Under the pieces are notes generated by a model. The model saw only the letters and a list, made by a program, of their open reading frames with translations, searched no databases and was not told the origin of the DNA. From contig JACPZK010000006.1 of the NCBI GenBank assembly GCA_016195565.1, positions 218,900-282,899 on the forward strand: a stretch of DNA of 64,000 nt, written 5' to 3'. Source of the stretch: Nitrospirota bacterium. Its GTDB lineage: Bacteria; Nitrospirota; Thermodesulfovibrionia; Thermodesulfovibrionales; UBA1546. Shown here piece after piece: positions 1 through 64,000 of the stretch. Numbering within the stretch: position 1 is the first letter of the stretch; each line of letters opens with the position of its first letter. The position numbers and the translations under genes are program-made.

Positions 1-1539
1 TCCGCATCTCCATTCTACCACCCTATCCTGCCGCTCTTATGGGATACGGATTTATCAAAAATCGCCATGCCGCATGTCAGACTGCCGCAGAAAAGATTCT
101 CAAACCCTGAAGATGCGGTAAAGCAGATAAAAGATGCTGTAGGGTATTTTGAGAAAACATTCGGGTACAAACCCGCGGGCATGTGGCCGTCGGAAGGCTC
201 TGTAAGCGAAGACGTAATAAGAGCTGTTCATGCTGAGGGTATAAAATGGGTTGCCACAGACGAAGGCATACTGGCAAATTCGCTTGATATAAGACTGAGA
301 GATTATTCAGGCAGCGTAACAGAGCCGTCACGCTTTTACAGGCCTTACAGCTTCTCTGACGTCTCGATAATATTCAGGGATCATAAGCTCTCAGACCTGA
401 TAGGGTTTGTGTATTCTGAGTGGGAACCTGAAAATGCGGCAGATGACCTTATTAACAGGCTATTGAATATCCGTTCCTCGCTTCCTCACGACAGGCCATA
501 CATTGTTCCGATAATTTTAGACGGTGAAAACGCATGGGAACATTTCAAAAATGACGGGCATGATTTCCTGAGCTGCCTTTACGATCGGCTTTCAAATGAA
601 AAGAGATTAAAGGCTGTCACAGTGTCGGAATTTCTCAAACACGACTCCGGCGAGAAACTCGGCAAGCTTCATGCCGGTTCATGGATAAATGCAAATTACA
701 GTATCTGGATAGGCCACGAGGAAGACAATATAGCATGGGATTATCTGAATGATACAAGAACTGACCTTGAGGCCTTTACAAAACTTAATCCCGGCAAACC
801 TGTTGATGAAGCCTGGCAGGCCATATATGTCGCTGAGGGCAGCGACTGGAACTGGTGGTATGGCGATGAACATCAGACAGAGACTCAGGAAGAATTTGAT
901 GAACTTTTCAGATTAAACCTTATGAAGGTATACAGGGTAATGGGAAAAGAGACGCCGCCAAGCCTCTTTGTCCCTGTGCTCAGAGAAAACCGGGCAATCT
1001 CCCCTGAAGTAATAATAAGAGGATTCATAAATCCTAAAATAGACGGTATGGTTACAAGCTATTATGAGTGGTATCAGGGCGCACACATTGCAGTCGGGAA
1101 ATCAGGCGGCAGTATGCATAAAGCAGAAAGCCTCGTATCATACATCTATTACGGTTTTAACCAGAGCACACTGTTTTTGAGGATAGACCCCAAGACATCA
1201 TTTAATGACTTTCCGCCTGATACAACATTTTCCATAAATATTGCAAAGCCGTTTGCATTCAGAATCAATGTGGCATACAGAAATGGATTAGTACAACCCG
1301 AACTTTTTGAAAAGAAAAATGGAGAATGGGAAAAGATAAAAGATATAACTGAAGCGGCAATGCAGGACATACTGGAAATAGCCATACCCTTCAAAGACAT
1401 AAAAGCCAAAGCAGAGGATGAACTCAACCTCTTTATCACCGCTTACAGAGGCAATGAAGAGATTGAGCGTTGTCCATGGAGGGGGAATATAAGCGTGACA
1501 GTCCCCACGCCTGATTTTGAGGCGACTATGTGGTATTGA
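1..1539 (+). CDS. Glycoside hydrolase family 57 amylase/pullulanase-like protein (5' partial)
   Basis: The frame is open from base 1, and the first codons read SASPFYHPILPLL, a conserved GH57 block, so the true start lies left of the window; the Met codon at 67 is internal. GMWPSEGS has its Glu at 193-195, where GH57 enzymes carry the nucleophile, and LDGENAWEHF has its Asp at 520-522, the usual acid/base. The last ~190 residues look like a beta-rich accessory domain. By family this is an alpha-glucan hydrolase or transferase acting on glycogen or starch; the exact specificity cannot be read. glgC lies at 42 kb, so glycogen turnover is plausible. A restriction-modification gene follows on the same strand after 73 bp. 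Confidence 0.9.
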   Translation, partial: SASPFYHPILPLLWDTDLSKIAMPHVRLPQKRFSNPEDAVKQIKDAVGYFEKTFGYKPAGMWPSEGSVSEDVIRAVHAEGIKWVATDEGILANSLDIRLRDYSGSVTEPSRFYRPYSFSDVSIIFRDHKLSDLIGFVYSEWEPENAADDLINRLLNIRSSLPHDRPYIVPIILDGENAWEHFKNDGHDFLSCLYDRLSNEKRLKAVTVSEFLKHDSGEKLGKLHAGSWINANYSIWIGHEEDNIAWDYLNDTRTDLEAFTKLNPGKPVDEAWQAIYVAEGSDWNWWYGDEHQTETQEEFDELFRLNLMKVYRVMGKETPPSLFVPVLRENRAISPEVIIRGFINPKIDGMVTSYYEWYQGAHIAVGKSGGSMHKAESLVSYIYYGFNQSTLFLRIDPKTSFNDFPPDTTFSINIAKPFAFRINVAYRNGLVQPELFEKKNGEWEKIKDITEAAMQDILEIAIPFKDIKAKAEDELNLFITAYRGNEEIERCPWRGNISVTVPTPDFEATMWY

Positions 1540-1612
1540 TATTAGCCGGTAGCTGTTAGCCTGTCCCAAACTTTTTATTGACCGCACAGCATCAATAGAT
1601 TAAAATTAGCAT

Positions 1613-4600
1613 GTGCTGAAAACATATTTTAAACGGCTATTTGATGTCGCAAAAAGAGGGGACGCAAGAGAGGAAAGTTATTATTCCTCGCTCGAAGAAC
1701 TCCTTAAAAACTACGCTGCGTCTATCAATAAAAAACAAGTCCACATTACCACTCTGCCTAAAAAGACTGATGCGGGAAATCCTGACTTCAGGATATGGGA
1801 TGGAAAGCAGCAGATTATCGGCTACATAGAAGCCAAAGCGCCGACAACCGAATATTTAGACCAGATAGAAACATCGGGCCAGTTAAAACGGTATTTACAT
1901 ATCTTCCCGAATTTATTATTAACCAATTTCTTTGAATTCAGGCTTTACCGCAACGGCGTTTTAGTTGACAAAGTTTTGACAGGCAGGCCATACGTTATTC
2001 ACAAACTCAAGACTGTGCCTCCTGTTGAAAAAGAAACTGAATTTCTTAAACTCTTAGAAAAATTTTTCTCGTTCTCTCTGCCGAAAGTCTATGACGCTAA
2101 AAATCTTGCTGTTGAGCTTGCAAAAAGAACGCGCTTCTTAAAAGATGAGGTCATTGCCCAAGAATTGGAAGAAGAAGAGAAAAGGGGCAAGGGGAATATC
2201 CTCGGCTTTTATAAGGTCTTTAAAGAGCATCTCATAAGCGGGCTTACTAAAGAAGACTTTGCAGACCTTTATTCGCAGACTATCACATACGGATTATTCG
2301 CTGCCAGAACAAGAACAGAAAACGGCTTTAACAGAAAACTTGCTTATGACAAAATTCCAAAGACAATCGGCATTTTAAGGGATGTCTTCAGATTTATTTC
2401 GCTTGGCGACCTCCCTAAACCTATGGAGTGGATTATTGACGATATCTCGGATGTTCTGGCTACAACCGATGTTTATAAGCTGCTTGATGAATATTTTAAT
2501 CAACACAAAGGCAAAGACCCTGTTGTTCATTTTTATGAAACATTCCTTGCAGAATATGACCCGAAAATGCGAGAGAAAAGAGGCGTATATTACACACCTG
2601 AACCTGTTGTCTCATACATTGTTCGCTCTTTGCATCATATCCTGAAAGAATATTTTGATAAGAAGGATGGTTTTGCGAGCCAGTCCGTAACAGTCCTTGA
2701 CCCTGCGGCAGGAACGCTCACGTTTCTTGCAGAAGCCGCAAAACTTGCAGCGGAGGAATTCACATCAAAATACGGCGAGGGTAAAAAAGCAGGCTTTATC
2801 AAAGAACACATTCTCAAAAACTTCTATGCCTTTGAACTAATGATGGCTCCTTATGCAGTCGGCCATCTGAAAATGTCTTTCCTGTTGGAAGAACTCGGCT
2901 ACAAACTTCAGGCAGACGACAGATTTAAACTTTACCTCACTAATACTTTGGAAATGGAAGAGCTTGCACAGACAGAACTTCCGGGCATGGTCTCACTCTC
3001 AGAAGAATCGCACTTGGCAGGAAAGGTAAAGAAAGAACAGCCTATTCTGGTAATCCTCGGCAATCCGCCGTATTCAGGCCATTCAACCAACGTATATGAT
3101 GAGGTAAAGGTTTATTATCAGGTTGACGGAAAGCCGCTTGGTGAGAAGAATCCCAAATGGCTTCAGGATGACTATGTGAAGTTTATCCGTTTTGCCCAGT
3201 GGAAGATTGATCTTGCAGGAGAAGGAGTCTTAGGCTTTATAACAAACCACAGCTATCTTGATAACCCGACATTCAGAGGAATGCGTCAATCTTTAATGCA
3301 GAGCTTTGACGAGATTTATCTGCTTGACCTTCATGGCAACAGTCTTAAAAAAGAAAGATGTCCTGATGGTTCTAAAGATGAGAATGTCTTTGATATTCAG
3401 CAGGGTGTTGCTATTGCTCTGTTCATTAAGAGAAAGAACGTAAAGAAGAAGATTTCACATTCTGAACTATGGGGCGTAAGAGAAGACAAATATGATTGGC
3501 TTAATAAACACGATATTAAAACAACAAAATGGAAAACAATCAGGCCGAAATCCGAGTTTTATCTTTTTATACCGAGAGATGAAGGGCTATTAAAACAATA
3601 TGAAATGTATCCAAAGGTAACCGATATCTTTCCATTAAACAGCGTTGGAATAGTCACATCAAGAGATGATTTTGTTATTGATTCTGACAAAGCTGCTCTG
3701 AAAAGAAGAATTATGCAGTTCAGAGATAAAAAAATGCCTGATGAAATTATTCGAGAGGCATATAACCTGAAAGACAAACCTAACTGGAAGATTAAGGATA
3801 TAAGAGAGAGCATCATGAAAGATGACGATTGGGAACAGGCAATAACAAAGATTCTTTATCGCCCCTTTGACATAAAGTGGATTTTTTATCACGATATTTT
3901 GATAGAAAGATCGCGTAAAGAAGTTATGCAACATATGTTGCAAGAGAACTTAGCATTGATAACACACAGACGTGAGGAACTTGATATTCCATATACTCAT
4001 TTTCTTGCAACTAATCTGATATCTGAACACGGCTGTCTGTCTACAAAAACTACAAACTATCACTTTCCCCTTTATCTATATCAACCAAAAGACAAACCTA
4101 AAAAGAAGTCGCTGAGCAGCGTCATGCTGCTTTTTGAACCGCAGGCGGAATATGGTGCAAAAAAACCGAATCTATCTCCTGTATTACTGGAGAAATTATC
4201 AAAGGACTTCAAGAAGGAGCCTTCGCCTGAAGAAATCTTCTGCTACCTCTATGCAGTGCTTTATTCAAACATCTACAGGACAAAATACGCCGAGTTTCTA
4301 AAAATAGATTTTCCGAGAGTTCCTTTCACACAAGATTATAAGCTCTTCAAAAAGATGGGCGGTTATGGCGAAAAGCTTGTTGAACTGCATCTTCTGAAAT
4401 CCTCAGAGCTTGACGCGCCTACTGCAAAGTTTGAAGGCAAGGGAAATGATAAAGTTGAAAAACCGAGATATGAAAAAGGAAAACTTTATATAAACAAAGA
4501 CCAGTATTTTGAGGGCATATCTCACGAGGTCTGGGAATATCAAATCGGTGGTTATCAGGTCTGCGACAAATGGCTTAAGGATAGAAAGGGAAGACCTCTA

Positions 4601-4720
4601 TCTCTTGATGACATAACGCATTACTGCAAGGTCGTAACTGCCCTAAAAAAGACAATAGAGGTTCAGTCAAAAATTGACAGCGCATATCCTGAAATTGAAA
4701 AAGAAATTATAAAATTCTAA
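1613..4720 (+). CDS. Type ISP/IIG-like restriction-modification enzyme (nuclease + N6-adenine methylase)
   Basis: A 1035-residue single-chain R-M protein. Residues ~50-75 hold a PD-(D/E)XK-like nuclease core (GNPDFRIW, then YIEAKAP). The methylase has motif I LDPAAGTLTFLAEAA near residue 362 and motif IV NPPYSGHS near residue 484, typical of N6-adenine methylases. The C-terminal ~300 residues (PRVPFTQDYKLFKKMG, HEVWEYQIGGYQVCDKWL) resemble the type ISP C-terminal specificity domain. No DEAD-box helicase region is apparent, so it is shorter than LlaBIII-type enzymes. The start is GTG 1613; the ATG at 1611 is out of frame. No separate methylase or specificity gene lies nearby, so it should cut and protect on its own. 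Confidence 0.85.
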   Translation: MLKTYFKRLFDVAKRGDAREESYYSSLEELLKNYAASINKKQVHITTLPKKTDAGNPDFRIWDGKQQIIGYIEAKAPTTEYLDQIETSGQLKRYLHIFPNLLLTNFFEFRLYRNGVLVDKVLTGRPYVIHKLKTVPPVEKETEFLKLLEKFFSFSLPKVYDAKNLAVELAKRTRFLKDEVIAQELEEEEKRGKGNILGFYKVFKEHLISGLTKEDFADLYSQTITYGLFAARTRTENGFNRKLAYDKIPKTIGILRDVFRFISLGDLPKPMEWIIDDISDVLATTDVYKLLDEYFNQHKGKDPVVHFYETFLAEYDPKMREKRGVYYTPEPVVSYIVRSLHHILKEYFDKKDGFASQSVTVLDPAAGTLTFLAEAAKLAAEEFTSKYGEGKKAGFIKEHILKNFYAFELMMAPYAVGHLKMSFLLEELGYKLQADDRFKLYLTNTLEMEELAQTELPGMVSLSEESHLAGKVKKEQPILVILGNPPYSGHSTNVYDEVKVYYQVDGKPLGEKNPKWLQDDYVKFIRFAQWKIDLAGEGVLGFITNHSYLDNPTFRGMRQSLMQSFDEIYLLDLHGNSLKKERCPDGSKDENVFDIQQGVAIALFIKRKNVKKKISHSELWGVREDKYDWLNKHDIKTTKWKTIRPKSEFYLFIPRDEGLLKQYEMYPKVTDIFPLNSVGIVTSRDDFVIDSDKAALKRRIMQFRDKKMPDEIIREAYNLKDKPNWKIKDIRESIMKDDDWEQAITKILYRPFDIKWIFYHDILIERSRKEVMQHMLQENLALITHRREELDIPYTHFLATNLISEHGCLSTKTTNYHFPLYLYQPKDKPKKKSLSSVMLLFEPQAEYGAKKPNLSPVLLEKLSKDFKKEPSPEEIFCYLYAVLYSNIYRTKYAEFLKIDFPRVPFTQDYKLFKKMGGYGEKLVELHLLKSSELDAPTAKFEGKGNDKVEKPRYEKGKLYINKDQYFEGISHEVWEYQIGGYQVCDKWLKDRKGRPLSLDDITHYCKVVTALKKTIEVQSKIDSAYPEIEKEIIKF

Positions 4721-4736
4721 CTACAAAAGGGTTCGC

Positions 4737-5939
4737 ATGAAATACATCATTATCGGCAATGGCGTTGCAGGGACAACTGCCGCAATCAACATAAGAAAGA
4801 TTGACCATGAAGGAGAGATAACCATACTCTCTGACGAGGCTTATCCTTTTTACAGCCGCATACGGCTTATGGAATACATAAGCGGAGACGTGGATGAAAA
4901 CGGCCTTATCATTTATAAAGACGCATGGTATGAAAAGAACGACATAAAGCTGCTGCTTAACACACCTGTATCTGAGATAGATAAAAACAAAAAAGAAGTC
5001 ATCACACATTCAGGGCATATACTGAAATACGATACGCTTCTTATTGCAGCGGGAGGCCTCTCATTCGTCCCGCCAATCTCCGGCTCTGATAAAAAAGGGG
5101 TGTTTACGCTAAGAACACTTAAAGATGCCATTGAAATCAAAAAATACTCTGAACAATCAAAGAGAGTCGTCCTGATAGGTGGAGGAGTCCTCGGACTTGA
5201 GGTTGGAAACAGCCTGAGGAAGACAGGACATTCAATATTTGTGGTGGAGTTCTTCCCAAGACTGCTTCCAAGGCAGATGGATACGGAAGGCGCTGAAATC
5301 CTGAAAACACAGATGGAAAAAATGGGATTTGCCTTTTTCCTTGGCGCAAAGACACGGGAGATAACAGGGGACGAAAAGGTTAAGAGCGTTATTCTTGATG
5401 ACGGAACAATTATTGACTGCGATATGGTGATAATATCTGCCGGAGTCAAACCCAATGCAGAACTCGCTGATAAATTCGGAATCAAATGCGATAAAGGGCA
5501 TAAAGGACTTACTGTAAATGACAGGCTTGAGACAGAGATTAATGACATATACGCTGCAGGCGACATTGCAGAACATAATGGGATATGCTACGGCATATGG
5601 CCTGCCGCAGAGGAACAGGGCAAGATTGCAGGAGTCAATATGGCAGGAGGCAGCGCAACCTATACAGGCACGCTGCCTTCAAACATTCTGAAGATAGCGG
5701 GGATAAATCTGATTTCTGCCGGAGATATAGACCCTGACAAAAACCTTGAAGCAATCGTGCAAAAAGACAGCGAAAGTTTTATATACAGAAAACTCGTTAT
5801 AAAAGATAATTGTATTGCAGGCTGCATACTGTATGGTAATATTGACGCCTGGAAAAAGATTAAAAAGGCAATGAACGAAAAGAAAGATATAAGCCGTATA
5901 AAAACAGACCTTGAAAAGTGGGATATGGAGGCATTGTAG
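4737..5939 (+). CDS. FAD/NAD(P)-dependent oxidoreductase (NirB-N/rubredoxin reductase-like)
   Basis: A 400-residue pyridine nucleotide-disulfide oxidoreductase. An N-terminal FAD-binding Rossmann motif (IIIGNGVAGTTAA) is followed by a mid-protein NAD-binding motif (LIGGGVLGLEVG near residue 145) and the second FAD motif IYAAGDIAE. The C-terminal ~80 residues match the small reductase C-terminal domain of rubredoxin, ferredoxin and nitrite reductase FAD subunits. No CxxC redox pair is visible, so it is not a disulfide reductase. It probably passes electrons from NAD(P)H to an iron-sulfur or rubredoxin-type partner, which is not encoded next to it. The next gene overlaps its stop by one base, indicating translational coupling. 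Confidence 0.85.
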   Translation: MKYIIIGNGVAGTTAAINIRKIDHEGEITILSDEAYPFYSRIRLMEYISGDVDENGLIIYKDAWYEKNDIKLLLNTPVSEIDKNKKEVITHSGHILKYDTLLIAAGGLSFVPPISGSDKKGVFTLRTLKDAIEIKKYSEQSKRVVLIGGGVLGLEVGNSLRKTGHSIFVVEFFPRLLPRQMDTEGAEILKTQMEKMGFAFFLGAKTREITGDEKVKSVILDDGTIIDCDMVIISAGVKPNAELADKFGIKCDKGHKGLTVNDRLETEINDIYAAGDIAEHNGICYGIWPAAEEQGKIAGVNMAGGSATYTGTLPSNILKIAGINLISAGDIDPDKNLEAIVQKDSESFIYRKLVIKDNCIAGCILYGNIDAWKKIKKAMNEKKDISRIKTDLEKWDMEAL

Positions 5940-6835
5940 TGGACCCGATAACTCACAGCCTTGCAGGAGCGGCAATCGCACAGCTTGGATTCAAAAGAAA
6001 AGGAGCCTTCTGGGTGCTGCTGATCTCATCCTTCGCGCCTGATCTTGACTACATAACAAGATTCTGGGGAGTGGACGTATTCCTCAGATACCACCGCGGA
6101 ATAACGCACGGAATTCTTGCCCTTTTTTTGGCGCCGCTGATTATAGCCGTTATAGCCGGCTTCAGAAAGGGGTTTTTCTATTACTATTTCCTGTCTTTCC
6201 TGTCCTACGGTATTCATATATTTATGGATCTCACAAACCAGTATGGCACACGTGTTCTTTCGCCTTTTGACTGGAATGCATATTCGCTGGATATCAGTTT
6301 TATCATAGACCCGTACATATCAATCGGACTATTTTTATGCGTGGTCCTCGGCAGATTCAACAGAAAAAGAGCCGCTCTGATCGCTGCAATTACATTTATA
6401 CTTTTCTTCTCATATTTCGGCGGCAGATATTATTTGCGCAATGCAGCCAAGGACTTCCTCAAAGAAAAACTCGAAGCTAATACCTACAAGATGTGTCCTC
6501 TGCCGAATGATTTTCTGAGGTGGTGGTTTATAGCAAAATCAGGCGATGAGATAAAAGTCGGCTTTGCCGACCTTTTCACAAAGAGGATATGCATTCAGGA
6601 TACATTTACGTTTAACGATAAAAACCCTCTGATTAAGCGTTCAAAAGAGACAAAGTTCGTGCAAAACTTTCTCTACTTTGCAAGATACCCCTACCCCGAG
6701 ATAAAAAAAGAAGGCGGCAGGACCATAGTGCTGTGGAGGGAACTTGCCTATTCATTCATGTCCGGAGAGCATTTTACGGCAAGTGTCACATTTGACGAAA
6801 ATAACAAACCGGTTAAATCGGAATTCAAATTTTAG
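5939..6835 (+). CDS. YdjM-family membrane-bound metal-dependent hydrolase
   Basis: The chosen start is GTG 5939, which overlaps the preceding TAG (TAGTG) and has GGAG 8 nt upstream. This yields MDPITHSLAGA, the canonical N-terminus of the YdjM/DUF457 family; an ATG at 5918 would add seven residues inside the upstream gene. The first ~160 residues contain several hydrophobic segments and family-typical His and Asp residues (TH near the start, APDLDYITR, HRGITHG, HIFMDLTNQYGTR). The C-terminal half is more polar. The family comprises inner-membrane proteins annotated as metal-dependent hydrolases of unproven substrate. It converges with the acyl-CoA dehydrogenase gene with only a 2-bp gap. Confidence 0.85.
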   Translation: MDPITHSLAGAAIAQLGFKRKGAFWVLLISSFAPDLDYITRFWGVDVFLRYHRGITHGILALFLAPLIIAVIAGFRKGFFYYYFLSFLSYGIHIFMDLTNQYGTRVLSPFDWNAYSLDISFIIDPYISIGLFLCVVLGRFNRKRAALIAAITFILFFSYFGGRYYLRNAAKDFLKEKLEANTYKMCPLPNDFLRWWFIAKSGDEIKVGFADLFTKRICIQDTFTFNDKNPLIKRSKETKFVQNFLYFARYPYPEIKKEGGRTIVLWRELAYSFMSGEHFTASVTFDENNKPVKSEFKF

Positions 6836-6837
6836 TT

Positions 6838-7986
6838 TTATTTCTGCTTCTTCATCAGAGCCTGTCCTATGACATTCCTCTGAATCTGGTTTGTCCCCTC
6901 ATATATCTGAAGTATCTTTGCATCCCTCATCATCTTCTCAACAGGATACTCCCTCATATAACCTGAGCCGCCCATCACTTGAACAGCATTCGTAGTAACC
7001 TTCATCGCAACATCTGTCGCAAATACCTTTGCCATGGCAGACTCTTTTGTTACGTCCTTTGCACCGCTGTCTATGAATCTGGCAACAGCATAAACAAGCG
7101 CCCTTGCAGCCTCTATCTCAGTCGCCATATCAGCAAGCATATGCTGGACTGCCTGAAAGCTTATAATCGGATGTCCGAACTGAACCCTCTGTTTAGCAAA
7201 TTTCACAGCCTCATCAAATGCGCCCTGTGCAACTCCTACCCCCTGAGCTCCAACACCGCCCCTTGAGTTATCCAGAGTCTTCATGGCAACAACAAAGCCC
7301 ATACCTTCTTTTGCGATGAGATTTTCCTTCGGGATTCTGCAATTCTCGAATATCAGCTCGGTTGTGGAGGATGCCCTGATTCCCATTTTCTCTTCCTTCT
7401 TGCCGAAAGTAAACCCCGGAGTTCCTTTTTCCACAATGAAAGCTGATGCGCCTCTGGGCCCCTTTGTCTTGTCAGTCAGGGCAATTATTGTATATACCTC
7501 TGCTTCGCCGCCGTTCGTTATCCACTGCTTTGTGCCGTTAAGCACATATTCATTTCCTGCAAGTTTTGCGGTTGTCTGGATGCCTGCTGCATCGCTTCCC
7601 GCATTCGCCTCAGTAAGGCCGAATGCAACAAGCCTTTTACCTGAAGCTATGTCAGGCAGATATTTCTTTTTCTGCTCATCAGAGCCGAAAAGAAGGATTG
7701 GATATGCCCCAAGCGCATTTGCAGCATAAGTTGTTGAAACGCCAAGGCATGCCCTTGATAGTTCCTCAACAGCAATGCACAACTCAAGGCTGCCCTTTCC
7801 GAGTCCTCCGTATTCTTCCGGTATAAAAAGCCCGAACAGGTCTGACTGTGCAATCACCTTCATTATCTCCCACGGGAATTCTTCTTTCTCGTCAAGCTCT
7901 CTTCTTACAGGCACGATCTTATCTTCCGCAATCTGCCTTGCAAGGTCTCTTATCATTGTCTGCTCTTCAGTTAAAAGATAATCCAT
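6838..7986 (-). CDS. Acyl-CoA dehydrogenase
   Basis: A 382-residue FAD acyl-CoA dehydrogenase. Start ATG 7986 is preferred because GGAGGGAAGA precedes it; a GTG at 7998 would place that ribosome site inside the gene. Visible blocks are the N-terminal helical domain (LTEEQTMIRDLAR), FGLTEANAGSDAAGIQT and KQWITNGG (FAD/substrate region), and MGGSGYMREYPVEKMMRDAK with IYEGTNQIQRNVI, where the catalytic Glu of short-chain enzymes lies (E of YEGTNQ). It oxidises acyl-CoA to trans-2-enoyl-CoA and passes electrons to ETF, neither of which is encoded nearby. A butyryl-CoA or general short/branched-chain range is likely, but the substrate is not determined. Confidence 0.92.
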   Translation of the reverse strand: MDYLLTEEQTMIRDLARQIAEDKIVPVRRELDEKEEFPWEIMKVIAQSDLFGLFIPEEYGGLGKGSLELCIAVEELSRACLGVSTTYAANALGAYPILLFGSDEQKKKYLPDIASGKRLVAFGLTEANAGSDAAGIQTTAKLAGNEYVLNGTKQWITNGGEAEVYTIIALTDKTKGPRGASAFIVEKGTPGFTFGKKEEKMGIRASSTTELIFENCRIPKENLIAKEGMGFVVAMKTLDNSRGGVGAQGVGVAQGAFDEAVKFAKQRVQFGHPIISFQAVQHMLADMATEIEAARALVYAVARFIDSGAKDVTKESAMAKVFATDVAMKVTTNAVQVMGGSGYMREYPVEKMMRDAKILQIYEGTNQIQRNVIGQALMKKQK

Positions 7987-8006
7987 TCTTCCCTCCACTA
8001 TCTAAT

Positions 8007-8095
8007 AAGTTATAAGTTAGAAGTTAAGAGTTAAAAGTGATTTTTTTCATAAACTTTTCATTTTCAACTTTCAACTTTTAACTTCTATCCTATAC
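8007..8095. repeat. AACTTTTAACTT-type dispersed inverted repeat
   Basis: Runs of AAGTTAGAAGTTAAGAG and GTTAAAAG are mirrored by TTTTCAACTTTCAACTTTTA downstream, giving a long AT-rich hairpin upstream of the acyl-CoA dehydrogenase gene. The same word family recurs at 13612-13695 and, in frame, inside the Rhs gene. Confidence 0.6.
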
Positions 8096-8210
8096 TGAGA
8101 GCTAATTTTAGCAGAAATCAGTAGATATTTGAAAGCTAAAAAATATAAAAAGAGTTAAAATATACTATGAAACAATCATGCCGACAAATCGGGACAAAGG
8201 GGAATGAAAA

Positions 8211-8276
8211 TGTCATTGCGAGGCGAAGCCGAAGCAATCTCAAAAGGCGAGATTCCTCGCTTCGCTCGGAATGACA
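8211..8276. repeat. CATTGCGAGG-type palindromic repeat
   Basis: GTCATTGCGAGG at the left end is mirrored by CGCTCGGAATGAC at the right end, with GAAGCAATCTC and GAGATT between. Related copies lie at 16206-16345, 28683-28821 and 61090-61174. This copy sits just before yacG and is open in its frame, so automated callers may translate it into a false N-terminus. Confidence 0.7.
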
Positions 8277-8293
8277 ACGAGAGGTATTTTCAG

Positions 8294-8482
8294 GTGAAAA
8301 TTAAATGCCCTATGTGTAAAAAGACAACGACATGGGAAGAAAATCCAAACAGGCCGTTCTGCTCTGAAAGATGCAAGCTCCTGGACCTCGGTAAATGGGT
8401 GTTTGAGGAATATAAGATTCCTGGAGAAAAAGCTGAAGAGAAAAAAGAAGAGACAAAAAAATCAGATGAAAAGGATAAATAA
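8294..8482 (+). CDS. yacG: DNA gyrase inhibitor YacG-like zinc protein
   Basis: The product is 62 residues from GTG 8294, preceded by GAGAGG. CPMCKK and CSERCK form the four-Cys zinc site of YacG, and CKLLDLGKW is the family signature. YacG binds gyrase B and blocks DNA binding. A longer reading from 8204 is open but translates a dispersed palindromic repeat, so it is rejected. The C-terminal tail is a run of Lys and Glu. The 20 bases around this start are identical to those around the nrdR start at 14157-14176. Confidence 0.85.
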   Translation: MKIKCPMCKKTTTWEENPNRPFCSERCKLLDLGKWVFEEYKIPGEKAEEKKEETKKSDEKDK

Positions 8483-8499
8483 CCTTATGGTTAAAACCT

Positions 8500-10182
8500 A
8501 TGCAGATGGAAGGGGATAGCATTCTCGCTCATTCTCGTTCCGATAAAATCGGGACTCCGAGGTTTTGCCCGCTTTTATTATCTGCTTTCTTACTGTCGGA
8601 ATTGCGTGCAAAAAAACCGCTCAAATACCATCCCCTTCCATTAGTCGTGTGCACCTTTTTGCTGCTTTTTATTCTATCATGCTCGCCGCAGAACCGCCTT
8701 TCCGGCTATCTCTATTACAGGCTTAATACAAATCCGATAACATTGGACCCTGCGCTTATTGTGGATATCACAGGCGGCTCCCTATCGGCAAAACTCTTCA
8801 ATGGCCTTGTAAGGATGAACAAGAATCTTGACCTCATCCCTGACATAGCATCAAAGTGGAAGATATCAGAAAACGGGCTTGTATACGGATTCGAACTTAA
8901 AAAAGGCGTGATGTTCTCCAACGGCAGAGAAGCAACAGCCGGAGACTTCAAATATTCATTTGAAAGGGTTCTTAATCCAACAACAAGGTCCCCCAACACA
9001 TGGGTCTTTGACAAGATAAAAGGCGCAAGAGAGTTTATGAATGGTAAAGCGAAAGAGGTTTCAGGCATAAAAGCAGTAAACGATTACATGCTTGAGATAA
9101 CCCTTGATAAACCTTTTTCTCCATTTCTGAACCTCCTTGCAATGACCGCTGCGTATGTAGTCCCTGAGGAAGAAGCGGAAAAATGGGGAGTGGATTTTTC
9201 ATCTCATCCTGTTGGCACAGGGCCGTTTACCCTCAAACACTGGCTTCCAAGCAGGGAACTTCTGCTTGAGGCAAGAACCGATTATTTTGACAGCCTTCCA
9301 AAAATCAAAGGTATCGCCTATAAGATAATCCCCGAGGACCTGACAACAATAACGGAATTTGAACTTGGAAATCTTGACGTGATAACCATTCCTGCGTCAG
9401 CATTCTCAAGGTTTAAAAAAGATAAAAAACTGTCAGATTTCATATCATCAATAAATGGGATAAACACATATTACCTCGGGCTTAACTGTTCAAAAAAGCC
9501 TTTTGATAATCCTCTTCTCAGAAAGGCAATGAACTATGCAGTTGACAGGGAAAAGATGTTAAGGACTGTTTACGAAGGTAGGGGAAGAATTGCATCAGGG
9601 CCTGTGCCTGACATATTGAGAAAATGGAAGGCGCCTGCATCTTACGAATATAATCCATCAAAAGCCAGAGAGTTAATAAAAACCGCAGGTTATCCGGATG
9701 GGCTTGAAGTCAATTTTTATATAACAGCAGACAACGAGGTTGTGGATACTGCCGAGGTAATACAGTCATATTTAAAAGAAGTTGGGATTAAGGCAAATAT
9801 CAAACAGCTTGAATGGAGCGCATATAAGGATGCAATCAATAAAGGCGAGCCTGACATGTTCTGGCTTGGATGGTTTGCTGACTATCCCGACCCTGAAAAT
9901 TTTCTCTTCCCTTTATTCCACTCGGCAAACCTTGGCCCGGCTGGGAACAGAGCAAGATATAAAAATCCTGTAGTAGATTCTCTTATTGAAAAAGGCCAGC
10001 ACGCACAAACGACAAAAGAGAGAAACAAATACTACGAAAAGGCAGAGAAACTTATAGTCAACGATGCGCCGTGGGTATTCTTCTGGCACAAAACTGATTA
10101 TACATTAAGACAACCGTGGGTGAAGAATTATCAGATATATCTTATCTACAGCATTGATAAGGGAACGGAGATAAGCTTTTGA
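8500..10182 (+). CDS. Peptide/nickel-type ABC transporter substrate-binding lipoprotein (family 5)
   Basis: The mature part is a full SBP_bac_5 domain: LDPALIVDITGG, LVYGFELKKGVMFSNG, AGDFKYSFERV, HPVGTGPF, LGLNCSKKPFDN, RKAMNYAVDREKM. It captures oligopeptides or similar ligands outside the membrane for DppBC-type permeases; such permeases lie at 54.3-56.1 kb but not next to it. The hydrophobic stretch LLLFILSC forms a lipoprotein signal with Cys near residue 64 of this reading. The start is uncertain. ATG 8500 has no clear ribosome site, and the first ~45 codons run through an inverted-repeat element. TTG 8602 or GTG 8647 are alternatives. The insertion may have replaced the native start. 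Confidence 0.85.
   Translation: MQMEGDSILAHSRSDKIGTPRFCPLLLSAFLLSELRAKKPLKYHPLPLVVCTFLLLFILSCSPQNRLSGYLYYRLNTNPITLDPALIVDITGGSLSAKLFNGLVRMNKNLDLIPDIASKWKISENGLVYGFELKKGVMFSNGREATAGDFKYSFERVLNPTTRSPNTWVFDKIKGAREFMNGKAKEVSGIKAVNDYMLEITLDKPFSPFLNLLAMTAAYVVPEEEAEKWGVDFSSHPVGTGPFTLKHWLPSRELLLEARTDYFDSLPKIKGIAYKIIPEDLTTITEFELGNLDVITIPASAFSRFKKDKKLSDFISSINGINTYYLGLNCSKKPFDNPLLRKAMNYAVDREKMLRTVYEGRGRIASGPVPDILRKWKAPASYEYNPSKARELIKTAGYPDGLEVNFYITADNEVVDTAEVIQSYLKEVGIKANIKQLEWSAYKDAINKGEPDMFWLGWFADYPDPENFLFPLFHSANLGPAGNRARYKNPVVDSLIEKGQHAQTTKERNKYYEKAEKLIVNDAPWVFFWHKTDYTLRQPWVKNYQIYLIYSIDKGTEISF
8506..8641. mobile_element. 136-bp element with terminal inverted repeats (MITE-like)
   Basis: ATGGAAGGGGAT at 8506-8517 is repeated inverted as ATCCCCTTCCAT at 8630-8641. 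Similarity extends a few bases inward. The interior contains CCGATAAAATCGGG and ends with CGCTCAAAT before the right repeat. It covers the 5' end of the following binding-protein gene and stays open in that frame. No transposase is encoded. A flanking target duplication is not evident. Confidence 0.55.
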
Positions 10183-10185
10183 GAT

Positions 10186-10370
10186 ATAGGCAGTGTTACC
10201 TTTCGCTTTTCTGTGATATTTTTCGACAGTTCTAAACTCATTCCGCTACATTCTCGAAACTCGACCTTTGGTCTCAGACAGTCGAGAATGTTCCGCCAAA
10301 GGCGGACGCTGCATTTCGTTAAGAACCGTTACCGAAAACTATCAATGTCGCTCAAAATAACACTGCCTAT
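10186..10370. mobile_element. 185-bp inverted-repeat element between convergent genes
   Basis: ATAGGCAGTGTTA at 10186-10198 is matched inverted by TAACACTGCCTAT at 10358-10370, and imperfect similarity of the arms extends ~50 bp inward. The centre has a second hairpin (CATTCTCGA / TCGAGAATG) and TCCGCCAAAGGCGGA at 10292-10306. It begins 3 bp after the binding-protein stop. It could be a non-autonomous element or act as a terminator for both convergent genes. Its right arm shares CGCTCAAA before the repeat with the element at 8506-8641. Confidence 0.55.
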
Positions 10371-10388
10371 TATTATGCAAGCATAAGT

Positions 10389-11423
10389 TCAACGTTGTGG
10401 CTCAATAATCACCTTTATGGACTCCTTTGCCTCAGCAACAAGCTTGAAACCAAGCTGCGCCTCGGACATGCCCAGCCTGTGCGTAATCATATCCTTTACA
10501 TTTACCCTCCGGGCGCTGATAAACTCTATTGCCAAAGCAAGGTCAGAAGGCGCTGCTCCGTAGGACGTCACCATCTTTATCTCATTACGCCAGAAATCAT
10601 TTATCGGAACAGAGACATTAATCCCGGGTTCTGGTACTGCAAAAAATAGAATCGTACCACCTTTATCAACAGACTGAAGAGCCTGCTCAATGGCAGGCAT
10701 TGCGCCTGTGCACACTATCACACAGTCAGCCAGTCTTCCGTCATTCAGTTTACGCACATGCTCAGGCACATTCTCTTTAGCATTTATAACGCTGTTTGCG
10801 CCGAACTTCAATGCCGCATTAAGGCGGTATTCATTTACATCAGTTGCCATAATCTTTTCCGCCCTTTCCACGCCCGCATCCTTTGCAAGATTTATATGAA
10901 GAAGCCCTGAAATCCCGCTGCCAATTACAAGAACGCTTTGTCCGGCTTTCAGGTTTGCGACCCTCTGTCCTCTCAGAATGCACGCCAAGGGCTCTATGAA
11001 TGTTCCTTCTTCATAAGTCATATTCTCTGGGAGGATATAAACGCCGCTCTTAACATTTATCTCAGGCACTCTGAGATACTCTGCAAAACCTCCGGGGTCA
11101 TAATTTGTTTTATGCAAGGTCTCGCATGCTGTATGATAGCCGCTCAGGCAATAGCGGCAGGTGTTGCACGGAACATGATGGGACACAAATACCCTGTCAC
11201 CTTTTTTATAATTTTTTACCCCCTCGCCCACTTCAACAATCTCTCCTGTGATTTCATGCCCAAGAACACGAGGAGCTTTTTTAATCCTGTACCATTCCAT
11301 TACATCGCTTCCGCATATCCCGCTCGCCATGACCTTAACCAGCATCTCGCCTTTTCCGATTTTAGGCACAGGCATCTCCTCAACCCGCACATCATTATTC
11401 CTGTAATACATCGCCACCTTCAT
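10389..11423 (-). CDS. Zinc-dependent alcohol/polyol dehydrogenase (MDR family)
   Basis: The product is 344 residues from ATG 11423, preceded by CAGGAG at a good distance; the upstream ATG at 11456 has no such site. The GroES-like N-terminal domain carries the catalytic zinc ligands (Cys in GICGSD, His-Glu in LGHEITGE). The structural zinc Cys cluster is CNTCRYCLSGYHTAC. The Rossmann domain follows (VLVIGSGISGLLH). By family it is an NAD(P)-dependent medium-chain dehydrogenase close to sorbitol or threonine dehydrogenases. The substrate cannot be read from sequence. It stands alone, converging with the binding-protein gene. Confidence 0.88.
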   Translation of the reverse strand: MKVAMYYRNNDVRVEEMPVPKIGKGEMLVKVMASGICGSDVMEWYRIKKAPRVLGHEITGEIVEVGEGVKNYKKGDRVFVSHHVPCNTCRYCLSGYHTACETLHKTNYDPGGFAEYLRVPEINVKSGVYILPENMTYEEGTFIEPLACILRGQRVANLKAGQSVLVIGSGISGLLHINLAKDAGVERAEKIMATDVNEYRLNAALKFGANSVINAKENVPEHVRKLNDGRLADCVIVCTGAMPAIEQALQSVDKGGTILFFAVPEPGINVSVPINDFWRNEIKMVTSYGAAPSDLALAIEFISARRVNVKDMITHRLGMSEAQLGFKLVAEAKESIKVIIEPQR

Positions 11424-11588
11424 AACAACTCCTGAAAATAGATTTACAATTCTCAATAATATACCATAGAGAAGAGATTTTGTTTGACAGAGAGAAGGGC
11501 ATTAAGTAGAATTTAGGCATTGAGGCTGATTCAGCTAAAGTTGGTATATTCTTGATGTTCATACGCAATATTCATACAAGGAGTATTA

Positions 11589-12245
11589 ATGAAATCTAAT
11601 AATGTTCCTGAGTCAGTATATTTACCATCAAACGAGCCTTATTTGGGCAGAGATTCGGTTTTTCATTTTGATCAAGTTATTCTTTCCTGTCTTGATGTAA
11701 ATACGGATATTGCCGCTTATACTAAGCGAGTTGAATTGTCAGACATTCAAAAGGCTGCTTGTCAAATCGTTCCGCAGGGAATTAATCTTGCTCTGACGAT
11801 CAGAGAACTCATTCGGCAGGGCTATCTTTTCGGCGCACTAGTGCTTATGCGGCCATTGATTGAACGCGTTGCTGTGATCTCATATCTTCATGCAAATCCT
11901 AATGAGATTAAGGTTTGGCAGACAGGATGGAAGTTTCGTGAAAGGCCAAGCCTATCCAAAATGCTTGAAACAATGAGCGGCAAGGCCGACATCACAACAG
12001 CTAAACAGATATGTGAAACTTTTGGGCACATTGTGCATGGCGATCCTATTGGTTCACAGTGGAATTTAGTGCGTCTCACCGATAGCGCAGTTGGTTATTC
12101 TGTTGGAAAAGTTATTAATGAACCTGAACTATGCGACTTCATTTGTTTTCAGTCTTATCTTTATCTTATTGTTTTGATGGGTATGATGGCAGCATGTTTT
12201 CCTGATGCACCAAGCAGTAAAAGAAACGAAAGTATTTCGCACTAA
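11589..12245 (+). CDS. Hypothetical protein, cassette-like, possibly DUF5677/AbiV-like
   Basis: A 218-residue soluble, mainly helical protein with a good ribosome site (AAGGAG, ATG 11589). The central stretch TIRELIRQGYLFGALVLMRP then LIERV, followed by a conserved-looking GHIVHGDP, recalls the loosely defined DUF5677/AbiV-type helical families, but I do not recognise it firmly. The C-terminus has a hydrophobic segment (YLYLIVLMGMMAACF). It is followed after 8 bp by an attC-like structure and then another small orphan gene, which is integron cassette layout. No integrase lies in the window. Function unknown. Confidence 0.6.
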   Translation: MKSNNVPESVYLPSNEPYLGRDSVFHFDQVILSCLDVNTDIAAYTKRVELSDIQKAACQIVPQGINLALTIRELIRQGYLFGALVLMRPLIERVAVISYLHANPNEIKVWQTGWKFRERPSLSKMLETMSGKADITTAKQICETFGHIVHGDPIGSQWNLVRLTDSAVGYSVGKVINEPELCDFICFQSYLYLIVLMGMMAACFPDAPSSKRNESISH

Positions 12246-12253
12246 TGAGCACT

Positions 12254-12327
12254 GCGCATAACATCAGAGCACAAACGGCTAAAACTTCAACCTTATCAGA
12301 TTCGTTTGTGCCGCAAATGTTATCTGC
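12254..12327 (+). other. attC-like integron recombination site (solitary)
   Basis: The outer arms GCGCATAAC (12254-12262) and GTTATCTGC (12319-12327) are near-complementary. The inner arms GCACAAACG (12269-12277) and CGTTTGTGC (12303-12311) are perfectly complementary. The unpaired spacers between inner and outer arms are unequal (6 and 7 nt), as in attC hairpins. It starts 8 bp after one stop and ends 18 bp before the next ATG. The R' core begins GTT but departs from the GTTRRRY consensus after that. Confidence 0.45.
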
Positions 12328-12345
12328 AACCCGAAAGGAACCATT

Positions 12346-12618
12346 ATGAATAAAAATACTAAATCCAAAAGACTCAAATCTATAAAAGTAAAACCAACTG
12401 GTGAATACCCCTGCCAGTGGGATGATTTGATTGACTCTAAAAACAATGTTATTGCCACTATATACACTCTGAAAGAAGGCAAAAAGGATAATCTGAAATC
12501 TGGAATTACAAAAGGGACAGACGGAATTTACGATATTGTCGTTAATTCAAAAGAGATTACTGTTGAAGTAGTAAGAAACGCCCTCGTTGATTTGGAAAAG
12601 GTTACTGATAAACGGTAA
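12346..12618 (+). CDS. Hypothetical small protein, cassette-like
   Basis: The product is 90 residues from ATG 12346, with AAAGGAA upstream. The N-terminus is strongly basic (MNKNTKSKRLKSIKVK); the rest alternates charged and beta-type stretches (NNVIATIYTLKEG, GIYDIVVNSKEITVEVV). No signal peptide, membrane segment or known motif is visible. It begins directly after the attC-like site, which suggests it is a captured cassette gene. Function not recognised. Confidence 0.55.
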   Translation: MNKNTKSKRLKSIKVKPTGEYPCQWDDLIDSKNNVIATIYTLKEGKKDNLKSGITKGTDGIYDIVVNSKEITVEVVRNALVDLEKVTDKR

Positions 12619-12638
12619 ATGCTTGCTTCGTCTACTCT

Positions 12639-12728
12639 GTCATTCCGCACTTGATGCGGAATCCAGTTAGTCGTAATTTACTGTCTCAAAAAAAAGTGTC
12701 TGGATTCCTGCCTCCGCAGGAATGACAA
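12639..12728. repeat. CATTCCGCAC-type palindromic repeat
   Basis: GTCATTCCGCACTTGATGCGG opens the element and TCCTGCCTCCGCAGGAATGAC closes it, with two internal hairpins around TCCAG and CTGGA. A near-identical copy lies at 61812-61880 and a relative at 14207-14277. Confidence 0.7.
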
Positions 12729-12743
12729 CACAATAAAATAGGT

Positions 12744-13592
12744 TTAATGCCTGCTCAGTTCTGCCTTGCTTGCGGTAACGCCCTTTACCTTCTTCGGTGA
12801 TTTCTTTGCCTTTGCTTTCAGAGCCTTATAGATTTCGTATGCCCTTTTGGGCGTGGCGTTATCATGGACAATCGCCCTTACAGCCTGAATCATCGCAACA
12901 GGAGCTTCTGACTGGAAGATATTCCTTCCCATATCAACGCCTGCCGCGCCCTTTATTATCGCATTATGAGTAAGCTCAAGAGCCTCATATTCGGGAAGTT
13001 TTTTTCCTCCTGCCATAACAAGCGGCACAGGGCATGTCTTAACGAGCTTTTCAAAACCCTCGCAGTAATATGTCTTTACAATATGCGCTCCAAGCTCTGC
13101 GGCTATCCTGCAGCTCAAGGCAAGATACCTTGCATCACGCACCATGTTCTTTCCAACTGCCGTGACAGCAAGCACAGGCATCCCATAGCGATGACCCTCA
13201 TCAATCAGTTTTGTAAGATTCAGAAGCGTCTCTTTCTGATTTGGAGAGCCGACATATATTGAGAGAGCAACTGCCGATGCATTTAATCTTACCGCATCTT
13301 CCATGGAAACGGTCAACCCTTCATTGGACAGGTCTTCATCAAGAATGCTGTTTCCTCCTGAGACTCTTATGACTATCGGCGTCTCTGATTGAGGATTAAC
13401 AGATGTGCGGGCAATTCCTCTTGTCGGCATTAGAGCATCAGCATAAGGAAGCAGCGGCTTGATTGTTTTTTCTGCATCTTCAAGCCCTGTCGTAGGCCCG
13501 AGAAAGTATCCGTGGTCAACCGCAAGCATAACGGTTTTTCCGTCAGATTTAATTATCCTTGAAAGACGGTTCTTCAATCCCCAGTCATACAT
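12744..13592 (-). CDS. lsrF: LsrF/DhnA-type class I aldolase or thiolase
   Basis: A 282-residue TIM-barrel protein that follows Escherichia coli LsrF almost block by block: [42 protein letters not shown] (the Lys is the Schiff-base position), [25 protein letters not shown] strong site AGGAGG precedes ATG 13592. In enteric bacteria LsrF removes the phosphorylated autoinducer-2 product 3-hydroxy-5-phosphonooxypentane-2,4-dione. No lsrACDBGKR genes are present here, so the role may instead be a general sugar-phosphate aldolase. The C-terminus carries an extra Lys-rich tail of ~25 residues. Confidence 0.82.
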
Positions 13593-13611
13593 AAAATCCT
13601 CCTGAAAAAAG

Positions 13612-13695
13612 TTTTAAGTTAAAAGTGAAGATTTAAAAGTTATTAAAAATTTCTCTGAAAAACTCTCAACTCTTAACTCTTAATTTTTAACTTTT
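13612..13695. repeat. AACTTTTAACTT-type dispersed inverted repeat
   Basis: AAGTTAAAAGTGAAG and TTAAAAGTTATT on the left are mirrored by CAACTCTTAACTCTTAATTTT on the right. It fills the gap between lsrF and nrdR and can fold into one long AT-rich hairpin. Confidence 0.6.
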
Positions 13696-13696
13696 A

Positions 13697-14161
13697 CTAT
13701 TTATTGCCTTTCTGCTCAAACAATGTCTTTACTTCGTTCATAAGCTCGCTTATATCCTTAAACTGCCTGTAAACAGACGCAAACCTCACATACGCAACCT
13801 TATCAAGCTCTCTCAACGAAGACATTACCTCTTCTCCGACCCATGTGCTCTGTATTTCCTTCACACTGAGGTTTATGAGCTTCTTTTCTATGGAATCAAC
13901 TACCCCTTCAAGCAATTCAACACTCACAGGCCTTTTTTCGCATGCCTTTTCAAGCCCCCTCAGTATCTTCGGCCTGTCAAACGGCTCACGCCTTCCATCC
14001 TTTTTCACAACCATGGGGACCACATCTTCAACACGCTCATAAGAGGTGAAACGCTTTCCGCACTTCAGGCATTCACGCCTTCTGCGTATCGCATCGCCTT
14101 CCTTGCTTGTCCGCGAGTCAATGACCTTGTCTTCTAAATTTCCGCAAAATGGACACTTCAC
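13697..14161 (-). CDS. nrdR: Transcriptional repressor NrdR
   Basis: 154 residues. The N-terminal zinc ribbon (CPFCGN, then CLKCGKRFT) is followed by an ATP-cone domain (VKKDGRREPFDRPKILRGLEKAC). NrdR senses dATP/ATP and represses ribonucleotide reductase operons through NrdR boxes; no reductase genes are in this window. The start is GTG 14161 in the context GAGAGGTATTTTCAG, identical to the leader of yacG. The gene follows rpiB-glyA on the same strand after a 210-bp gap holding a palindromic repeat, so it may be a separate transcript. Confidence 0.95.
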   Translation of the reverse strand: MKCPFCGNLEDKVIDSRTSKEGDAIRRRRECLKCGKRFTSYERVEDVVPMVVKKDGRREPFDRPKILRGLEKACEKRPVSVELLEGVVDSIEKKLINLSVKEIQSTWVGEEVMSSLRELDKVAYVRFASVYRQFKDISELMNEVKTLFEQKGNK

Positions 14162-14206
14162 CTGAAAATACCTCTCAACCTATTGATTTATAATCATTAA
14201 TAATTT

Positions 14207-14277
14207 GTCATTCTCTGGCTTGACCAGAGAATCCAGAACATAGGAACTGGATTCCCCGATTAAATCGGGGAATGACA
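14207..14277. repeat. CATTC/GAATG palindromic repeat
   Basis: GTCATTCTCTGG opens and GGGGAATGACAC closes the element. The interior has a TGGCTTGACCAGAGAATCCAG hairpin and CCCCGATTAAATCGGGG. It lies between nrdR and glyA and belongs to the same broad group as 12639-12728. Confidence 0.6.
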
Positions 14278-14371
14278 CTGTTAAGTATTTTTATCCACTT
14301 TTGTGCCGACAGGTCGGCATGTGGGTTTCATAATAATTTTCAGGATGCATCATGTATCATGCATCTAAATG

Positions 14372-15610
14372 CTAATATATCGGAAATCTCTTGCAGATAT
14401 CCCCTGCCCTCTGCCTGAGCCTTCCAATCTTTGCCTCATCAGAGTTGTTCTTCAACACTTCATCTATTATCTCTGCTATATCTGTCATTTCCGCCTCACC
14501 CATCCCCCTTGTAGTAACACACGGCGTGCCAAGCCTCATACCGCTTGTTATTGCAGGAGGCCGTTCGTCATAGGGAATTGAATTTTTATTAACTGTAATG
14601 CCTGCCTCGTCCAATGCTTCTTCAGCTTTCTTTCCTGTTACCCCTTTATTTGCGAGGTCAACAAGCATGAGGTGGTTGTCTGTCCCGCCTGATATTATCC
14701 TGAATCCCCTTTTTATAAGTTCCTCAGCAAGCTTTTTTGCATTTTCTATAACCTTTTTCTGATACTCTTTGAACCCATCATTCAGAGCCTCCTTAAATGC
14801 GACTGCCTTTGCAGCAATCACATGAACCAGAGGGCCTCCCTGAATTCCAGGGAAAATCATCTTGTCTATAGCCTTTGCGTATTCTGCCCTGCACATTATC
14901 ATCCCGCCCCTTGGCCCGCGGAGTGTCTTATGTGTCGTTGTTGTAACAAAATCTGCATAAGGCACAGGAGACGGATGAAGGCCTGCTGCTACAAGCCCTG
15001 CTATATGCGCTATGTCTGCTGTCAGATAAGCGCCGGCCTCTTTTGCAATCTCCGAGAATGTCTTAAAGTCAAGAATCCTTGAATAAGCGCTGGCTCCGAC
15101 AAGTATCATCTTCGGTTTGTTTTTTACCGCAAGCCTGCGCACCTCGTCATAATCAATGTACCCAGTCTCTTTATTAACTCCGTAAGAAATGCTTTTATAA
15201 AGTATCCCTGAAAAGTTTACGGAGGCCCCATGCGAGAGGTGTCCTCCGTGGCTGAGGTTCATACCGAGAATGGCATCTCCGGGTTTAAGAAACGCAAAAT
15301 ACACAGCCATGTTGGCCTGTGTCCCTGAATGAGGCTGGACATTTACATGCTCGGCTACGAAGAGTTCCTTTGCCCTTTCTATTGCGAGATTTTCAACAAT
15401 GTCTGCATATTCACATCCGCCGTAATAGCGCTTATTCGGATATCCCTCGGCATATTTATTGGTAAATACAGAGCCTTGCGCCTCAAGAACAGCAGGACTC
15501 GCATAGTTTTCCGATGCGATAAGAACAATCTTCTGTTTTTCTCTTTCTATCTCTCCCTGAATCGCCCTGTAAATATCCGGGTCTGAGAGTTTGAGCCTTT
15601 CAAAGTCCAT
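14372..15610 (-). CDS. glyA: Serine hydroxymethyltransferase
   Basis: A 412-residue PLP enzyme that converts serine and tetrahydrofolate to glycine and methylene-THF. Family blocks are [48 protein letters not shown], and [17 protein letters not shown], whose Lys in [11 protein letters not shown] binds PLP. The length is standard. The start ATG 15610 overlaps the end of rpiB by 11 bp, with GAGGAAAG upstream, so the two are translationally coupled. Confidence 0.97.
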
Positions 15611-16058
15611 GTTTTATAAATCTTTCCTCTATCAGTTTTATCTTTGTAAGACGATTTGCATGCCTGCCGCCTTCAAATTCCGTGCTGAACCATACCCTGA
15701 CAATCTCTTTCGCAAGGTCTTTGCCTACAATCCTTCCGCCTATCACAAGCACATTTGCATCATTGTGCATCCTGCTCATCTTTGCGGTGAAGAGGTCATT
15801 GCAGAGAGACGCCCTTATATTGGGAATCTTATTCGCAACAATTGACATGCCGATGCCTGTGCCGCATATCAGTATGCCCCTGTCTACCTTGCCTTCTGAG
15901 ACTTCCCTTGATACCTTTTCTCCAAAATCAGGATAGTCCACGGACTGAGCGCCGTTTGTGCCTAAATCAAGGCATTCTATCTTCATCTCGCTGAGGATGG
16001 AGATTAGCTCATTTTTTAGCTCTACGCCCGCATGGTCACTGCCGATTGCAACTTTCAT
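15600..16058 (-). CDS. rpiB: Ribose-5-phosphate isomerase B
   Basis: 152 residues of the RpiB/LacAB family. [16 protein letters not shown] is the N-terminal signature, and [17 protein letters not shown] contains the Cys that acts as the catalytic base in Rpi[13 protein letters not shown] is the third conserved block. It interconverts ribose-5-phosphate and ribulose-5-phosphate in the pentose phosphate pathway. GGGG in AACGGGGTAAAAATG serves as the ribosome site. It is first in an operon with glyA. Confidence 0.95.
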
Positions 16059-16069
16059 TTTTACCCCGT

Positions 16070-16122
16070 TAGAAATCCCCGCTGCTTACCCCGTTGGAAA
16101 GCCAAAGACTTTCTAACGGGGG
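16070..16122. repeat. CCCCGTTAGAAA hairpin repeat upstream of rpiB
   Basis: CCCCGTTGGAAAG (16090-16102) pairs with CTTTCTAACGGGG (16109-16121), and a second CCCCGTTAGAAA copy lies at 16064-16075. On the rpiB strand this gives tandem TTTCYAACGGGGTAA words, the last of which supplies the rpiB ribosome site. The rest of the 400-bp gap to tupA holds the repeat at 16206-16345 and no gene. Confidence 0.55.
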
Positions 16123-16205
16123 TTACCTCGGATACGTATCTTATCTAAGAGTGAAAGTGTAAGTCAAGGTTCTGTCTCTTCAACCGAAAAATAGATATAG
16201 AAAGT

Positions 16206-16345
16206 TGTCATTGCGAGGATTCCTCGTCTGTCATTGCGAGCGAAGCGAAGCAATCTCTTATGACAGACTCGGAACAGGCTCCGCAATCTCGCCTTTTGAG
16301 ATAAGATTGCCGCGAACCCTTCGGGTTCTCGCAATGACAGGCAAT
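16206..16345. repeat. Compound CATTGCGAGG-type palindromic repeat
   Basis: It contains two GTCATTGCGAG words at the left and CTCGCAATGACAGG at the right, with internal inverted segments (AAGCAATCTC / GAGATAAGATTG, GGAACAGGCTCCGC, CCCTTCGGGTT). Open frames on both strands through it are repeat translations, not genes. Confidence 0.65.
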
Positions 16346-16462
16346 TCAAGCGTTTATAGTTCTATGTCTATTTTTCGGCTCTTCAACTTCCCGCTTCCTA
16401 AAAATGGTTGATTGTATTATAATTTCCTCAAAAATAACTTCATAAGGAAAGGAATACAGCTT

Positions 16463-17281
16463 ATGTTATTCAAATTAGTTTTACTCTTTATGGCAATATT
16501 TATCCAGTTGCTCCCCTCAAAAATCTCTGCCGAGACAAGGATCCGCTGCGCGTCAACAACCAGCACGCAGAACTCGGGATTATTTGATTACATCCTGCCG
16601 ATTTTTGAAAAAAAGACAGGGATAAAGGTTGACGTTGTCGCAGTTGGCACAGGCGCGGCTATTGAAATAGGCAGGAGAGGCGATGCAGATGTTGTATTCG
16701 TTCACGCTAAAGAGCAGGAACTGAAGGCTGTTGAGGAAGGTTATTTCGTCAACCGACATGATGTAATGTATAACGATTTTGTTGTGATTGGCCCGTCAAA
16801 CGGCCCTGCAAAGATAAGGAGTATGAAATCGGCTTCTGAGGTGTTCAAGAAGATAGCTGAAAGCAGCGCCTTCTTCGTGTCGCGCGGCGATAACTCAGGA
16901 ACTCATACAAAAGAACTTTCCCTATGGAAAAAGACAGGGATAGAGCCGAAGGGACAGGGGTGGTATCTTGAGGTTGGTCAGGGGATGGAAAAGACCCAGA
17001 GAATCGCCAATGAAAAGCGCGCATACACGCTTACAGACAGGGGCACATGGCTTGCAACAAAAGATAAGGATAAACTTGAAATGTTAATAGTTCTTGAAGG
17101 CGATCCCGTATTGTTTAATCAGTACGGCGTCATGGCGGTAAATGCTGAAAAGCATAAACATGTAAAATACAGAGAGGCCATGGAGTTTATAAACTGGATT
17201 ATATCAAAGGAAGGTCAGAATGCTATTGCGTCATTCAGGGATAAACACGGGGATCAGTTGTTTTTTCCCAATGCAAAGTAA
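16463..17281 (+). CDS. tupA: Tungstate ABC transporter substrate-binding protein
   Basis: The product is 272 residues from ATG 16463, preceded by AAGGAAAGGA; an upstream ATG at 16412 would add 17 residues and lacks a site. A Sec signal peptide (LFKLVLLFMAIFIQLLPSK) ends around SAETR. The mature N-terminus IRCASTTSTQNSGL carries the TTSTQNSG oxyanion-binding motif of TupA, and SRGDNSGTHTKEL matches the second binding loop. It captures tungstate in the periplasm for TupBC. The presence of tungstate uptake suggests tungsten-dependent oxidoreductases elsewhere in the genome (inference). No molybdenum or tungsten cofactor riboswitch was recognised upstream. Confidence 0.92.
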   Translation: MLFKLVLLFMAIFIQLLPSKISAETRIRCASTTSTQNSGLFDYILPIFEKKTGIKVDVVAVGTGAAIEIGRRGDADVVFVHAKEQELKAVEEGYFVNRHDVMYNDFVVIGPSNGPAKIRSMKSASEVFKKIAESSAFFVSRGDNSGTHTKELSLWKKTGIEPKGQGWYLEVGQGMEKTQRIANEKRAYTLTDRGTWLATKDKDKLEMLIVLEGDPVLFNQYGVMAVNAEKHKHVKYREAMEFINWIISKEGQNAIASFRDKHGDQLFFPNAK

Positions 17282-17284
17282 AAT

Positions 17285-17992
17285 ATGGATTCAATAATAG
17301 AGGGGTTTAAAAGGGCGTTTTTACTTATATTTAACCTTGATGCGGAATTATTAAGCATAATATTCTTATCACTCAGGGTATCGGGAACTGCGCTTTTAAT
17401 CGTGTGCATATTAGGTATTCCCTTATCCACGCTAATAAGCTTAAAAAAATTCCCTGCACGGGGATTATTTATAAGCGTCATGAATACCTTTATGGGGCTT
17501 CCTCCTGTTGTCGTCGGCCTTTTTGTTTATATGATGCTGTCAAGAAGCGGGCCCGTCGGTTTTATGGGACTCCTTTATACGCCCTCGGCAATGATTATCG
17601 CCCAGACAATACTCGCTTTTCCCATTGCGGTGTCACTCTGTCATTCAGCGATTATCAGCGTTAACCCTATCATAAAGCAGGCTTCAATGACACTGGGAGC
17701 AACACCCCTTCAAACCTCGGTTACCATAATAAAAGAAGCGCGGTATGGGATAATGTCAGGTGTGATTGCGGCATTTGGAAGGGTAATGGCAGAGGTCGGA
17801 GCGATTCTTATCGTTGGCGGAAATATTGCGGGATACACCCGCGTTATGACAACAACCATTGCTCTGGAAACAGACAAAGGGAATTTTGAACTTGCCATAG
17901 CGCTCGGAATTATACTTTTAACTATCTCGCTGCTCATAAACTCGGCGCTGCACTTTATACAGAGGAAAGGAGCGCTTCCGGTAAACAGATGA
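17285..17992 (+). CDS. tupB: Tungstate ABC transporter permease
   Basis: 235 residues with about five or six membrane segments. It has the permease loop that contacts the ATPase (EARYGIMSGVIAAFGRVMAEVG) and LGATPLQTSVTIIKEA, the EAA-type region of molybdate/tungstate permeases. It starts 3 bp after tupA, and its stop overlaps the tupC start (ATGA), so tupABC is one operon. Confidence 0.92.
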   Translation: MDSIIEGFKRAFLLIFNLDAELLSIIFLSLRVSGTALLIVCILGIPLSTLISLKKFPARGLFISVMNTFMGLPPVVVGLFVYMMLSRSGPVGFMGLLYTPSAMIIAQTILAFPIAVSLCHSAIISVNPIIKQASMTLGATPLQTSVTIIKEARYGIMSGVIAAFGRVMAEVGAILIVGGNIAGYTRVMTTTIALETDKGNFELAIALGIILLTISLLINSALHFIQRKGALPVNR

Positions 17993-18642
17993 GCATGAGA
18001 CTTAATATATCCGAGGTCCGGAAAAGCTATAACGGAAAACCTGTTCTGAATGCCTGCTCCTTTTCTTTTGACAGAAACGGCGTTTATGTATTAACGGGAT
18101 CTAATGGCAGCGGTAAATCCACGCTGCTCAGGATATGCGCCCTTATTGAAAATCCTGATAAAGGAGAGGTCAATTATTTCTCCGGCGATAATATAATTAG
18201 CAAGGATATCGGATTAAGACGAAGGATTACCCTTGTTTTGCCCGGGATTGGTTTGTTTAACACTACAGTTTTTAATAATGCAGCTTACGGGCTGAAAATA
18301 AGGGGAGACAAAAGCAAAGAGATAGAAAGAAAGGTCTATGATGTATTGAAATTTGTCGGACTCATTCATAAAAAAAATCACAATGCCCTTACGCTTTCAA
18401 GCGGCGAAACCCAGAGGCTCGGCATTGCAAGGGCAATGGCCATAGAGCCTGAGATGCTCTTTCTTGATGAGCCTACCGCATCCATTGATAATGAGAATAC
18501 AGAGATTGTGGAGAATATAATCTTAAATATGAAAAAAGAAGGCAGATCCAAAATCATTATTGCCACCCATGATATGCTACAGGCTGAAAGGCTTGCTGAT
18601 TGCATGCTCATCATGGATGAGGGGAAAATCAGCAAGGTTTAA
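17989..18642 (+). CDS. tupC: Tungstate ABC transporter ATP-binding protein
   Basis: A 217-residue ABC ATPase. Walker A is GSNGSGKST, the signature is LSSGETQRLGIARAMA, Walker B is MLFLDEPTAS and the switch His is in IIATHDML. It powers tungstate import with TupAB. It is compact and lacks the C-terminal TOBE/MOP domain found in ModC. Two in-frame ATGs (17989 and 17995) are possible; the first overlaps the tupB stop. It is the last gene of the operon. Confidence 0.92.
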   Translation: MSMRLNISEVRKSYNGKPVLNACSFSFDRNGVYVLTGSNGSGKSTLLRICALIENPDKGEVNYFSGDNIISKDIGLRRRITLVLPGIGLFNTTVFNNAAYGLKIRGDKSKEIERKVYDVLKFVGLIHKKNHNALTLSSGETQRLGIARAMAIEPEMLFLDEPTASIDNENTEIVENIILNMKKEGRSKIIIATHDMLQAERLADCMLIMDEGKISKV

Positions 18643-18691
18643 GTTGCACTCCGATGCTCTTTTTTAGTATCTTATTCAATCTACTTGCTTT

Positions 18692-18778
18692 GCCGGAGTG
18701 GCGGAATTGGTAGACGCAAGGGACTTAAAATCCCTCGTGGGAAACCTCGTGCCGGTTCAAATCCGGCCTCCGGCACCA
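18692..18778 (+). tRNA. tRNA-Leu (UAA anticodon)
   Basis: The acceptor arms GCCGGAG and CTCCGGC pair fully. The anticodon stem GGGA/TCCC encloses loop CTTAAAA with anticodon TAA. A long variable arm (CGTGGGAAACCTCG) marks a class II tRNA, and the T arm is GCCGGTTCAAATCCGGC. Discriminator A and an encoded CCA end the gene. Confidence 0.97.
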
Positions 18779-18916
18779 CTATTTTTCAAGATATGTTTAA
18801 TCCCAATCCCAGAGTCCGAGTGGCACATTTCCTCTTTTATTTGCTGATGCGTGGCATTCTGAATCATTCACCGACAACTTAGCTTGACTCGCTTTTGTTA
18901 ACTATGAGGAAAAAGA

Positions 18917-18960
18917 AAAAAGCCTTTGAGATTAAAGAATAATTCTCTAAAATCAAAGGC
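18917..18960 (-). terminator. Rho-independent terminator of the lipoprotein gene
   Basis: Read on the minus strand, GCCTTTGATTTTAGAGAAT pairs imperfectly with ATTCTTTAATCTCAAAGGC and is followed by TTTTTTC and a further T-rich run. It lies ~20 bp after the stop of the lipoprotein gene. The remaining gap to the tRNA shows nothing else. Confidence 0.7.
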
Positions 18961-18978
18961 GTTCCCAAAGCATCATGC

Positions 18979-19851
18979 CTACCTGAAATCTATAGTTACT
19001 TCTTTATTCAGCTCCACCTTAATCCCGGGTATATCTTTCATCAACTTTTTAGCATCCTCAATTGTATTCGACTTTACCGTGCTGAACTTCTTTAAGTCCT
19101 CCGGCTGCGCAAAAAGTTTGCCGAAATCCATCTCCATCAGCGTAATCATGGAGCCTTCCCTGTGTGTAGCATTAGTCTGCACTATGGTACCCATTACCTC
19201 GACAGCCAGCCCTATCTTCATGCCGCCAAACATCTCTTTCATCTGAGCCATTACCATCTCGGAATTCGGATCGTCTATCTTCTCTTGTTTGACTTCTTCC
19301 CTGGATTCTTCGGGTTTATCAACTGGTTTCTCTTTAGGCATCTTGACAACTAGTTGAGACGGGTTTCCCTTAGTTAACTTAAACACTATAATCTCCTTTT
19401 TGCTGTCCGCCTCTTTGCCACCACCCCGGGAACCGGGCATGTTTCCTCCCGGATTTTGATTAAATTTCAACTTATTTATATCCTTAAAAGCATATATCGC
19501 CTTATATCCTTCGAACTTATCGGTTGTAACCCTTTTGCTCGAAACATATGTTGTTCCTTCTCCCAGTTCATTAGCTTTTTTCTTAAGCTCTTCCACATTC
19601 AAAATACCAAAGGCTTCTTTATCTTTCCCTTTGTTCTTTTTGGCCTGCTTATTATTTCCATCCGCGAATGCGCCAGCCATCTGTTTTTCCATGGTCTTCA
19701 TCTGCTCGACTAATTCCTTACTCATCAAAAATGTTTCCTCGATGGTGCCGCTGCCATCAGGCCTAACACTTACAAGTGTGCTTGCCTGAAAACATCCTGC
19801 CAAGCTTAAAAACAACAAAAAAATAGTTATAAATGAAAGTGTTTTTCTCAT
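18979..19851 (-). CDS. Hypothetical lipoprotein
   Basis: 290 residues. The signal is MRKTLSFITIFLLFLSLAGC with lipobox LAGC, so Cys20 should be lipidated. AAGGGG lies upstream of ATG 19851. The mature start STLVSVRPDGSGTIEETF looks like the first strands of a conserved beta domain seen in uncharacterised bacterial lipoproteins. A Lys/Gly/Gln-rich linker follows (~residues 62-80) and another charged linker near 180-195, then MEMDFGKLF and a C-terminal beta segment. Function unknown. Downstream terminator and an isolated position suggest a single-gene transcript. Confidence 0.8.
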   Translation of the reverse strand: MRKTLSFITIFLLFLSLAGCFQASTLVSVRPDGSGTIEETFLMSKELVEQMKTMEKQMAGAFADGNNKQAKKNKGKDKEAFGILNVEELKKKANELGEGTTYVSSKRVTTDKFEGYKAIYAFKDINKLKFNQNPGGNMPGSRGGGKEADSKKEIIVFKLTKGNPSQLVVKMPKEKPVDKPEESREEVKQEKIDDPNSEMVMAQMKEMFGGMKIGLAVEVMGTIVQTNATHREGSMITLMEMDFGKLFAQPEDLKKFSTVKSNTIEDAKKLMKDIPGIKVELNKEVTIDFR

Positions 19852-19871
19852 AATAATCCCCTTATTTTGTC

Positions 19872-19918
19872 AGCGCCGAATATTTCCATCTTTCTCGAAA
19901 TTCCGGCGCTATTTTTTT
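19872..19918 (+). terminator. GC-rich hairpin with T-run
   Basis: AGCGCCGAATATTTCC pairs with GAAATTCCGGCGCT, followed on the plus strand by ATTTTTTTAG. Both flanking genes run on the minus strand. It may stop antisense transcription, or serve on the minus strand as the cheY 3' hairpin without a good T-run. Confidence 0.4.
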
Positions 19919-19941
19919 AGAAGTTATTACAATGCAAATTT

Positions 19942-20316
19942 CTAATGAGGCTGATTGATAAAACCGTTGACGAGCTTTATAAGTTCCTGCGTTTGTATCG
20001 GTTTCGGAAGATATGCGTTAGCTCCGATGGCAAGCGCCCTCTTTTTATCTTCCTCTGCGCCTTCTGTTGTTATTATTATTATAGGTATGTCCTTATAAAT
20101 GGGATTGCCCCTTACAAGGCTGACGAGTTTCAAGCCGTCCATGACAGGCATGTTTATGTCTGCAAGTATGAGGTCTATTTTTTCAGAAGATAATTTTTTC
20201 AAAGCATCAACACCGTCCGTTGCTTCAATCACCTTTGAGCCTGCTATCCTTTTCATAGCAAAACCGATGAGCTGTCTCATCGTCGGAGAATCTTCTACCA
20301 CAAGAATATTCGGCAT
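19942..20316 (-). CDS. CheY-like single-domain response regulator
   Basis: 124 residues forming one receiver domain: acidic pair in VVEDSPTM, phospho-acceptor Asp in LILADINMPVMDG, Thr in IIIITTEG and Lys in YLPKPIQ. AGGAGG precedes ATG 20316. No output domain is present. It closes the che operon and is close in sequence to the CheY at its start (32.4 kb). Either could be the CheA output or a phosphate sink. Confidence 0.9.
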   Translation of the reverse strand: MPNILVVEDSPTMRQLIGFAMKRIAGSKVIEATDGVDALKKLSSEKIDLILADINMPVMDGLKLVSLVRGNPIYKDIPIIIITTEGAEEDKKRALAIGANAYLPKPIQTQELIKLVNGFINQPH

Positions 20317-20324
20317 CTTATCAG

Positions 20325-21149
20325 CTACCTCCTCGGCTTTTCTTTCAGCATATCAAGGAAACTCTGTATTGTGGTCAGTTTCCTCTCTGATTGCGTATAT
20401 AGTTTTGAAGAAAAAATAGCAGTGGCTGCATGCCCTGCAAGCAGATTAAAAAGCTCGTAGTCAACATTTGAGAACTTTTCTTTCTGAATCAGAAGAGAAT
20501 ATATAGCAATAACACCTATCACATGCTCCTTAATCTTTAAAGGGATACAGACTATGGGGTTTTCGGTAGAGATACTGCCTCTGTTATTATGTATATTTTC
20601 AGAAAAATAGCTCTCGCCTTCTTTTGCAGCAGTCCCTATAATCCCTTCGCCAAACCTTACCTTAGGAACATCAGAAATGGCTATGCCTTCTGTCCCGACA
20701 GGGATAAGCTCGTTTGTTTTCTCTTCTATAAGGAGCACTGCGAATTTCTCGGCGCCTATGAGGTTTATCACTATTTCAAGGACTATTCTCAGAACTTCAT
20801 TGAAATCCAGAGTTGAATGCAGCTGGTAACTTGCAACGTAGAGGTTGGCAAGGTTGTTATTCTCATCTTCGACTTCAACATACTTTGCCGCAAAATCCTT
20901 ATTTTCTTCCTCAACCTGCCTGAATCTTTCCTTGAGGGAATTCAGTTCATCTTCCGTAATCTTTATCCGCTCTTCATAAAGCCTTATCTTTGCCTCATCG
21001 CCTGAACGCTCAACAGCTTCTTCAAGCTGGGCAAGCTTGAACCTCAACCTCTCATTTTCCTTAAGAAGCTCTTGAGTAAACTCCTCTCCCTTTCTGAACA
21101 TCTGAAGAAACTCATCAGCCTTCTTTCCAATACTTGTTTCTCTTTCCAT
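20325..21149 (-). CDS. Coiled-coil GAF-domain protein in che operon
   Basis: 274 residues from ATG 21149, with GAGGG upstream. Residues ~10-90 form a long charged coiled coil (QELLKENERLRFKLAQLEEA). Residues ~105-250 are a GAF domain (LRIVLEIVINLIGAEKFAVLLIEE, ENPIVCIPLKIKEHVIGVIAIYS). There is no kinase, GGDEF or DNA-binding output. Its place between cheB and cheY suggests a soluble sensor or adaptor that feeds the chemosensory array, an inference from context. The GAF ligand is unknown; no His/Cys cluster suggesting heme or Fe-S is obvious. Confidence 0.82.
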   Translation of the reverse strand: MERETSIGKKADEFLQMFRKGEEFTQELLKENERLRFKLAQLEEAVERSGDEAKIRLYEERIKITEDELNSLKERFRQVEEENKDFAAKYVEVEDENNNLANLYVASYQLHSTLDFNEVLRIVLEIVINLIGAEKFAVLLIEEKTNELIPVGTEGIAISDVPKVRFGEGIIGTAAKEGESYFSENIHNNRGSISTENPIVCIPLKIKEHVIGVIAIYSLLIQKEKFSNVDYELFNLLAGHAATAIFSSKLYTQSERKLTTIQSFLDMLKEKPRR

Positions 21150-21153
21150 CAAT

Positions 21154-22212
21154 TTACCCTCTGTTAACTATATTTATTAACTCCACCGGTATTTCAGAGA
21201 GCGGAAGCACGCTGTCCGCTGCTCCTGCGCTTATGACTTCAGCAGGCATTCCAAAAACCACGGCTGTTTCCTCTGATTCAGCTATAGTATAACCGCCTTT
21301 TGATTTAATTTCCAGCATCCCCTTTTTCCCGTCATTCCCCATGCCTGTAAGAACAACACCCATTGCCTTGGTCCCGTAATGTTCTGCGGCAGATGACATC
21401 ATTAAATCAACCGAAGGCACATACTTGTCCTCTTTGACAGCTTCTTTTAACCGCACATGACATCCGCGCCCTTTTTTCTTAAACATCATGTGGCAACCGC
21501 CAGGGCAAATCAACACCCTCCCCTGTTCAATAACATCACCGTCTTCCGCTTCTTTTATTTTAAGCTTAGAGATATGGTCCAGCCTTTCAGCCAGAGGCCC
21601 GGTAAAACCCTTTGGCATGTGCTGGCTTATAACTACCGACGCAGCAAAATTATGCGGAAGCCGCGTAAGGATTATCTGCAGCGCCGCAGGCCCGCCTGTT
21701 GACGAGCCTATTGCCACAACTTCTATGTCGCCTATCACTGAATCAGTTTTGGCCTGTGCTTCAATATCGCCGCTCAACAGGCTGAGACTCTTGCTTAACT
21801 TATCCATTCTGAGGTTTCTTATTCCCTTTACCTTTGCGAGAAGGTCATTCTCTATGCTCTGCAGCTCCACAGACGCCTTCTTTGTCGGCTTTGCAATAAA
21901 ATCAACAGCGCCCAGTTCAAGCGCCTTAAACACTGTCTTGGTGTCGGAATAAGAACTGACCATTATCACAGGGGTGGGTTTTTCTTTCATCAGCCATCTC
22001 AGAAAACTGAATCCGTCCATGGCAGGCATTTCAAAATCAAGCGTAATAAGGTCAGGCTTCAGTCTCAATGTCTTTGCCATCGCCTCTATGCCGTCAGACG
22101 CTATGCCTATAACCTCAATGCCCGGGTCTGCCTCAAGCATCTTCCTTATCGACTGCCGGCTGTAAGCCGAATCATCAACAATAAGAATTTTTATCTTTGG
22201 TTTTGCTGTCAT
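21154..22212 (-). CDS. cheB: Chemotaxis protein-glutamate methylesterase CheB
   Basis: 352 residues from ATG 22212, 4 bp after the cheR stop; a reading from 22248 would overlap cheR. The receiver domain has VDDSAYSRQ, Asp in LITLDFEMPAMDG and FIAKPT. The methylesterase domain carries the catalytic triad in GSSTGGPAA (Ser), SQHMPKGFT (His) and TGMGNDGKKG (Asp). It removes methyl groups from, and deamidates, receptor Glu/Gln residues, opposing CheR. It is full length, so adaptation is expected even though cheD is absent. Confidence 0.96.
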   Translation of the reverse strand: MTAKPKIKILIVDDSAYSRQSIRKMLEADPGIEVIGIASDGIEAMAKTLRLKPDLITLDFEMPAMDGFSFLRWLMKEKPTPVIMVSSYSDTKTVFKALELGAVDFIAKPTKKASVELQSIENDLLAKVKGIRNLRMDKLSKSLSLLSGDIEAQAKTDSVIGDIEVVAIGSSTGGPAALQIILTRLPHNFAASVVISQHMPKGFTGPLAERLDHISKLKIKEAEDGDVIEQGRVLICPGGCHMMFKKKGRGCHVRLKEAVKEDKYVPSVDLMMSSAAEHYGTKAMGVVLTGMGNDGKKGMLEIKSKGGYTIAESEETAVVFGMPAEVISAGAADSVLPLSEIPVELINIVNRG

Positions 22213-22216
22213 AGTT

Positions 22217-23122
22217 TTATATTTTATTCCCCCATACCATTTTCTCAAGACTTTCAGGTGACATTGCTACCGTAAGTTTTGGCGGTTTTTGATAAACCAT
22301 ATCATGTTTGAAGTGCTTAAGCGTAAAGGCTGTAGAAATATTCATCAACGACTCTGCATGGCCCAGCAGCAGATACCTTCCGTCAGTAAGCCTTTCATGA
22401 AAACCCCTGATTACCTTTTTTCTCGCCTCCAGATCAAAATATATAAGCACATTCCTGCATAATATCACATCCATCTCACCTGCGAATTTCACTTTGAAAG
22501 GGTCCAGAAGGTTAAGGCAGCTGAAATTCACAAGCCGCCTGACGTTGTCGTTTATCTTATAGAAATTATTTTCATATGTAAAATATTTTTCTATATAATG
22601 CTCCTCCGTAGTCCTGAATGAATTCTTTCTGTATACACCTCTCCTTGCATGCTGCAATACTCTCTGGTTGATATCACTGCCGAGTATTTCCACATCCCAC
22701 CCCAGAAAAAAACCCTGCTCCAGCGCCAGCATTGCGATTGTATAAGGCTCTTCTCCTGTAGAGCAGCCTGCAGACCATATCCTTATCTTCTTTGACTCCC
22801 TGTTTGTATTCTTAAGCTCAGGCAGTATCTCCTCGCTCAGCGTTTTCAACTGGCTCATTTCCCTGAAAAAGTAAGTTTCATTTACAGTGAGGACATCTAC
22901 GATAAAAGAAAGCTCTTCATCTCTTCGCTTATCATATAAAAGGAGCCTGTAATAATCCCTGAAATCATTCAGCTGATGGCTTTTTACTCTCTTTGACAGC
23001 CTTTTCTCCAGGATGTATTTTGAATTATCATCAAAATACATCCCGCAGTAATCTTTTATGAGGTCCCTGAGGAGTCTGAATACGTCATCTGGTAAGGAAA
23101 TGCTTTCTTCTATTTCAAGCAT
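22217..23122 (-). CDS. cheR: Chemotaxis protein methyltransferase CheR
   Basis: 301 residues. The N-terminal helical domain (DDVFRLLRDLIKDYCGMYF) precedes the SAM-binding domain with RIWSAGCSTGEEPYTIAML, NETYFFREMSQ and MDVILCRNVLIYFD. It methylates receptor glutamates. AGGAG precedes ATG 23122, which overlaps the HEAT-protein stop by 8 bp. No TPR extension is present. Confidence 0.96.
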   Translation of the reverse strand: MLEIEESISLPDDVFRLLRDLIKDYCGMYFDDNSKYILEKRLSKRVKSHQLNDFRDYYRLLLYDKRRDEELSFIVDVLTVNETYFFREMSQLKTLSEEILPELKNTNRESKKIRIWSAGCSTGEEPYTIAMLALEQGFFLGWDVEILGSDINQRVLQHARRGVYRKNSFRTTEEHYIEKYFTYENNFYKINDNVRRLVNFSCLNLLDPFKVKFAGEMDVILCRNVLIYFDLEARKKVIRGFHERLTDGRYLLLGHAESLMNISTAFTLKHFKHDMVYQKPPKLTVAMSPESLEKMVWGNKI

Positions 23123-25097
23123 TAAGACACTCCTCCACAGCCTTTCTTACAACAGGGTCTTCTTCTTTATCCAGTAATTTCTCAAGCTCAACCCTGACGC
23201 TTCCGCCTGCAGCAGACACCCTCGCACAGAGAACCTCAACAGCCGCCATTCTTGTGGCCCAATCAGAATCGTTAAAATATGGCAGGATTATGCCTTCAAT
23301 AGCATTAAATGGAGCAAGTGATTTTATAGCAGTCCTTCTTATTTCTTTATCATGCGAAGAAAGCATTTCTACTAATGCGCCCCTTGCAGTTTCGCCGCCT
23401 ATCCTGCTCAGAGACTCTATGGCTGTAGTTACAACAAATCCATTAGGGTCTGAAAGCAATTTCATAAGCTGTCTTACAGTGGCCTTATCACCTAATTCAC
23501 CGAGCGCCTTTACCGCTGCCGCCCTGACTGCATCATCAGGGTCAGTGAGCAAAATGAGAAGCGATTCTGACACTCCTTTCCCCTTAATCAAGCCGAGGCT
23601 CAATGCCGCAGAAACCCTTATGTCTGCATTCTCATCCGTAAGTGCAAGCGTCAGATATTTTATAGACTCGTCTGTTTTTATCATGGACAACGCCTTGACA
23701 ACGGCATGCCTTACCTTGATGTTGTCATCCTTCAGCGCAAAGCCGATTGCCGGCACAGCCTTAACAGCTCCAATCTCACCAAGCAATAATACAGCATTTT
23801 TTCTCAGCACAGGATTCCTGCTGCCGATCAGCTTGATTAATTCATCTGATGAAAGACCTGCCTTAAGGCTGGATAATGCGGCCACGGCTGCCTCCTGTAC
23901 ATCTTCGTACTCATCAGAGAGCAGTTTTTTTATTTGCTCTACCGCCCTTAAATCACCTATCCTTGAGATAGCAATCGCTGCGAGCGCTCTCACATGCCCG
24001 TCCTCGTCTTTCATCAGTCCTTCAAACACATCATAAAAAACAGGCGAGGCCAGCTCGCCTGCCACATCGCATATAAACCTCTGCTGGTAGGGGCTGACTG
24101 TATCAAACAAAGACAGAATGACCTCCGGTTTGTCTTTGCCTATGAAGACAAGCGCCCTTTTTACGTCCTCTGCCAGATCCTCTTCCAATGAAAGCTCCAG
24201 AAGCGGAGCAAGCGCCCTTTCATCTCTCATAAGGCCCAGCAGCAGTATTGCAGAAATCCTCATATCTGCCTTAGCGCTCCAGGCATGCGCAACAAGGATA
24301 TCAATAATGCGGTCCACGAAGAACTTTTTCATTTCTTCTGCAATAAATTCTTCTTTCACGCCGTTATGATAAAAATTCCTTATCGTCTTTATTGCTTCTT
24401 CCTGTATCGTCTTTGATGAATCCTCAAGAAGGGGGACTATGTTCTTGAGCGTTTCAGGCGCAGAAAACCTGCCGAGCGCCTTTAGCACCGGTTCTCTGAG
24501 GGTCTTTGTAGAAAGGGCTTTAACAAGAGAAGGTATAGCCTTTCTGTCGCCAATCCTTCCAAGCGCATCTGCGGCAGGATATGACGTCCACAGGTCGCCG
24601 CTTTCAAGTATCTTTATCAGCGCATTCACAACAGCCGGTTCGCCTATTTTCCCAAGATGTTCAACAGCAGTGGCCCTGACATTGTCATCCTCGTCTTTAA
24701 GGGCGTCAAGCATCAGCGGCAGTGATCTTTTGTCTCTGAACTCTCCGAGCACATCTATTATAAATTTCCTCACATCCCTGTTCTGAGTATTGAAAGCCTC
24801 CATGAGAAATGTTGTAGTCTTCTTGTCTAACTTTATGAGAGTTTCTATTGCTGAGTTTCTCGCTCCTGCATTATCATCAATATAAAGAAGGGCAATCAGG
24901 CCGTTGATATACGCTTCTACGGGATAATCATTAAGCAGGATGTCAACTGCTGTCTTTCTCACCCTCCAGCTGACATCTTTCATTGCCTTAAGAAGCAATC
25001 CGATAGAGGCATCAGAAGCTGCGCCTCTCAGGCTCTCAACAACTTCTCTTCTTACCTCTACATCTTCGCTGTCAAGCAGATTTTCCGGTTTCTGCAT
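23115..25097 (-). CDS. HEAT-repeat protein in che operon
   Basis: 660 residues from ATG 25097, with GAGAGGAGAAAG upstream; the longer frame from 25136 lies inside cheW. The whole protein is an array of ~20 HEAT/PBS-lyase-type repeats of ~31 residues with the pattern DENADIRVSAALSLGLIKG or DDAVRAAAVKALGELGD. It has no catalytic domain, signal peptide or membrane segment, so a cytoplasmic scaffold that binds other Che proteins is the likely role (inference). HEAT proteins also occur in some alternative chemosensory systems. It overlaps cheR by 8 bp and follows cheW by 13 bp. Confidence 0.88.
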   Translation of the reverse strand: MQKPENLLDSEDVEVRREVVESLRGAASDASIGLLLKAMKDVSWRVRKTAVDILLNDYPVEAYINGLIALLYIDDNAGARNSAIETLIKLDKKTTTFLMEAFNTQNRDVRKFIIDVLGEFRDKRSLPLMLDALKDEDDNVRATAVEHLGKIGEPAVVNALIKILESGDLWTSYPAADALGRIGDRKAIPSLVKALSTKTLREPVLKALGRFSAPETLKNIVPLLEDSSKTIQEEAIKTIRNFYHNGVKEEFIAEEMKKFFVDRIIDILVAHAWSAKADMRISAILLLGLMRDERALAPLLELSLEEDLAEDVKRALVFIGKDKPEVILSLFDTVSPYQQRFICDVAGELASPVFYDVFEGLMKDEDGHVRALAAIAISRIGDLRAVEQIKKLLSDEYEDVQEAAVAALSSLKAGLSSDELIKLIGSRNPVLRKNAVLLLGEIGAVKAVPAIGFALKDDNIKVRHAVVKALSMIKTDESIKYLTLALTDENADIRVSAALSLGLIKGKGVSESLLILLTDPDDAVRAAAVKALGELGDKATVRQLMKLLSDPNGFVVTTAIESLSRIGGETARGALVEMLSSHDKEIRRTAIKSLAPFNAIEGIILPYFNDSDWATRMAAVEVLCARVSAAGGSVRVELEKLLDKEEDPVVRKAVEECLNA

Positions 25098-25110
25098 CTT
25101 TCTCCTCTCT

Positions 25111-25647
25111 CTACTCATGGGTCGTAGACGAGCCATCGGTTATGAGACCAGTGGATTCTTCTCGCTTCAGTCCGCTCTCATCCGCCTGTGGCGGAGAGGA
25201 GAACGCGTCCGAGGAGGCGGAAAGCATTATCTTTTCCTTTGATGTAAGAAGCCTTTCAATATTAAGGAGGATTACTATCCTCTCTTCTTTCTTGCCAAGG
25301 CCTGTAAGATATTCTGTCTTCAAACCCTTAAACATTGCCGGTGGAGCGCTTATCTCCTCAGGACTAAAAGGGACTATCTTATCTATTTCATCAACCAGAA
25401 GTCCTATCTTCTCATCCTCGCAGCGGACCACTATTATCCGGCACTTGCCGGTTTCGGTATGAGCGCCGAATCGCTTCCTGAGGTCCAGCAAAGGGATTAC
25501 ATCGCCCCTTACATTTATAACGCCTGAGATAAAATCAGGCAGTTCAGGAAGAAAATAGATCTTCTGCGATTTCAGTATCTCAACAACACTGCTTATGTTG
25601 ACGCCGAAATCTTCTTTTCCTATTTTAAAAACAGCAAATTTTTCCAT
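25111..25647 (-). CDS. cheW: CheW coupling protein (first copy)
   Basis: 178 residues from ATG 25647, preceded by AGAGGAG. The CheW fold covers residues ~1-145 (FAVFKIGKEDFGVNISSVVEIL, VINVRGDVIPLLDLRKRFG, GLLVDEIDKIV). It links receptors to CheA. The last ~40 residues are a low-complexity tail (SSDAFSSPPQADESGLKREE) that includes the palindrome TCCGCCTGTGGCGGA at 25181-25195, so the tail may have grown by repeat insertion. Confidence 0.93.
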   Translation of the reverse strand: MEKFAVFKIGKEDFGVNISSVVEILKSQKIYFLPELPDFISGVINVRGDVIPLLDLRKRFGAHTETGKCRIIVVRCEDEKIGLLVDEIDKIVPFSPEEISAPPAMFKGLKTEYLTGLGKKEERIVILLNIERLLTSKEKIMLSASSDAFSSPPQADESGLKREESTGLITDGSSTTHE

Positions 25648-25688
25648 AACTCCTCTGGTATACATAACGTCATAAGTCCTATACGCTT

Positions 25689-25714
25689 TGTCATTCCGGC
25701 TTGCTCGGCATGAC
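25689..25714. repeat. Short GTCATTCCGG/CATGACAG repeat
   Basis: GTCATTCCGGCTTGCTCGGCATGAC is an imperfect palindrome of the CATTCC family. It lies between cheW and the chemoreceptor gene; nothing else is seen in this ~100-bp gap. Confidence 0.45.
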
Positions 25715-25774
25715 AGAGAACTGCCGTGGATGCGGCATATTTTACGCCGCTAAGTATAAATAAATGTTTTCTCA

Positions 25775-28627
25775 TCATGACAGCATCCCCAGTTTTAACA
25801 TCATGGCCTTTACGCTGTCGTAATCTTCATCCCTTGCCTCGGTGAAGCCGGTATATGCCTTGGCTATAGATTTAAGGACCAGCCCTCCTTCAGCAGAAGT
25901 ATCTATCAGGGCAGTTAAGGCTGACCTCAGCAGAGAAACCTCCTCTTTGCTTAATGACTTATTGACGCAGATATTGAATTCAGGAATATCTTCTGAAATC
26001 TTCAGGAACTTTAACCCCTGATCCTTGAATTTGTGTGCCGTGTCCTCCATAACGCCTCCTCCGTCAAAATCACCCTTGAGCACTGCCTTAGCCACATCAT
26101 CATGGTGGCCGAGATAGTCGTAATAAGAAAGATCTGTTATCTTTATTCCCGCCTCTAAAAGCATGGCCCTCGGGACGATGTGGCTTGACGTTGAATGGAA
26201 GTCTCCGAACGCAAAGGTCCTCCCCTTCAACTCTCCTATGGAATTAATGCCCCCCCTGTCCGCTTTTGTGATTATTACCGAGTGCTGATAAGGCTTGCCA
26301 TTTCTTAAAGCCTTTACAATTACATCAACACCGTATTTCTTGCGCGCCTCTATATAAGTGGACGGCGTCATAAAGCACATCTGCGTAACATTTTGCCCTA
26401 TAGCATCAACCGTTTCCTCAAAGTCCATTGCTAACTTAAGGTCAACCCTTCTGCCTAATTTTTTACTGAGATAATCCGCTAAGGGAGTGAACTTCATAAA
26501 CATCTCCGCGGGGGACTCTAATGGTATAATTCCAAATTTCAATATGCCTTTCTCCTCAGAAAACCTGAACCTTCCTATTTCTGTGTCAAGCAGCTCTGCC
26601 TCTTTCTGCAGGCCCCTCAATGAATTATTTACATTAAATGCGAGGTCCCGATTCCTTTTCGGAATGTCTTTAATCTTTTCAATGGATTTCCACATCTGAT
26701 TAGAGCCTATCTTTTGTTCATAAATTGCCTTTGAAATCTGCTGGCTTTTGCCGGAGACTACCTCAATGGCCCCTGATATGTGTTTGCTGGTCGCTGCCTG
26801 TTCGTCAGCCGCTGACCTGACCTGATGAGATATATCCCTCATCTTTTCTGTTGCGCCCATAATCAGGGTGGTCCCCTGCGCCTGCTCTGATGTTGACTTG
26901 GCAATCATGCCTGTCATGTTTTTGATGCGCTCCATTGCCTCTGAGACAAGCCTTATCGCCTTTGCCTGTTCGCCTGTGGAACGATCTATGGAGAACGCCA
27001 TCTCGGAAGACTTCTTAGAACTGTCCAGAATCTTCTTTAATGAATCTGACGCCTCTTTTGAGAGTTTCAGTCCATCATCAACTGATTTCAGCCCCTCCCC
27101 CATTGCCTGAACAGTGCCTTTTACTTCCTGCTGAACAGACTGGATGAGAGAGCCTATCTCCTGCGTTGAGAACGCTGTCCTCTCTGCAAGGTCTTTAATC
27201 TCCTCCGCAACAACTGAAAACCCTTTTCCATGTTCGCCTGCCTGCGCTGCGAGTATAGCGGCATTCAGGGCCAGGAGGGTTGTCTGGTCGGTAATATCAT
27301 CTATCACATTGAGTATCTTGCCTATCTCCTCGGACCTGTCGCCGAGCTTCTTGACAAAATCGTTTGTTTTTTCAACGGAAGACTTTATATTCTTCATTCC
27401 CTCTATAGTTTTTTCTATGGAGCCCATTCCGAATGTTGACGCGTCAGTCATGACCTTCTCTGACAGCTTCGCCGATTCTTTAGCGTTTATCTCAACATCT
27501 TTCACAGAAAATTTCATTTCCTCTATGGCAGAAAGCGTCTCCTCTGTTGCAATTGAAAGATTATCGGCATTCTGCGCAACTTCTTTTATCGTGGCGGAAA
27601 GCTGCTCAATAGAAGATGACGTCGCATCAACAGCGCCGGAAAGGTCATGGGTATTATTTTTAACATTCCCTATCGCATTAGCCATCTCCTCCATCGAGGC
27701 TGCCGTCTCTTCCGTTGAGCCGGCAAGCTTTTCAGTGCTCTCGGTAATCTCTGATATAGCGGCGTTCAGCTCTTCAACCGAACTTGATATATCCGCTATG
27801 GCCTCTGTCTCAAGCTGAGTGCCGTCCAGCACCTTTTTTGAGTCCTTTCCAACACTTTCAACAACATGCGTGACCCTTTCCGAGATATCCTTTATCCTCT
27901 GCAGTATCCTTCCCACCGAACTCACAGACTCCTTTATAGAACTGTTTAGCCGCGCAATCTCATCTTTACTCTTTATGTCCACATCAAATGAAAGGTCTCC
28001 CTCCTCCAACTTCAATGCTGCCTCTTCCATCGCCTTAATAGGCAATATAACCATTCTCCTGAGCATGAGCCAGAGCACAAGGCTGAACCCCAGGGCGCCG
28101 GCAATTGTCAGCAAAATAACGGTTATTACTGATTTCTTTGCCCTTTCATATTCCTTTTCTATTGTCAGCGAAACCTTTATAGCGCCAAGGATAGCTCCTT
28201 TCTGCGCATGACATACCTGGCATTCAGCGGCATTTTCAAGAGGTTTGTAAAAGATATACCCTTTTGCATCCGATATAACAATCGGCTCCTTAGCATTTAT
28301 AATCTTCTTCATAGCTTCAGCTTCGGTGGCTGGAGCATCTTTTTCGAATGCCTCTCTCCCTTCGGAATTTACAACATGGAGGCCGGCTATGCCTACGGTC
28401 CCGCGCAAGCCCTCTATAAGCTTTTTCGTAAGGTCGGGCCTGTTGTCCAGCATTGTCATCTCAATGTTCTTCTTTATAATTGCAGCCGTGGTCTCTGAAT
28501 TTTCTCTTGTAATTCCGTAAAGAGTTGACTTCTCTATAAGCATAGTCATGACGCCAGCAAGGACGACGCCTACAAGAAGCATGGCTAAAACAGTAATAAT
28601 TATCTTTAATTCAAGTTTTTCTCTCAC
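25775..28627 (-). CDS. Methyl-accepting chemotaxis protein with heme motif and C-terminal PhnD-like domain
   Basis: 950 residues. TM1 is ~10-30. The periplasmic region ~31-166 contains CQVCH at 136-140, a c-type heme attachment motif as in heme-PAS or Tll0287-like sensors. TM2 is ~167-190, then HAMP (~191-245) and a long MCP signalling domain with the hairpin tip around residue 460 ([20 protein letters not shown]). From ~694 to the end lies a complete phosphate/phosphonate-type binding domain ([56 protein letters not shown]). Such domains are normally periplasmic; by topology this one should be cytoplasmic. It may sense redox or gas through heme and an anion through the C-terminus. Confidence 0.9.
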
Positions 28628-28682
28628 AAGACCTCCGGTTTAAAATTCAAAAAATAAATTTATTATAGTCAACACCAAAAGA

Positions 28683-28821
28683 AAGTTGTCATTGCGAGGA
28701 GCGCAGCAACGTGGCAATCTATTGAGATTGCTTCACGGAGTTTATCCAGAGCGACAAAAAGAGATTGCTTCGCTTTGCTCGCAATGACAAAAGCGAAGGG
28801 TTCGCAATGACACGCCGTCAT
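28683..28821. repeat. CATTGCGAGG-type compound palindromic repeat
   Basis: GTTGTCATTGCGAGGAGCGC opens the unit, CGCTTTGCTCGCAATGAC ends its first part and GGGTTCGCAATGACAC is a partial third arm. It fills most of the gap upstream of the chemoreceptor gene. No gene is seen there. Confidence 0.65.
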
Positions 28822-28860
28822 TGTCAACTTATCTAAGTCGTTCACTATAGTTCTCAATTC

Positions 28861-29583
28861 TCATTTTAGATTTATATCCACCGCCTCTTCCAGACGTAGG
28901 ACCGAGATAAACCTGCCGTTGTAAAGAACAACGCCCCCTACGAACATCAGGTCTGACTCGCTGAGATGAGCCGGCGGCTCTGCAATGTCGGATTCATCAA
29001 TGCGAATAACACCGTTTATCCTGTCTATCATTATCCCGATACGTCCCTTTGGGCCTTTCAGAGTCAGTATCTTTTTACGCACCTTGCCCGATGCTCCGTT
29101 ATCTTTAATTGAGAGCCGCTTTTTCAAGTCTAAAACAGGCATTACCTTTCCCCTGACAGAAGTTATGCCGAGGATGTAATCCGGCGCTTTCGGAACCATT
29201 GTAATTTGCTGGGGAGTGAGAATCTCTTCAACTTCAGAGATCCTGAAGGCAAATTCTTCCGCGGCAAGCTGAAACGTAAGAAGTTCTATTATGCCTGAGA
29301 TTGCCTCTTCAGGTTTAGCTGTTTTTGAAACAGATTCAGCAGGACTTTTTTCTTTAACAGTCTCCTGCTGGGAAACAACCTGAGCAGGCACATAGGGCTG
29401 GGGGTTTTCCCCCTGTATGCTGTCTACTATATACTGTCTACTGTCTTCTGTTTTCTCAGCGGTGTCTGGCTGCTGTTGAGCGCCTCCGCCAGAGGCGGAT
29501 GTAATATCATCGGCAGCCTTGTCCTCTTGCTTTTCTTTCTCTGCTTCTTCTTTAATCTTTTTTCTAATTTTCGCTATATCCAT
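28861..29583 (-). CDS. cheW: CheW-like coupling protein with disordered N-terminal extension (second copy)
   Basis: 240 residues. The C-terminal ~140 form a CheW domain (ELLTFQLAAEEFAFRISEVE, GITSVRGKVMPVLDLKKRL, GIMIDRINGVIRI). The first ~100 are charged, Gln/Pro-rich and probably unstructured. That extension spans the palindrome TCCGCCAGAGGCGGA (29485-29499) and a tandem GTAGACAGTATA/GTAGACAGCATA tract (peptide SRQYIVDSIQ), which look like repeats absorbed in frame. It overlaps the end of the ATPase gene by 20 bp. The extension could give this CheW its own receptor or array preference. Confidence 0.9.
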   Translation of the reverse strand: MDIAKIRKKIKEEAEKEKQEDKAADDITSASGGGAQQQPDTAEKTEDSRQYIVDSIQGENPQPYVPAQVVSQQETVKEKSPAESVSKTAKPEEAISGIIELLTFQLAAEEFAFRISEVEEILTPQQITMVPKAPDYILGITSVRGKVMPVLDLKKRLSIKDNGASGKVRKKILTLKGPKGRIGIMIDRINGVIRIDESDIAEPPAHLSESDLMFVGGVVLYNGRFISVLRLEEAVDINLK

Positions 29584-30394
29584 TTAGTCCAAACTCCTGA
29601 GCAGCTTCGTTAATTAATTGCCTTTCAATTATCCTGCATTCATTGCCAAGCCCGCTTAAGAGCGCGGCAGTCGCCAGGCTGTTAATCAATCTCGGGACGC
29701 CGCAGGAATATGCATGAAGCGCCTTTAACGCCTCACCGGTAAACAACTGCTCCTCGCATCCGCCCACCTTCAGCCTGTGTTCCACATAACCAATTATTTC
29801 ATCTTCGCTTATCGGCCCCAGGTGATAAAAAAGTCCGATGCGCTGCTTCAACGGCAGATATGCCTTATGATTTAACCTGCGCCTTAAGTCCGGCTGTCCC
29901 ACAAGTATAAGACTTAAGAGATTTGCGTCATCAAGCTGAAAGTTTGTAAGCAGCCTGATCTCTTCGAAGGTATCCTTGTTCGGGATAAGCTGAGCCTCAT
30001 CTATGATTATCACAGGGGTAATCCCTGACTTATAGTCTTCATAAACTTTTGAATATATCGCCTCAAGAAGGTCATCCTTGAGGCTCGAAAATCCGCCTGA
30101 AACGGCAATATCAAACCGCTTGGCAACTGTCCTGAGAAACTGCGCCGGCGTGAGGCGGGGATTAATAATGAGAATAATCCTGTATTTTTCTCCGAGCGAG
30201 TCTATCAGCGCGCGCGTGAGCGTAGTCTTGCCGCAGCCGACATCGCCTGTCAGGACCACAAGTTCTTTTTCTTCAACTGCATACTGCAGTCTTGCAAGCG
30301 CCTCTTCATGCGCTCTGCTCATGAAAAGAAATTTAGGGTCAGGTGTTTTAGTAAAAGGCCTGCGTTTTAATCCATAGAATTCCTCATAGATCAT
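29564..30394 (-). CDS. ExeA/GspA-like AAA ATPase within che operon
   Basis: 276 residues. The N-terminus MIYEEFYGLKRRPFTKTPD with Walker A LTGDVGCGKTTLTRA, Walker B TPVIIIDEAQLI and the sensor region SLILVGQPDLRRRL are diagnostic of the ExeA/GspA/MshM group. Those ATPases work at the envelope in type II secretion or MSHA pilus assembly, usually with a peptidoglycan-binding partner. Here there is no PG-binding domain and no secretion gene. It is coupled on both sides (11-bp overlap with cheA, 20-bp with cheW), so a role in the chemosensory pathway or a pilus-linked output is inferred. Confidence 0.88.
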   Translation of the reverse strand: MIYEEFYGLKRRPFTKTPDPKFLFMSRAHEEALARLQYAVEEKELVVLTGDVGCGKTTLTRALIDSLGEKYRIILIINPRLTPAQFLRTVAKRFDIAVSGGFSSLKDDLLEAIYSKVYEDYKSGITPVIIIDEAQLIPNKDTFEEIRLLTNFQLDDANLLSLILVGQPDLRRRLNHKAYLPLKQRIGLFYHLGPISEDEIIGYVEHRLKVGGCEEQLFTGEALKALHAYSCGVPRLINSLATAALLSGLGNECRIIERQLINEAAQEFGLNGYSEN

Positions 30395-32366
30395 AAAGGC
30401 CCCCTTTTACTTTTTGTTTGACTACGGAATCATCTATAAGGCCGTCAACATCTATGACAAGAATAACTTCATGCTTGCCTATCTCTGCCGCGCCTGCAAA
30501 ACCCCGAAGGCCCGTAAAATATTCTCCAAGTGATTTAATAACTATTTCGTGCTGCCCGAATAACTCGTCAACCATCAAGCCGTGCCTTCTGTTTCCGGTT
30601 CCTGCGACAACGGCAAAAAACCTCTCAGGCTCTTCATCCGTTAGAGCAAAAACCCTTCCGATATTTGTTATCGGAAGCATCTCGCCTCTCAGATTATAAA
30701 CATCCTTTCCATCAACGGCCTGGATATCGCCCCTCGTAATAATAAGCGTCTCTGATATGGAAGTAAGCGGTATCGCAAACTTCATGGTTCCGACTCTTAC
30801 GATAAGCGCTTTTATGATGGCCAGGGTAATCGGAATCGTCAGGGTAACCTCAGTGCCCCTGCCTTTCTCTGTATCAATTTCAGCAAAGCCGCCTATTGCC
30901 GCAAGTTTCTCTTTTACAACATCCATGCCCACACCGCGGCCCGACACCTCGCTGACCACCTCTTTTGTGCTGAACCCGGGCGTGAATATGAAATTTACAA
31001 GTTCCTTCTCATCCATCTCTGCGTTTTTATCCAGAAGCCCTTTCTCAATTGCCTTCTCCTTTACCCTCTGAATGTTAATGCCTCCGCCGTCGTCTTTTAC
31101 CTCAATGATAACGTGGTTGCCGCGCTGGGACGCCTTCAGAATAATGGTTCCTGATTCCTTCTTCCCGTTTTTTTTCCTTTCTTCCGCAGACTCTATGCCA
31201 TGGTCAATCGCATTTCTCACAAGATGCATTAAAGGGTCAATTACTTCCTCTGCGATATATTTGTCAATCTCAGTGTCCTCGCCGTACATAGCAAGCTCTA
31301 TGCGCTTTTCTGTCTCCCTTGAGTATTTCCTTATAACCTGCGCAAGCCTTGAAAATATCTGTCCTATGGGAACCATCCGTATCTCAAGAACCTGGTTTTG
31401 AAGTTCAGCCAGTTTCCTTTCCAGCGTCTGGGCGATTTTATTCACATCAGCAACCAGCGGAGAATGCCTGTAACTCTCTGCGAGTTCTTCGCTTATTCTT
31501 TTTACAGCGCCTTTCACAAGCGTCAGCTCGCCTATGGTATTAAGGATCCTGTCCAGTTTCTCTATGTCCACTCTAACAGTCGTAGTTGTGCTTTTAAGCG
31601 TAGTCTCCTGAGACTTCTGCTGGGGCGCCGCAACCTCTGCAATTTTCTGGCTGACCAGTGTGTCAACCTCACACCTTATCGTATCCTTAAGTTTTTCTGC
31701 AGGCTCAAGGCTCCCGAACATGAGATTGAAGCCAATGGAATCCGGCGGAACATTTGAAGAGGTAGGCAGCGTTGATATCAGTTCGCCTTTTGACTTTATT
31801 GTCTTTGTAAGTTCTTCCAGCGCTTCATCAAAATCCGACAGCGAGAAAACCGCCTTTGCAAGATAAATCCACTTACCTTCCTGTATATTTGTCTTTAATC
31901 TGTGCTCTTCGTATTCTGTCAGGACCATGAGCATGGACTCATCAATAAGGCCCTTAAGCTCAAGCCCCGTTGTCTTCCCCGCAAGAGAATTTCTGAACAC
32001 CTCTATATTCTTAAGATGTCCGCTTACATCCTGTTCTTTGTCTTTATCCTTAGTGAGTTCTTCAACAAGCAGTCTCAGTATGTCAATATTATTAAACAGA
32101 AATCTTACAACTTCATCCGAAATATCAACCTTGCCGAGCCGTATCCCGTCAAGCAGGGACTCAAGCGCATGGCTGAGGTCTGAGATGCCCTGATGCCCGA
32201 AAAGCCCTGAAAGCCCCTTGAGTGTGTGTATAGAGCGGAACAGCGCATTAACGCTGTCGGGATTCGGTCCTGTTTGAAAGGTATCCTGTATCTCAAGAAT
32301 CAGTCTGCCCGACTCTTCAAGGAGGTCTGATGCTTCAGCTATAAACTCTTCTTTGGCTGAACTCAT
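30384..32366 (-). CDS. cheA: Chemotaxis histidine kinase CheA
   Basis: 660 residues. The HPt domain has its phosphorylated His in SIHTLKGLSGLFG (~residue 47). A middle region (~130-240) is followed by the dimerisation helix pair (VDIEKLDRILNTIGELTLVKG). The HATPase domain shows N-box LVRNAIDHGIESAEER, G1 VKDDGGGI and G2 VSGRGVGMDVV. The CheW-like P5 domain is last. It phosphorylates the CheY proteins and CheB. It overlaps cheY by 4 bp. Confidence 0.97.
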   Translation of the reverse strand: MSSAKEEFIAEASDLLEESGRLILEIQDTFQTGPNPDSVNALFRSIHTLKGLSGLFGHQGISDLSHALESLLDGIRLGKVDISDEVVRFLFNNIDILRLLVEELTKDKDKEQDVSGHLKNIEVFRNSLAGKTTGLELKGLIDESMLMVLTEYEEHRLKTNIQEGKWIYLAKAVFSLSDFDEALEELTKTIKSKGELISTLPTSSNVPPDSIGFNLMFGSLEPAEKLKDTIRCEVDTLVSQKIAEVAAPQQKSQETTLKSTTTTVRVDIEKLDRILNTIGELTLVKGAVKRISEELAESYRHSPLVADVNKIAQTLERKLAELQNQVLEIRMVPIGQIFSRLAQVIRKYSRETEKRIELAMYGEDTEIDKYIAEEVIDPLMHLVRNAIDHGIESAEERKKNGKKESGTIILKASQRGNHVIIEVKDDGGGINIQRVKEKAIEKGLLDKNAEMDEKELVNFIFTPGFSTKEVVSEVSGRGVGMDVVKEKLAAIGGFAEIDTEKGRGTEVTLTIPITLAIIKALIVRVGTMKFAIPLTSISETLIITRGDIQAVDGKDVYNLRGEMLPITNIGRVFALTDEEPERFFAVVAGTGNRRHGLMVDELFGQHEIVIKSLGEYFTGLRGFAGAAEIGKHEVILVIDVDGLIDDSVVKQKVKGGLYDL

Positions 32367-32731
32367 AAGTTCAATACTTTCCTTACGATGTCCTGCAGTT
32401 CCGTAGCCTTGAATGGTTTAGTTACGTATGCGCTCGCTCCAAGCGCCATTCCCCTCTTTTTATCCTCCTCGCTCCTTTCAGTGGTAACTATGATAAGGGG
32501 GATATTGCTGTATCTCGGATTGCTCTTCACGAAATTTATCAGTTCAAGGCCGTTTATGTCAGGCATATTAATATCCGTGACGACTAAATCAAAGTCCTGA
32601 ACAGGAAGGAGTTTTAAGGCGTCAAAACCTGTGGGCGCTTCAACTATGTTAAAGTCTCCGAGTTCCTCTATAACTGCCCTTATCAGAGAGCGGGTAGTTG
32701 TTGAGTCTTCAACTATCAGAATTGATTTCAC
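32363..32731 (-). CDS. cheY: CheY response regulator at head of che operon
   Basis: The receiver-only product is 122 residues from GTG 32731 (GGGGG 4 nt upstream); an alternative start at 32758 adds nine residues (MREEGKGGH). IVEDSTTTRS holds the acidic residues, LVVTDINMPDING the phosphorylated Asp, IVTTERS the Thr and YVTKPFKA the Lys. It is the first gene of the chemosensory operon and overlaps cheA (ATGA). Confidence 0.93.
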   Translation of the reverse strand: MKSILIVEDSTTTRSLIRAVIEELGDFNIVEAPTGFDALKLLPVQDFDLVVTDINMPDINGLELINFVKSNPRYSNIPLIIVTTERSEEDKKRGMALGASAYVTKPFKATELQDIVRKVLNL

Positions 32732-32783
32732 ATGACCCCCTTTTCCTTCTTCTCTCACGTCAATAAACTTTTTTGTATTTGCC

Positions 32784-33152
32784 TTATGTTATATTGCAAG
32801 ACCTGACCCTTCTACTTACTGTTCCGTTACCCATACGGTTACTACAGGGACTATAACCTTTGTCTTTTTTGTTTTGCAAAAAGTAGCCTGTCCCCTTTTT
32901 CATCCTATCAATGTTGTAGGTGTAGGCGTCTTGGTGATGAGGGCCTGTTAATCTGTTTCCAACAGGGTCGTAGGTAAAGGTCTCTGCCTTATGTTCATAG
33001 ATGTGTTCTTGTTCTTTACCTTTGCCTGTGTGCTTTATTTTTGAGGGCAGTGATTGAAGGAGTTGAACATATCTCACGACAAGCAGATAGGCAACAATCT
33101 TCCGCATCAACAAGATTTTCTGCAGTTGTCTTATATCTTTATTTCTCAGCAT
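32784..33152 (-). pseudogene. Truncated orphan Rhs module (leader plus one YD repeat)
   Basis: 122 codons. It starts with a leader, MLRNKDIRQLQKILLMRK then YLLV, shared with the Rhs module at 34522. It then has one YD repeat (AETFTYDPVGNRLTGPHHQ) and breaks into sequence derived from the AAAAAGGGGACAGGC repeat (MKKGTGYF). The Rhs core and tip are missing. It is the last, most decayed unit of the Rhs array and has no immunity partner downstream. Confidence 0.65.
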
Positions 33153-33157
33153 CGTCT

Positions 33158-33559
33158 CTATTCCTCAAAAGTAGCCTGTCCCCTTTTTAGTCTTTTTATA
33201 ATTTTTCTTGTTAAATGGGCGAAATACCCACCAATTAAGCCTACTGGTATATATATAAGCAGAGATAATATAATTTTAAAGTTTAATTCTGGTATGTGGA
33301 TTGATTTTGTAGTTGCAGAAACTACAATCACCAAATTTAGTATAGAAACCAAAATCATGATGACAGAAAAAATGCCTCCAATTAGCAATGGTTTTTTATT
33401 GATGAGTAAATTTGTAACGTATGCTCCAACAAAAATAGGTAAATATTCAGAAATATAATAGGGGAAACTATTAACCATTAATATGGCTAATAGTATTGAT
33501 GTTACTATTCCAAGGCAGATGCCGAATAGGTATTGTTTGAATACTATTACAATAGTCAT
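33158..33559 (-). CDS. Small membrane protein, putative Rhs immunity
   Basis: 133 residues with about four hydrophobic segments (YLFGICLGIVTSILLAILMV, then LLIGGIFSVIMILVSILNLV, then IILSLLIYIPVGLIGGYFAH). It starts 6 bp after the stop of the Rhs tip module at 33566-34522 on the same strand, the usual place for an immunity gene. The last residues RGQATFEE come from the GGGGACAGGC repeat, so the native C-terminus may have been altered. No family is recognised. Confidence 0.6.
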   Translation of the reverse strand: MTIVIVFKQYLFGICLGIVTSILLAILMVNSFPYYISEYLPIFVGAYVTNLLINKKPLLIGGIFSVIMILVSILNLVIVVSATTKSIHIPELNFKIILSLLIYIPVGLIGGYFAHLTRKIIKRLKRGQATFEE

Positions 33560-33565
33560 AACGAT

Positions 33566-34522
33566 TTATTCCTTTTCCTTTATTTTAAACATACATTTTT
33601 CATATTCAATATTACATTTTTGAGCTTCTTTATCATCTTTGCATCCTTTTTCAGGTATAGCTTTTTGTAAACATTCTTGTTTTTCCGCTTCACAACACAC
33701 TGATTCTTTAGCCCCTGAGCAGCCCCAATTCACATATTTTTTGCATGCCCATCTACCGAGAAGGGGCAGATCTTTGCACGGATTATATCTGTCTAATCCA
33801 AAAGGATCTGTAAAGTTCACCGGATTATTTCCTACATACCTATACAAATTCACATCTCCCCCACCAAACCCAATCGGATCTTTTGAGATGAATCTGCCTC
33901 TGCTCGGATAATAATATCTTCCTCTGTAGTAATACATTCCAATCTCAGAATCGTACTCCCTTCCTGTAAAATTATAAGGCTGGATTAGGGTTCCTGTCTG
34001 TGAGGCAATAGTGCCATATGCCTTGTAAATATATGTCTTAACTGCGCTTCCTGTGCTGTCTGTCATTGTCTTTATGCTTCCAAGCGCATCTGCATGGTAG
34101 TAGTAGTTTGCCCCTCCTTTCTTAATCCTCAAAGGCTCGTCTATACCAGGGCCGTGGGTGTATCTGGCAGCTACAGCTCCGGTTCCGTCATATTCTGTTA
34201 CGATGTCTTCGTTGTCATATAGGTATTTTGTGATTACTCCGTTTATGTCTTTCTTTATCCTCCTGCCAAAGGGGTCGTATTTGTATTTCACTACGGTGGC
34301 GCCAGGCCGTATTATTTTTTTGAGCCTGTTTTCATAATCCCAGAAGTATTGCGTTAGAGCGCCTGTTGTCTTATTTGTCTTTGTTATAAGATTGCCGTTG
34401 TTGTCATAGGTGTCTTTTATCTCTTTTATCCTTTTCAGATATTTCAAAACAAGCAGATAGACATACAGTCTTCGCATTAGCAAGATTTGCTGTAATTGTT
34501 TTATGTCTCTATACCGCAGCAT
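33566..34522 (-). CDS. Orphan Rhs C-terminal module with Cys-rich tip
   Basis: 318 residues. The shared leader MLRYRDIKQLQQILLMRR is followed by four or five YD repeats (YDPFGRRIKKDINGVITKYL), the Rhs core (TGREYDSEIGMYYYRGRYY, FISKDPIGFGGGDVNLYRY) and a tip after DPFGL of ~75 residues. The tip is rich in Cys and Lys (NWGCSGAKESVCCEAEKQEC), unlike the main protein's tip. No signal peptide is present. Around the core, ~120 bp are almost identical to the main Rhs gene (36068-36188), which would allow tip exchange. A membrane protein follows as candidate immunity. Confidence 0.75.
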   Translation of the reverse strand: MLRYRDIKQLQQILLMRRLYVYLLVLKYLKRIKEIKDTYDNNGNLITKTNKTTGALTQYFWDYENRLKKIIRPGATVVKYKYDPFGRRIKKDINGVITKYLYDNEDIVTEYDGTGAVAARYTHGPGIDEPLRIKKGGANYYYHADALGSIKTMTDSTGSAVKTYIYKAYGTIASQTGTLIQPYNFTGREYDSEIGMYYYRGRYYYPSRGRFISKDPIGFGGGDVNLYRYVGNNPVNFTDPFGLDRYNPCKDLPLLGRWACKKYVNWGCSGAKESVCCEAEKQECLQKAIPEKGCKDDKEAQKCNIEYEKCMFKIKEKE

Positions 34523-34807
34523 TTAAATCAGCCTGTCCCCTTTTTTTCTAATTACTTCTTCCCATTCCTTTTTGTAACGGTCATAGGGCTTTAAAGAATC
34601 CTTGATGTCTTCCAATGAAGGCACTAATAAAAAAGCAATAATGCCTACCAATGCCTTATAGTACCACTGCAACGATTTCCAGAAATATACGCCAAAAAAT
34701 AAGATGGCTATCCAGATGACAACATATATCCATCCTCTCATTAGGGCAAATATATATTGTCTTCGCGTAAGTAACTGTTGCGATGTAAGTTCCGCTAACG
34801 AGGGCAT
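34523..34807 (-). CDS. Small membrane protein, putative Rhs immunity
   Basis: 94 residues with two close membrane segments (IYVVIWIAILFFGVYFW and ALVGIIAFLLV) and a charged C-terminus (YDRYKKEWEEVIRKKGDRLI). It begins 4 bp after the orphan tip at 34812-35318, in the position of its immunity gene. The last codons overlap an AAAAAAAGGGGACAGGC repeat. No family recognised. Confidence 0.55.
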   Translation of the reverse strand: MPSLAELTSQQLLTRRQYIFALMRGWIYVVIWIAILFFGVYFWKSLQWYYKALVGIIAFLLVPSLEDIKDSLKPYDRYKKEWEEVIRKKGDRLI

Positions 34808-34811
34808 GGTA

Positions 34812-35318
34812 TTACTTACATCCTTTCGGCTTCGGTGGTTCTATTTCTTCTTCGCAGGGTAAAATTGCTGCACTTATGATCGAGCCGATGCCAACGCCAG
34901 TTTCCCAAGCAAGACCTACCAATGCAAAATTAGTAGCGGCAGTTCCAGCAGCAATGATGCCTGTTTCAAGACCTGTAAAAGCCACTCCTTGGAGCGCTGC
35001 ACCACGAAAACCAAGCATAGCCCACTGGCGCAATGTAATACCGCCAGTTAGTTCAGCTACTTTTCCACCTGTCAGAAGCCCCATGCCTACGCCGGGTATA
35101 ATCGCAGGAGCTAATGCGCCTGGAATGACTTTATTCGTTTGCCAGAAATTCTCCCCGACTCTTGACCAGAAAGGTTTTTTACATTTTAACCCCCACGGGT
35201 CCACCCAGTTCACCGGATTATTTCCTACGTAAAGATAGAGATTAATCCCTCCTTCAAGTCCAATCGGGTCTTCACTTATAAACCATCTCATTTTTATGTT
35301 TCTGCTTTTTGAATACAT
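34812..35318 (-). CDS. Displaced Rhs tip (core remnant plus hydrophobic toxin-like C-terminus)
   Basis: Up to 168 residues. It opens directly in the Rhs core tail ([20 protein letters not shown], then VDPWGL), followed by ~120 residues rich in Gly/Ala and hydrophobic ([36 protein letters not shown]). The start is unclear: ATG 35318 overlaps the previous gene, ATG 35291 follows it, and neither has a good ribosome site, as expected of a silent tip cassette. Its ITLR-x4-G-x-RG pattern matches the main Rhs tip, so the two tips appear homologous. A membrane-active toxin is possible but unproven. Confidence 0.6.
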
Positions 35319-35719
35319 AAGTACCGAATTAAATCATCCAAAGTTCCAAATTTCTTATTGTTAAATGAGAGACTGACTTTTTTTGCCTCATCACGTATAA
35401 CATATTCAAGATCAACGATTTCATCTTCCACCAAATGGCCTTCAACCGGCCCTAATTCTTTATCGAAACGATCAGTTGGACGCAACAGGCACGGATCGAG
35501 CTTAAGAATCTCAGCAATTTTACCCCACATATTAGTAAATCTATGTATCTCAATTCCTGAATCCGCATAAAAACGATAATAGATATCTCTTACGTCCATT
35601 TTACCTCTTTCTGCAAATCTTTGCCTTTTCTTTGGCAATCGTTTTGCTTCCAGCAAATGAGCCACAATCCCAATAATTCCAAGTAATACCAAAATTAATA
35701 TGAAAACAAATGCCTTCAT
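35294..35719 (-). CDS. Putative immunity protein of the main Rhs tip
   Basis: 141 residues. One N-terminal membrane anchor ([20 protein letters not shown]) precedes a soluble domain ([33 protein letters not shown]). It starts 2 bp after the stop of the large Rhs gene on the same strand, the standard place of a cognate immunity gene. No known immunity family is recognised. If the tip attacks the inner membrane or acts in the periplasm, an anchored inhibitor would fit. Confidence 0.6.
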
Positions 35720-35721
35720 AA

Positions 35722-38700
35722 TTAAAACATGCTGCAGTCGAGTTTACAATAAATAGAGCAGCTTAGCACCAACCCTCCAGCATAACTAGCTGTACCTACG
35801 GCTGCAACATTTGCATAGGGATTAACTACCCGAAGTGCAATTGCGGATCCTCTTAGACCGACACTCCTTAATGTAATACTAGCAAGGCTTGTAAATGGAT
35901 TTTTTGAGCCTAATAATAGTTTATTCCCGGGATATGGCACAGAAGCGAAAGGACTTCCTACCCCAAGAATGCCCAATGCTATTAATCCCCCACTTTGCTT
36001 ATAACAATTCTCAAAACAACTTGAAAAGTTGCAACACTGAGATGCTGCAAGCCCTTCCGGATCCACAAAGTTCACCGGATTATTTCCCACATACCTATAC
36101 AAATTCACATCTCCCCCACCAAACCCAATCGGATCTTTTGAGATGAATCTGCCTCTGCTCGGATAATAATATCTTCCTCTGTAGTAATAAAGACCTGTCT
36201 CTGGATCAAACTCTCTTCCCGTGAAGGTGTAGGGCTGGATGAAGGTCTGGCTCAATTGATAGGTAATCCTTCCGAAGCTGTTATATTCATACTTCTGCAC
36301 TACTTTCCCTGTGCTGTCTGTTATGGTCTTGATTGAGCCCAGCCCATCAGCATGATAGTAGTAGCTTTGTCCGGCTCGCTCCATTGCCAGCGGCTCGTCA
36401 ATGCCCGGGCCATGGGTGTATTTTGTTGTGAGAACACCACTTCCGTCATATTCAGCCAGAATGTCTTCGTTGTCATAGAGATAACTCTTGATTGTTCCGT
36501 TCACGTTTTTCTCAAGCCTTCTTCCAAAGGGGTCGTAGGTGTAAGTTATAAGTTGAGAGTTAGGAGTTAAAAGTTGAATTAATCTATTTTCAAAGTCGTA
36601 GGAAAATGTGGTTGTTTCTCCATTAGTCTTACGTACCTTCCGTATGAGGTTTCCGTTGGCGTCATAAGTGTAGAGATAAGCAGCATCTTCTAAGAGTCTG
36701 TTGGCTGTATCTACTGTTGTGTTTGCTCTATTGCCGACTGGGTCATAGGTAAATTGCTCTGAGGGCGGCTTTGGATGGGTGGCCTGCGTGAGTTGATATA
36801 TGACGTCATAGGCATAGTTGTGTGTGCCGGCGCTTTCGGTCATGGTTGTGCGATTGCCGACGTTGTCATGGGTGTAGGTAAACGAGTTAAGAGTTGAAAG
36901 TTTTGAGTTAAAAGTTATGAGACTTGTAAGACGGCTGTTGCTGTCATAGGTGTATGTTGTCTGCACTACATTTGGATGTCTGAGCTTTGTCCGCCTCCCG
37001 AGGCTGTCGTAGGTAAATCCGAATTGTTTTCCTGAGGGGTTTGTGATTGAGGCAACAAGGTTGAGAGCATTGTATGCGTAACTTGTGATGCCTCCTGTCG
37101 GGTCTGTCATTGAGGTGCGGTTTGAGTTTGCATCATAGGTGTATTGCAGGGTTTTGCCAGCGCTGTCAATGGAACTAATTATTCTCTTGTTTGCGTCATA
37201 GGTGAAATTGTATGCAATGTATTGGTTTCCAGCATATGTAAGGCTGCTGTTTGCATTGTATTGATAGGCGGCCATGTTGCCGTCAGGATAGAGTTTTTGT
37301 GTGAGTCTGTTTACTGCGTCGTATGAATAGGTGATGGTGTTTGCATTTGCATCGGTCTTTGTCTTGAGGTTTCCGTTTGGGTCGTAGGCGTATGCGGTTA
37401 TGTTTCCCAGCGGGCCTGTTTCTTTTATGAGTCGGCCGGCGAGGTCGTACTGGAATGTTGTGGTATTGGCTTTGGCGTCTGTTACTGTTGTGAGTTTATC
37501 TCCTCCGCCTCCGCATGATGAGCAGCCTGTGCTCCCATAGGCAAATGTCGTGATAGCGCTGAGCGCATCTGTTGCCTTTGTTACCTGGCCCCTGTAGTTG
37601 TATCCATAGTTTGTGGTGTTGCCGTTGGCGTCTGTTACGGATATTTTGTTGCCGTTTTTGTCGTAGGTGTTTGTTGTTATATTGTTCAGCGGGTCTGTTA
37701 CTTTTATGGGTTTGTTCAGGCTGTTGTATTCAAGCCTTGTTATATGGCCCTGCGCATCTGTCAGGGTCAGGAGATTGCCTGATATGTCGTATGTGAATGT
37801 TGTTACTGCTCCTGTTGGGTCTGTGATTGTTATGGGATTGTTATACTGGTCATAAGTAAGAGTTGTGAGTTGGGAATTCGGAGTTATGAGTTGTATAAGG
37901 TTGCCTTTGGAATCGTATTGATATTGGGTAACTGCTCCTGAGGCGTCTGTGGTTGTTAAGAGGTTGCCTTTGGCATCATAGGTGTATGTTGTTACTTTGT
38001 TCTGTGAGTCGGTGATGCTGGTTATCTGTCCGAAGGTGTTGTAAGTGTAGGCTGTTGTGTTGCCTAATGCATTGGTTGCTGAGGTCCTGTTTCCTGATGT
38101 GTCGTATGTGTATATGGTTGTGCTGCCCAGTGGGTCTGTTTCTGTTATAAGGTTTCTGTTGCTGTCGTAGGTGTATGTGGTGGTATTGCCCAGCGGGTCT
38201 GTCTTTTGTGTGGTTACGTTTAGGAGAGAGTCGTATTTGTAGGTCCATATGCCTCCGTCTTTTTCCGTTGCTGTTGCTGTGTTGGTTACGGTGTCATAGG
38301 TTATGCTTTTTGTCTTTCCTTCTGGGTCTGTTGATGAGACAACTTTATTGTTTGCATCGTATGCGTATGTTGTTACATATCCCATTGGGTCTGTTTTTGT
38401 AAGCAGCTGGTTGTTTGTGTCGTATGTATATGCCCAGTTGAGAGTTCCAAGTTGTGAGCTGGCAGTTGAAATCTGAGTAAGCATGTTATTGCTGTAGGTG
38501 AGGCTGTAGCTGTTATTGCTTGGCTCTGTTATGCCTGTGATTTTGTTGGTTGAGTCGTAGGTGAGATAGGTTGCCCTTCCTGAAGGGTCTGTTATGGTTG
38601 TAAGGTTGTCGCCTGTGTAGGTCAGGGTTGTTGTGTTATTGTTTCTGTCTTTTATGGATGTGAGTTTGCCTGTGGCTCTGAAGTTGTAGGTTGTGTTGTT

Positions 38701-39861
38701 TTTAAGCGTTCTTGTGAAGGTGTTGTCGCTGTTAACTGTTATGTATGATGTGTCTCCGCTATTGGCTTCTGGATAGTAGATGCCGTTTGTTAGCCTGAAG
38801 TATATGACGTTTCCGTCTCCTTGTTTGAGGCCTATGCTGCCATCAGGGTTAGAGAATAAAAGAAGATTATAGTTGTGTGTCCAGCCTTTGCCGAGTGAGC
38901 CATTGTATATGTCTATTGAGTTATAGCTTAAAGTGAAACCTGATGTAGCTGTCTGGAATAGTGTCTGGTCGTGGTAGAGGTTGCCGCTTGCAGGGTTTGC
39001 GGAGGAGCCAAGGGTAATATTTGTAGGAGGGATATTGGTGCATGGATCTTTTCCAAGAGTTGTCTCTGATTTCTGGACATTGCAGTCTTCATCAACCTGT
39101 CCATCGCAGTTGTTGTCCATGTTGTCGCCGCAGACTTCAGTTGCGGGTAAAACCTCGCCTGTACATGCTCCCCACTGCCCGTTTACGCAGGTCTGTGTTC
39201 CGGATTTGCATTCTCCAATACCCTGTGTTCCTCCTGTGCCTGTATAGCAGGAAATGGTCTGGCCGTTTGTGCAAGTAGGGCATTGCCATTCATTAATATT
39301 AGATACTACACCTATTATTATATTTGGGTCTGAACTGTTACAGGGGTAACCACTCGAACCACATAAACTGCTGCAAACAACGCCATGTGAGGAACAACTT
39401 CCTGCATTACACCCTGCTGATACCGAACCCAAATAACACCAAACATCATACCGATACTTTCCTGTGTAAACATTTGTTACACAACAGAATCCCCAACCAC
39501 ACATAATAGGAGTAAGCTCGTTACAGGAAGATGTCAATATCCAATGCCCCGCATCCGTAACCCTTGCTGTTTTTGTCGCAACACTACCGTCAGAACAGCT
39601 TGCCGTTACTGTTATGCCCCCGCAAGAAGCCGGCCCTGTGGTCAAAACACCATTTGAACTGATACTTGCCCCTGTGCCTGTAACGCTCCATGATACAGCG
39701 CCGCTACAATCTGCTGCCGTATATGACGCACTGCTGTTTGTTGTTATTGTTTCAGAGCCTGTTATGGTTATTGCGTGGGAATAGGCTGCGAATGAAAGGA
39801 AGAAAGCTATTGTTATGAATAGGAATAAGACAAAAAATAAAAAGGCAACAGTCTTTTTCAT
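35722..39861 (-). CDS. Secreted Rhs/YD-repeat protein with polymorphic C-terminal tip
   Basis: 1379 residues from ATG 39861 (GAGAGGACGGA upstream); a longer frame from 39903 lacks a site. A signal peptide ends near AAYSHA. An Ig-like segment (ISSNGVLTTGP) follows, then a Cys-rich region with the MopE-type motif DNNCDGQVDEDC, a DUF6531-like start of the shell (NPASGNLYHDQTLF), roughly thirty YD repeats and the Rhs core (YYYRGRYYYPSRGRFISKDP, NPVNFVDPEGL). The last ~107 residues form a Cys-containing, hydrophobic variable tip. By family the shell encloses and delivers the tip to neighbours. Four repeat-derived NSQL/SKLSTLNS inserts lie between YD repeats. Confidence 0.9.
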   Translation of the reverse strand: MKKTVAFLFFVLFLFITIAFFLSFAAYSHAITITGSETITTNSSASYTAADCSGAVSWSVTGTGASISSNGVLTTGPASCGGITVTASCSDGSVATKTARVTDAGHWILTSSCNELTPIMCGWGFCCVTNVYTGKYRYDVWCYLGSVSAGCNAGSCSSHGVVCSSLCGSSGYPCNSSDPNIIIGVVSNINEWQCPTCTNGQTISCYTGTGGTQGIGECKSGTQTCVNGQWGACTGEVLPATEVCGDNMDNNCDGQVDEDCNVQKSETTLGKDPCTNIPPTNITLGSSANPASGNLYHDQTLFQTATSGFTLSYNSIDIYNGSLGKGWTHNYNLLLFSNPDGSIGLKQGDGNVIYFRLTNGIYYPEANSGDTSYITVNSDNTFTRTLKNNTTYNFRATGKLTSIKDRNNNTTTLTYTGDNLTTITDPSGRATYLTYDSTNKITGITEPSNNSYSLTYSNNMLTQISTASSQLGTLNWAYTYDTNNQLLTKTDPMGYVTTYAYDANNKVVSSTDPEGKTKSITYDTVTNTATATEKDGGIWTYKYDSLLNVTTQKTDPLGNTTTYTYDSNRNLITETDPLGSTTIYTYDTSGNRTSATNALGNTTAYTYNTFGQITSITDSQNKVTTYTYDAKGNLLTTTDASGAVTQYQYDSKGNLIQLITPNSQLTTLTYDQYNNPITITDPTGAVTTFTYDISGNLLTLTDAQGHITRLEYNSLNKPIKVTDPLNNITTNTYDKNGNKISVTDANGNTTNYGYNYRGQVTKATDALSAITTFAYGSTGCSSCGGGGDKLTTVTDAKANTTTFQYDLAGRLIKETGPLGNITAYAYDPNGNLKTKTDANANTITYSYDAVNRLTQKLYPDGNMAAYQYNANSSLTYAGNQYIAYNFTYDANKRIISSIDSAGKTLQYTYDANSNRTSMTDPTGGITSYAYNALNLVASITNPSGKQFGFTYDSLGRRTKLRHPNVVQTTYTYDSNSRLTSLITFNSKLSTLNSFTYTHDNVGNRTTMTESAGTHNYAYDVIYQLTQATHPKPPSEQFTYDPVGNRANTTVDTANRLLEDAAYLYTYDANGNLIRKVRKTNGETTTFSYDFENRLIQLLTPNSQLITYTYDPFGRRLEKNVNGTIKSYLYDNEDILAEYDGSGVLTTKYTHGPGIDEPLAMERAGQSYYYHADGLGSIKTITDSTGKVVQKYEYNSFGRITYQLSQTFIQPYTFTGREFDPETGLYYYRGRYYYPSRGRFISKDPIGFGGGDVNLYRYVGNNPVNFVDPEGLAASQCCNFSSCFENCYKQSGGLIALGILGVGSPFASVPYPGNKLLLGSKNPFTSLASITLRSVGLRGSAIALRVVNPYANVAAVGTASYAGGLVLSCSIYCKLDCSMF

Positions 39862-40004
39862 TCCGTCCTCTCTGAATCCTTTATGCGTCAACTTATTTCT
39901 CATCCCTTTATAAGACTCCCCCTAAAAAGAGTTTCTGAACAGAATGTGAATTCTAAAAAGGGCATCGCTATGATGGATTCTAACAAATACCAGTAAAAAA
40001 ATCA

Positions 40005-41141
40005 TCATGTCTTTGTCTTGTTCTCCATAGTTTTTTGCATTTCATTGAGCCTGCGCTGAAGAAGTGATTTTTCAAACGCAAGCCCGGCCTGGCTTATAAA
40101 TATCTCAAGCCCCTCTGTCTCAGCAATAGGCTCGCCTGCCGGCATATTGTCGCAATAAAGCATCGCGGCAACTCTCCCTTCTGCAATGATAGGGAAAACC
40201 CCGACTTCAGACGGCCAGCCTCCTCCAAGTTCCTTTATCATCATTTCCGTTATTTTGTCTTTTTCCATCGGTCCCTTGTACGAACGCGCCTCATTAATAA
40301 TCTTTGTGAGAAACGGACTGTCTTTCAGCGGAAGCGCCGTCTCTCTTATCTTCTCGTCAGCTCTTTCTATCTCAAGCCCGAACTGTCCCAGCCCTGCCAT
40401 CTCATTTTCTCCGGCCATAAACAAAACGCCTCTCTGGAAAATATCGCTCGCAAATCTGAGTATGAGAAGCGTTATCTCAGAAGCTGAATTCGGGAATCTT
40501 AATTCCTGCGTAAGCGACTTGAGGGCTGAGATGTCTTTCCTCTCTGCAACTGCAGGCCCGCCCCAGTCTGATTCCCATCCGCCTTCCTCTGCCGTTTCTC
40601 CTGTCAGTTCCTCATTAGAAACAAATTCCTGCTGTGCAGATTCATCATATACCCTCGCACCCTCCATAAGAAGATACTCAGGGCTGATTCCCTTTGAGAC
40701 TTCCCATCCAAGATCCTCTATCTGTATACTGTCTTTCAGTTCAAGGTCCTCAATCTCAAACTGAAAATCACCGTCATGCCAGAGCAGAAGATGATAAACA
40801 GCTTTCTCTATTCTCTTCTTAGAAGCCTTCTCAAGTGTATCTTTATTTACAGCGCCGAGATCAAAAAGTATCTCTGCGACAGACTTTGCGGGCAGCTTTT
40901 TTTTTACTTCCAGAGCCATCAGGAGCGATGATTCTTTTATGGTCCCGCTTTTAAGGAGGTCGTGCCCCAGCGTTCCGTCAAGTTGAGTAGTCTCAGCCCT
41001 GACAACAAGACCGTTCCGGAACACAATCATCGCGTTTCCTGATACCCCATTGATTACAAGCGTCCCTGTTTTTTTCCCGATACTCAGTATCTGGAAAATA
41101 TCAGAAAGGGCCAGGTCTTCAAGCCTTCCAACAAGACTCAT
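40005..41141 (-). CDS. DUF4388 (PATAN) domain protein with C-terminal GAF-like region
   Basis: 378 residues. The N-terminal ~110 match DUF4388/PATAN (LVGRLEDLALSDIFQILSIG, KTGTLVINGVSGNAMIVFRN), a signalling module linked to response-regulator and gliding or pilus pathways. An Asp/Glu-rich linker (~185-200) is followed by a GAF-like C-terminus (LILRFASDIFQRGVLFMAGE, VAAMLYCDNMPAGEPI). It overlaps the glgC stop by 4 bp (ATGA), so the two are coupled. A link between glycogen synthesis and a surface-signalling protein is unexpected. It may also serve the nearby Che system (inference). Confidence 0.85.
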   Translation of the reverse strand: MSLVGRLEDLALSDIFQILSIGKKTGTLVINGVSGNAMIVFRNGLVVRAETTQLDGTLGHDLLKSGTIKESSLLMALEVKKKLPAKSVAEILFDLGAVNKDTLEKASKKRIEKAVYHLLLWHDGDFQFEIEDLELKDSIQIEDLGWEVSKGISPEYLLMEGARVYDESAQQEFVSNEELTGETAEEGGWESDWGGPAVAERKDISALKSLTQELRFPNSASEITLLILRFASDIFQRGVLFMAGENEMAGLGQFGLEIERADEKIRETALPLKDSPFLTKIINEARSYKGPMEKDKITEMMIKELGGGWPSEVGVFPIIAEGRVAAMLYCDNMPAGEPIAETEGLEIFISQAGLAFEKSLLQRRLNEMQKTMENKTKT

Positions 41142-42385
41142 TCAATCTCCACTCCCTTAGGAATCACGACTATTCCTTCAGGGCTAACGTGAAATCTTTT
41201 TCTGTCGCCTTCAATATCATAACCGATTACCGTTCCTTCCGGCACACAGACGTCCTTGTCTATTATCGCCTTCTTTATTTTGCAATGCCTTCCTATCTCA
41301 ACATTCTCCATGAGCACCGATTCCCTGACATCCGCCCAGCTGTTAACCCTCACATTAGGAGAGAGCACAGAGTCCTGCACACGCCCTCCGCTTATGATAC
41401 ATCCGTCGCACACAATGGAATCCAACGCTATGCCAAGCCTGCCGCCTTTACGCTCCTGCGCAAAAACAAATTTTGCGGGCGGGTACTGGGGCTGATACGT
41501 CCTTAACGGCCATTCTTTATCATACAGGTTGAACATCGGATCCACAGATGCAATCTCCATGTTTGCCTCCCAGTATCCGGCAATAGCGCCTACATCTCTC
41601 CAGTATTTTGCCTCTTTTTTATTCTCATCCTTGAAATTATAGGCAAAAAGTTTTTTAGTCTCAATCATGTCAGGTATAATATTTTTCCCGAAATCATGAG
41701 CTGTTGAACGAAACGCATCACTCATAACTTCGCTTAATACATCCTGAGTATTAAACAGATACACTCCCATAGAAACAAGAGCCTGATTTGGAGACCCCGG
41801 CATTGACTTTGGCTTTTTAGGTTTCTCTTTAAATCCTATTATCCTTGATTCTTCATCAACCTCAACAACACCAAATGACGAGGCCTTCTCCCTGTCCATC
41901 TCTATTGCCGCAATCGTCCCGACTGCGCCCTTGCTGATATGGGAACTGAACATTTCGGAATAGTCCATCTTGTATATATGGTCTCCCGAGAGGATAAGCA
42001 GATACGCAGGAGACTCCTTCTCTATAAAATATATATTCTGATACACCGCATCCGCTGTTCCTTCATACCACCTCTCATCGACACGCTGCTGAGGCGGGAC
42101 AGATATGATAAATTCGTCAAGCTCCGGATTGAGCAGATGTTCCCAGCCAAGCGCCAGGTGCCTGTTCAATGAGAGAGACTTATATTGTGTAAGCACCGCT
42201 ATTTTCCTGATGCCTGAATTGATACAGTTGCTCAATGTGAAATCAATTATCCTGTATTTTCCTCCGAACGGAACCGCTGGTTTTGCCCTGTGAATAGTTA
42301 AGGGGTGAAGCCTCTCTCCTTTGCCCCCTGCAAGAATAAGGGCAAGCATATCCTTTGTTTGTCTGTTTTTTCTCCCCTTATTCAT
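41138..42385 (-). CDS. glgC: Glucose-1-phosphate adenylyltransferase
   Basis: 415 residues. ALILAGGKGERLHPLTIHRA is the nucleotide-binding loop, KPAVPFGGKYRIIDFTLSNC the second block, and DHIYKMDYSEM the metal/substrate region. The C-terminal half is a left-handed beta-helix regulatory domain. It makes ADP-glucose for glycogen. ATG 42385 has no clear ribosome site; ATG 42349 is an alternative that would remove 12 residues. With the GH57 enzyme at the left edge, glycogen storage and use is supported. Confidence 0.95.
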   Translation of the reverse strand: MNKGRKNRQTKDMLALILAGGKGERLHPLTIHRAKPAVPFGGKYRIIDFTLSNCINSGIRKIAVLTQYKSLSLNRHLALGWEHLLNPELDEFIISVPPQQRVDERWYEGTADAVYQNIYFIEKESPAYLLILSGDHIYKMDYSEMFSSHISKGAVGTIAAIEMDREKASSFGVVEVDEESRIIGFKEKPKKPKSMPGSPNQALVSMGVYLFNTQDVLSEVMSDAFRSTAHDFGKNIIPDMIETKKLFAYNFKDENKKEAKYWRDVGAIAGYWEANMEIASVDPMFNLYDKEWPLRTYQPQYPPAKFVFAQERKGGRLGIALDSIVCDGCIISGGRVQDSVLSPNVRVNSWADVRESVLMENVEIGRHCKIKKAIIDKDVCVPEGTVIGYDIEGDRKRFHVSPEGIVVIPKGVEIE

Positions 42386-42882
42386 AAAAACAATCTGAAG
42401 CCTGTGTTTGTAATGATTTTCAACCCCTTATTATTACTTCTTGCTTGTTGAAGTATATCAGTAAAAATCTAAGAGTGTCAATGAGTTAGAGGCGTTTGAA
42501 TATGCCATTTTCAGACGTGAAACTATGCACATGTATTCACCAAGCAAAGCAGGCCGGCAAGACAGTAAAATGGCAAGATAGTAAGATGGGAAACTGAGAT
42601 TTTGGGAACTGGGGGTGAGAATGGTTTTTCTTATGACAAAACTGCGGAAAGTGTCCCCGATTATTTCCACTGATTATTTCCTATAATCCAAAGATTAAGA
42701 CCAGCATTCGAGGTGCGCCTTGGTTCTGTATTTCCTTTTTTTCCTTCATACCAATCCCGCGCTCTTTAACGGCTTAACGTGCTTGTCAAAATTAAAAATA
42801 TCATACGCAAAAAGGCAATAAAACTCAACTGCTTTTATAGCGCTGTACTTAATACGCCCCATAAAGCAAAAACACTCATATC
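42386..42882. other. 497-bp intergenic stretch, no supported gene
   Basis: Short duplicated words occur (CAAGACAGTAAAATGG then CAAGATAGTAAGATGG). A 38-codon minus-strand reading (42746-42862, MGRIKYSAIKAVEFYC...) lies in frame just after the small ORF at 42883, but it has no ribosome site and may be a decayed gene. A 70-codon frame at 42458-42670 looks like noise. Confidence 0.5.
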
Positions 42883-42987
42883 TTAACTACACTGCATGCC
42901 TACGAAATAAGCCGCAAAAATGCCTATGCCGTAAAAAATTGCATGTAAACCAAACTCAGCCAGTAAAGATGATGTTGCTATTTCCAT
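42883..42987 (-). CDS. 34-residue single-span membrane protein
   Basis: ATG 42987 has a near-perfect ribosome site (AAAGGAGGACAG, 8 nt from the start). The peptide begins MEIATSSLLAEFGLHAIFYG and continues with a hydrophobic stretch to VGMQCS, giving one membrane span. It lies 190 bp downstream of lexA on the same strand. Small membrane proteins of this size can be toxins, regulators or complex subunits; I do not recognise this one. The strong translation signal is the main evidence that it is real. Confidence 0.5.
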   Translation of the reverse strand: MEIATSSLLAEFGLHAIFYGIGIFAAYFVGMQCS

Positions 42988-43177
42988 AAATCTGTCCTCC
43001 TTTCTTAGCCCCGATGGAATCAGGGTTAAACTTTTATATGAAGCACGGGAAATCCCAGGATGCTGCCTCTTGTTTTCGCCTTTGAAAAGCCCTGTCAACC
43101 TTTGCGGCACATAGGCGTCCAGATGAAGGATTGCCTTGGGCCATGAGCTTATTGTTAAAGGGTTCGTATCCAATTGC

Positions 43178-43771
43178 TCACCTGTATTTCCTTATCACGG
43201 CTGTTACAACGCCCGCTATCTTCAGTTCTTTTTTGGGCTTTATCGGTTTAAATTTAGGATTCGCAGGCATAAGGGTTACGCCGTCTCCGCTTTTATCCAG
43301 ATATTTCATGGTCCATTCTCCGTCAACCTCTGCAATCACAATATCCCCGTTCTTGGGAGACTGTCCTTTATCAACGATAACCATGTCTCCGGGAAGTATG
43401 CCAGCCTCTGACATTGAGTAGCCTGAGACCTTTAGTAGAAAAGTAGCCTGAGGATTTTTTACAAGGAGATCATCAAGTGAAAGGGTGTCTGAAAGCTCTT
43501 CTTCGGCAGAGCTCGGGAAACCTGCTTCAACAGTGCCGAGCATCTTTACGGAAGCCGCTATAGAAACTGGTATGAGCCTGCCTTTGTCATCCCTTTCCAA
43601 AACCTTGAGTTTTTCAAGCTTATTGACCAGCTTATAAACAGCATTCTTGGACTTCATCCCAACCATGTCTCCTATTTCAGAAAAACTCGGCATCCTGCCT
43701 TTTTTATGATAGAAATCTGCTATATCCCTGATTCTGGCCTTCAGCCTGTTTTCTCTTAAGTCTTTTGTCAT
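43178..43771 (-). CDS. lexA: LexA repressor
   Basis: 197 residues from ATG 43771. The N-terminal winged-helix DNA-binding domain (KGRMPSFSEIGDMVGMKSKN) is followed by the self-cleavage site Ala-Gly in VEAGFPSS, catalytic Ser in VSGYSMSEAGILPGD and Lys in EWTMKYLDK. It represses SOS genes until RecA filaments trigger cleavage. A GTGAAC-N4-GTTCAC operator sits inside its own promoter, so autoregulation is expected. The start lies at the predicted transcription start, suggesting a leaderless mRNA. A longer frame from 43849 crosses the promoter and is rejected. Confidence 0.95.
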   Translation of the reverse strand: MTKDLRENRLKARIRDIADFYHKKGRMPSFSEIGDMVGMKSKNAVYKLVNKLEKLKVLERDDKGRLIPVSIAASVKMLGTVEAGFPSSAEEELSDTLSLDDLLVKNPQATFLLKVSGYSMSEAGILPGDMVIVDKGQSPKNGDIVIAEVDGEWTMKYLDKSGDGVTLMPANPKFKPIKPKKELKIAGVVTAVIRKYR

Positions 43772-43777
43772 GGCTCC

Positions 43778-43807
43778 ATTATATGGTGAACGATAGTTCA
43801 CTGTCAA
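43778..43807 (-). promoter_or_regulatory. lexA promoter with LexA operator in the spacer
   Basis: On the minus strand, TTGACA (43807-43802) and TATAAT (43783-43778) are perfect sigma-70 hexamers separated by 18 nt. The palindrome GTGAACTATCGTTCAC (43801-43786) fills the spacer and fits the GAAC-N4-GTTC type of LexA box. Only 6 nt separate the -10 hexamer from ATG 43771. Confidence 0.88.
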
Positions 43808-43894
43808 GAGAATTCTTAAAACCAAACCGCCCCATCCTGCGTATTTCACAATATATAATCGCCAGTCTCATTTTTTGGTAAGATATACCTGAAC

Positions 43895-45091
43895 ATGAAA
43901 AACATCAGAAAAATAGTCCTTGGAAACAAAATCAACTCAAAGGTATTCTCCCTTGGCAGAGAGGCCTATATAGTCGGAGGGTATCTGAGGGATATCCTCA
44001 TTGGGAAAAAATCAAGGGACCTTGATTATGTCGTCAGAGGAGACATAAGGCAATTTGCCGGACTCGTTTATGCCGCTCTTGGGCTGACACCAGGGAAGGG
44101 AACAACCGTTGAACTCAAGAAAGAACAAATGATAAGGATTGTTCTCAAAAATGGGATTACGCTTGATTTTACAGAACTGAAAGACAGTATTAGAGATAAC
44201 CTCAGCGGCAGGGATTTCACAATGAACGCTATTGCATGGTCGCCTGAGACAGGGCTCATCGATCCGTTTAACGGTATAAAAGACATCGCAAAGCACAGGA
44301 TTAAAGCTATATCAATAGATAATTTCAAGAACGACCCGTTAAGGCTGCTCAGGGCTTATCGCTTTGTTTCAGAACTTGGCTGGAAAGCAGAGCCGGAGAC
44401 AAGAAAAATGGTAAGGCATCTGAGAAAAGAAATCAGAAAATCTGCTCCTGAAAGGATTACGCTTGAGTTTTTTAAGCTCCTTAATTTCAAAAACTTCTAT
44501 AATGCCCTGAAAACAGCATCGGATGACGGGCTGCTTGAATGTTTCCTGTCCATCCCACGCAAAAGACTGTTTGAGAATATCAGGACTATTCCTTCCCTTG
44601 AATTGTGCATTAAAAAACTTCCCTTAAACTTCAAACGAAATATTGAAAAACCTTTTTCTCAGGAACTAACGCTTCACGGGCTTCTCCGGCTTGAGCAGGT
44701 TCTTTACAGTTCAGCATTGAACAAAAACAGACTGCGATTAAGCAGGATTATATTCGAGAGGCTCAAGATGGTTCATGAGCTTCTATCTAAATCAGAAAAA
44801 CAGGACATATTTTCTCAGGAAAATCTTTTTAACACTTTCTTTAAAGCAAAAGATTCTGCCTTTGACCTTCTCATACTCTCAGGAAATGTAAAACTTCTTA
44901 GTCAATTAGAGAGATTTAAAAAGATATGGAAAAGAAGCCTTCTCGCTTCAGAGGAGATTATGGAGATAACAGGGCTTAAAGGAGGGGTAAAGCTCGGAAA
45001 GCTCATTTACGGATTGAAAAAGATGCAGTTTGAAGGTAAGCTTAAGACGAAAAAAGAGGCAGAGAAATGGCTAAAAAGTATTTCTCCATAG
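43895..45091 (+). CDS. CCA tRNA nucleotidyltransferase / poly(A) polymerase family
   Basis: 398 residues. The class II nucleotidyltransferase head domain has REAYIVGGYLRDILIG, RDLDYVV (metal-binding Asp pair) and GRDFTMNAIAWSP; RAYRFVSELGW is the neck motif. It should add CCA to tRNAs, or poly(A) if it belongs to the PcnB branch. The lone tRNA in the window already encodes CCA, so a repair role is possible. It is divergent from lexA with a 123-bp gap between the starts, so the LexA box could also affect it. Confidence 0.88.
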   Translation: MKNIRKIVLGNKINSKVFSLGREAYIVGGYLRDILIGKKSRDLDYVVRGDIRQFAGLVYAALGLTPGKGTTVELKKEQMIRIVLKNGITLDFTELKDSIRDNLSGRDFTMNAIAWSPETGLIDPFNGIKDIAKHRIKAISIDNFKNDPLRLLRAYRFVSELGWKAEPETRKMVRHLRKEIRKSAPERITLEFFKLLNFKNFYNALKTASDDGLLECFLSIPRKRLFENIRTIPSLELCIKKLPLNFKRNIEKPFSQELTLHGLLRLEQVLYSSALNKNRLRLSRIIFERLKMVHELLSKSEKQDIFSQENLFNTFFKAKDSAFDLLILSGNVKLLSQLERFKKIWKRSLLASEEIMEITGLKGGVKLGKLIYGLKKMQFEGKLKTKKEAEKWLKSISP

Positions 45092-45093
45092 AT

Positions 45094-45591
45094 TTACAAA
45101 ATATCCTTTATTGATTTTACAGGCGAATAAAATCCATTCGCAATCATCCGATTTAATATCACATCCACCTCATGGCCGCTTAAAGCTTTCTTTTTAACTG
45201 CCTTTATAATAATGCCTATTGTTCCTGTCAGTTTCACTCCCAGTAAATCTGCCTCTCTCCTCGCCGCCCTGTCATCACAGGCAAATACATAACCCCTTGT
45301 CTTTGCCGCAGCAATGCTGGACGCCTCGCCGAAGCCGAGAGATACGGAAAGCGTCTCGAACAAAGCCTTTTCTTTTTCGCCTTTTAATGCTATCTCTTTA
45401 AGCCAGCCCTCTTTTATGGCTTCGTTAACTCTCACAAGTTTATTATGGCCGCCGAGTATTCCCCTCAGATTTTCAGCCATCACAAAATTAGTTGCATACG
45501 AAGAATTTACATAGAGTTTTTTGATGACATGGAAAGAATCTGACAACGCAAAATTGCTTAACACACAGCAATCAAATAAAATCTCAGGCAT
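45094..45591 (-). CDS. DUF3368 PIN-like toxin
   Basis: 165 residues. The PIN-type fold has N-terminal Asp in ILFDCCVLSNFAL, a middle Glu in LGFGEASSIAAAK and CDDRAARREADLLG with the later acidic residues. LTGTIGIIIKAVKKKALS is the DUF3368 signature. By family it is a VapC-like RNase toxin candidate. It overlaps the upstream antitoxin gene by 8 bp, the usual toxin-antitoxin layout. Confidence 0.82.
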   Translation of the reverse strand: MPEILFDCCVLSNFALSDSFHVIKKLYVNSSYATNFVMAENLRGILGGHNKLVRVNEAIKEGWLKEIALKGEKEKALFETLSVSLGFGEASSIAAAKTRGYVFACDDRAARREADLLGVKLTGTIGIIIKAVKKKALSGHEVDVILNRMIANGFYSPVKSIKDIL

Positions 45592-45892
45592 TTAAGGCAT
45601 CCTGCAAAACCTCAGATGGTTTTTGCGTCATGATGCGTATCCCCTGCTTCTTCAAATAGAGTCTCGCGCTCACAACATCAACGCCCAGCACTTCAGATAG
45701 TTTGCCAAGGCTTATCAGCCCCTCTTTATATGATTCAATTGCAATCGACTTTCTATGCTGAAGAGCATCTTTCCCGTAAGTAACATCAAGTGCTTCTCTT
45801 ACAAGACCGCCAAGAGTGCCCTCTCCCCTCTTCGCATATGACTTAAGCTTCTTGTGCTGCTCATCAGTAAGCATTATATTGGTCCTTTTCAT
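45584..45892 (-). CDS. UPF0175-type antitoxin with ribbon-helix-helix N-terminus
   Basis: 102 residues. The N-terminus MKRTNIMLTDEQHKKLKSYA is a ribbon-helix-helix DNA-binding segment. The second half (AIESYKEGLISLGKLSEVLG, then VDVVSARLYLKKQGIRI) is the UPF0175 HTH-like domain that accompanies DUF3368 toxins. GGAGG lies upstream of ATG 45892. It probably binds the paired repeats just upstream and represses the operon. Confidence 0.82.
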   Translation of the reverse strand: MKRTNIMLTDEQHKKLKSYAKRGEGTLGGLVREALDVTYGKDALQHRKSIAIESYKEGLISLGKLSEVLGVDVVSARLYLKKQGIRIMTQKPSEVLQDALNA

Positions 45893-45901
45893 TTTGCCTC
45901 C

Positions 45902-45923
45902 ATATGTGTAACTATATGTGTAA
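45902..45923 (-). promoter_or_regulatory. Direct-repeat operator candidate of the UPF0175/DUF3368 pair
   Basis: TTACACATAT occurs twice on the minus strand (45911-45902 and 45923-45914), one 12-bp step apart and just before the antitoxin start. Such spacing suits a ribbon-helix-helix repressor. Confidence 0.5.
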
Positions 45924-46091
45924 TGTTACCATTGCGGGGTATAAGGCGTCAAGAAAGATAACAGCTATGCGTTAATGCGTGAAGGCAAGAGAATTCATCA
46001 GAAAATGCAGGCGATGCGGTTTCTAACTATTAGACTTCCGTGCTATTGTGGTCGGATGGGACAGGCAGAGGGAGTAATAGTTGAAAAAATA

Positions 46092-47309
46092 TTATTCTTC
46101 CACTTTCTTCTTCTTTACAAGCCTCACATTTGTCTCTTCCACTTCCTCGGCAAACTTCAATAACTGCTTTCTAATTCTACTGTCAAGATTATCCTCCTCA
46201 AGAATCTTTGCAAGCCGTGAGAGATTCAGCCCTGACACTTCTTCCCAAATACCCGCTTTCTTAACATGCTTTTCAAGCTCTTCCCTGCCTTCTTCCCCTG
46301 ATTTGGGGAAGTTCAAGACTTCTTCTTCAGTTATCTTCAAAGCAAAATCGCTCCCTGTTATCCGGCTGACCCCCTCTTTCTTTGCATAGGTAATCGCAGC
46401 GTCTTCTATTAAATCAAGTTGTTCCTGAATAGCCAGTTCATGCTCTCTCAGAGCCTTGATATTAGCCTTAAGGGTTGCATACTTGTTCACCAGAGCCACG
46501 CCTTTTTCTTTCAAATATTTATTCGGAGGTAATTCCTGCACCTTGTATTCATGCTTTTTAGCAGGACAGTATCCATGAAAGTCGCACCAGTCGCAGAGGT
46601 TGCTTTCTTTCGGCTCGAACTTTGTATCTTTCTCTATTGTCTTGATAAGCGAGACGATCTCTTTTTGCAGGTCTTTCAACTGGGCATCTGTCCGCGTTGA
46701 CAAGAACTCTTTATCGAATATCAGATAATGCCAGATGAGTTGAACATCCTTTACATCAGGATATTTCTCCTTGATGCCGATGTGATAAAGCGCAAGCTGC
46801 CGGTCGTTGTCGAACTTGTCCTGTGAAGGGAGAGAACCCGATGTCTTGTAATCGTGGATTTCATACATGCCTCTTTCCGGCTGGCTTAATCTGTCTATAA
46901 AGCCCCTGATGGTATAGTTGTCAATCTTGAATGTTATCAACTGCTCTGTTGCCAAAGTCTTCGACTGATTAAAGGGCTGATGCCGCTTGTAGTAATTTGT
47001 GATAGCTTCTTTGCCGGCATTCCGGTAATGGTCTTTTGTGAACCCCTTTTTTATAACAACCACATTCTCATGCCAGTTCTTGTCCCACTCGTTTTTATAG
47101 CAGCCGAGCAAATCATCAAGACTGTTCAGTTTTGTGAGAATCAGTTCTTTGTATAGTTTTTCGAGCACATCGTGTACCCGGCTTCCAAGAAATGCCTCTA
47201 TCCCTTCTTCCGCACCTTCGGGAAGTTCTACCTTGTCAATATATCTCAGCTTATACTGCTGCGGGCAGTTTTCATAGGTAGATAATTTGCTGTTTGAATA
47301 TATAGGCAT
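46092..47309 (-). CDS. RecB/Cas4-like PD-(D/E)XK nuclease with Cys cluster
   Basis: 405 residues. STYENCPQQYKLRYID is the N-terminal motif with the first Cys. The nuclease core has TIRGFIDRLSQ (Asp) and YEIHDYKTSG (Asp...Lys). CDWCDFHGYCP adds three Cys, completing the four-Cys iron-sulfur site of AddB/Cas4-type exonucleases. The C-terminal ~130 residues are helical and charged. It is a single-domain PDDEXK_1 protein without helicase. The upstream hypothetical gene and a shared 44-bp element at 47948-47991 suggest regulated co-expression. Role in defence or repair is inferred from context. Confidence 0.82.
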   Translation of the reverse strand: MPIYSNSKLSTYENCPQQYKLRYIDKVELPEGAEEGIEAFLGSRVHDVLEKLYKELILTKLNSLDDLLGCYKNEWDKNWHENVVVIKKGFTKDHYRNAGKEAITNYYKRHQPFNQSKTLATEQLITFKIDNYTIRGFIDRLSQPERGMYEIHDYKTSGSLPSQDKFDNDRQLALYHIGIKEKYPDVKDVQLIWHYLIFDKEFLSTRTDAQLKDLQKEIVSLIKTIEKDTKFEPKESNLCDWCDFHGYCPAKKHEYKVQELPPNKYLKEKGVALVNKYATLKANIKALREHELAIQEQLDLIEDAAITYAKKEGVSRITGSDFALKITEEEVLNFPKSGEEGREELEKHVKKAGIWEEVSGLNLSRLAKILEEDNLDSRIRKQLLKFAEEVEETNVRLVKKKKVEE

Positions 47310-47399
47310 TCTTCACCTCTGTAATTTAAACTGTTCAGATTGCATTAGTAAAATAGCATTTCCTTCAATTTTTGCTCAAGAATTTTCTTTTTTATCAGT

Positions 47400-47822
47400 T
47401 TACGATAATTTAGCGCTATTGATTCTAAAAACTTCTCTAATTTCTTCTTCTGAAAAATCGGGACATAACGGATAATACAGCGGTTCGTGAATTGTGATAA
47501 GGGATTCAGCAGTAATAATAGTATAGCTGCCTTTGACAGTAAAGATCGAATCAACAGTAAGATCTCTAAGTATTTTGTCCCTTTCTTCCGGGGTGGAGGG
47601 TGTAAAAGCCAATTCGACTTCAAAAACACCACCAATACTGTCTATCCCCCAGCATTCTATACAAATCTGGAACGAGTTATCCGGATGAACAAAGCTTTCT
47701 ACCTGATTGATCTTAACAATTGTACGCAATTCATATTCGTGGCAGAACAAATAATGTGTGCATAACCGGTCTTCTCCCGTTTCCATATTAGTTATTAGTC
47801 CTCTTATAATATTTTCTTTCAC
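47400..47822 (-). CDS. Hypothetical protein upstream of RecB-like nuclease
   Basis: 140 residues from GTG 47822 with a weak AGAGAG site. It has no signal peptide or membrane segment. Beta-type alternation dominates (ELRTIVKINQVESF, GGVFEVELAFTPSTPEER, TVDSIFTVKGSYTIITAE). I do not recognise a family. It lies 90 bp upstream of the nuclease on the same strand and 18 bp after a tiny ORF, all downstream of the 44-bp element. Confidence 0.6.
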   Translation of the reverse strand: MKENIIRGLITNMETGEDRLCTHYLFCHEYELRTIVKINQVESFVHPDNSFQICIECWGIDSIGGVFEVELAFTPSTPEERDKILRDLTVDSIFTVKGSYTIITAESLITIHEPLYYPLCPDFSEEEIREVFRINSAKLS

Positions 47823-47840
47823 ATTCGACTCTCTTTCTAT

Positions 47841-47918
47841 TTACTTATTGGCAGATACTGACTCAATACCATACATCGTTGCGTCTGACAGCATTTTGTT
47901 TTTAACGGTTTTTTTCAT
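47841..47918 (-). CDS. 25-residue ORF with strong ribosome site
   Basis: ATG 47918 follows AAGGAGGG by 5 nt. The peptide starts MKKTVKNKMLSDATMYGIES and ends in SANK. The translation signal is better than that of the following gene, so it may be a leader peptide or a remnant N-terminus. No family recognised. Confidence 0.35.
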   Translation of the reverse strand: MKKTVKNKMLSDATMYGIESVSANK

Positions 47919-47947
47919 ATAATCCCTCCTTGAATATGGCCTTTATT

Positions 47948-47991
47948 TTCATGCTTATATTTTAACAGCAGACCTCCCCCATAGCGTGTCC
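47948..47991 (-). promoter_or_regulatory. 44-bp shared upstream element, copy 1
   Basis: On the minus strand it reads GGACACGCTATGGGGGAGGTC, then TGCTGTTAAAATATAAGCATG. It is the same as 53168-53211 except for three or four bases. It includes a -10-like TAAAAT and precedes the small ORF, the hypothetical gene and the RecB-like nuclease. Confidence 0.6.
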
Positions 47992-48165
47992 GAGGTTTAA
48001 AAAAAAGAATTTTAGCAGATTTTTAGGTGGCGATGATACTTAAGCGATTTAGGGGTGGATGGGACAGGGGGAGGATTTAGTGGAAAATGTACGCGGACTT
48101 TTTTCTCCTAAAAGATGCTGTAAAAATATGGGAAGCGTCCCTCAGCCCAGTTGTTCCTAATTTCG

Positions 48166-49831
48166 TCAAACCCTACACCCATGCCAAATCTTCATCGCCA
48201 CTCTAAGTAGCCTTACCCCTCTCTTTTCTATTTCTGCCTTTGTCCATGTATCGTGTTTCGCTATAATCTTTGTCAGCCAGTAAGGACTTTTTTTGTAAAC
48301 TTTCTTTTTTTCCTTAAAACCGTGGTTACTCAGTTTGGTATTATATGCGGTGAGCGTAAGATTCCCCATAACATGCAGGTTCTTTTTCAAATCCGATAAG
48401 GCATCAGAATCCCAATCGTCCATTTCTGCCTGTTGCGGAAACACATGCTCAATCTGAGATTTAGCGATCTGCAATTCTTTATCAGCAGACTTGTATCTTT
48501 CTATGCTTTCTAAAGCAAATTTGGCTGTTGCAGGTGCAGTGGTGTAAATAGGGGATGAGACAAAGCATGTTTTGAAATGCTCATCTCCATGCCACTTTTC
48601 ATCTCTCAGGATTTTAGCTATGTTTTTACCCTTCTTGTCGATTAGTTTAACTGCAATCATAGCAAAGACCTGGTTTAGATCACGTGACACTTTGCTATTA
48701 AACGCTCTGCGAACAACGAATGACTCAATGTATCTCATAGCCTGTTCTAATTCCTTGCTAGTTATCTCTTCATTTGCCAGAGAACGATATAAAACCAGCA
48801 AGACTGGATAGTACGTTGTCATCTTTAGGTCTGCAAGTCTCTGCAACTGTGAACGAAGCTTCTCTCTGTCCTCAAGTTTGGGATTGATAAATTTGCAATA
48901 TTTCTCGGCTTCCTTGAAAAGCTTTTTTAATTTATCCTCTACATGACCAGCACAAAAGTAAGAGCGTAACTCCCTGAACAGGTCAGTTGTACTGATATAT
49001 TTTCTTTTTTCAACAACCAGAAAAGCCCGAAGAAAGTCCCGCAATGTTTTTTGAAATTCAGCTTTTCTATCCCTTACATTACTGCCAGATATACTTTCCT
49101 CTATCTTATCCTCTATTGGCCGCCAGTAAGCATTATTTAGCCTCTGTTGTTCCTTACCATTTCTTACAAGGCTTAAAATAAAATTCCGAGCAAGATCAGC
49201 CTGGGTTAACGGAACGCCAGCATAGTTAATTGATTCGAATATGGCATGAGCATCATCATCACCAGTGAGAACAATTTCTACAAATACCATTCTCGTCAAT
49301 ACTGTCTTCAGAAACTTACCGAAGTGGCTTCGTTTCTTTCCTTTCGTATTCTCAATATAGTTCTGAATTCCGTCATAGAAAAAGTCATAACCTGCCTTGA
49401 CTTGTTTGTGTCGAACTTTCTGAAGTCCTTCGGCATTTTCTAAAAGACGAGCAAATGCATCATGATCATGGAGCGATGGCTTAAATCGTGGATTTCCTTT
49501 TATCAGAAGACGTTTTTCTATTTCTTTATATTTAGCAGGCGCGTATTCATTGGTCAATTTCCTCAAAACTGTCAAAATAATTGTGAATGTTGCCAAGCGT
49601 TGCTGACCATCAATTATTGTAAAATGACGGTCTCGAGAATCGGGCTTAAAAACCAATGTACCCATAAAATGTCGTTTGCCTGTTCCATCAATAATATTCT
49701 TTATGTCTTATAGCAACTGCTCAAAGTTAATTTGCTTCCACGCATAGCGTCTTTGAAACGGAGGAACAATAAATACATTCTTATTCCTACAGCCTAAAAG
49801 ATTTTCTATAGTTCGCTCCTCAACCTTCATT
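48166..49831 (-). pseudogene. DUF262/DUF1524 (GmrSD-like) protein, disrupted at the 5' end
   Basis: The intact part (499 codons from 49665) contains FTIIDGQQRLATFTIILTVL of DUF262 and the C-terminal HNH-type DUF1524 domain (IEHVFPQQAEMDDWDSD, NLHVMGNLTLTAYN). The missing N-terminus is readable upstream: MKVEERTIEN from ATG 49831, then, after a one-base shift near 49799-49801, LLGCRNKNVFIVPPFQRRYA, then an in-frame TAA at 49708-49710, then DIKNIIDGTGKRHF joining the open part. DUF262 motif I (PPFQRRYAW) is therefore separated from the rest. Intact relatives are nucleotide-dependent restriction enzymes against modified phage DNA. Confidence 0.85.
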
Positions 49832-50045
49832 TGTTATCACCCACAAAATATACTATTATCATGAAATCCTTTTTTTAGTCATTAAAATAACATCCGATAA
49901 AGGGAATTAGCAATGAAAGAATGATAACCAATTATTCTTCCATTATATCCCCATTCTCAAGAACTCTCAGCGTAATCCATTCATAATTATCCCTCTCAAC
50001 AGTCTTTTATATACTCTGCAGAACGATCCCCTTCATGCCCACACA
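49832..50045. other. Intergenic stretch with a decayed coding remnant
   Basis: On the minus strand, 49935-50038 reads MKGIVLQSI, a stop, then KTVERDNYEWITLRVLENGD to a stop near 49935. This looks like the end of a small broken gene. Nothing else is seen. Confidence 0.35.
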
Positions 50046-51086
50046 TTATTTTCTCGCCTCTTTCGCCAACTCCGCCTCTATCTCCTCAATCGTGGGCAGA
50101 TTCTTTTTCAGCTTAGCGGGTAAAGAGCGCGTAAGCTTTGTCTTCCATTCAGCTACACCAATGGGTTTCCTCATATCGCGCAGGGCATATTCTGCAAGAA
50201 TTCTGTCTTTTGTGGCACACAAAATGATGCCGATAGAGGGATTATCTTCAGGCGCTTTTACGAGATCATCAAGGGCTGACAGATAAAAATTTATTTGCCC
50301 TGCATATTCAGGCTTGAATTCTCCGACTTTCAACTCAACCACAACGTAGCAATGCAGTCGCGTATGATAAAAAAGAAGGTCTATATAGAAGTCCTGTCCT
50401 GATATTTCCATGCGAAACTGTTTACCTACAAAAGCAAAGCCGGCTCCCAGTTCAAGCAGGAATTTTGTGATGTGATTGACAAGTTCCTTTTCAAGAGCGC
50501 GTTCGTGAGTTTCTTTGTCAAGAGTGAGAAAATCAAAGACATAAGGGTCTTTCAGCACTTGATGTGCAAGATCAGATTGTGGCGGCGGGAGAGTTTTTCT
50601 GAAATTGCTGATTGCATTGCCTTGTCTACGGTAAAGATCGCTTTTTATCTGCAGGACAAGAATGTTCCGGGACCAGCCGTTTTTAATAGTTTCACGTATA
50701 TACCATTCTCGTTCAGTAGAGCCTTTAACTTTATCCAGAAGGGTAATATTGTGGTACCACGTAATTTGTGCAAGCACCTCTTGCACAAATGCTTCATCCC
50801 GATATGCAGCAGCAAAGGCGCGCATATACTTGAGATTGCGAGGCGAGAAGCCCTGCATATCAGGAAATTCCCGTCTAAGGTCGGCTGCAAGGCGGTCAAT
50901 AACTTTCGACCCCCAGTTTTCATTTGCCTGTCTTGTAAGAATTTCCTGCCCGATTTGCCAATAAAGCAGCACCAACTCACGATTCACCGACATGACAGCA
51001 CGTACTTGCGATGCGCGTATCCGTTCTTTTAGAGTGGTTAAAAGCTCTGCGTAACCAGTCATATTTGTTGGAATATTTTTATTCAT
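50046..51086 (-). CDS. YhcG/DUF1016-family PDDEXK nuclease
   Basis: 346 residues. The N-terminal DUF1016 domain (VNRELVLLYWQIGQEILTRQ, GFSPRNLKYMRAFA) is followed by the PDDEXK domain (DFLTLDKETHERALEKELV, GQDFYIDLLFYHTRLHCYVV then ELKVGEF, where Asp and Glu-x-Lys are the nuclease residues). By family it is a DNA nuclease common in defence islands and next to R-M genes. AGAGG lies close to ATG 51086. No methylase or helicase adjoins it; a relic of another gene's C-terminus lies just upstream. Confidence 0.85.
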   Translation of the reverse strand: MNKNIPTNMTGYAELLTTLKERIRASQVRAVMSVNRELVLLYWQIGQEILTRQANENWGSKVIDRLAADLRREFPDMQGFSPRNLKYMRAFAAAYRDEAFVQEVLAQITWYHNITLLDKVKGSTEREWYIRETIKNGWSRNILVLQIKSDLYRRQGNAISNFRKTLPPPQSDLAHQVLKDPYVFDFLTLDKETHERALEKELVNHITKFLLELGAGFAFVGKQFRMEISGQDFYIDLLFYHTRLHCYVVVELKVGEFKPEYAGQINFYLSALDDLVKAPEDNPSIGIILCATKDRILAEYALRDMRKPIGVAEWKTKLTRSLPAKLKKNLPTIEEIEAELAKEARK

Positions 51087-51113
51087 CCTCTGTCTCTTTC
51101 TTCTTCCCCAACC

Positions 51114-51168
51114 TCACTCAAAATCCGCATAAATCTCGCCGAAATTAATCCCTGCGATATTGGCATTG
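51114..51168 (-). pseudogene. C-terminal relic, copy 1 (NIAGINFGEIYADFE)
   Basis: On the minus strand the frame reads NANIAGINFGEIYADFE then TGA. A second copy at 52030-52084 encodes the same 16-residue ending with different third-codon bases. They look like ends of two diverged homologous genes of which only the tails survive. The family is not recognised. Confidence 0.4.
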
Positions 51169-51183
51169 AGGCAGACGCTTTCA

Positions 51184-51576
51184 CTATCTATGCGTCATCT
51201 GTCTTCTAAGAAAATACTGCCAGTCGTGGTAATGTTTAAGCGTCTCTGCTTCAAAGAGTATTCTCTTGTTGCTGTCAGTATCAACCAGAATTAATCCGTC
51301 GCTAATTATCTGAAACAAAAAAAGAGGGGAGTCAACATCGTTCAGTGCCGTAATCTGCACCTCCGAGCCTATCTCTTGAGATATTTCAGCCTCAAGATAA
51401 AATACCGTCCACTGCGGGAGTTTTTTAGCGTCATTCTTGAAATAAACGGCAATGTCCCAATCGCTTCGCTCACCTGCAAGCCCCTTTGCCTGTGAGCCAA
51501 ATAAGTATGCAAACTCTATATTAGGATTTGCTCTGAGTATTTTCCGTATTTTTTTAATCCTGATATCGTTGCTCAT
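51184..51576 (-). CDS. mntA: MntA-like nucleotidyltransferase antitoxin
   Basis: 130 residues. AYLFGSQAKGLAGERSDWDI holds the GS-x10-DxD motif of minimal nucleotidyltransferases. In MntA/HepT systems this protein AMPylates the HepT toxin. It overlaps the upstream hepT stop by 4 bp (ATGA). The C-terminus (ETLKHYHDWQYFLRRQM) is typical of the family. Confidence 0.88.
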   Translation of the reverse strand: MSNDIRIKKIRKILRANPNIEFAYLFGSQAKGLAGERSDWDIAVYFKNDAKKLPQWTVFYLEAEISQEIGSEVQITALNDVDSPLFLFQIISDGLILVDTDSNKRILFEAETLKHYHDWQYFLRRQMTHR

Positions 51577-51977
51577 AATTTCTCTATATAGCCAATAAAT
51601 TTTTTAATGTCGCTTATTCCCGATTTTAAAAACCTTTTCAGGTCTTTGGTTGTATCTATCTGATAGTCATGGGCAAGAAAATTTCTCAGTCCGGCAATAT
51701 AAACAAACTTTTTAGCAAAATCTTTTTGAATGACATTATAATCGCCGAGTTTGTATATGGCATCGCTGTAAGTCGCAGGTTTTGGCAATCCTTTTGTGGT
51801 AATTACCATATCAGCTATATCAAGGGCTATCTCAGCACAGAGATAAACAGATCGCTCAGTTATTTTCTTTATATCAACAGATATTTCTAACTCTCTAAAA
51901 AAAATTGCCTTGTTTTTCTCTAAATAAAGTACCTCTTCTTTGAGTTTTTCAACTTTCCTGAAAAGCACTTCGTTCAT
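51573..51977 (-). CDS. hepT: HepT-like HEPN RNase toxin
   Basis: 134 residues, all-helical DUF86/HEPN. The catalytic R-x4-H-x-Y motif is present as RNFLAHDY. Such toxins cleave RNA or tRNA and are neutralised by MntA through AMPylation of the motif Tyr. AGAGGAG lies upstream of ATG 51977. With mntA it makes a complete module. Confidence 0.88.
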   Translation of the reverse strand: MNEVLFRKVEKLKEEVLYLEKNKAIFFRELEISVDIKKITERSVYLCAEIALDIADMVITTKGLPKPATYSDAIYKLGDYNVIQKDFAKKFVYIAGLRNFLAHDYQIDTTKDLKRFLKSGISDIKKFIGYIEKL

Positions 51978-52029
51978 AGTTTTTATCTCCTCTTAAATCA
52001 ATAACGCTGTGGATATTATATCATTTCTT

Positions 52030-52084
52030 CACTCAAAATCAGCATAAATCTCCCCAAAATTAATGCCTGCAATATTGGCCTTGC
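52030..52084 (-). pseudogene. C-terminal relic, copy 2 (NIAGINFGEIYADFE)
   Basis: The minus-strand frame from ~52134 reads MIKEAKLSFRNSYGKANIAG and ends in GEIYADFE then TGA. It is the homologue of 51114-51168. The upstream part runs into the TPR gene's stop region without a start. Confidence 0.4.
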
Positions 52085-52140
52085 CATAGGAATTTCTGAA
52101 TGACAGCTTTGCCTCCTTTATCATAAAACAGCTCGCATGC

Positions 52141-53139
52141 TCATTTTTTAGGTCTAAATATCCTCATATTGCGCAACTTTTTAATTAGGGCAACTATGAT
52201 TAAAATCTCTTTTATTGGTGGTTTTTTGTCGTCATCATCGGGGTTGTCAATCTCATCTTCAATGGTTTTAAGAAGCTCTTTTAATCCCTCATCTTTAGGA
52301 AATTTCTTGAGACCCTCTGAAACAATATCCCTCGCATCATTAAGCCAGCCCTGTTCAAAATAAACAGCGCCGAGATTACAGTATAAGGCAGGATCATCTT
52401 TAGGAAATTTTCTGATTCCCTCCTTTGCTATTTTAATGGCATCATCCTTTAACCCCATGTCGTAATAGGACCAGTATAGTCCATTGTAATCATCAGAGCC
52501 AGCACATCCTTTGTTAAGCAGAGATTTAAAATGTCCTGATGCATCTTCAGGATAGCCCATTTGCAGATGGCAGTACCCAACCTGTGTGATGAATAAAGAC
52601 TCGTCAGGATATTGTTCTGCAATGTTTTGGTATACCGGGAGTGCATCTTCGTAAAGTCTCAATCCATAGAGGGCATTTGCCTTGCTGAAAAGTATCAACT
52701 TATCTCCCGGATCAAAAGCCAGCGCCTGCTCAAAATATTTCAAGGATACGGAGTAATCGCCTGATTGATGATAAACGTTTCCCATTGCAACCAAAAGGGA
52801 TGACGATTCCGGAAATCTCCCTAAACCCTTCTTTAACAGCTTAACTGCTTCATCGTAATGTCTTATTCCTGTAAGTGCCCTGCCTAAACCGAGATATTTT
52901 ATTTCACCCTGCATCTTCCATGACATTGACCTGTATAAGACAAATCCTTTTTCATATTCGCCTGCATCAAGAAGAAGCCATGCAAGCTGGCTCTTCAGAT
53001 AATCAATATATCCTTGAGACATATTGCAACTGTTGTTTTCTTTTGCCGGAACCAGTTCCTTTTTTGCCTTATAGAGCCTTGCCCTCAGTCTCTTAATCTC
53101 CTTATAAACCTCTGTATGCCTTGGGTCTTTTCTTGCCAT
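52141..53139 (-). CDS. TPR-repeat protein in accessory island
   Basis: 332 residues from ATG 53139, with AAGGAGGG 6 nt upstream; the frame from 53202 runs through the promoter. The N-terminal ~45 residues are a charged helix (HTEVYKEIKRLRARLYKAKK). Then seven or so TPRs follow (SLKYFEQALAFDPGDKLILF, CNLGAVYFEQGWLNDARDIV). The C-terminus has a hydrophobic piece (IKEILIIVALIKKL) and a basic end. It is probably a protein-binding scaffold. It follows the WYL gene and carries copy 2 of the 44-bp element upstream, so regulation by that WYL protein is plausible. Confidence 0.82.
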   Translation of the reverse strand: MARKDPRHTEVYKEIKRLRARLYKAKKELVPAKENNSCNMSQGYIDYLKSQLAWLLLDAGEYEKGFVLYRSMSWKMQGEIKYLGLGRALTGIRHYDEAVKLLKKGLGRFPESSSLLVAMGNVYHQSGDYSVSLKYFEQALAFDPGDKLILFSKANALYGLRLYEDALPVYQNIAEQYPDESLFITQVGYCHLQMGYPEDASGHFKSLLNKGCAGSDDYNGLYWSYYDMGLKDDAIKIAKEGIRKFPKDDPALYCNLGAVYFEQGWLNDARDIVSEGLKKFPKDEGLKELLKTIEDEIDNPDDDDKKPPIKEILIIVALIKKLRNMRIFRPKK

Positions 53140-53167
53140 AGATGCCCTCCTTTTTGGTAAGGTGTAT

Positions 53168-53211
53168 TTCATGCTTATATTGTAACAGCAGACCTCCCCC
53201 ATGGCATGTCC
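53168..53211 (-). promoter_or_regulatory. 44-bp shared upstream element, copy 2
   Basis: The minus strand reads GGACATGCCATGGGGGAGGTC, then TGCTGTTACAATATAAGCATG, including a -10-like TACAAT. It lies between the WYL regulator and the TPR gene and nearly equals 47948-47991. Confidence 0.6.
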
Positions 53212-53232
53212 TATGTTTTTGAGGTTAGCTTT

Positions 53233-54195
53233 TTAGTAGATTTTTGTGATTTTCTTTGCTTCTGCCTTGATTAATTCTCTGAGGCTTTTAGGCTTGATTA
53301 CTTCTACATCAGAACCGTGCTTCAAAATTTCCATCATTATTTCTGCATAGCTTGCAACCGGGAAGGTTAATTCAATTGAGCCGTCTTTCAGGACTTTTTC
53401 TTTTTGGTCTTTATCCCATATCTGGCCTCTAATCCATTTTGATTTTTGCGGAGAAAATCTAAGCGTTACCTGTTTTAGGGAACTGCCTTTATAAATCCCA
53501 AAACCGGAATTGAGATACTCTTTAATATCAAAGCCTTTTTGTACTGTGAATATCCTGTCCATAGCTTTAACACTGCTTATCCTTACCATATTAAAACTTC
53601 TGATTTCATTTCTTAAATGGCAATAGGCAATCAGATACCATGTTCCCATATAGTTAAGAAGGTGATAAGGGTCAACAGACCTTTCAATCCTCTCATCGCT
53701 TGCAGGAGAATAATAAGTAAAACTAAGGCGTTTCCTCTTTATGCAGCCATTCAGCACTGCCTTGAAAATTTCCTCCGGAGCCGGAGAATATTCTACCATC
53801 TGGAAGGACAGGGTATTTTCGAGTTCATCTTCTGCGAGGCTGTGCTTTTTCAGGATGCCTGTTATTTTATCTATGGCAGAAGAAAGCTCCTGCTTTATAA
53901 AATCTCCGCCAATTCCCTGAAGCATCTTTTTTGCTATCAGGAGTGAGGACAATTCCTCAGAGGAAAGATAAATCATGGGCAGGGAGAAAGTTTCATCCCG
54001 ATAATAATAGCCCTTTCTGCTCTGGTCGTATAACAGCGGGCATCTAAGCCTGTCCCGCATGAATTCAATATCCCTTTGGGCGGTCTTAGGCGATATTTCA
54101 AATTCTTTTGAAAGCGCTGTGGTGTTCGGGTATCTCTTTGATCTAACCTTATGGTCAAACCAGAGAAATCGCTCATAGATGTTCTTGGCGCTCAT
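53233..54195 (-). CDS. WYL-domain HTH transcriptional regulator
   Basis: 320 residues from ATG 54195 (MSAKNIYERFLWFDHKV). The N-terminal DeoR-type winged helix (TTALSKEFEISPKTAQRDIE) is followed by a WYL domain (SFTYYSPASDE, VDPYHLLNYMGTWYLIAYCH, EIRSFNMVRI) and the C-terminal WCX region (VTLRFSPQKSKWIRGQIW). WYL domains bind nucleic acid or nucleotide ligands, and many such regulators control defence genes. Its neighbours and the duplicated upstream element suggest a local regulon. Confidence 0.9.
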   Translation of the reverse strand: MSAKNIYERFLWFDHKVRSKRYPNTTALSKEFEISPKTAQRDIEFMRDRLRCPLLYDQSRKGYYYRDETFSLPMIYLSSEELSSLLIAKKMLQGIGGDFIKQELSSAIDKITGILKKHSLAEDELENTLSFQMVEYSPAPEEIFKAVLNGCIKRKRLSFTYYSPASDERIERSVDPYHLLNYMGTWYLIAYCHLRNEIRSFNMVRISSVKAMDRIFTVQKGFDIKEYLNSGFGIYKGSSLKQVTLRFSPQKSKWIRGQIWDKDQKEKVLKDGSIELTFPVASYAEIMMEILKHGSDVEVIKPKSLRELIKAEAKKITKIY

Positions 54196-54346
54196 GTGAA
54201 ACAAGTATAGCAAATTTCCATTCTGAATTGCTCCGTCAAAAATCTATAGGGAAAAGACATAATAGTCTCTTGCAGAAAGGATAAAATTTGAAAATACTTT
54301 GTCAAAAGATTATGCTACTTTATAGTTTTAAATAGGAGGTTTCACC

Positions 54347-55279
54347 ATTAAACTCTATATCCTAAAACGCCTTTTTGTCTTAGTCCTTCTCCTATTCGGC
54401 ATTACGCTTCTTACGTTTTCCCTTACAAAAGCGCTTCCCGGAGACCCTGTTCAGAGCATGGTGGGTGAGAGGGCGCAGCCTGAGGTAATAGAAAAGATAA
54501 GAAAAGAACTCGGGGCTGATAAAGACGTCTTCAGCCAGTATGCAGGATACATAAAACTTTTACTCCAAGGCGAGATGGGAAGGTCCTATTACACAAACAG
54601 AAAAGTCCTTGACGACATACTTATAAAATTCCCCAACACTATGAAACTCGCATTCGGAGCAATGGTCATTGCAGTCCCGATAGGAATCCTATTAGGTTTT
54701 ATTGCCGCATATAAAAAAGATACGCCTGTTGACAGAATTATATCATCACTCTCCATAATGGGATTAAGCCTTCCTGTATTCTGGAGCGGTCTTCTCATAA
54801 TGCTCTTTCTCAGCCTTAAACTGAGACTTTTCCCTCCGTCAGGCACAGGAGACTTGCGATTTCTCGTTATGCCTGCACTCACACTGTCCCTTCCTGCCAT
54901 TGCAATGCTCGCAAGAGTTACACGGACTTCTGTGATAGAAATAACCGGGATGCCTTTTATAGGCACGGCAAGGGCAAAAGGCCTGAGCGTCTTTAAAATT
55001 AATGCCATACACATATTCAGAAATATTCTCATCCCTTTGGTCACTGTAATCGGGCTTGATATCGCAAGTTATTTAAACGGCGCCGTGCTTACGGAAACGA
55101 TTTTCGGCTGGGACGGCATCGGAAGATTTACGATGGACGGGATAATAAAGAGGGACTATCCTGTGATCATGGGGTGCATAATCATAGGCACTGTTGTCTT
55201 TGTTCTTATCAACATTATAGTTGACATCCTGTACCACTATCTTGATCCAAGGGTAAGGCTCTATGCATCTGACAGGTAA
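54347..55279 (+). CDS. dppB: DppB/OppB-type ABC permease with apparent ATT start
   Basis: 310 residues if started at ATT 54347, which follows AGGAGG (54334-54339) by 7 nt. The reading KLYILKRLFVLVLLLFGITL, then KALPGDPV, is the canonical DppB first membrane segment. The stop TAA at 54329 lies upstream, and no ATG, GTG or TTG occurs in frame before ATG 54458, which would delete that segment. The EAA loop is in RTSVIEITGMPFIGTARAKG. It pairs with dppC to import peptides or related ligands. No ATPase gene follows. Confidence 0.88.
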   Translation: MKLYILKRLFVLVLLLFGITLLTFSLTKALPGDPVQSMVGERAQPEVIEKIRKELGADKDVFSQYAGYIKLLLQGEMGRSYYTNRKVLDDILIKFPNTMKLAFGAMVIAVPIGILLGFIAAYKKDTPVDRIISSLSIMGLSLPVFWSGLLIMLFLSLKLRLFPPSGTGDLRFLVMPALTLSLPAIAMLARVTRTSVIEITGMPFIGTARAKGLSVFKINAIHIFRNILIPLVTVIGLDIASYLNGAVLTETIFGWDGIGRFTMDGIIKRDYPVIMGCIIIGTVVFVLINIIVDILYHYLDPRVRLYASDR

Positions 55280-56066
55280 AATAGCCGGCTCTGTAATAAT
55301 TATAATATCCATCCTTGCGGTATTTTCCTCTGTTCTTTCACCTTATGACCCTGAAAAAATTGACCTTGACTCCATAAAAGAACCGCCGGGCATCAAACAT
55401 CCCTTCGGCACTGACAACAAAGGAAGGGATATTCTTTCAAGGGTGCTTTACGGCGGAAGAATATCCGTAAGCATTGCCGTGATAGCGGCATCCATCTCCA
55501 TGTTCATCGGGCTTGTTATGGGACTCTGCTCAGGCTATCTCGGCGGCAAGATTGATACGGCAATCATGGCAATTGTAGACCTCATCCTTGCATTCCCCTC
55601 TCTGCTGCTTGCAATAGGAGTATCCATAATATTTCCGGCAGGCGTATATACTGTAATGATAGCAATAGCATTTGTGGGGTGGGCGTCATTTGCCCGGCTG
55701 ATACGTGGACACGTCTTAACCTTGAAAGAGGAAGCATACATAGAAGCCGCTGAAGCCATAGGATGCAGCAGATTCAGGATACTATTTGTGCATCTGATGC
55801 CTCAGTGCCTTCCTATCGGACTTGTTATGGCCGGCATCAAACTCGGAGGCTATGTCCTGACAGAAGCGTCACTCAGTTTTTTAGGGCTTGGCGCCCAGCC
55901 TCCAATGCCGACATGGGGCTCTATGGTAAGCATGAACAGGGCCTATATTGCGTCGGAGCCGTGGATGGTTTTATTCCCGGGGATGGCAATAGCCGTTACA
56001 GCGCTGTGCTTTAATGTTTTAGGCGATGCCCTTAGAGATAAATACGGTTTAAAAGTAAAAATGTAA
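55263..56066 (+). CDS. dppC: DppC/OppC-type ABC permease
   Basis: 267 residues, overlapping dppB by 17 bp. HPFGTDNKGRDILSRVLYGG is the DppC signature, and EEAYIEAAEAIGCSRFRILF the EAA loop that contacts the ATPase. About six membrane segments are visible. It converges with the DksA-type gene after 5 bp, so the transporter operon ends here without dppD/F. Confidence 0.93.
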   Translation: MHLTGKIAGSVIIIISILAVFSSVLSPYDPEKIDLDSIKEPPGIKHPFGTDNKGRDILSRVLYGGRISVSIAVIAASISMFIGLVMGLCSGYLGGKIDTAIMAIVDLILAFPSLLLAIGVSIIFPAGVYTVMIAIAFVGWASFARLIRGHVLTLKEEAYIEAAEAIGCSRFRILFVHLMPQCLPIGLVMAGIKLGGYVLTEASLSFLGLGAQPPMPTWGSMVSMNRAYIASEPWMVLFPGMAIAVTALCFNVLGDALRDKYGLKVKM

Positions 56067-56071
56067 GGAGA

Positions 56072-56632
56072 TTACGACTCCCGTATCCTCTCTTCTTCTT
56101 CCTGCTGGGTCTTGCATTCCATACAGAGCGTCGTTACAGGCCTGGCATCAAGTCTTTTGATGTTTATCTCCATGCCGCAGTCATCGCATATTCCAAATGT
56201 ACCGTTATCTATTCTGTCCAGCGCTTCGTCAATTTTCTTGATCAGTTTCTGTTCCCTGCTTCTGAGCCTGAGCATAAAATTCCTGTCTGTTTCTGCTGTG
56301 GCCTGGTCACCCATGTCAGGGAATACAGTCTGTCCCGGCAGGGCATTTAAAGCCTCTTTAGCCTCTGCGAGCAATAACTCTCTCTGCCTCAATATTTTTT
56401 TTCTTATTTCGTGAAGTTTCTTTACCCTGAAAATGTCCCTGAGAGTAGGTTTCTTAGCCTTTTCCTTCTGTGCAGCGGCTTTTACCGCCTTTGATTTTAC
56501 CCATGTCTTTGGGGCTGCAGGTTTCTTACTTTTCTGCTGCCTCTTTGAAGGTTTTGAGGAACGGGCTGATTTATTTTTCCCCGCCTTTTTAACTGTCGCT
56601 GAAGTCTTAGTCTTTTTCTTTTTTGTCATCAT
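56072..56632 (-). CDS. DksA/TraR-family zinc-finger protein with Lys-rich extension
   Basis: 186 residues. The C-terminal ~110 match DksA: a coiled-coil part (KKLHEIRKKILRQRELLLAE), then the zinc finger CDDCGMEINIKRL...CMECK with four Cys. The N-terminal ~65 residues are almost only Lys, Ala, Ser and Thr, resembling histone-like tails. AGGAG precedes ATG 56632. DksA proteins act with ppGpp on RNA polymerase. The basic extension may add DNA or RNA binding (inference). Confidence 0.88.
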   Translation of the reverse strand: MMTKKKKTKTSATVKKAGKNKSARSSKPSKRQQKSKKPAAPKTWVKSKAVKAAAQKEKAKKPTLRDIFRVKKLHEIRKKILRQRELLLAEAKEALNALPGQTVFPDMGDQATAETDRNFMLRLRSREQKLIKKIDEALDRIDNGTFGICDDCGMEINIKRLDARPVTTLCMECKTQQEEEERIRES

Positions 56633-56877
56633 TAACTCCTGAAAGAATTTTTTTAACCTAACAGAAACAGTGCTGCTTAGTCAAGATGTATTCCAAGACA
56701 AGGAAATATTTTGTAAAGTATTGCTGCTATAAGTTATAATTCTACTAAAGACTATGGCGCCTGGGGAATATGCCGACAATAAGCGCTGAAAAAGAAGTTT
56801 CTGTTGAACCTGCTGCAATAAGGGCATAGGCAGAAGGCAGGAGAATTTTATAGCGAAGGAGAATAGAGATAAGGTCT

Positions 56878-58188
56878 ATGGAAAAGGTTAAGAAAAAAAT
56901 CCTGATACTCGCAGGTGATACAGAGAGAAAGTTGATAAAGGACCTCCTTAAAGAAGACTACACCACCATCACCCTTGAAGGAATAAAGGCTATTGATAAG
57001 ATCAGGGAGGATAGGCCAGACATAATTCTATTAGGCTGTGGCATTAATAATTTAGACCCTGAAGAGCTCCCTATGGCAGTATTAAAGGGCAATGAAGAGA
57101 TGGAGAGGATACCTGTAGTTTTGATTTATTCTGAAGATGACGAAAGGCTTCCTTACAATAAGTTGGGCGCATCCTTTGTAAAGAGACCAATAGATAAAGA
57201 GAACCTCCTTAGTGCAATTTACAGGGCAAGTCCCATTTCCTTCGAGCCAAAAGAGGAGAAAAAAAGGATACTCATCGTAGACGATAATGAGGCTACCCGA
57301 AAGGAGATCAGAGGGGTTGTGGAAAATCTTGACTATTCAACCCTGGAGGCAAGAAGTGGTTCAGAAGCACTAAACATAGTAAATAAGGAAATGCCAGACC
57401 TTATTATTCTCGACATAATATTACCAGACTTTGACGGCTTCAAAATCCTTCGTCAGTTAAAGAGAAATTTAAGGACAAAACATATCCCTGTTATCCTGCT
57501 TTCAGCCATCGAAAAGCCAGAGGAGAAGGCTAAGGGGCTCATCCTCGGCGCCTCTGATTTTATAACCAAGCCCTTCTCCCCTCTGGAATTTAGCGCAAGG
57601 GTAGAGATGCTCTTAGAACGAACAGAGGAGGGATATGGCGCCAGCCCAAACACAAGGCTCCCCGGTAATATCTCCATAGAAAAGGCGATAACAGGAAGGA
57701 TAAGGATGAAGCGTCCCTTTGCAGTATGTTACTGTGACCTCGATAATTTTAAGGTATACAATGATGCCTATGGATTCTTTAAAGGAGACAAGGTTATAAC
57801 GTTGACGGCACAGATCATTATGGAAACGATAAAGGAACTCGGAAACAATGATGACTTCATTGGCCATATCGGAGGAGATGACTTTATCCTGATAACAACA
57901 CCTGATAAGGTTGATGCACTCTCTGCCAGGATAGTGGAGATCTTTGACAAAATCATTCCCTTCTATTACGACAAAGAGGCAAGGGCGAAGGGTTATATAG
58001 AAGGGTTGGACCGGCAAGGAAGGCAAAACAGATTCCCTATTATTTCCATATCCATTGCGGTTGTAGATAATATGAACAGGAATATAGGACATATTGGAGA
58101 GGTCTCTGACATAGCTGCTAAACTGAAGAAATTGGCCAAGATGACCCATGGGAGTGTGATCATAAAAGATAGGAGAAAAGACTCATGA
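56878..58188 (+). CDS. Double-receiver GGDEF-type response regulator
   Basis: 436 residues. The first receiver (~5-115) lacks the phospho-acceptor: RPDIILLGCGINN has no Asp at the usual site. The second receiver (~124-240) is intact (ILIVDDNEATR, LIILDIILPDFDG, FITKPFSP). The GGDEF domain (~255-430) has IGGDDFIL instead of GG(D/E)EF, with CDLDNFKVYNDAYGF before it. That single change may leave activity, or may mark a c-di-GMP/GTP-binding sensor. The layout recalls PleD, where the first receiver only mediates dimerisation. Confidence 0.88.
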   Translation: MEKVKKKILILAGDTERKLIKDLLKEDYTTITLEGIKAIDKIREDRPDIILLGCGINNLDPEELPMAVLKGNEEMERIPVVLIYSEDDERLPYNKLGASFVKRPIDKENLLSAIYRASPISFEPKEEKKRILIVDDNEATRKEIRGVVENLDYSTLEARSGSEALNIVNKEMPDLIILDIILPDFDGFKILRQLKRNLRTKHIPVILLSAIEKPEEKAKGLILGASDFITKPFSPLEFSARVEMLLERTEEGYGASPNTRLPGNISIEKAITGRIRMKRPFAVCYCDLDNFKVYNDAYGFFKGDKVITLTAQIIMETIKELGNNDDFIGHIGGDDFILITTPDKVDALSARIVEIFDKIIPFYYDKEARAKGYIEGLDRQGRQNRFPIISISIAVVDNMNRNIGHIGEVSDIAAKLKKLAKMTHGSVIIKDRRKDS

Positions 58189-58321
58189 TTATATGCTGCA
58201 CTGTCAGACCTGAAACGAATCTCCATTACCCCTTTTCAACACATTCCATACTCTTGAGTAAGCTAACAAGAAAAGTTGCTTCTTTGGTTTGTAGTAATTT
58301 TGTATACACAGGAGGCTTATA

Positions 58322-59890
58322 ATGGCACAGGAAACAAAGAAAAAACCGATGCTGGGTGAGGTCTTGATCGAACACGGCATCATTACCGCAAGCATGCTCA
58401 AAAACGCGCTTAAGAAGCAGTCGCAGGTAGGAGGCAAGATCGGATCGATTCTTGTCGAGATGGGATATATATCGATTGACACGCTGCTCGAGTTCCTGAG
58501 CCAGCACTTCGACATTCCCGCCACAAATCTGATCAAGATTGATATTCCCGCTGATGTGCTTCGCGCGTTGCCTCTGGACAAAATCAAGGCTTACAAGGTC
58601 CTGCCTCTCAAGGTGGATGATCAGTACACGCTGGCCATGGTTAATCCGAATGACTTCATGGCACTGAGTGAGATCCAGTTCATTCTCGGCAGGGGAGTGA
58701 AGCCGGTCGTCGTTGCGTCGTTGCAGATCGAAGCGGCGCTGAAAAACCTCCAACCCGGAACGATCAAGGCGTTGAAGGGTAGCGACATCGAGAAACAGAC
58801 GGCGATATTAGCTCAGCAAGCCGCCCCCGACATCAGACCTCTCCTGAAGTTGCTCTCCGAAGCCAACGCCACGGACATGCAGCTCACCGCGGGGGTTCCT
58901 CCCGCCATGAAGATGCGGACCGAGCTCCACAGGCTCAACATGCAGGCTCTGACCCCCGGTCAGATGACTGCGCTTGCGAATGGGATCATGCCCGAAGAGC
59001 AGCGGGCCAGGTTCCAGACGTCCAACGACCTCGACTTCGCGATCACGGACCTGGACTACGGCCGGTTCCGGGTCAACATCTATCGGCAGCGGGGATCGGT
59101 TTCAATGACGCTGCGCCACATCCCTGATAAACTTTCATCTATCAATGACCTGGGTCTTCCAGAAGACCTGGAGGGCTACGCCCTGAAGTCGCAGGGACTC
59201 ATTCTGATCACAGGCCCGGCGGGCCACGGGAAGTCCACCACGATGGCTGCCATGGTCGACCTGATCAACAAAAAGAGGAAGTGCAACATCGTGAGCTTGG
59301 AGGATCCGATCGAGTATCTCCACGTCCACAAGAACAGCAACGTCAACCAGCGTGAGATTGGCCTCGATACCGAGTCGTTCTACGAGGGACTGAAGCGCGT
59401 CTTCAGGCAGGGCCCGGATGTGATCGTCGTCGGCGAGATGCGCGACCCGGATAGCTTCATGATCGCGCTGCAGGCCGCGGAAACCGGGCACTTAGTGTTG
59501 AGCACTATGCACGCGAGGAACTCGACGTCCACCGTTGAACGCGTCGTCGACATGTTCCCATCTCACCAACAGGCGCAGGCAAGGAACCAGTTGGCGGACT
59601 CACTGCTTCTCGTCCTTGCACAGAGGCTTGTCCTGAAAAAGGACAAATCAGGGCCTATACTTGCATATGAAAGGCTCATTAATACCTACAAGATAAAGAA
59701 CTTCATCAGAGACAGCAAGACCCACCAGATTCGCACCCAGATGCAGATACCCGGGGAAGACTACTCCTCAATTGATGTCAGCCTGGCGCGGCTGTGCCTT
59801 GACGGAAAAATAACAGCCGAAGAAGGCGCCAAACATGCTGACAACCTCTCTTTCTACCAGGAAATGATAAAGGGCAAAGGGACCAAGTGA
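58322..59890 (+). CDS. PilT/PilB-family ATPase with MshEN-type N-terminal domain
   Basis: 522 residues, with AGGAGG before ATG 58322. The N-terminal ~150 match the MshEN domain of type II secretion and pilus ATPases (LGEVLIEHGIITASMLKNAL, VLPLKVDDQYTLAMVNPND), a known c-di-GMP-binding module in some relatives. The C-terminal part is PilT-like: Walker A GPAGHGKSTT (~298), Asp box EDPIEY, Walker B VIVVGEMRD (~370), His box GHLVLSTMHA. GC content is clearly higher between ~58.7 and 59.64 kb, returning abruptly to background codons near 59640. It probably drives a type IV pilus-like machine encoded elsewhere. Confidence 0.88.
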   Translation: MAQETKKKPMLGEVLIEHGIITASMLKNALKKQSQVGGKIGSILVEMGYISIDTLLEFLSQHFDIPATNLIKIDIPADVLRALPLDKIKAYKVLPLKVDDQYTLAMVNPNDFMALSEIQFILGRGVKPVVVASLQIEAALKNLQPGTIKALKGSDIEKQTAILAQQAAPDIRPLLKLLSEANATDMQLTAGVPPAMKMRTELHRLNMQALTPGQMTALANGIMPEEQRARFQTSNDLDFAITDLDYGRFRVNIYRQRGSVSMTLRHIPDKLSSINDLGLPEDLEGYALKSQGLILITGPAGHGKSTTMAAMVDLINKKRKCNIVSLEDPIEYLHVHKNSNVNQREIGLDTESFYEGLKRVFRQGPDVIVVGEMRDPDSFMIALQAAETGHLVLSTMHARNSTSTVERVVDMFPSHQQAQARNQLADSLLLVLAQRLVLKKDKSGPILAYERLINTYKIKNFIRDSKTHQIRTQMQIPGEDYSSIDVSLARLCLDGKITAEEGAKHADNLSFYQEMIKGKGTK

Positions 59891-60025
59891 AAAACAACAA
59901 CACGGTCTTACACTGTTTTATTTCTAGATTTTATTCGGGACACTGATTTTAATTTTATTGGTCTTCAGGCCTAATCCTCAGACATAGTTGTTGACAAAAA
60001 AAGAAGTATATAAAACAATAGTGAT

Positions 60026-61054
60026 ATGACAAAAGAGATATTTCCCGAAGGCCAGGTAATATTCAAGAATAAGTCTTATACGGATGAGTTTTTTAGCATT
60101 ACCATGGATGAGATAGACAAGGCAGGAGAATCATTCATGGGAATACTCAAGGCTGATGAACCGGACGCCGCCTATTTCCTGTTTTTCCTTAAGGGAGACG
60201 CTTATGCGGCAGGCTGCATCAAAAACGACAAGCCCATGCCGATAAGCATAAAGGATTTCATGCAGCGTATTTCAACAGAGACATCCGAGAGAACCCTCTC
60301 CCTGCATAAAACAGACCCTGTGCTGTTTAAGGGAATGCTCGTATTCCTTCAGAGAGATCCTTCCACAAAAGTAACAACAGATATGATTAATCTTGACAGC
60401 TTCCTTAACCAGATTAAGAGCGAACAGGCAGCAGCCTTTGTCATCCTGAAAAGAAATAATACTTATAACTTCTTTTATTTTCATTCCGGCGAACCGGAAA
60501 TGGCGCATTTTGCAGACGCATCACATGCAGGAATAACAGACAGCCCTATCGCAGAGCAGATGCTCCTTTACGCGTATCCTGCTGATAAAACACCTGTTGA
60601 GGTATTGGTCTACCGCGATATTAAAACCTCTGAAGCAAGCGATACTGCTGATGTAAAACAATTCCTGATAGCCGATGCTCTCATGCACGAATCCCGAAGC
60701 CTCGGGACAACGCAGGCGGATGTTGCCCCTCCTGCAGCAGAGGCAGAAAAAGAGGAAAAAGCATTAAGGGTAAGGATTGAGGTGACAGACGGGCCGCAAA
60801 AGGGCAATAAGTTTAATGTCCCGCTTCCATGTACAATAGGGAGAAGAGACGCAACTATCAGGATAAGAGATATGACTATCTCAAAAACACATGCATCTAT
60901 AGAGGTATCGGAAGGGAAAATAATTTTCAGAGACCTTGACAGCACAAATGGCAGTATTGTCAACGGGAAAGCAGTGAAAGAAATTGAATTGTCAAGCGGT
61001 TCTACTGTCCAGATGGGCAATACCACTTTGAAGATACATTTTGTAACAAGCTAA
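60026..61054 (+). CDS. FHA-domain protein
   Basis: 342 residues. The N-terminal ~215 form an unrecognised domain (GESFMGILKADEPDAAYFLF, FLNQIKSEQAAAFVILKRNN). A linker of Ala/Glu (~235-245) leads to a C-terminal FHA domain (PCTIGRRDATIRIRDMTISK, THASI, DLDSTNGSIVNGK) with the phosphothreonine-binding Arg, Ser/Thr-His and Asn residues. It should read a phosphorylated partner. No Ser/Thr kinase lies in the window. Confidence 0.87.
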   Translation: MTKEIFPEGQVIFKNKSYTDEFFSITMDEIDKAGESFMGILKADEPDAAYFLFFLKGDAYAAGCIKNDKPMPISIKDFMQRISTETSERTLSLHKTDPVLFKGMLVFLQRDPSTKVTTDMINLDSFLNQIKSEQAAAFVILKRNNTYNFFYFHSGEPEMAHFADASHAGITDSPIAEQMLLYAYPADKTPVEVLVYRDIKTSEASDTADVKQFLIADALMHESRSLGTTQADVAPPAAEAEKEEKALRVRIEVTDGPQKGNKFNVPLPCTIGRRDATIRIRDMTISKTHASIEVSEGKIIFRDLDSTNGSIVNGKAVKEIELSSGSTVQMGNTTLKIHFVTS

Positions 61055-61089
61055 CGCTGTGAGGTATCAAATATAAAACAGCCTTTATG

Positions 61090-61174
61090 CTGTCATTGCG
61101 AGGAATTCCCCGATATTATCGGGGGATGACGAAGCAATCTCAAAGGAAAGATTGCCACGCTTCGCTCGCAATGA
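61090..61174. repeat. CATTGCGAGG-type palindromic repeat
   Basis: CTGTCATTGCGAGGAATTCC opens and GCTTCGCTCGCAATGACAAG closes the unit, with CCCCGATATTATCGGGG and GAAGCAATCTC inside. It lies just upstream of hpt. Confidence 0.7.
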
Positions 61175-61210
61175 CAAGAAGGAAAAAAACATTAGCAGAA
61201 GGAGGGCATA

Positions 61211-61744
61211 ATGGTAATAGGGAAACCTTTTTTTACGGTAGAGCAGATTAATAATAAGGTTAAAGAACTCGCTGACAGGATATCAGCGGATTATGAGGGG
61301 AAAAATCTTCTTGCTGTTGGAATACTGAAAGGGGCCTTCATGTTCTATTCTGACCTTGTGAGAATGATAAAAGTTCCTCTCACAGTTGACTTTATAACAG
61401 CTTCCAGTTATCTGAAAACCATCTCAACGGAAAAGGTCAGCATCCACTGTGACATCAGAGAAGATGTGAGAGGAAAAGATGTTCTGCTTATTGAAGACAT
61501 CGCAGATTCAGGGATAACTCTGAATTATATCCGTGAGAGAATACTCGCGGCATCGCCAAACAGTGTCAGAATATGCGTATTCCTCAACAAATGCGGCCGC
61601 AGGGTAGTGGACGTGCCCCTTGATTATATAGGTTTTGAGATACCAAATGAATATGTGGTAGGCTATGGCCTTGACTATGACAACAAATTCAGAAACCTTC
61701 CATATATATCCATTTTTAAAAAGACAGTCACGGAAGGCAAATAA
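61211..61744 (+). CDS. hpt: Hypoxanthine phosphoribosyltransferase
   Basis: 177 residues, with GAAGGAGGG upstream of ATG 61211. The PRPP-binding motif is VLLIEDIADSGITLNYI. LLAVGILKGAFMFYSDLVRM and VDFITASSY are family blocks, and FEIPNEYVVGYGLDYDNKFR is the C-terminal hood. It salvages hypoxanthine and guanine to IMP and GMP. A tilS or ftsH neighbour, common elsewhere, is absent. Confidence 0.95.
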   Translation: MVIGKPFFTVEQINNKVKELADRISADYEGKNLLAVGILKGAFMFYSDLVRMIKVPLTVDFITASSYLKTISTEKVSIHCDIREDVRGKDVLLIEDIADSGITLNYIRERILAASPNSVRICVFLNKCGRRVVDVPLDYIGFEIPNEYVVGYGLDYDNKFRNLPYISIFKKTVTEGK

Positions 61745-61811
61745 AACTATCGGGAGCTGCATAATTAATGTTAGATGTTTCGTCATTGACCCGAAAATGA
61801 GTATTTTGCCG

Positions 61812-61880
61812 TCATTCCGCACTTGATGCGGAATCCAGAGAGTAGGTTTCTGGATTCCTGCCTTCGCAGGAATGACAACA
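61812..61880. repeat. CATTCCGCAC-type palindromic repeat
   Basis: GTCATTCCGCACTTGATGCGG and TGCCTTCGCAGGAATGAC flank TCCAG/CTGGA, nearly the same as 12639-12728. It lies between hpt and queD. Confidence 0.7.
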
Positions 61881-61935
61881 ATACTGGGAGCATAAGACAT
61901 TAATATTACATTAATAAGAGAGGCAGGGAGACATT

Positions 61936-62307
61936 ATGTTTGAACTGATGGTAGATACAACATTTGCTGCTGCGCACCAGTTGAGAGGCTATAAAGGCAA
62001 ATGCGAACAGATGCACGGGCATAACTGGAAAGTTCAGGTGCATGTTGTGGCCGAAAAACTTAATGATATAGATATAGCAATAGACTTTCACGATTTAAAA
62101 GAACTTCTGGATGAAGTTATAGCTCCGTTAGACCACTCTTTTCTAAATGACATCTTTCCGTTTACAGAGAAGAATCCGTCATCTGAAAACATAGCAAAAT
62201 GGATATACGATACCCTTAACAAAAAACTGCCCGATGAACATGTCCAGGTCTCTGCGGTCACGGTATGGGAATCAGAGACAACAGCCGCAACATACTATGA
62301 AAACTAA
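61936..62307 (+). CDS. queD: 6-pyruvoyl-tetrahydropterin synthase / QueD family
   Basis: 123 residues. The zinc His ligands are in FAAAHQLRGY and EQMHGHNWKVQVHV, and the Cys of KCEQMHGH is the catalytic position. LDHSFLND and AVTVWESETTAATY complete the family pattern. It probably makes 6-carboxytetrahydropterin for queuosine/7-deazaguanine synthesis; QueC and QueE are not adjacent. GGGAG is upstream. Confidence 0.92.
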   Translation: MFELMVDTTFAAAHQLRGYKGKCEQMHGHNWKVQVHVVAEKLNDIDIAIDFHDLKELLDEVIAPLDHSFLNDIFPFTEKNPSSENIAKWIYDTLNKKLPDEHVQVSAVTVWESETTAATYYEN

Positions 62308-63658
62308 CAGAGAATTTGCATCTGACTTAGTGGGAATTGCCCTCAGAAACGGCGTAGAGCAGGCAGAGGCATACATAAAGTCATCAAAGAATCTGTCTCT
62401 GGAAGTGAAAAATCAGGAATTAGATGCTGTAGAATCCTCTCTGAGTTTCGGTTATTCCCTGCGCGTTATACGGGACGGAAAACTTGGATTTTCCTACTCA
62501 ACATCTGCTGATGAGTCCGAATCAGTCATAAAAAGTGCGATAGAGGCGGCAAAGTGGGCAGATGCGGATGAATACCTTGATATGCCCCGAGCATCTCTGG
62601 GCTCACCGCAGGCAATGGAATACGGAAGCCTTGAAGTATTTGACGGAAAGGGATGGAACATAAAAGAGGACGAGGCGGTAAAGCACGTTCTCATCATAGA
62701 AAAAGCAGCAAATGATTTTGACAAAAGGATAAAGAAAACGAGAAAGGCCACAGGGACATTCAGCAGCGGCGAGATATTTATATTGAACTCAAAAGGGATT
62801 GACATATCATATCCGTATACAAAATTTACCGCGCAGGTTATGACCGTGGCTGAGGAAAACAGCGAGAGCCAGATGGGATGGGATTTCAACGGAAGCAGGG
62901 TTTTGCAGGACGTATCGTTTGAAGACGTCGGCAGAAATGCCGCAAAGCGTGCAGTCCAGATGCTTGGCGCAAAAAGGATTAACACCGTAAAAGCGCCTGT
63001 CATCCTTGACAATTCAGTGGCATCCGAGTTTTTGGGCATATTTGCGTCATCATTTTCCGCAGAATCAGTGCAGAAAGGCAGGTCGTTATTAAAAGATAAA
63101 ATCGGCAAGAAGGTTATAAGCCCGAAGGTAAATCTTGTTGACAGCGGCATCATTCCGCGGAGGCTCGGCACGAGGCCTTTTGATGATGAAGGAGTTATTA
63201 CTTCAGAAAAGGTCTTGATAAAAGAGGGGGTGCTGCAGGGTTTTCTTCATAACACCTACACTGCAAAAAAAGATGGGGCATATTCCACAGGCAATGCAGT
63301 GCGCGGAGGATACACAGGGCTTCCATCAGCAGGGATATTAAATCTGTACCTGAAAACCTCTTCCGAATCCGATGTCATACCCTTCAACACTCTCATTTCA
63401 TCTATGGACAAAGGGCTTTATATAACAGAGGCCATGGGAGTGCATACTGCAAATCCCACAACAGGAGAATTTTCCATTGGAGTTTCGGGTTTGTGGATAG
63501 AAAACGGAACAATAAAATTCCCTGTAAAAGAGGCCGTGATATCAGGAGACATGCTCGGTCTTTTCAGTAGGATAGAGGCCGCAGGCGATGATATGAGATT
63601 CTACGGCAATATAGGAACACCGAGCCTGCTTATCGGGCCGACAGACATAAGCGCGTAA
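62297..63658 (+). CDS. pmbA: TldD/PmbA-family metalloprotease subunit (TldE/PmbA)
   Basis: 453 residues from ATG 62297, overlapping queD by 11 bp; the reading from 62234 lies inside queD. Blocks include LSLEVKNQELDAVESSLSFG and VILDNSVASEFLGIFASSFS, then LGTRPFDDEG, QGFLHNTYTAKK and TAMGVHTANPTTGEFSIG-like EAMGVHTANPTTGEF. PmbA lacks the HExxxH zinc site of TldD and works with it on peptides or modified proteins. tldD is not in the window. Confidence 0.92.
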   Translation: MKTNREFASDLVGIALRNGVEQAEAYIKSSKNLSLEVKNQELDAVESSLSFGYSLRVIRDGKLGFSYSTSADESESVIKSAIEAAKWADADEYLDMPRASLGSPQAMEYGSLEVFDGKGWNIKEDEAVKHVLIIEKAANDFDKRIKKTRKATGTFSSGEIFILNSKGIDISYPYTKFTAQVMTVAEENSESQMGWDFNGSRVLQDVSFEDVGRNAAKRAVQMLGAKRINTVKAPVILDNSVASEFLGIFASSFSAESVQKGRSLLKDKIGKKVISPKVNLVDSGIIPRRLGTRPFDDEGVITSEKVLIKEGVLQGFLHNTYTAKKDGAYSTGNAVRGGYTGLPSAGILNLYLKTSSESDVIPFNTLISSMDKGLYITEAMGVHTANPTTGEFSIGVSGLWIENGTIKFPVKEAVISGDMLGLFSRIEAAGDDMRFYGNIGTPSLLIGPTDISA

Positions 63659-63693
63659 AACAAATCTAAGCTGTTCCTCTTAGCCCTCTAAAA

Positions 63694-64000
63694 TCACTTG
63701 CCTGTCTTCCCTATCGGAAAAGCCTGTCCGCTGATTGATATGGTGGGATACTGGGACTTCTTAAAGACTTTTTCTGCAAGAACAGGCACTTCACTATCAA
63801 CATAATCAGCAAGCTCGGTTGTTTTCACATATCCTGTCTTTCCCTTATCAGCCTTCCCTTTTAATCCTTCTACAAGCACATAAGTGAACAAGCCATGCCC
63901 CTGATAACCTTCCACTGCCTCCTGCAAAGATGTGGATGCTGAAAGAATGGTTGAGCCCACTGCCCTGCTCAATATTTTCATTGCCGTATCCTCGCTCATC
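63694..64000 (-). CDS. Caspase-like (peptidase C14) protein, C-terminal part
   Basis: Only the last ~102 residues are in the window; the gene enters from the right edge. GHGLFTYVLVEGLKGKAD, GYVKTTELADYVDSEVP and QYPTISISGQAFPIGK are the end of a bacterial caspase-family domain (p10-like region), where QYP-type strands close the fold. The catalytic His and Cys lie beyond the edge. Such proteins often carry extra repeat or TIR-like domains and may have regulatory or defence roles. Confidence 0.7.
   Translation of the reverse strand, partial: MSEDTAMKILSRAVGSTILSASTSLQEAVEGYQGHGLFTYVLVEGLKGKADKGKTGYVKTTELADYVDSEVPVLAEKVFKKSQYPTISISGQAFPIGKTGK

Follow-up and report, generated by a model that had tools for sequence, protein, structure and literature searches.

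The gene at positions 25,775 to 28,627 of the window (the whole stretch of 64,000 nucleotides of DNA from an uncultured Nitrospirota bacterium analysed here) encodes a chemoreceptor fused to a PhnD-type binding domain. The protein quite likely serves a chemosensory pathway of its own, which is probably non-flagellar, as a receptor with an input on each side of the membrane. The heme half of this protein is of a known kind, and the cytoplasmic PhnD-type input is the new half; no description of an MCP fused with a PhnD domain (PF12974) was found in the open-licence literature. Most chemoreceptors have a periplasmic domain with which they sense the outside, and it is also on that side of the membrane that binding proteins usually contact them; a complete small-molecule binding domain of the PhnD kind is normally located beyond the inner membrane. 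The reading frame begins with GTG, has GGAGGT upstream, and contains the following parts:

25775..28627, minus strand: MCP-PhnD fusion chemoreceptor, 950 residues (open reading frame and Pfam)
28538..28615, minus strand: first membrane segment (TM1), residues ~5-30 (hydropathy)
28067..28135, minus strand: second membrane segment (TM2), residues ~165-187 (hydropathy)
27929..28063, minus strand: HAMP domain, residues 189-233 (PF00672)
26573..27928, minus strand: long signalling hairpin, residues 234-685, tip near 459 (MCPsignal, invariant tip residues, AF2 helix to 685)

The protein carries the attributes of an MCP, namely a HAMP domain, an MCPsignal hairpin with the conserved tip, and CheA, CheW, CheR and CheB partners. 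Hydropathy averaged over 19 residues exceeds 1.6 in the TM1 and TM2 regions only, and a third membrane segment, sought over the 950 residues, was not found (the maximum past residue 240 is 1.0), which rules out a periplasmic C-terminus. The sequence-only reading had placed the fused domain in the cytoplasm on the basis of two membrane segments, and this is supported by the lack of any further one ahead of the C-terminal domain. Its coordinates and anatomy also agree with ours, and the architecture is real and conserved: the MCP fusion was confirmed in 73 distinct sequences from many genomes, so that an assembly chimera is ruled out.

The best MCPsignal stretch (Pfam) covers residues 406-571, and the tip aligns near residue 459, which leaves two near-equal arms of about 220-226 residues each. 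This near-equality suggests that the hairpin comes back to HAMP at the point where the PhnD domain begins, which would place the domain beside HAMP on the cytoplasmic side of the membrane. In the full-length AF2 model a helix ends at residue 685 and the folded domain comes after a linker of low confidence (687-693), but the overall domain arrangement is unreliable (pTM 0.41), so any contact of the PhnD domain with HAMP is tentative.

The region between the two membrane segments contains the first of the two inputs:

28130..28537, minus strand: periplasmic sensor of the sCache_heme type, residues 31-166 (matches to PDB 3b47 and 3b42; PF21563 in 26 of 27 orthologues)
28208..28222, minus strand: CQVCH heme c attachment motif, residues 136-140 (C, C and H invariant in 27 orthologues)
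28451..28453, minus strand: M59, at the position of Met60, the distal ligand to the heme in GSU0935 (Met in 52 of 53 aligned rows)

Homology of the sensor region to the Geobacter sensors GSU0582 and GSU0935 is seen in matches to their crystal structures, 3b47 and 3b42 (E 1.5e-6 for 3b47), in which the CXXCH motifs align. In the window protein the PF21563 heme-MCP sensor profile covers residues 49-154 with 25.2 bits, slightly below its cut-off of 27, and its best value among the orthologues is 1.1e-12. M59 is invariant alongside C136, C139 and H140 in the 27 aligned orthologues; in the 53-row alignment that includes both Geobacter proteins it corresponds to residue 60 of each, and the two Cys and the His are present in every row. 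This invariance rules out a chance CXXCH. The motif had been noticed from the sequence alone as lying between the membrane segments, which is borne out, and the check on heme proposed at the time finds the heme-ligand residues strongly conserved. Cytochrome c assembly proteins are encoded in the genome, and heme is predicted from sequence to be covalently attached to the sensor.

In GSU0935, the distal heme ligand Met60 dissociates on oxidation and gives way to CO or NO (PMC8396549). A preprint of 2026 describes the family as sCache_heme within the Cache superfamily, ascribes the properties of NO sensors to fused members and notes its enrichment in Nitrospirota (PMC12889525). Given the alignment with the Geobacter sensors, the heme half is a member of this described family (PMC8396549; PMC12889525). 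The window protein shares with GSU0582 and GSU0935 (PF21563; sCache_heme) the location of the sensor between two membrane segments, the CXXCH motif, the proximal His, the distal Met (the pair being Met60/His144 in GSU0935) and the MCP output; what sets it apart is the very long hairpin and the PhnD domain that follows it at the C-terminus.

The distribution of the fusion shows which of the two inputs is constant. In a sample of 396 Nitrospirota genomes, 99 places in 91 genomes indicate the fusion (scores of at least 294 bits, counted by hand; below a gap in the scores, stand-alone and other proteins begin at 260 bits). The periplasmic sensor is of the heme type, with CXXCH, in 46 of the 73 distinct fusion proteins, and the remainder have no sensor or no CXXCH, with the exception of one truncated sequence. 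A periplasmic domain without CXXCH is present in L188-L196 (one L190 copy excepted), L058, L059 and one L060 copy; short loops and no periplasmic domain are found in L061, L062, L187, L198 and L199; and L054-L057 have a shorter hairpin and no periplasmic sensor. The PhnD domain is thus the constant input, and the periplasmic sensor is swapped or lost among relatives. It could be argued that the protein is a plain heme chemoreceptor for redox or NO, of the Geobacter type, in which the C-terminal domain has been carried along by descent with little effect, and the heme domain is indeed complete and matches the described sensor family (PMC12889525). This is highly improbable, however, as the C-terminal domain outlasts the heme and many fusions without CXXCH keep it in the same operon, an argument limited by the collection of the fusions through a PhnD-domain search, in which PhnD-less versions would be under-counted.

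The second input follows the hairpin and shows these features:

25784..26557, minus strand: C-terminal PhnD/PtxB-type binding domain, residues 691-948 (PF12974, AF2 and Foldseek)
26186..26194, minus strand: S812-T813-S814, oxyanion site equivalent to the STS motif of PtxB (S812 in 73 of 73 fusions)
26102..26104, minus strand: H842, equivalent of PtxB His160 (70 of 73 fusions)
26045..26047, minus strand: E861, near-invariant in the fusions (70 of 73)
25976..25978, minus strand: F884, in the place of the capping Tyr208 of PtxB (Phe in 69 of 73)

The PF12974 profile is matched over its entire length (positions 1-242 of 242) by residues 698-936, with 201 bits against a cut-off of 27, and residues 687-950 modelled alone reach a mean pLDDT of 95 (AF2), so that the complete PhnD-type fold noted earlier behind the signalling domain is confirmed. 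The best Foldseek matches are complexes of PtxB, ArrX and PhnD (E about 1e-28), and PtxB is also the best match in a sequence search. The residues that hold the oxyanion in Te_PtxB are Y55, Y100, S130, T131, S132 and H160, and the site is capped by Y208, which is bonded to D22; the exchange Y208F makes phosphite binding weaker by about three orders and essentially abolishes the binding of phosphate and methylphosphonate (PMC5700983). The STS-H oxyanion site is present in the window protein (S812, T813, S814, H842). Among the 73 fusions identity is 100% at S812, 96% at E861 and H842, 95% at F884 and 73% at each of T813 and S814, the column mean being 60%, and the stand-alone relatives vary far more at these pocket positions. 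Strong conservation of S812, H842 and E861 is also the answer to the earlier suggestion that the domain be inspected for ligand-pocket residues.

The cap is a different matter. The position of the capping Tyr is occupied by Phe in all but four of the 73 fusions, and that of its Asp partner by Leu, Val or Ile (Phe in one) in all of them. The domain has been considered as a PtxB/PhnD-like receptor for phosphite or phosphonate that would report the availability of reduced phosphorus, an idea favoured by PtxB being the best match in both sequence and fold and by the retention of the STS-H site; however, the replacement of Tyr by the very residue that cripples binding in Te_PtxB (PMC5700983), the loss of the Asp and the location of the genome's three PF12974 genes (the fusion, one beside an MCP and one beside a histidine kinase) make it very unlikely. 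Since the anion site is kept and the phosphite-type Tyr-Asp cap is exchanged for Phe-Leu, the internal ligand is expected not to be phosphite and is probably another oxyanion-like molecule.

With the periplasmic receptors PtxB, PhnD and HtxB (PF12974) the window domain has in common the complete two-lobed fold and the STS-H site; it differs from them in its cytoplasmic location behind an MCP, in the cap and in the absence of a transporter. Neither a membrane segment nor a signal that would place it in the periplasm, as expected of a PhnD-type ABC receptor, is present ahead of the domain, and beside the fusion there are no ABC transporter genes and a che operon instead, a context that rules out a role in ABC transport. 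The operon comprises:

32363..32758, minus strand: CheY-like receiver (PF00072)
30384..32366, minus strand: CheA (Hpt, H-kinase_dim, HATPase_c, CheW)
29564..30394, minus strand: AAA ATPase, ExeA-like (PF13401)
28861..29583, minus strand: CheW (PF01584)
25111..25665, minus strand: CheW (PF01584)
23115..25136, minus strand: HEAT-repeat protein (PF13646)
22217..23122, minus strand: CheR (PF01739)
21154..22248, minus strand: CheB (PF01339)
20325..21152, minus strand: GAF-domain protein (PF13185)
19942..20316, minus strand: CheY-like receiver (PF00072)

A single operon type was found in 48 of the 56 fusion loci sampled, in the order CheY, CheA, AAA ATPase, CheW, MCP-PhnD, usually a second MCP, CheW, HEAT, CheR, CheB, GAF and CheY; the fusions of L054-L060 and L066 lie outside che operons. 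The window operon is complete except for the second MCP, which most relatives (L034, for example) have at the place where only ~110 bases (25665-25775) separate the fusion from CheW. It was not found elsewhere in the window's genome either, the L034 copy reaching 31% at best against the other MCPs. The ExeA-like AAA ATPase and the HEAT-repeat protein are constant members of the operon across Nitrospirota.

These two unusual and constant partners speak for the possibility that the PhnD-type domain no longer senses a small molecule and serves as a protein-protein module, which might for instance dock the HEAT or AAA protein or space receptors in the array. The same could be said of the abandonment of the phosphite-type cap and of a same-genus relative (L035, 8306-9082) whose PhnD domain is without the STSS anion-binding segment, a loss that may mean a change or loss of ligand and implies that the pocket is not essential everywhere. 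On the other hand, the 73 fusions retain S812, H842, E861 and F884 at 95-100%, above what would be expected of a surface alone, and the pocket Ser is also kept in relatives outside che operons (L054-L057), so that this possibility appears unlikely.

Returning to the two-input receptor, the following mechanism is proposed. On the outside, to judge from the Geobacter homologues, the Cache domain with its covalent heme c would change state when the ligand Met59, which would sit opposite His140, is exchanged through redox potential or by NO or CO. On the inside, the PhnD-type Venus-flytrap domain, which a short linker joins to the hairpin end, would close on a small cytoplasmic oxyanion-like molecule, presumably an anion, and the closure would shift the packing at HAMP and the hairpin base and thereby change CheA activity. 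Adaptation would be supplied by CheR and CheB, and CheA would phosphorylate the CheY-like proteins, whose target would probably be type IV pili or some other output that is not flagellar. The receptor would thus integrate external and internal signals, the internal domain being the constant and probably ancestral input and the periplasmic domain an exchangeable second one.

With regard to output, flagellin was sought in the window's genome (99% complete) and none was found, which sets the pathway apart from flagellar chemotaxis. The genome has two CheA proteins, five MCP genes and three PilT-family proteins above the cut-off (PilT/PilB-type ATPases). The absence of flagellin together with the presence of several such ATPases makes a non-flagellar output probable, and the pathway may be linked to type IV pili.

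The use of this PF12974 branch in signalling is indicated by its stand-alone relatives, which adjoin MCP, kinase and GGDEF genes. The nearest ones have a hydrophobic N-terminus and a gene that usually touches or overlaps a membrane signalling gene; a crude motif scan of the partners of 55 of them gave 20 GGDEF/EAL, 16 kinase, 2 ABC and 17 unclassified, and Pfam confirmed partners in five cases (GGDEF, kinase, PAS, SpoIIE). These nearest relatives are periplasmic, whereas the Nitrospirota fusion has the domain inside the cell. The PhnD-like gene beside an MCP in the window's own genome (L209, C22, 7852-10799) encodes a stand-alone protein with a likely signal peptide, directly upstream of a long-hairpin MCP, and the pair is an unfused counterpart of the fusion. 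The one beside the sensor kinase (L213, C26, 5500-6348) is in two frames with an in-frame TGA between them, being either a broken gene or an assembly error.

Comparable uses of the fold are known. ArrX and AioX, the arsenate/arsenite-linked sensors represented in the PDB, have the PhnD fold and work with a membrane kinase, but each is a stand-alone protein in the periplasm. A further PhnD-like protein with a partner in signalling is XAC2383 of Xanthomonas citri (5ub3/5ub7), whose partner is a diguanylate cyclase; it differs from the window domain in being separate and periplasmic and in its diguanylate cyclase output, and one PDB entry has ATP bound. LysR-type regulators employ a binding-protein fold as a cytoplasmic sensor, but they are transcription factors without a membrane receptor.

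The inner domain is conserved in a large part of the phylum and the outer one is swapped, a pattern that points to an undescribed steering of bacterial behaviour by an internal chemical signal. We give even chances to a broader view, in which this is an ancient pathway across several Nitrospirota classes, whose constant stimulus comes from inside the cell by way of a binding-protein domain moved from the periplasm to the cytoplasm and fixed at the hairpin base, with a second, exchangeable input in the periplasm (a heme sensor, a plain Cache domain or none) and a ligand undescribed for this pocket type. If true, a phylum-wide receptor with a constant intracellular sensor of binding-protein fold would take in its signal by a different route, which lends itself to direct tests on the soluble domain of 260 residues; it would also provide a model for the combination of external redox or gas state with an internal metabolite level in one receptor, and a function for a conserved operon of a little-studied phylum. 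Samples from two further phyla (395 and 398 genomes), drawn from loci titled Desulfobacteraceae and Sulfuriferula, gave only stand-alone matches of 281-318 residues at the thresholds used, which more diverged fusions would escape. A fusion is carried by one unclassified bacterium (L091). In a quick and incompletely resolved domain tree the fusions need at least two label changes, one perhaps due to a truncated sequence, and a single origin is possible.

Elsewhere in the window, positions 16412-18642 hold genes resembling a tungstate-type ABC importer (binding protein, permease and ATPase). Positions 33566-39903 encode a YD-repeat (RHS-like) protein of 1393 residues, followed by two shorter reading frames that resemble its C-terminal part and are perhaps displaced tips.
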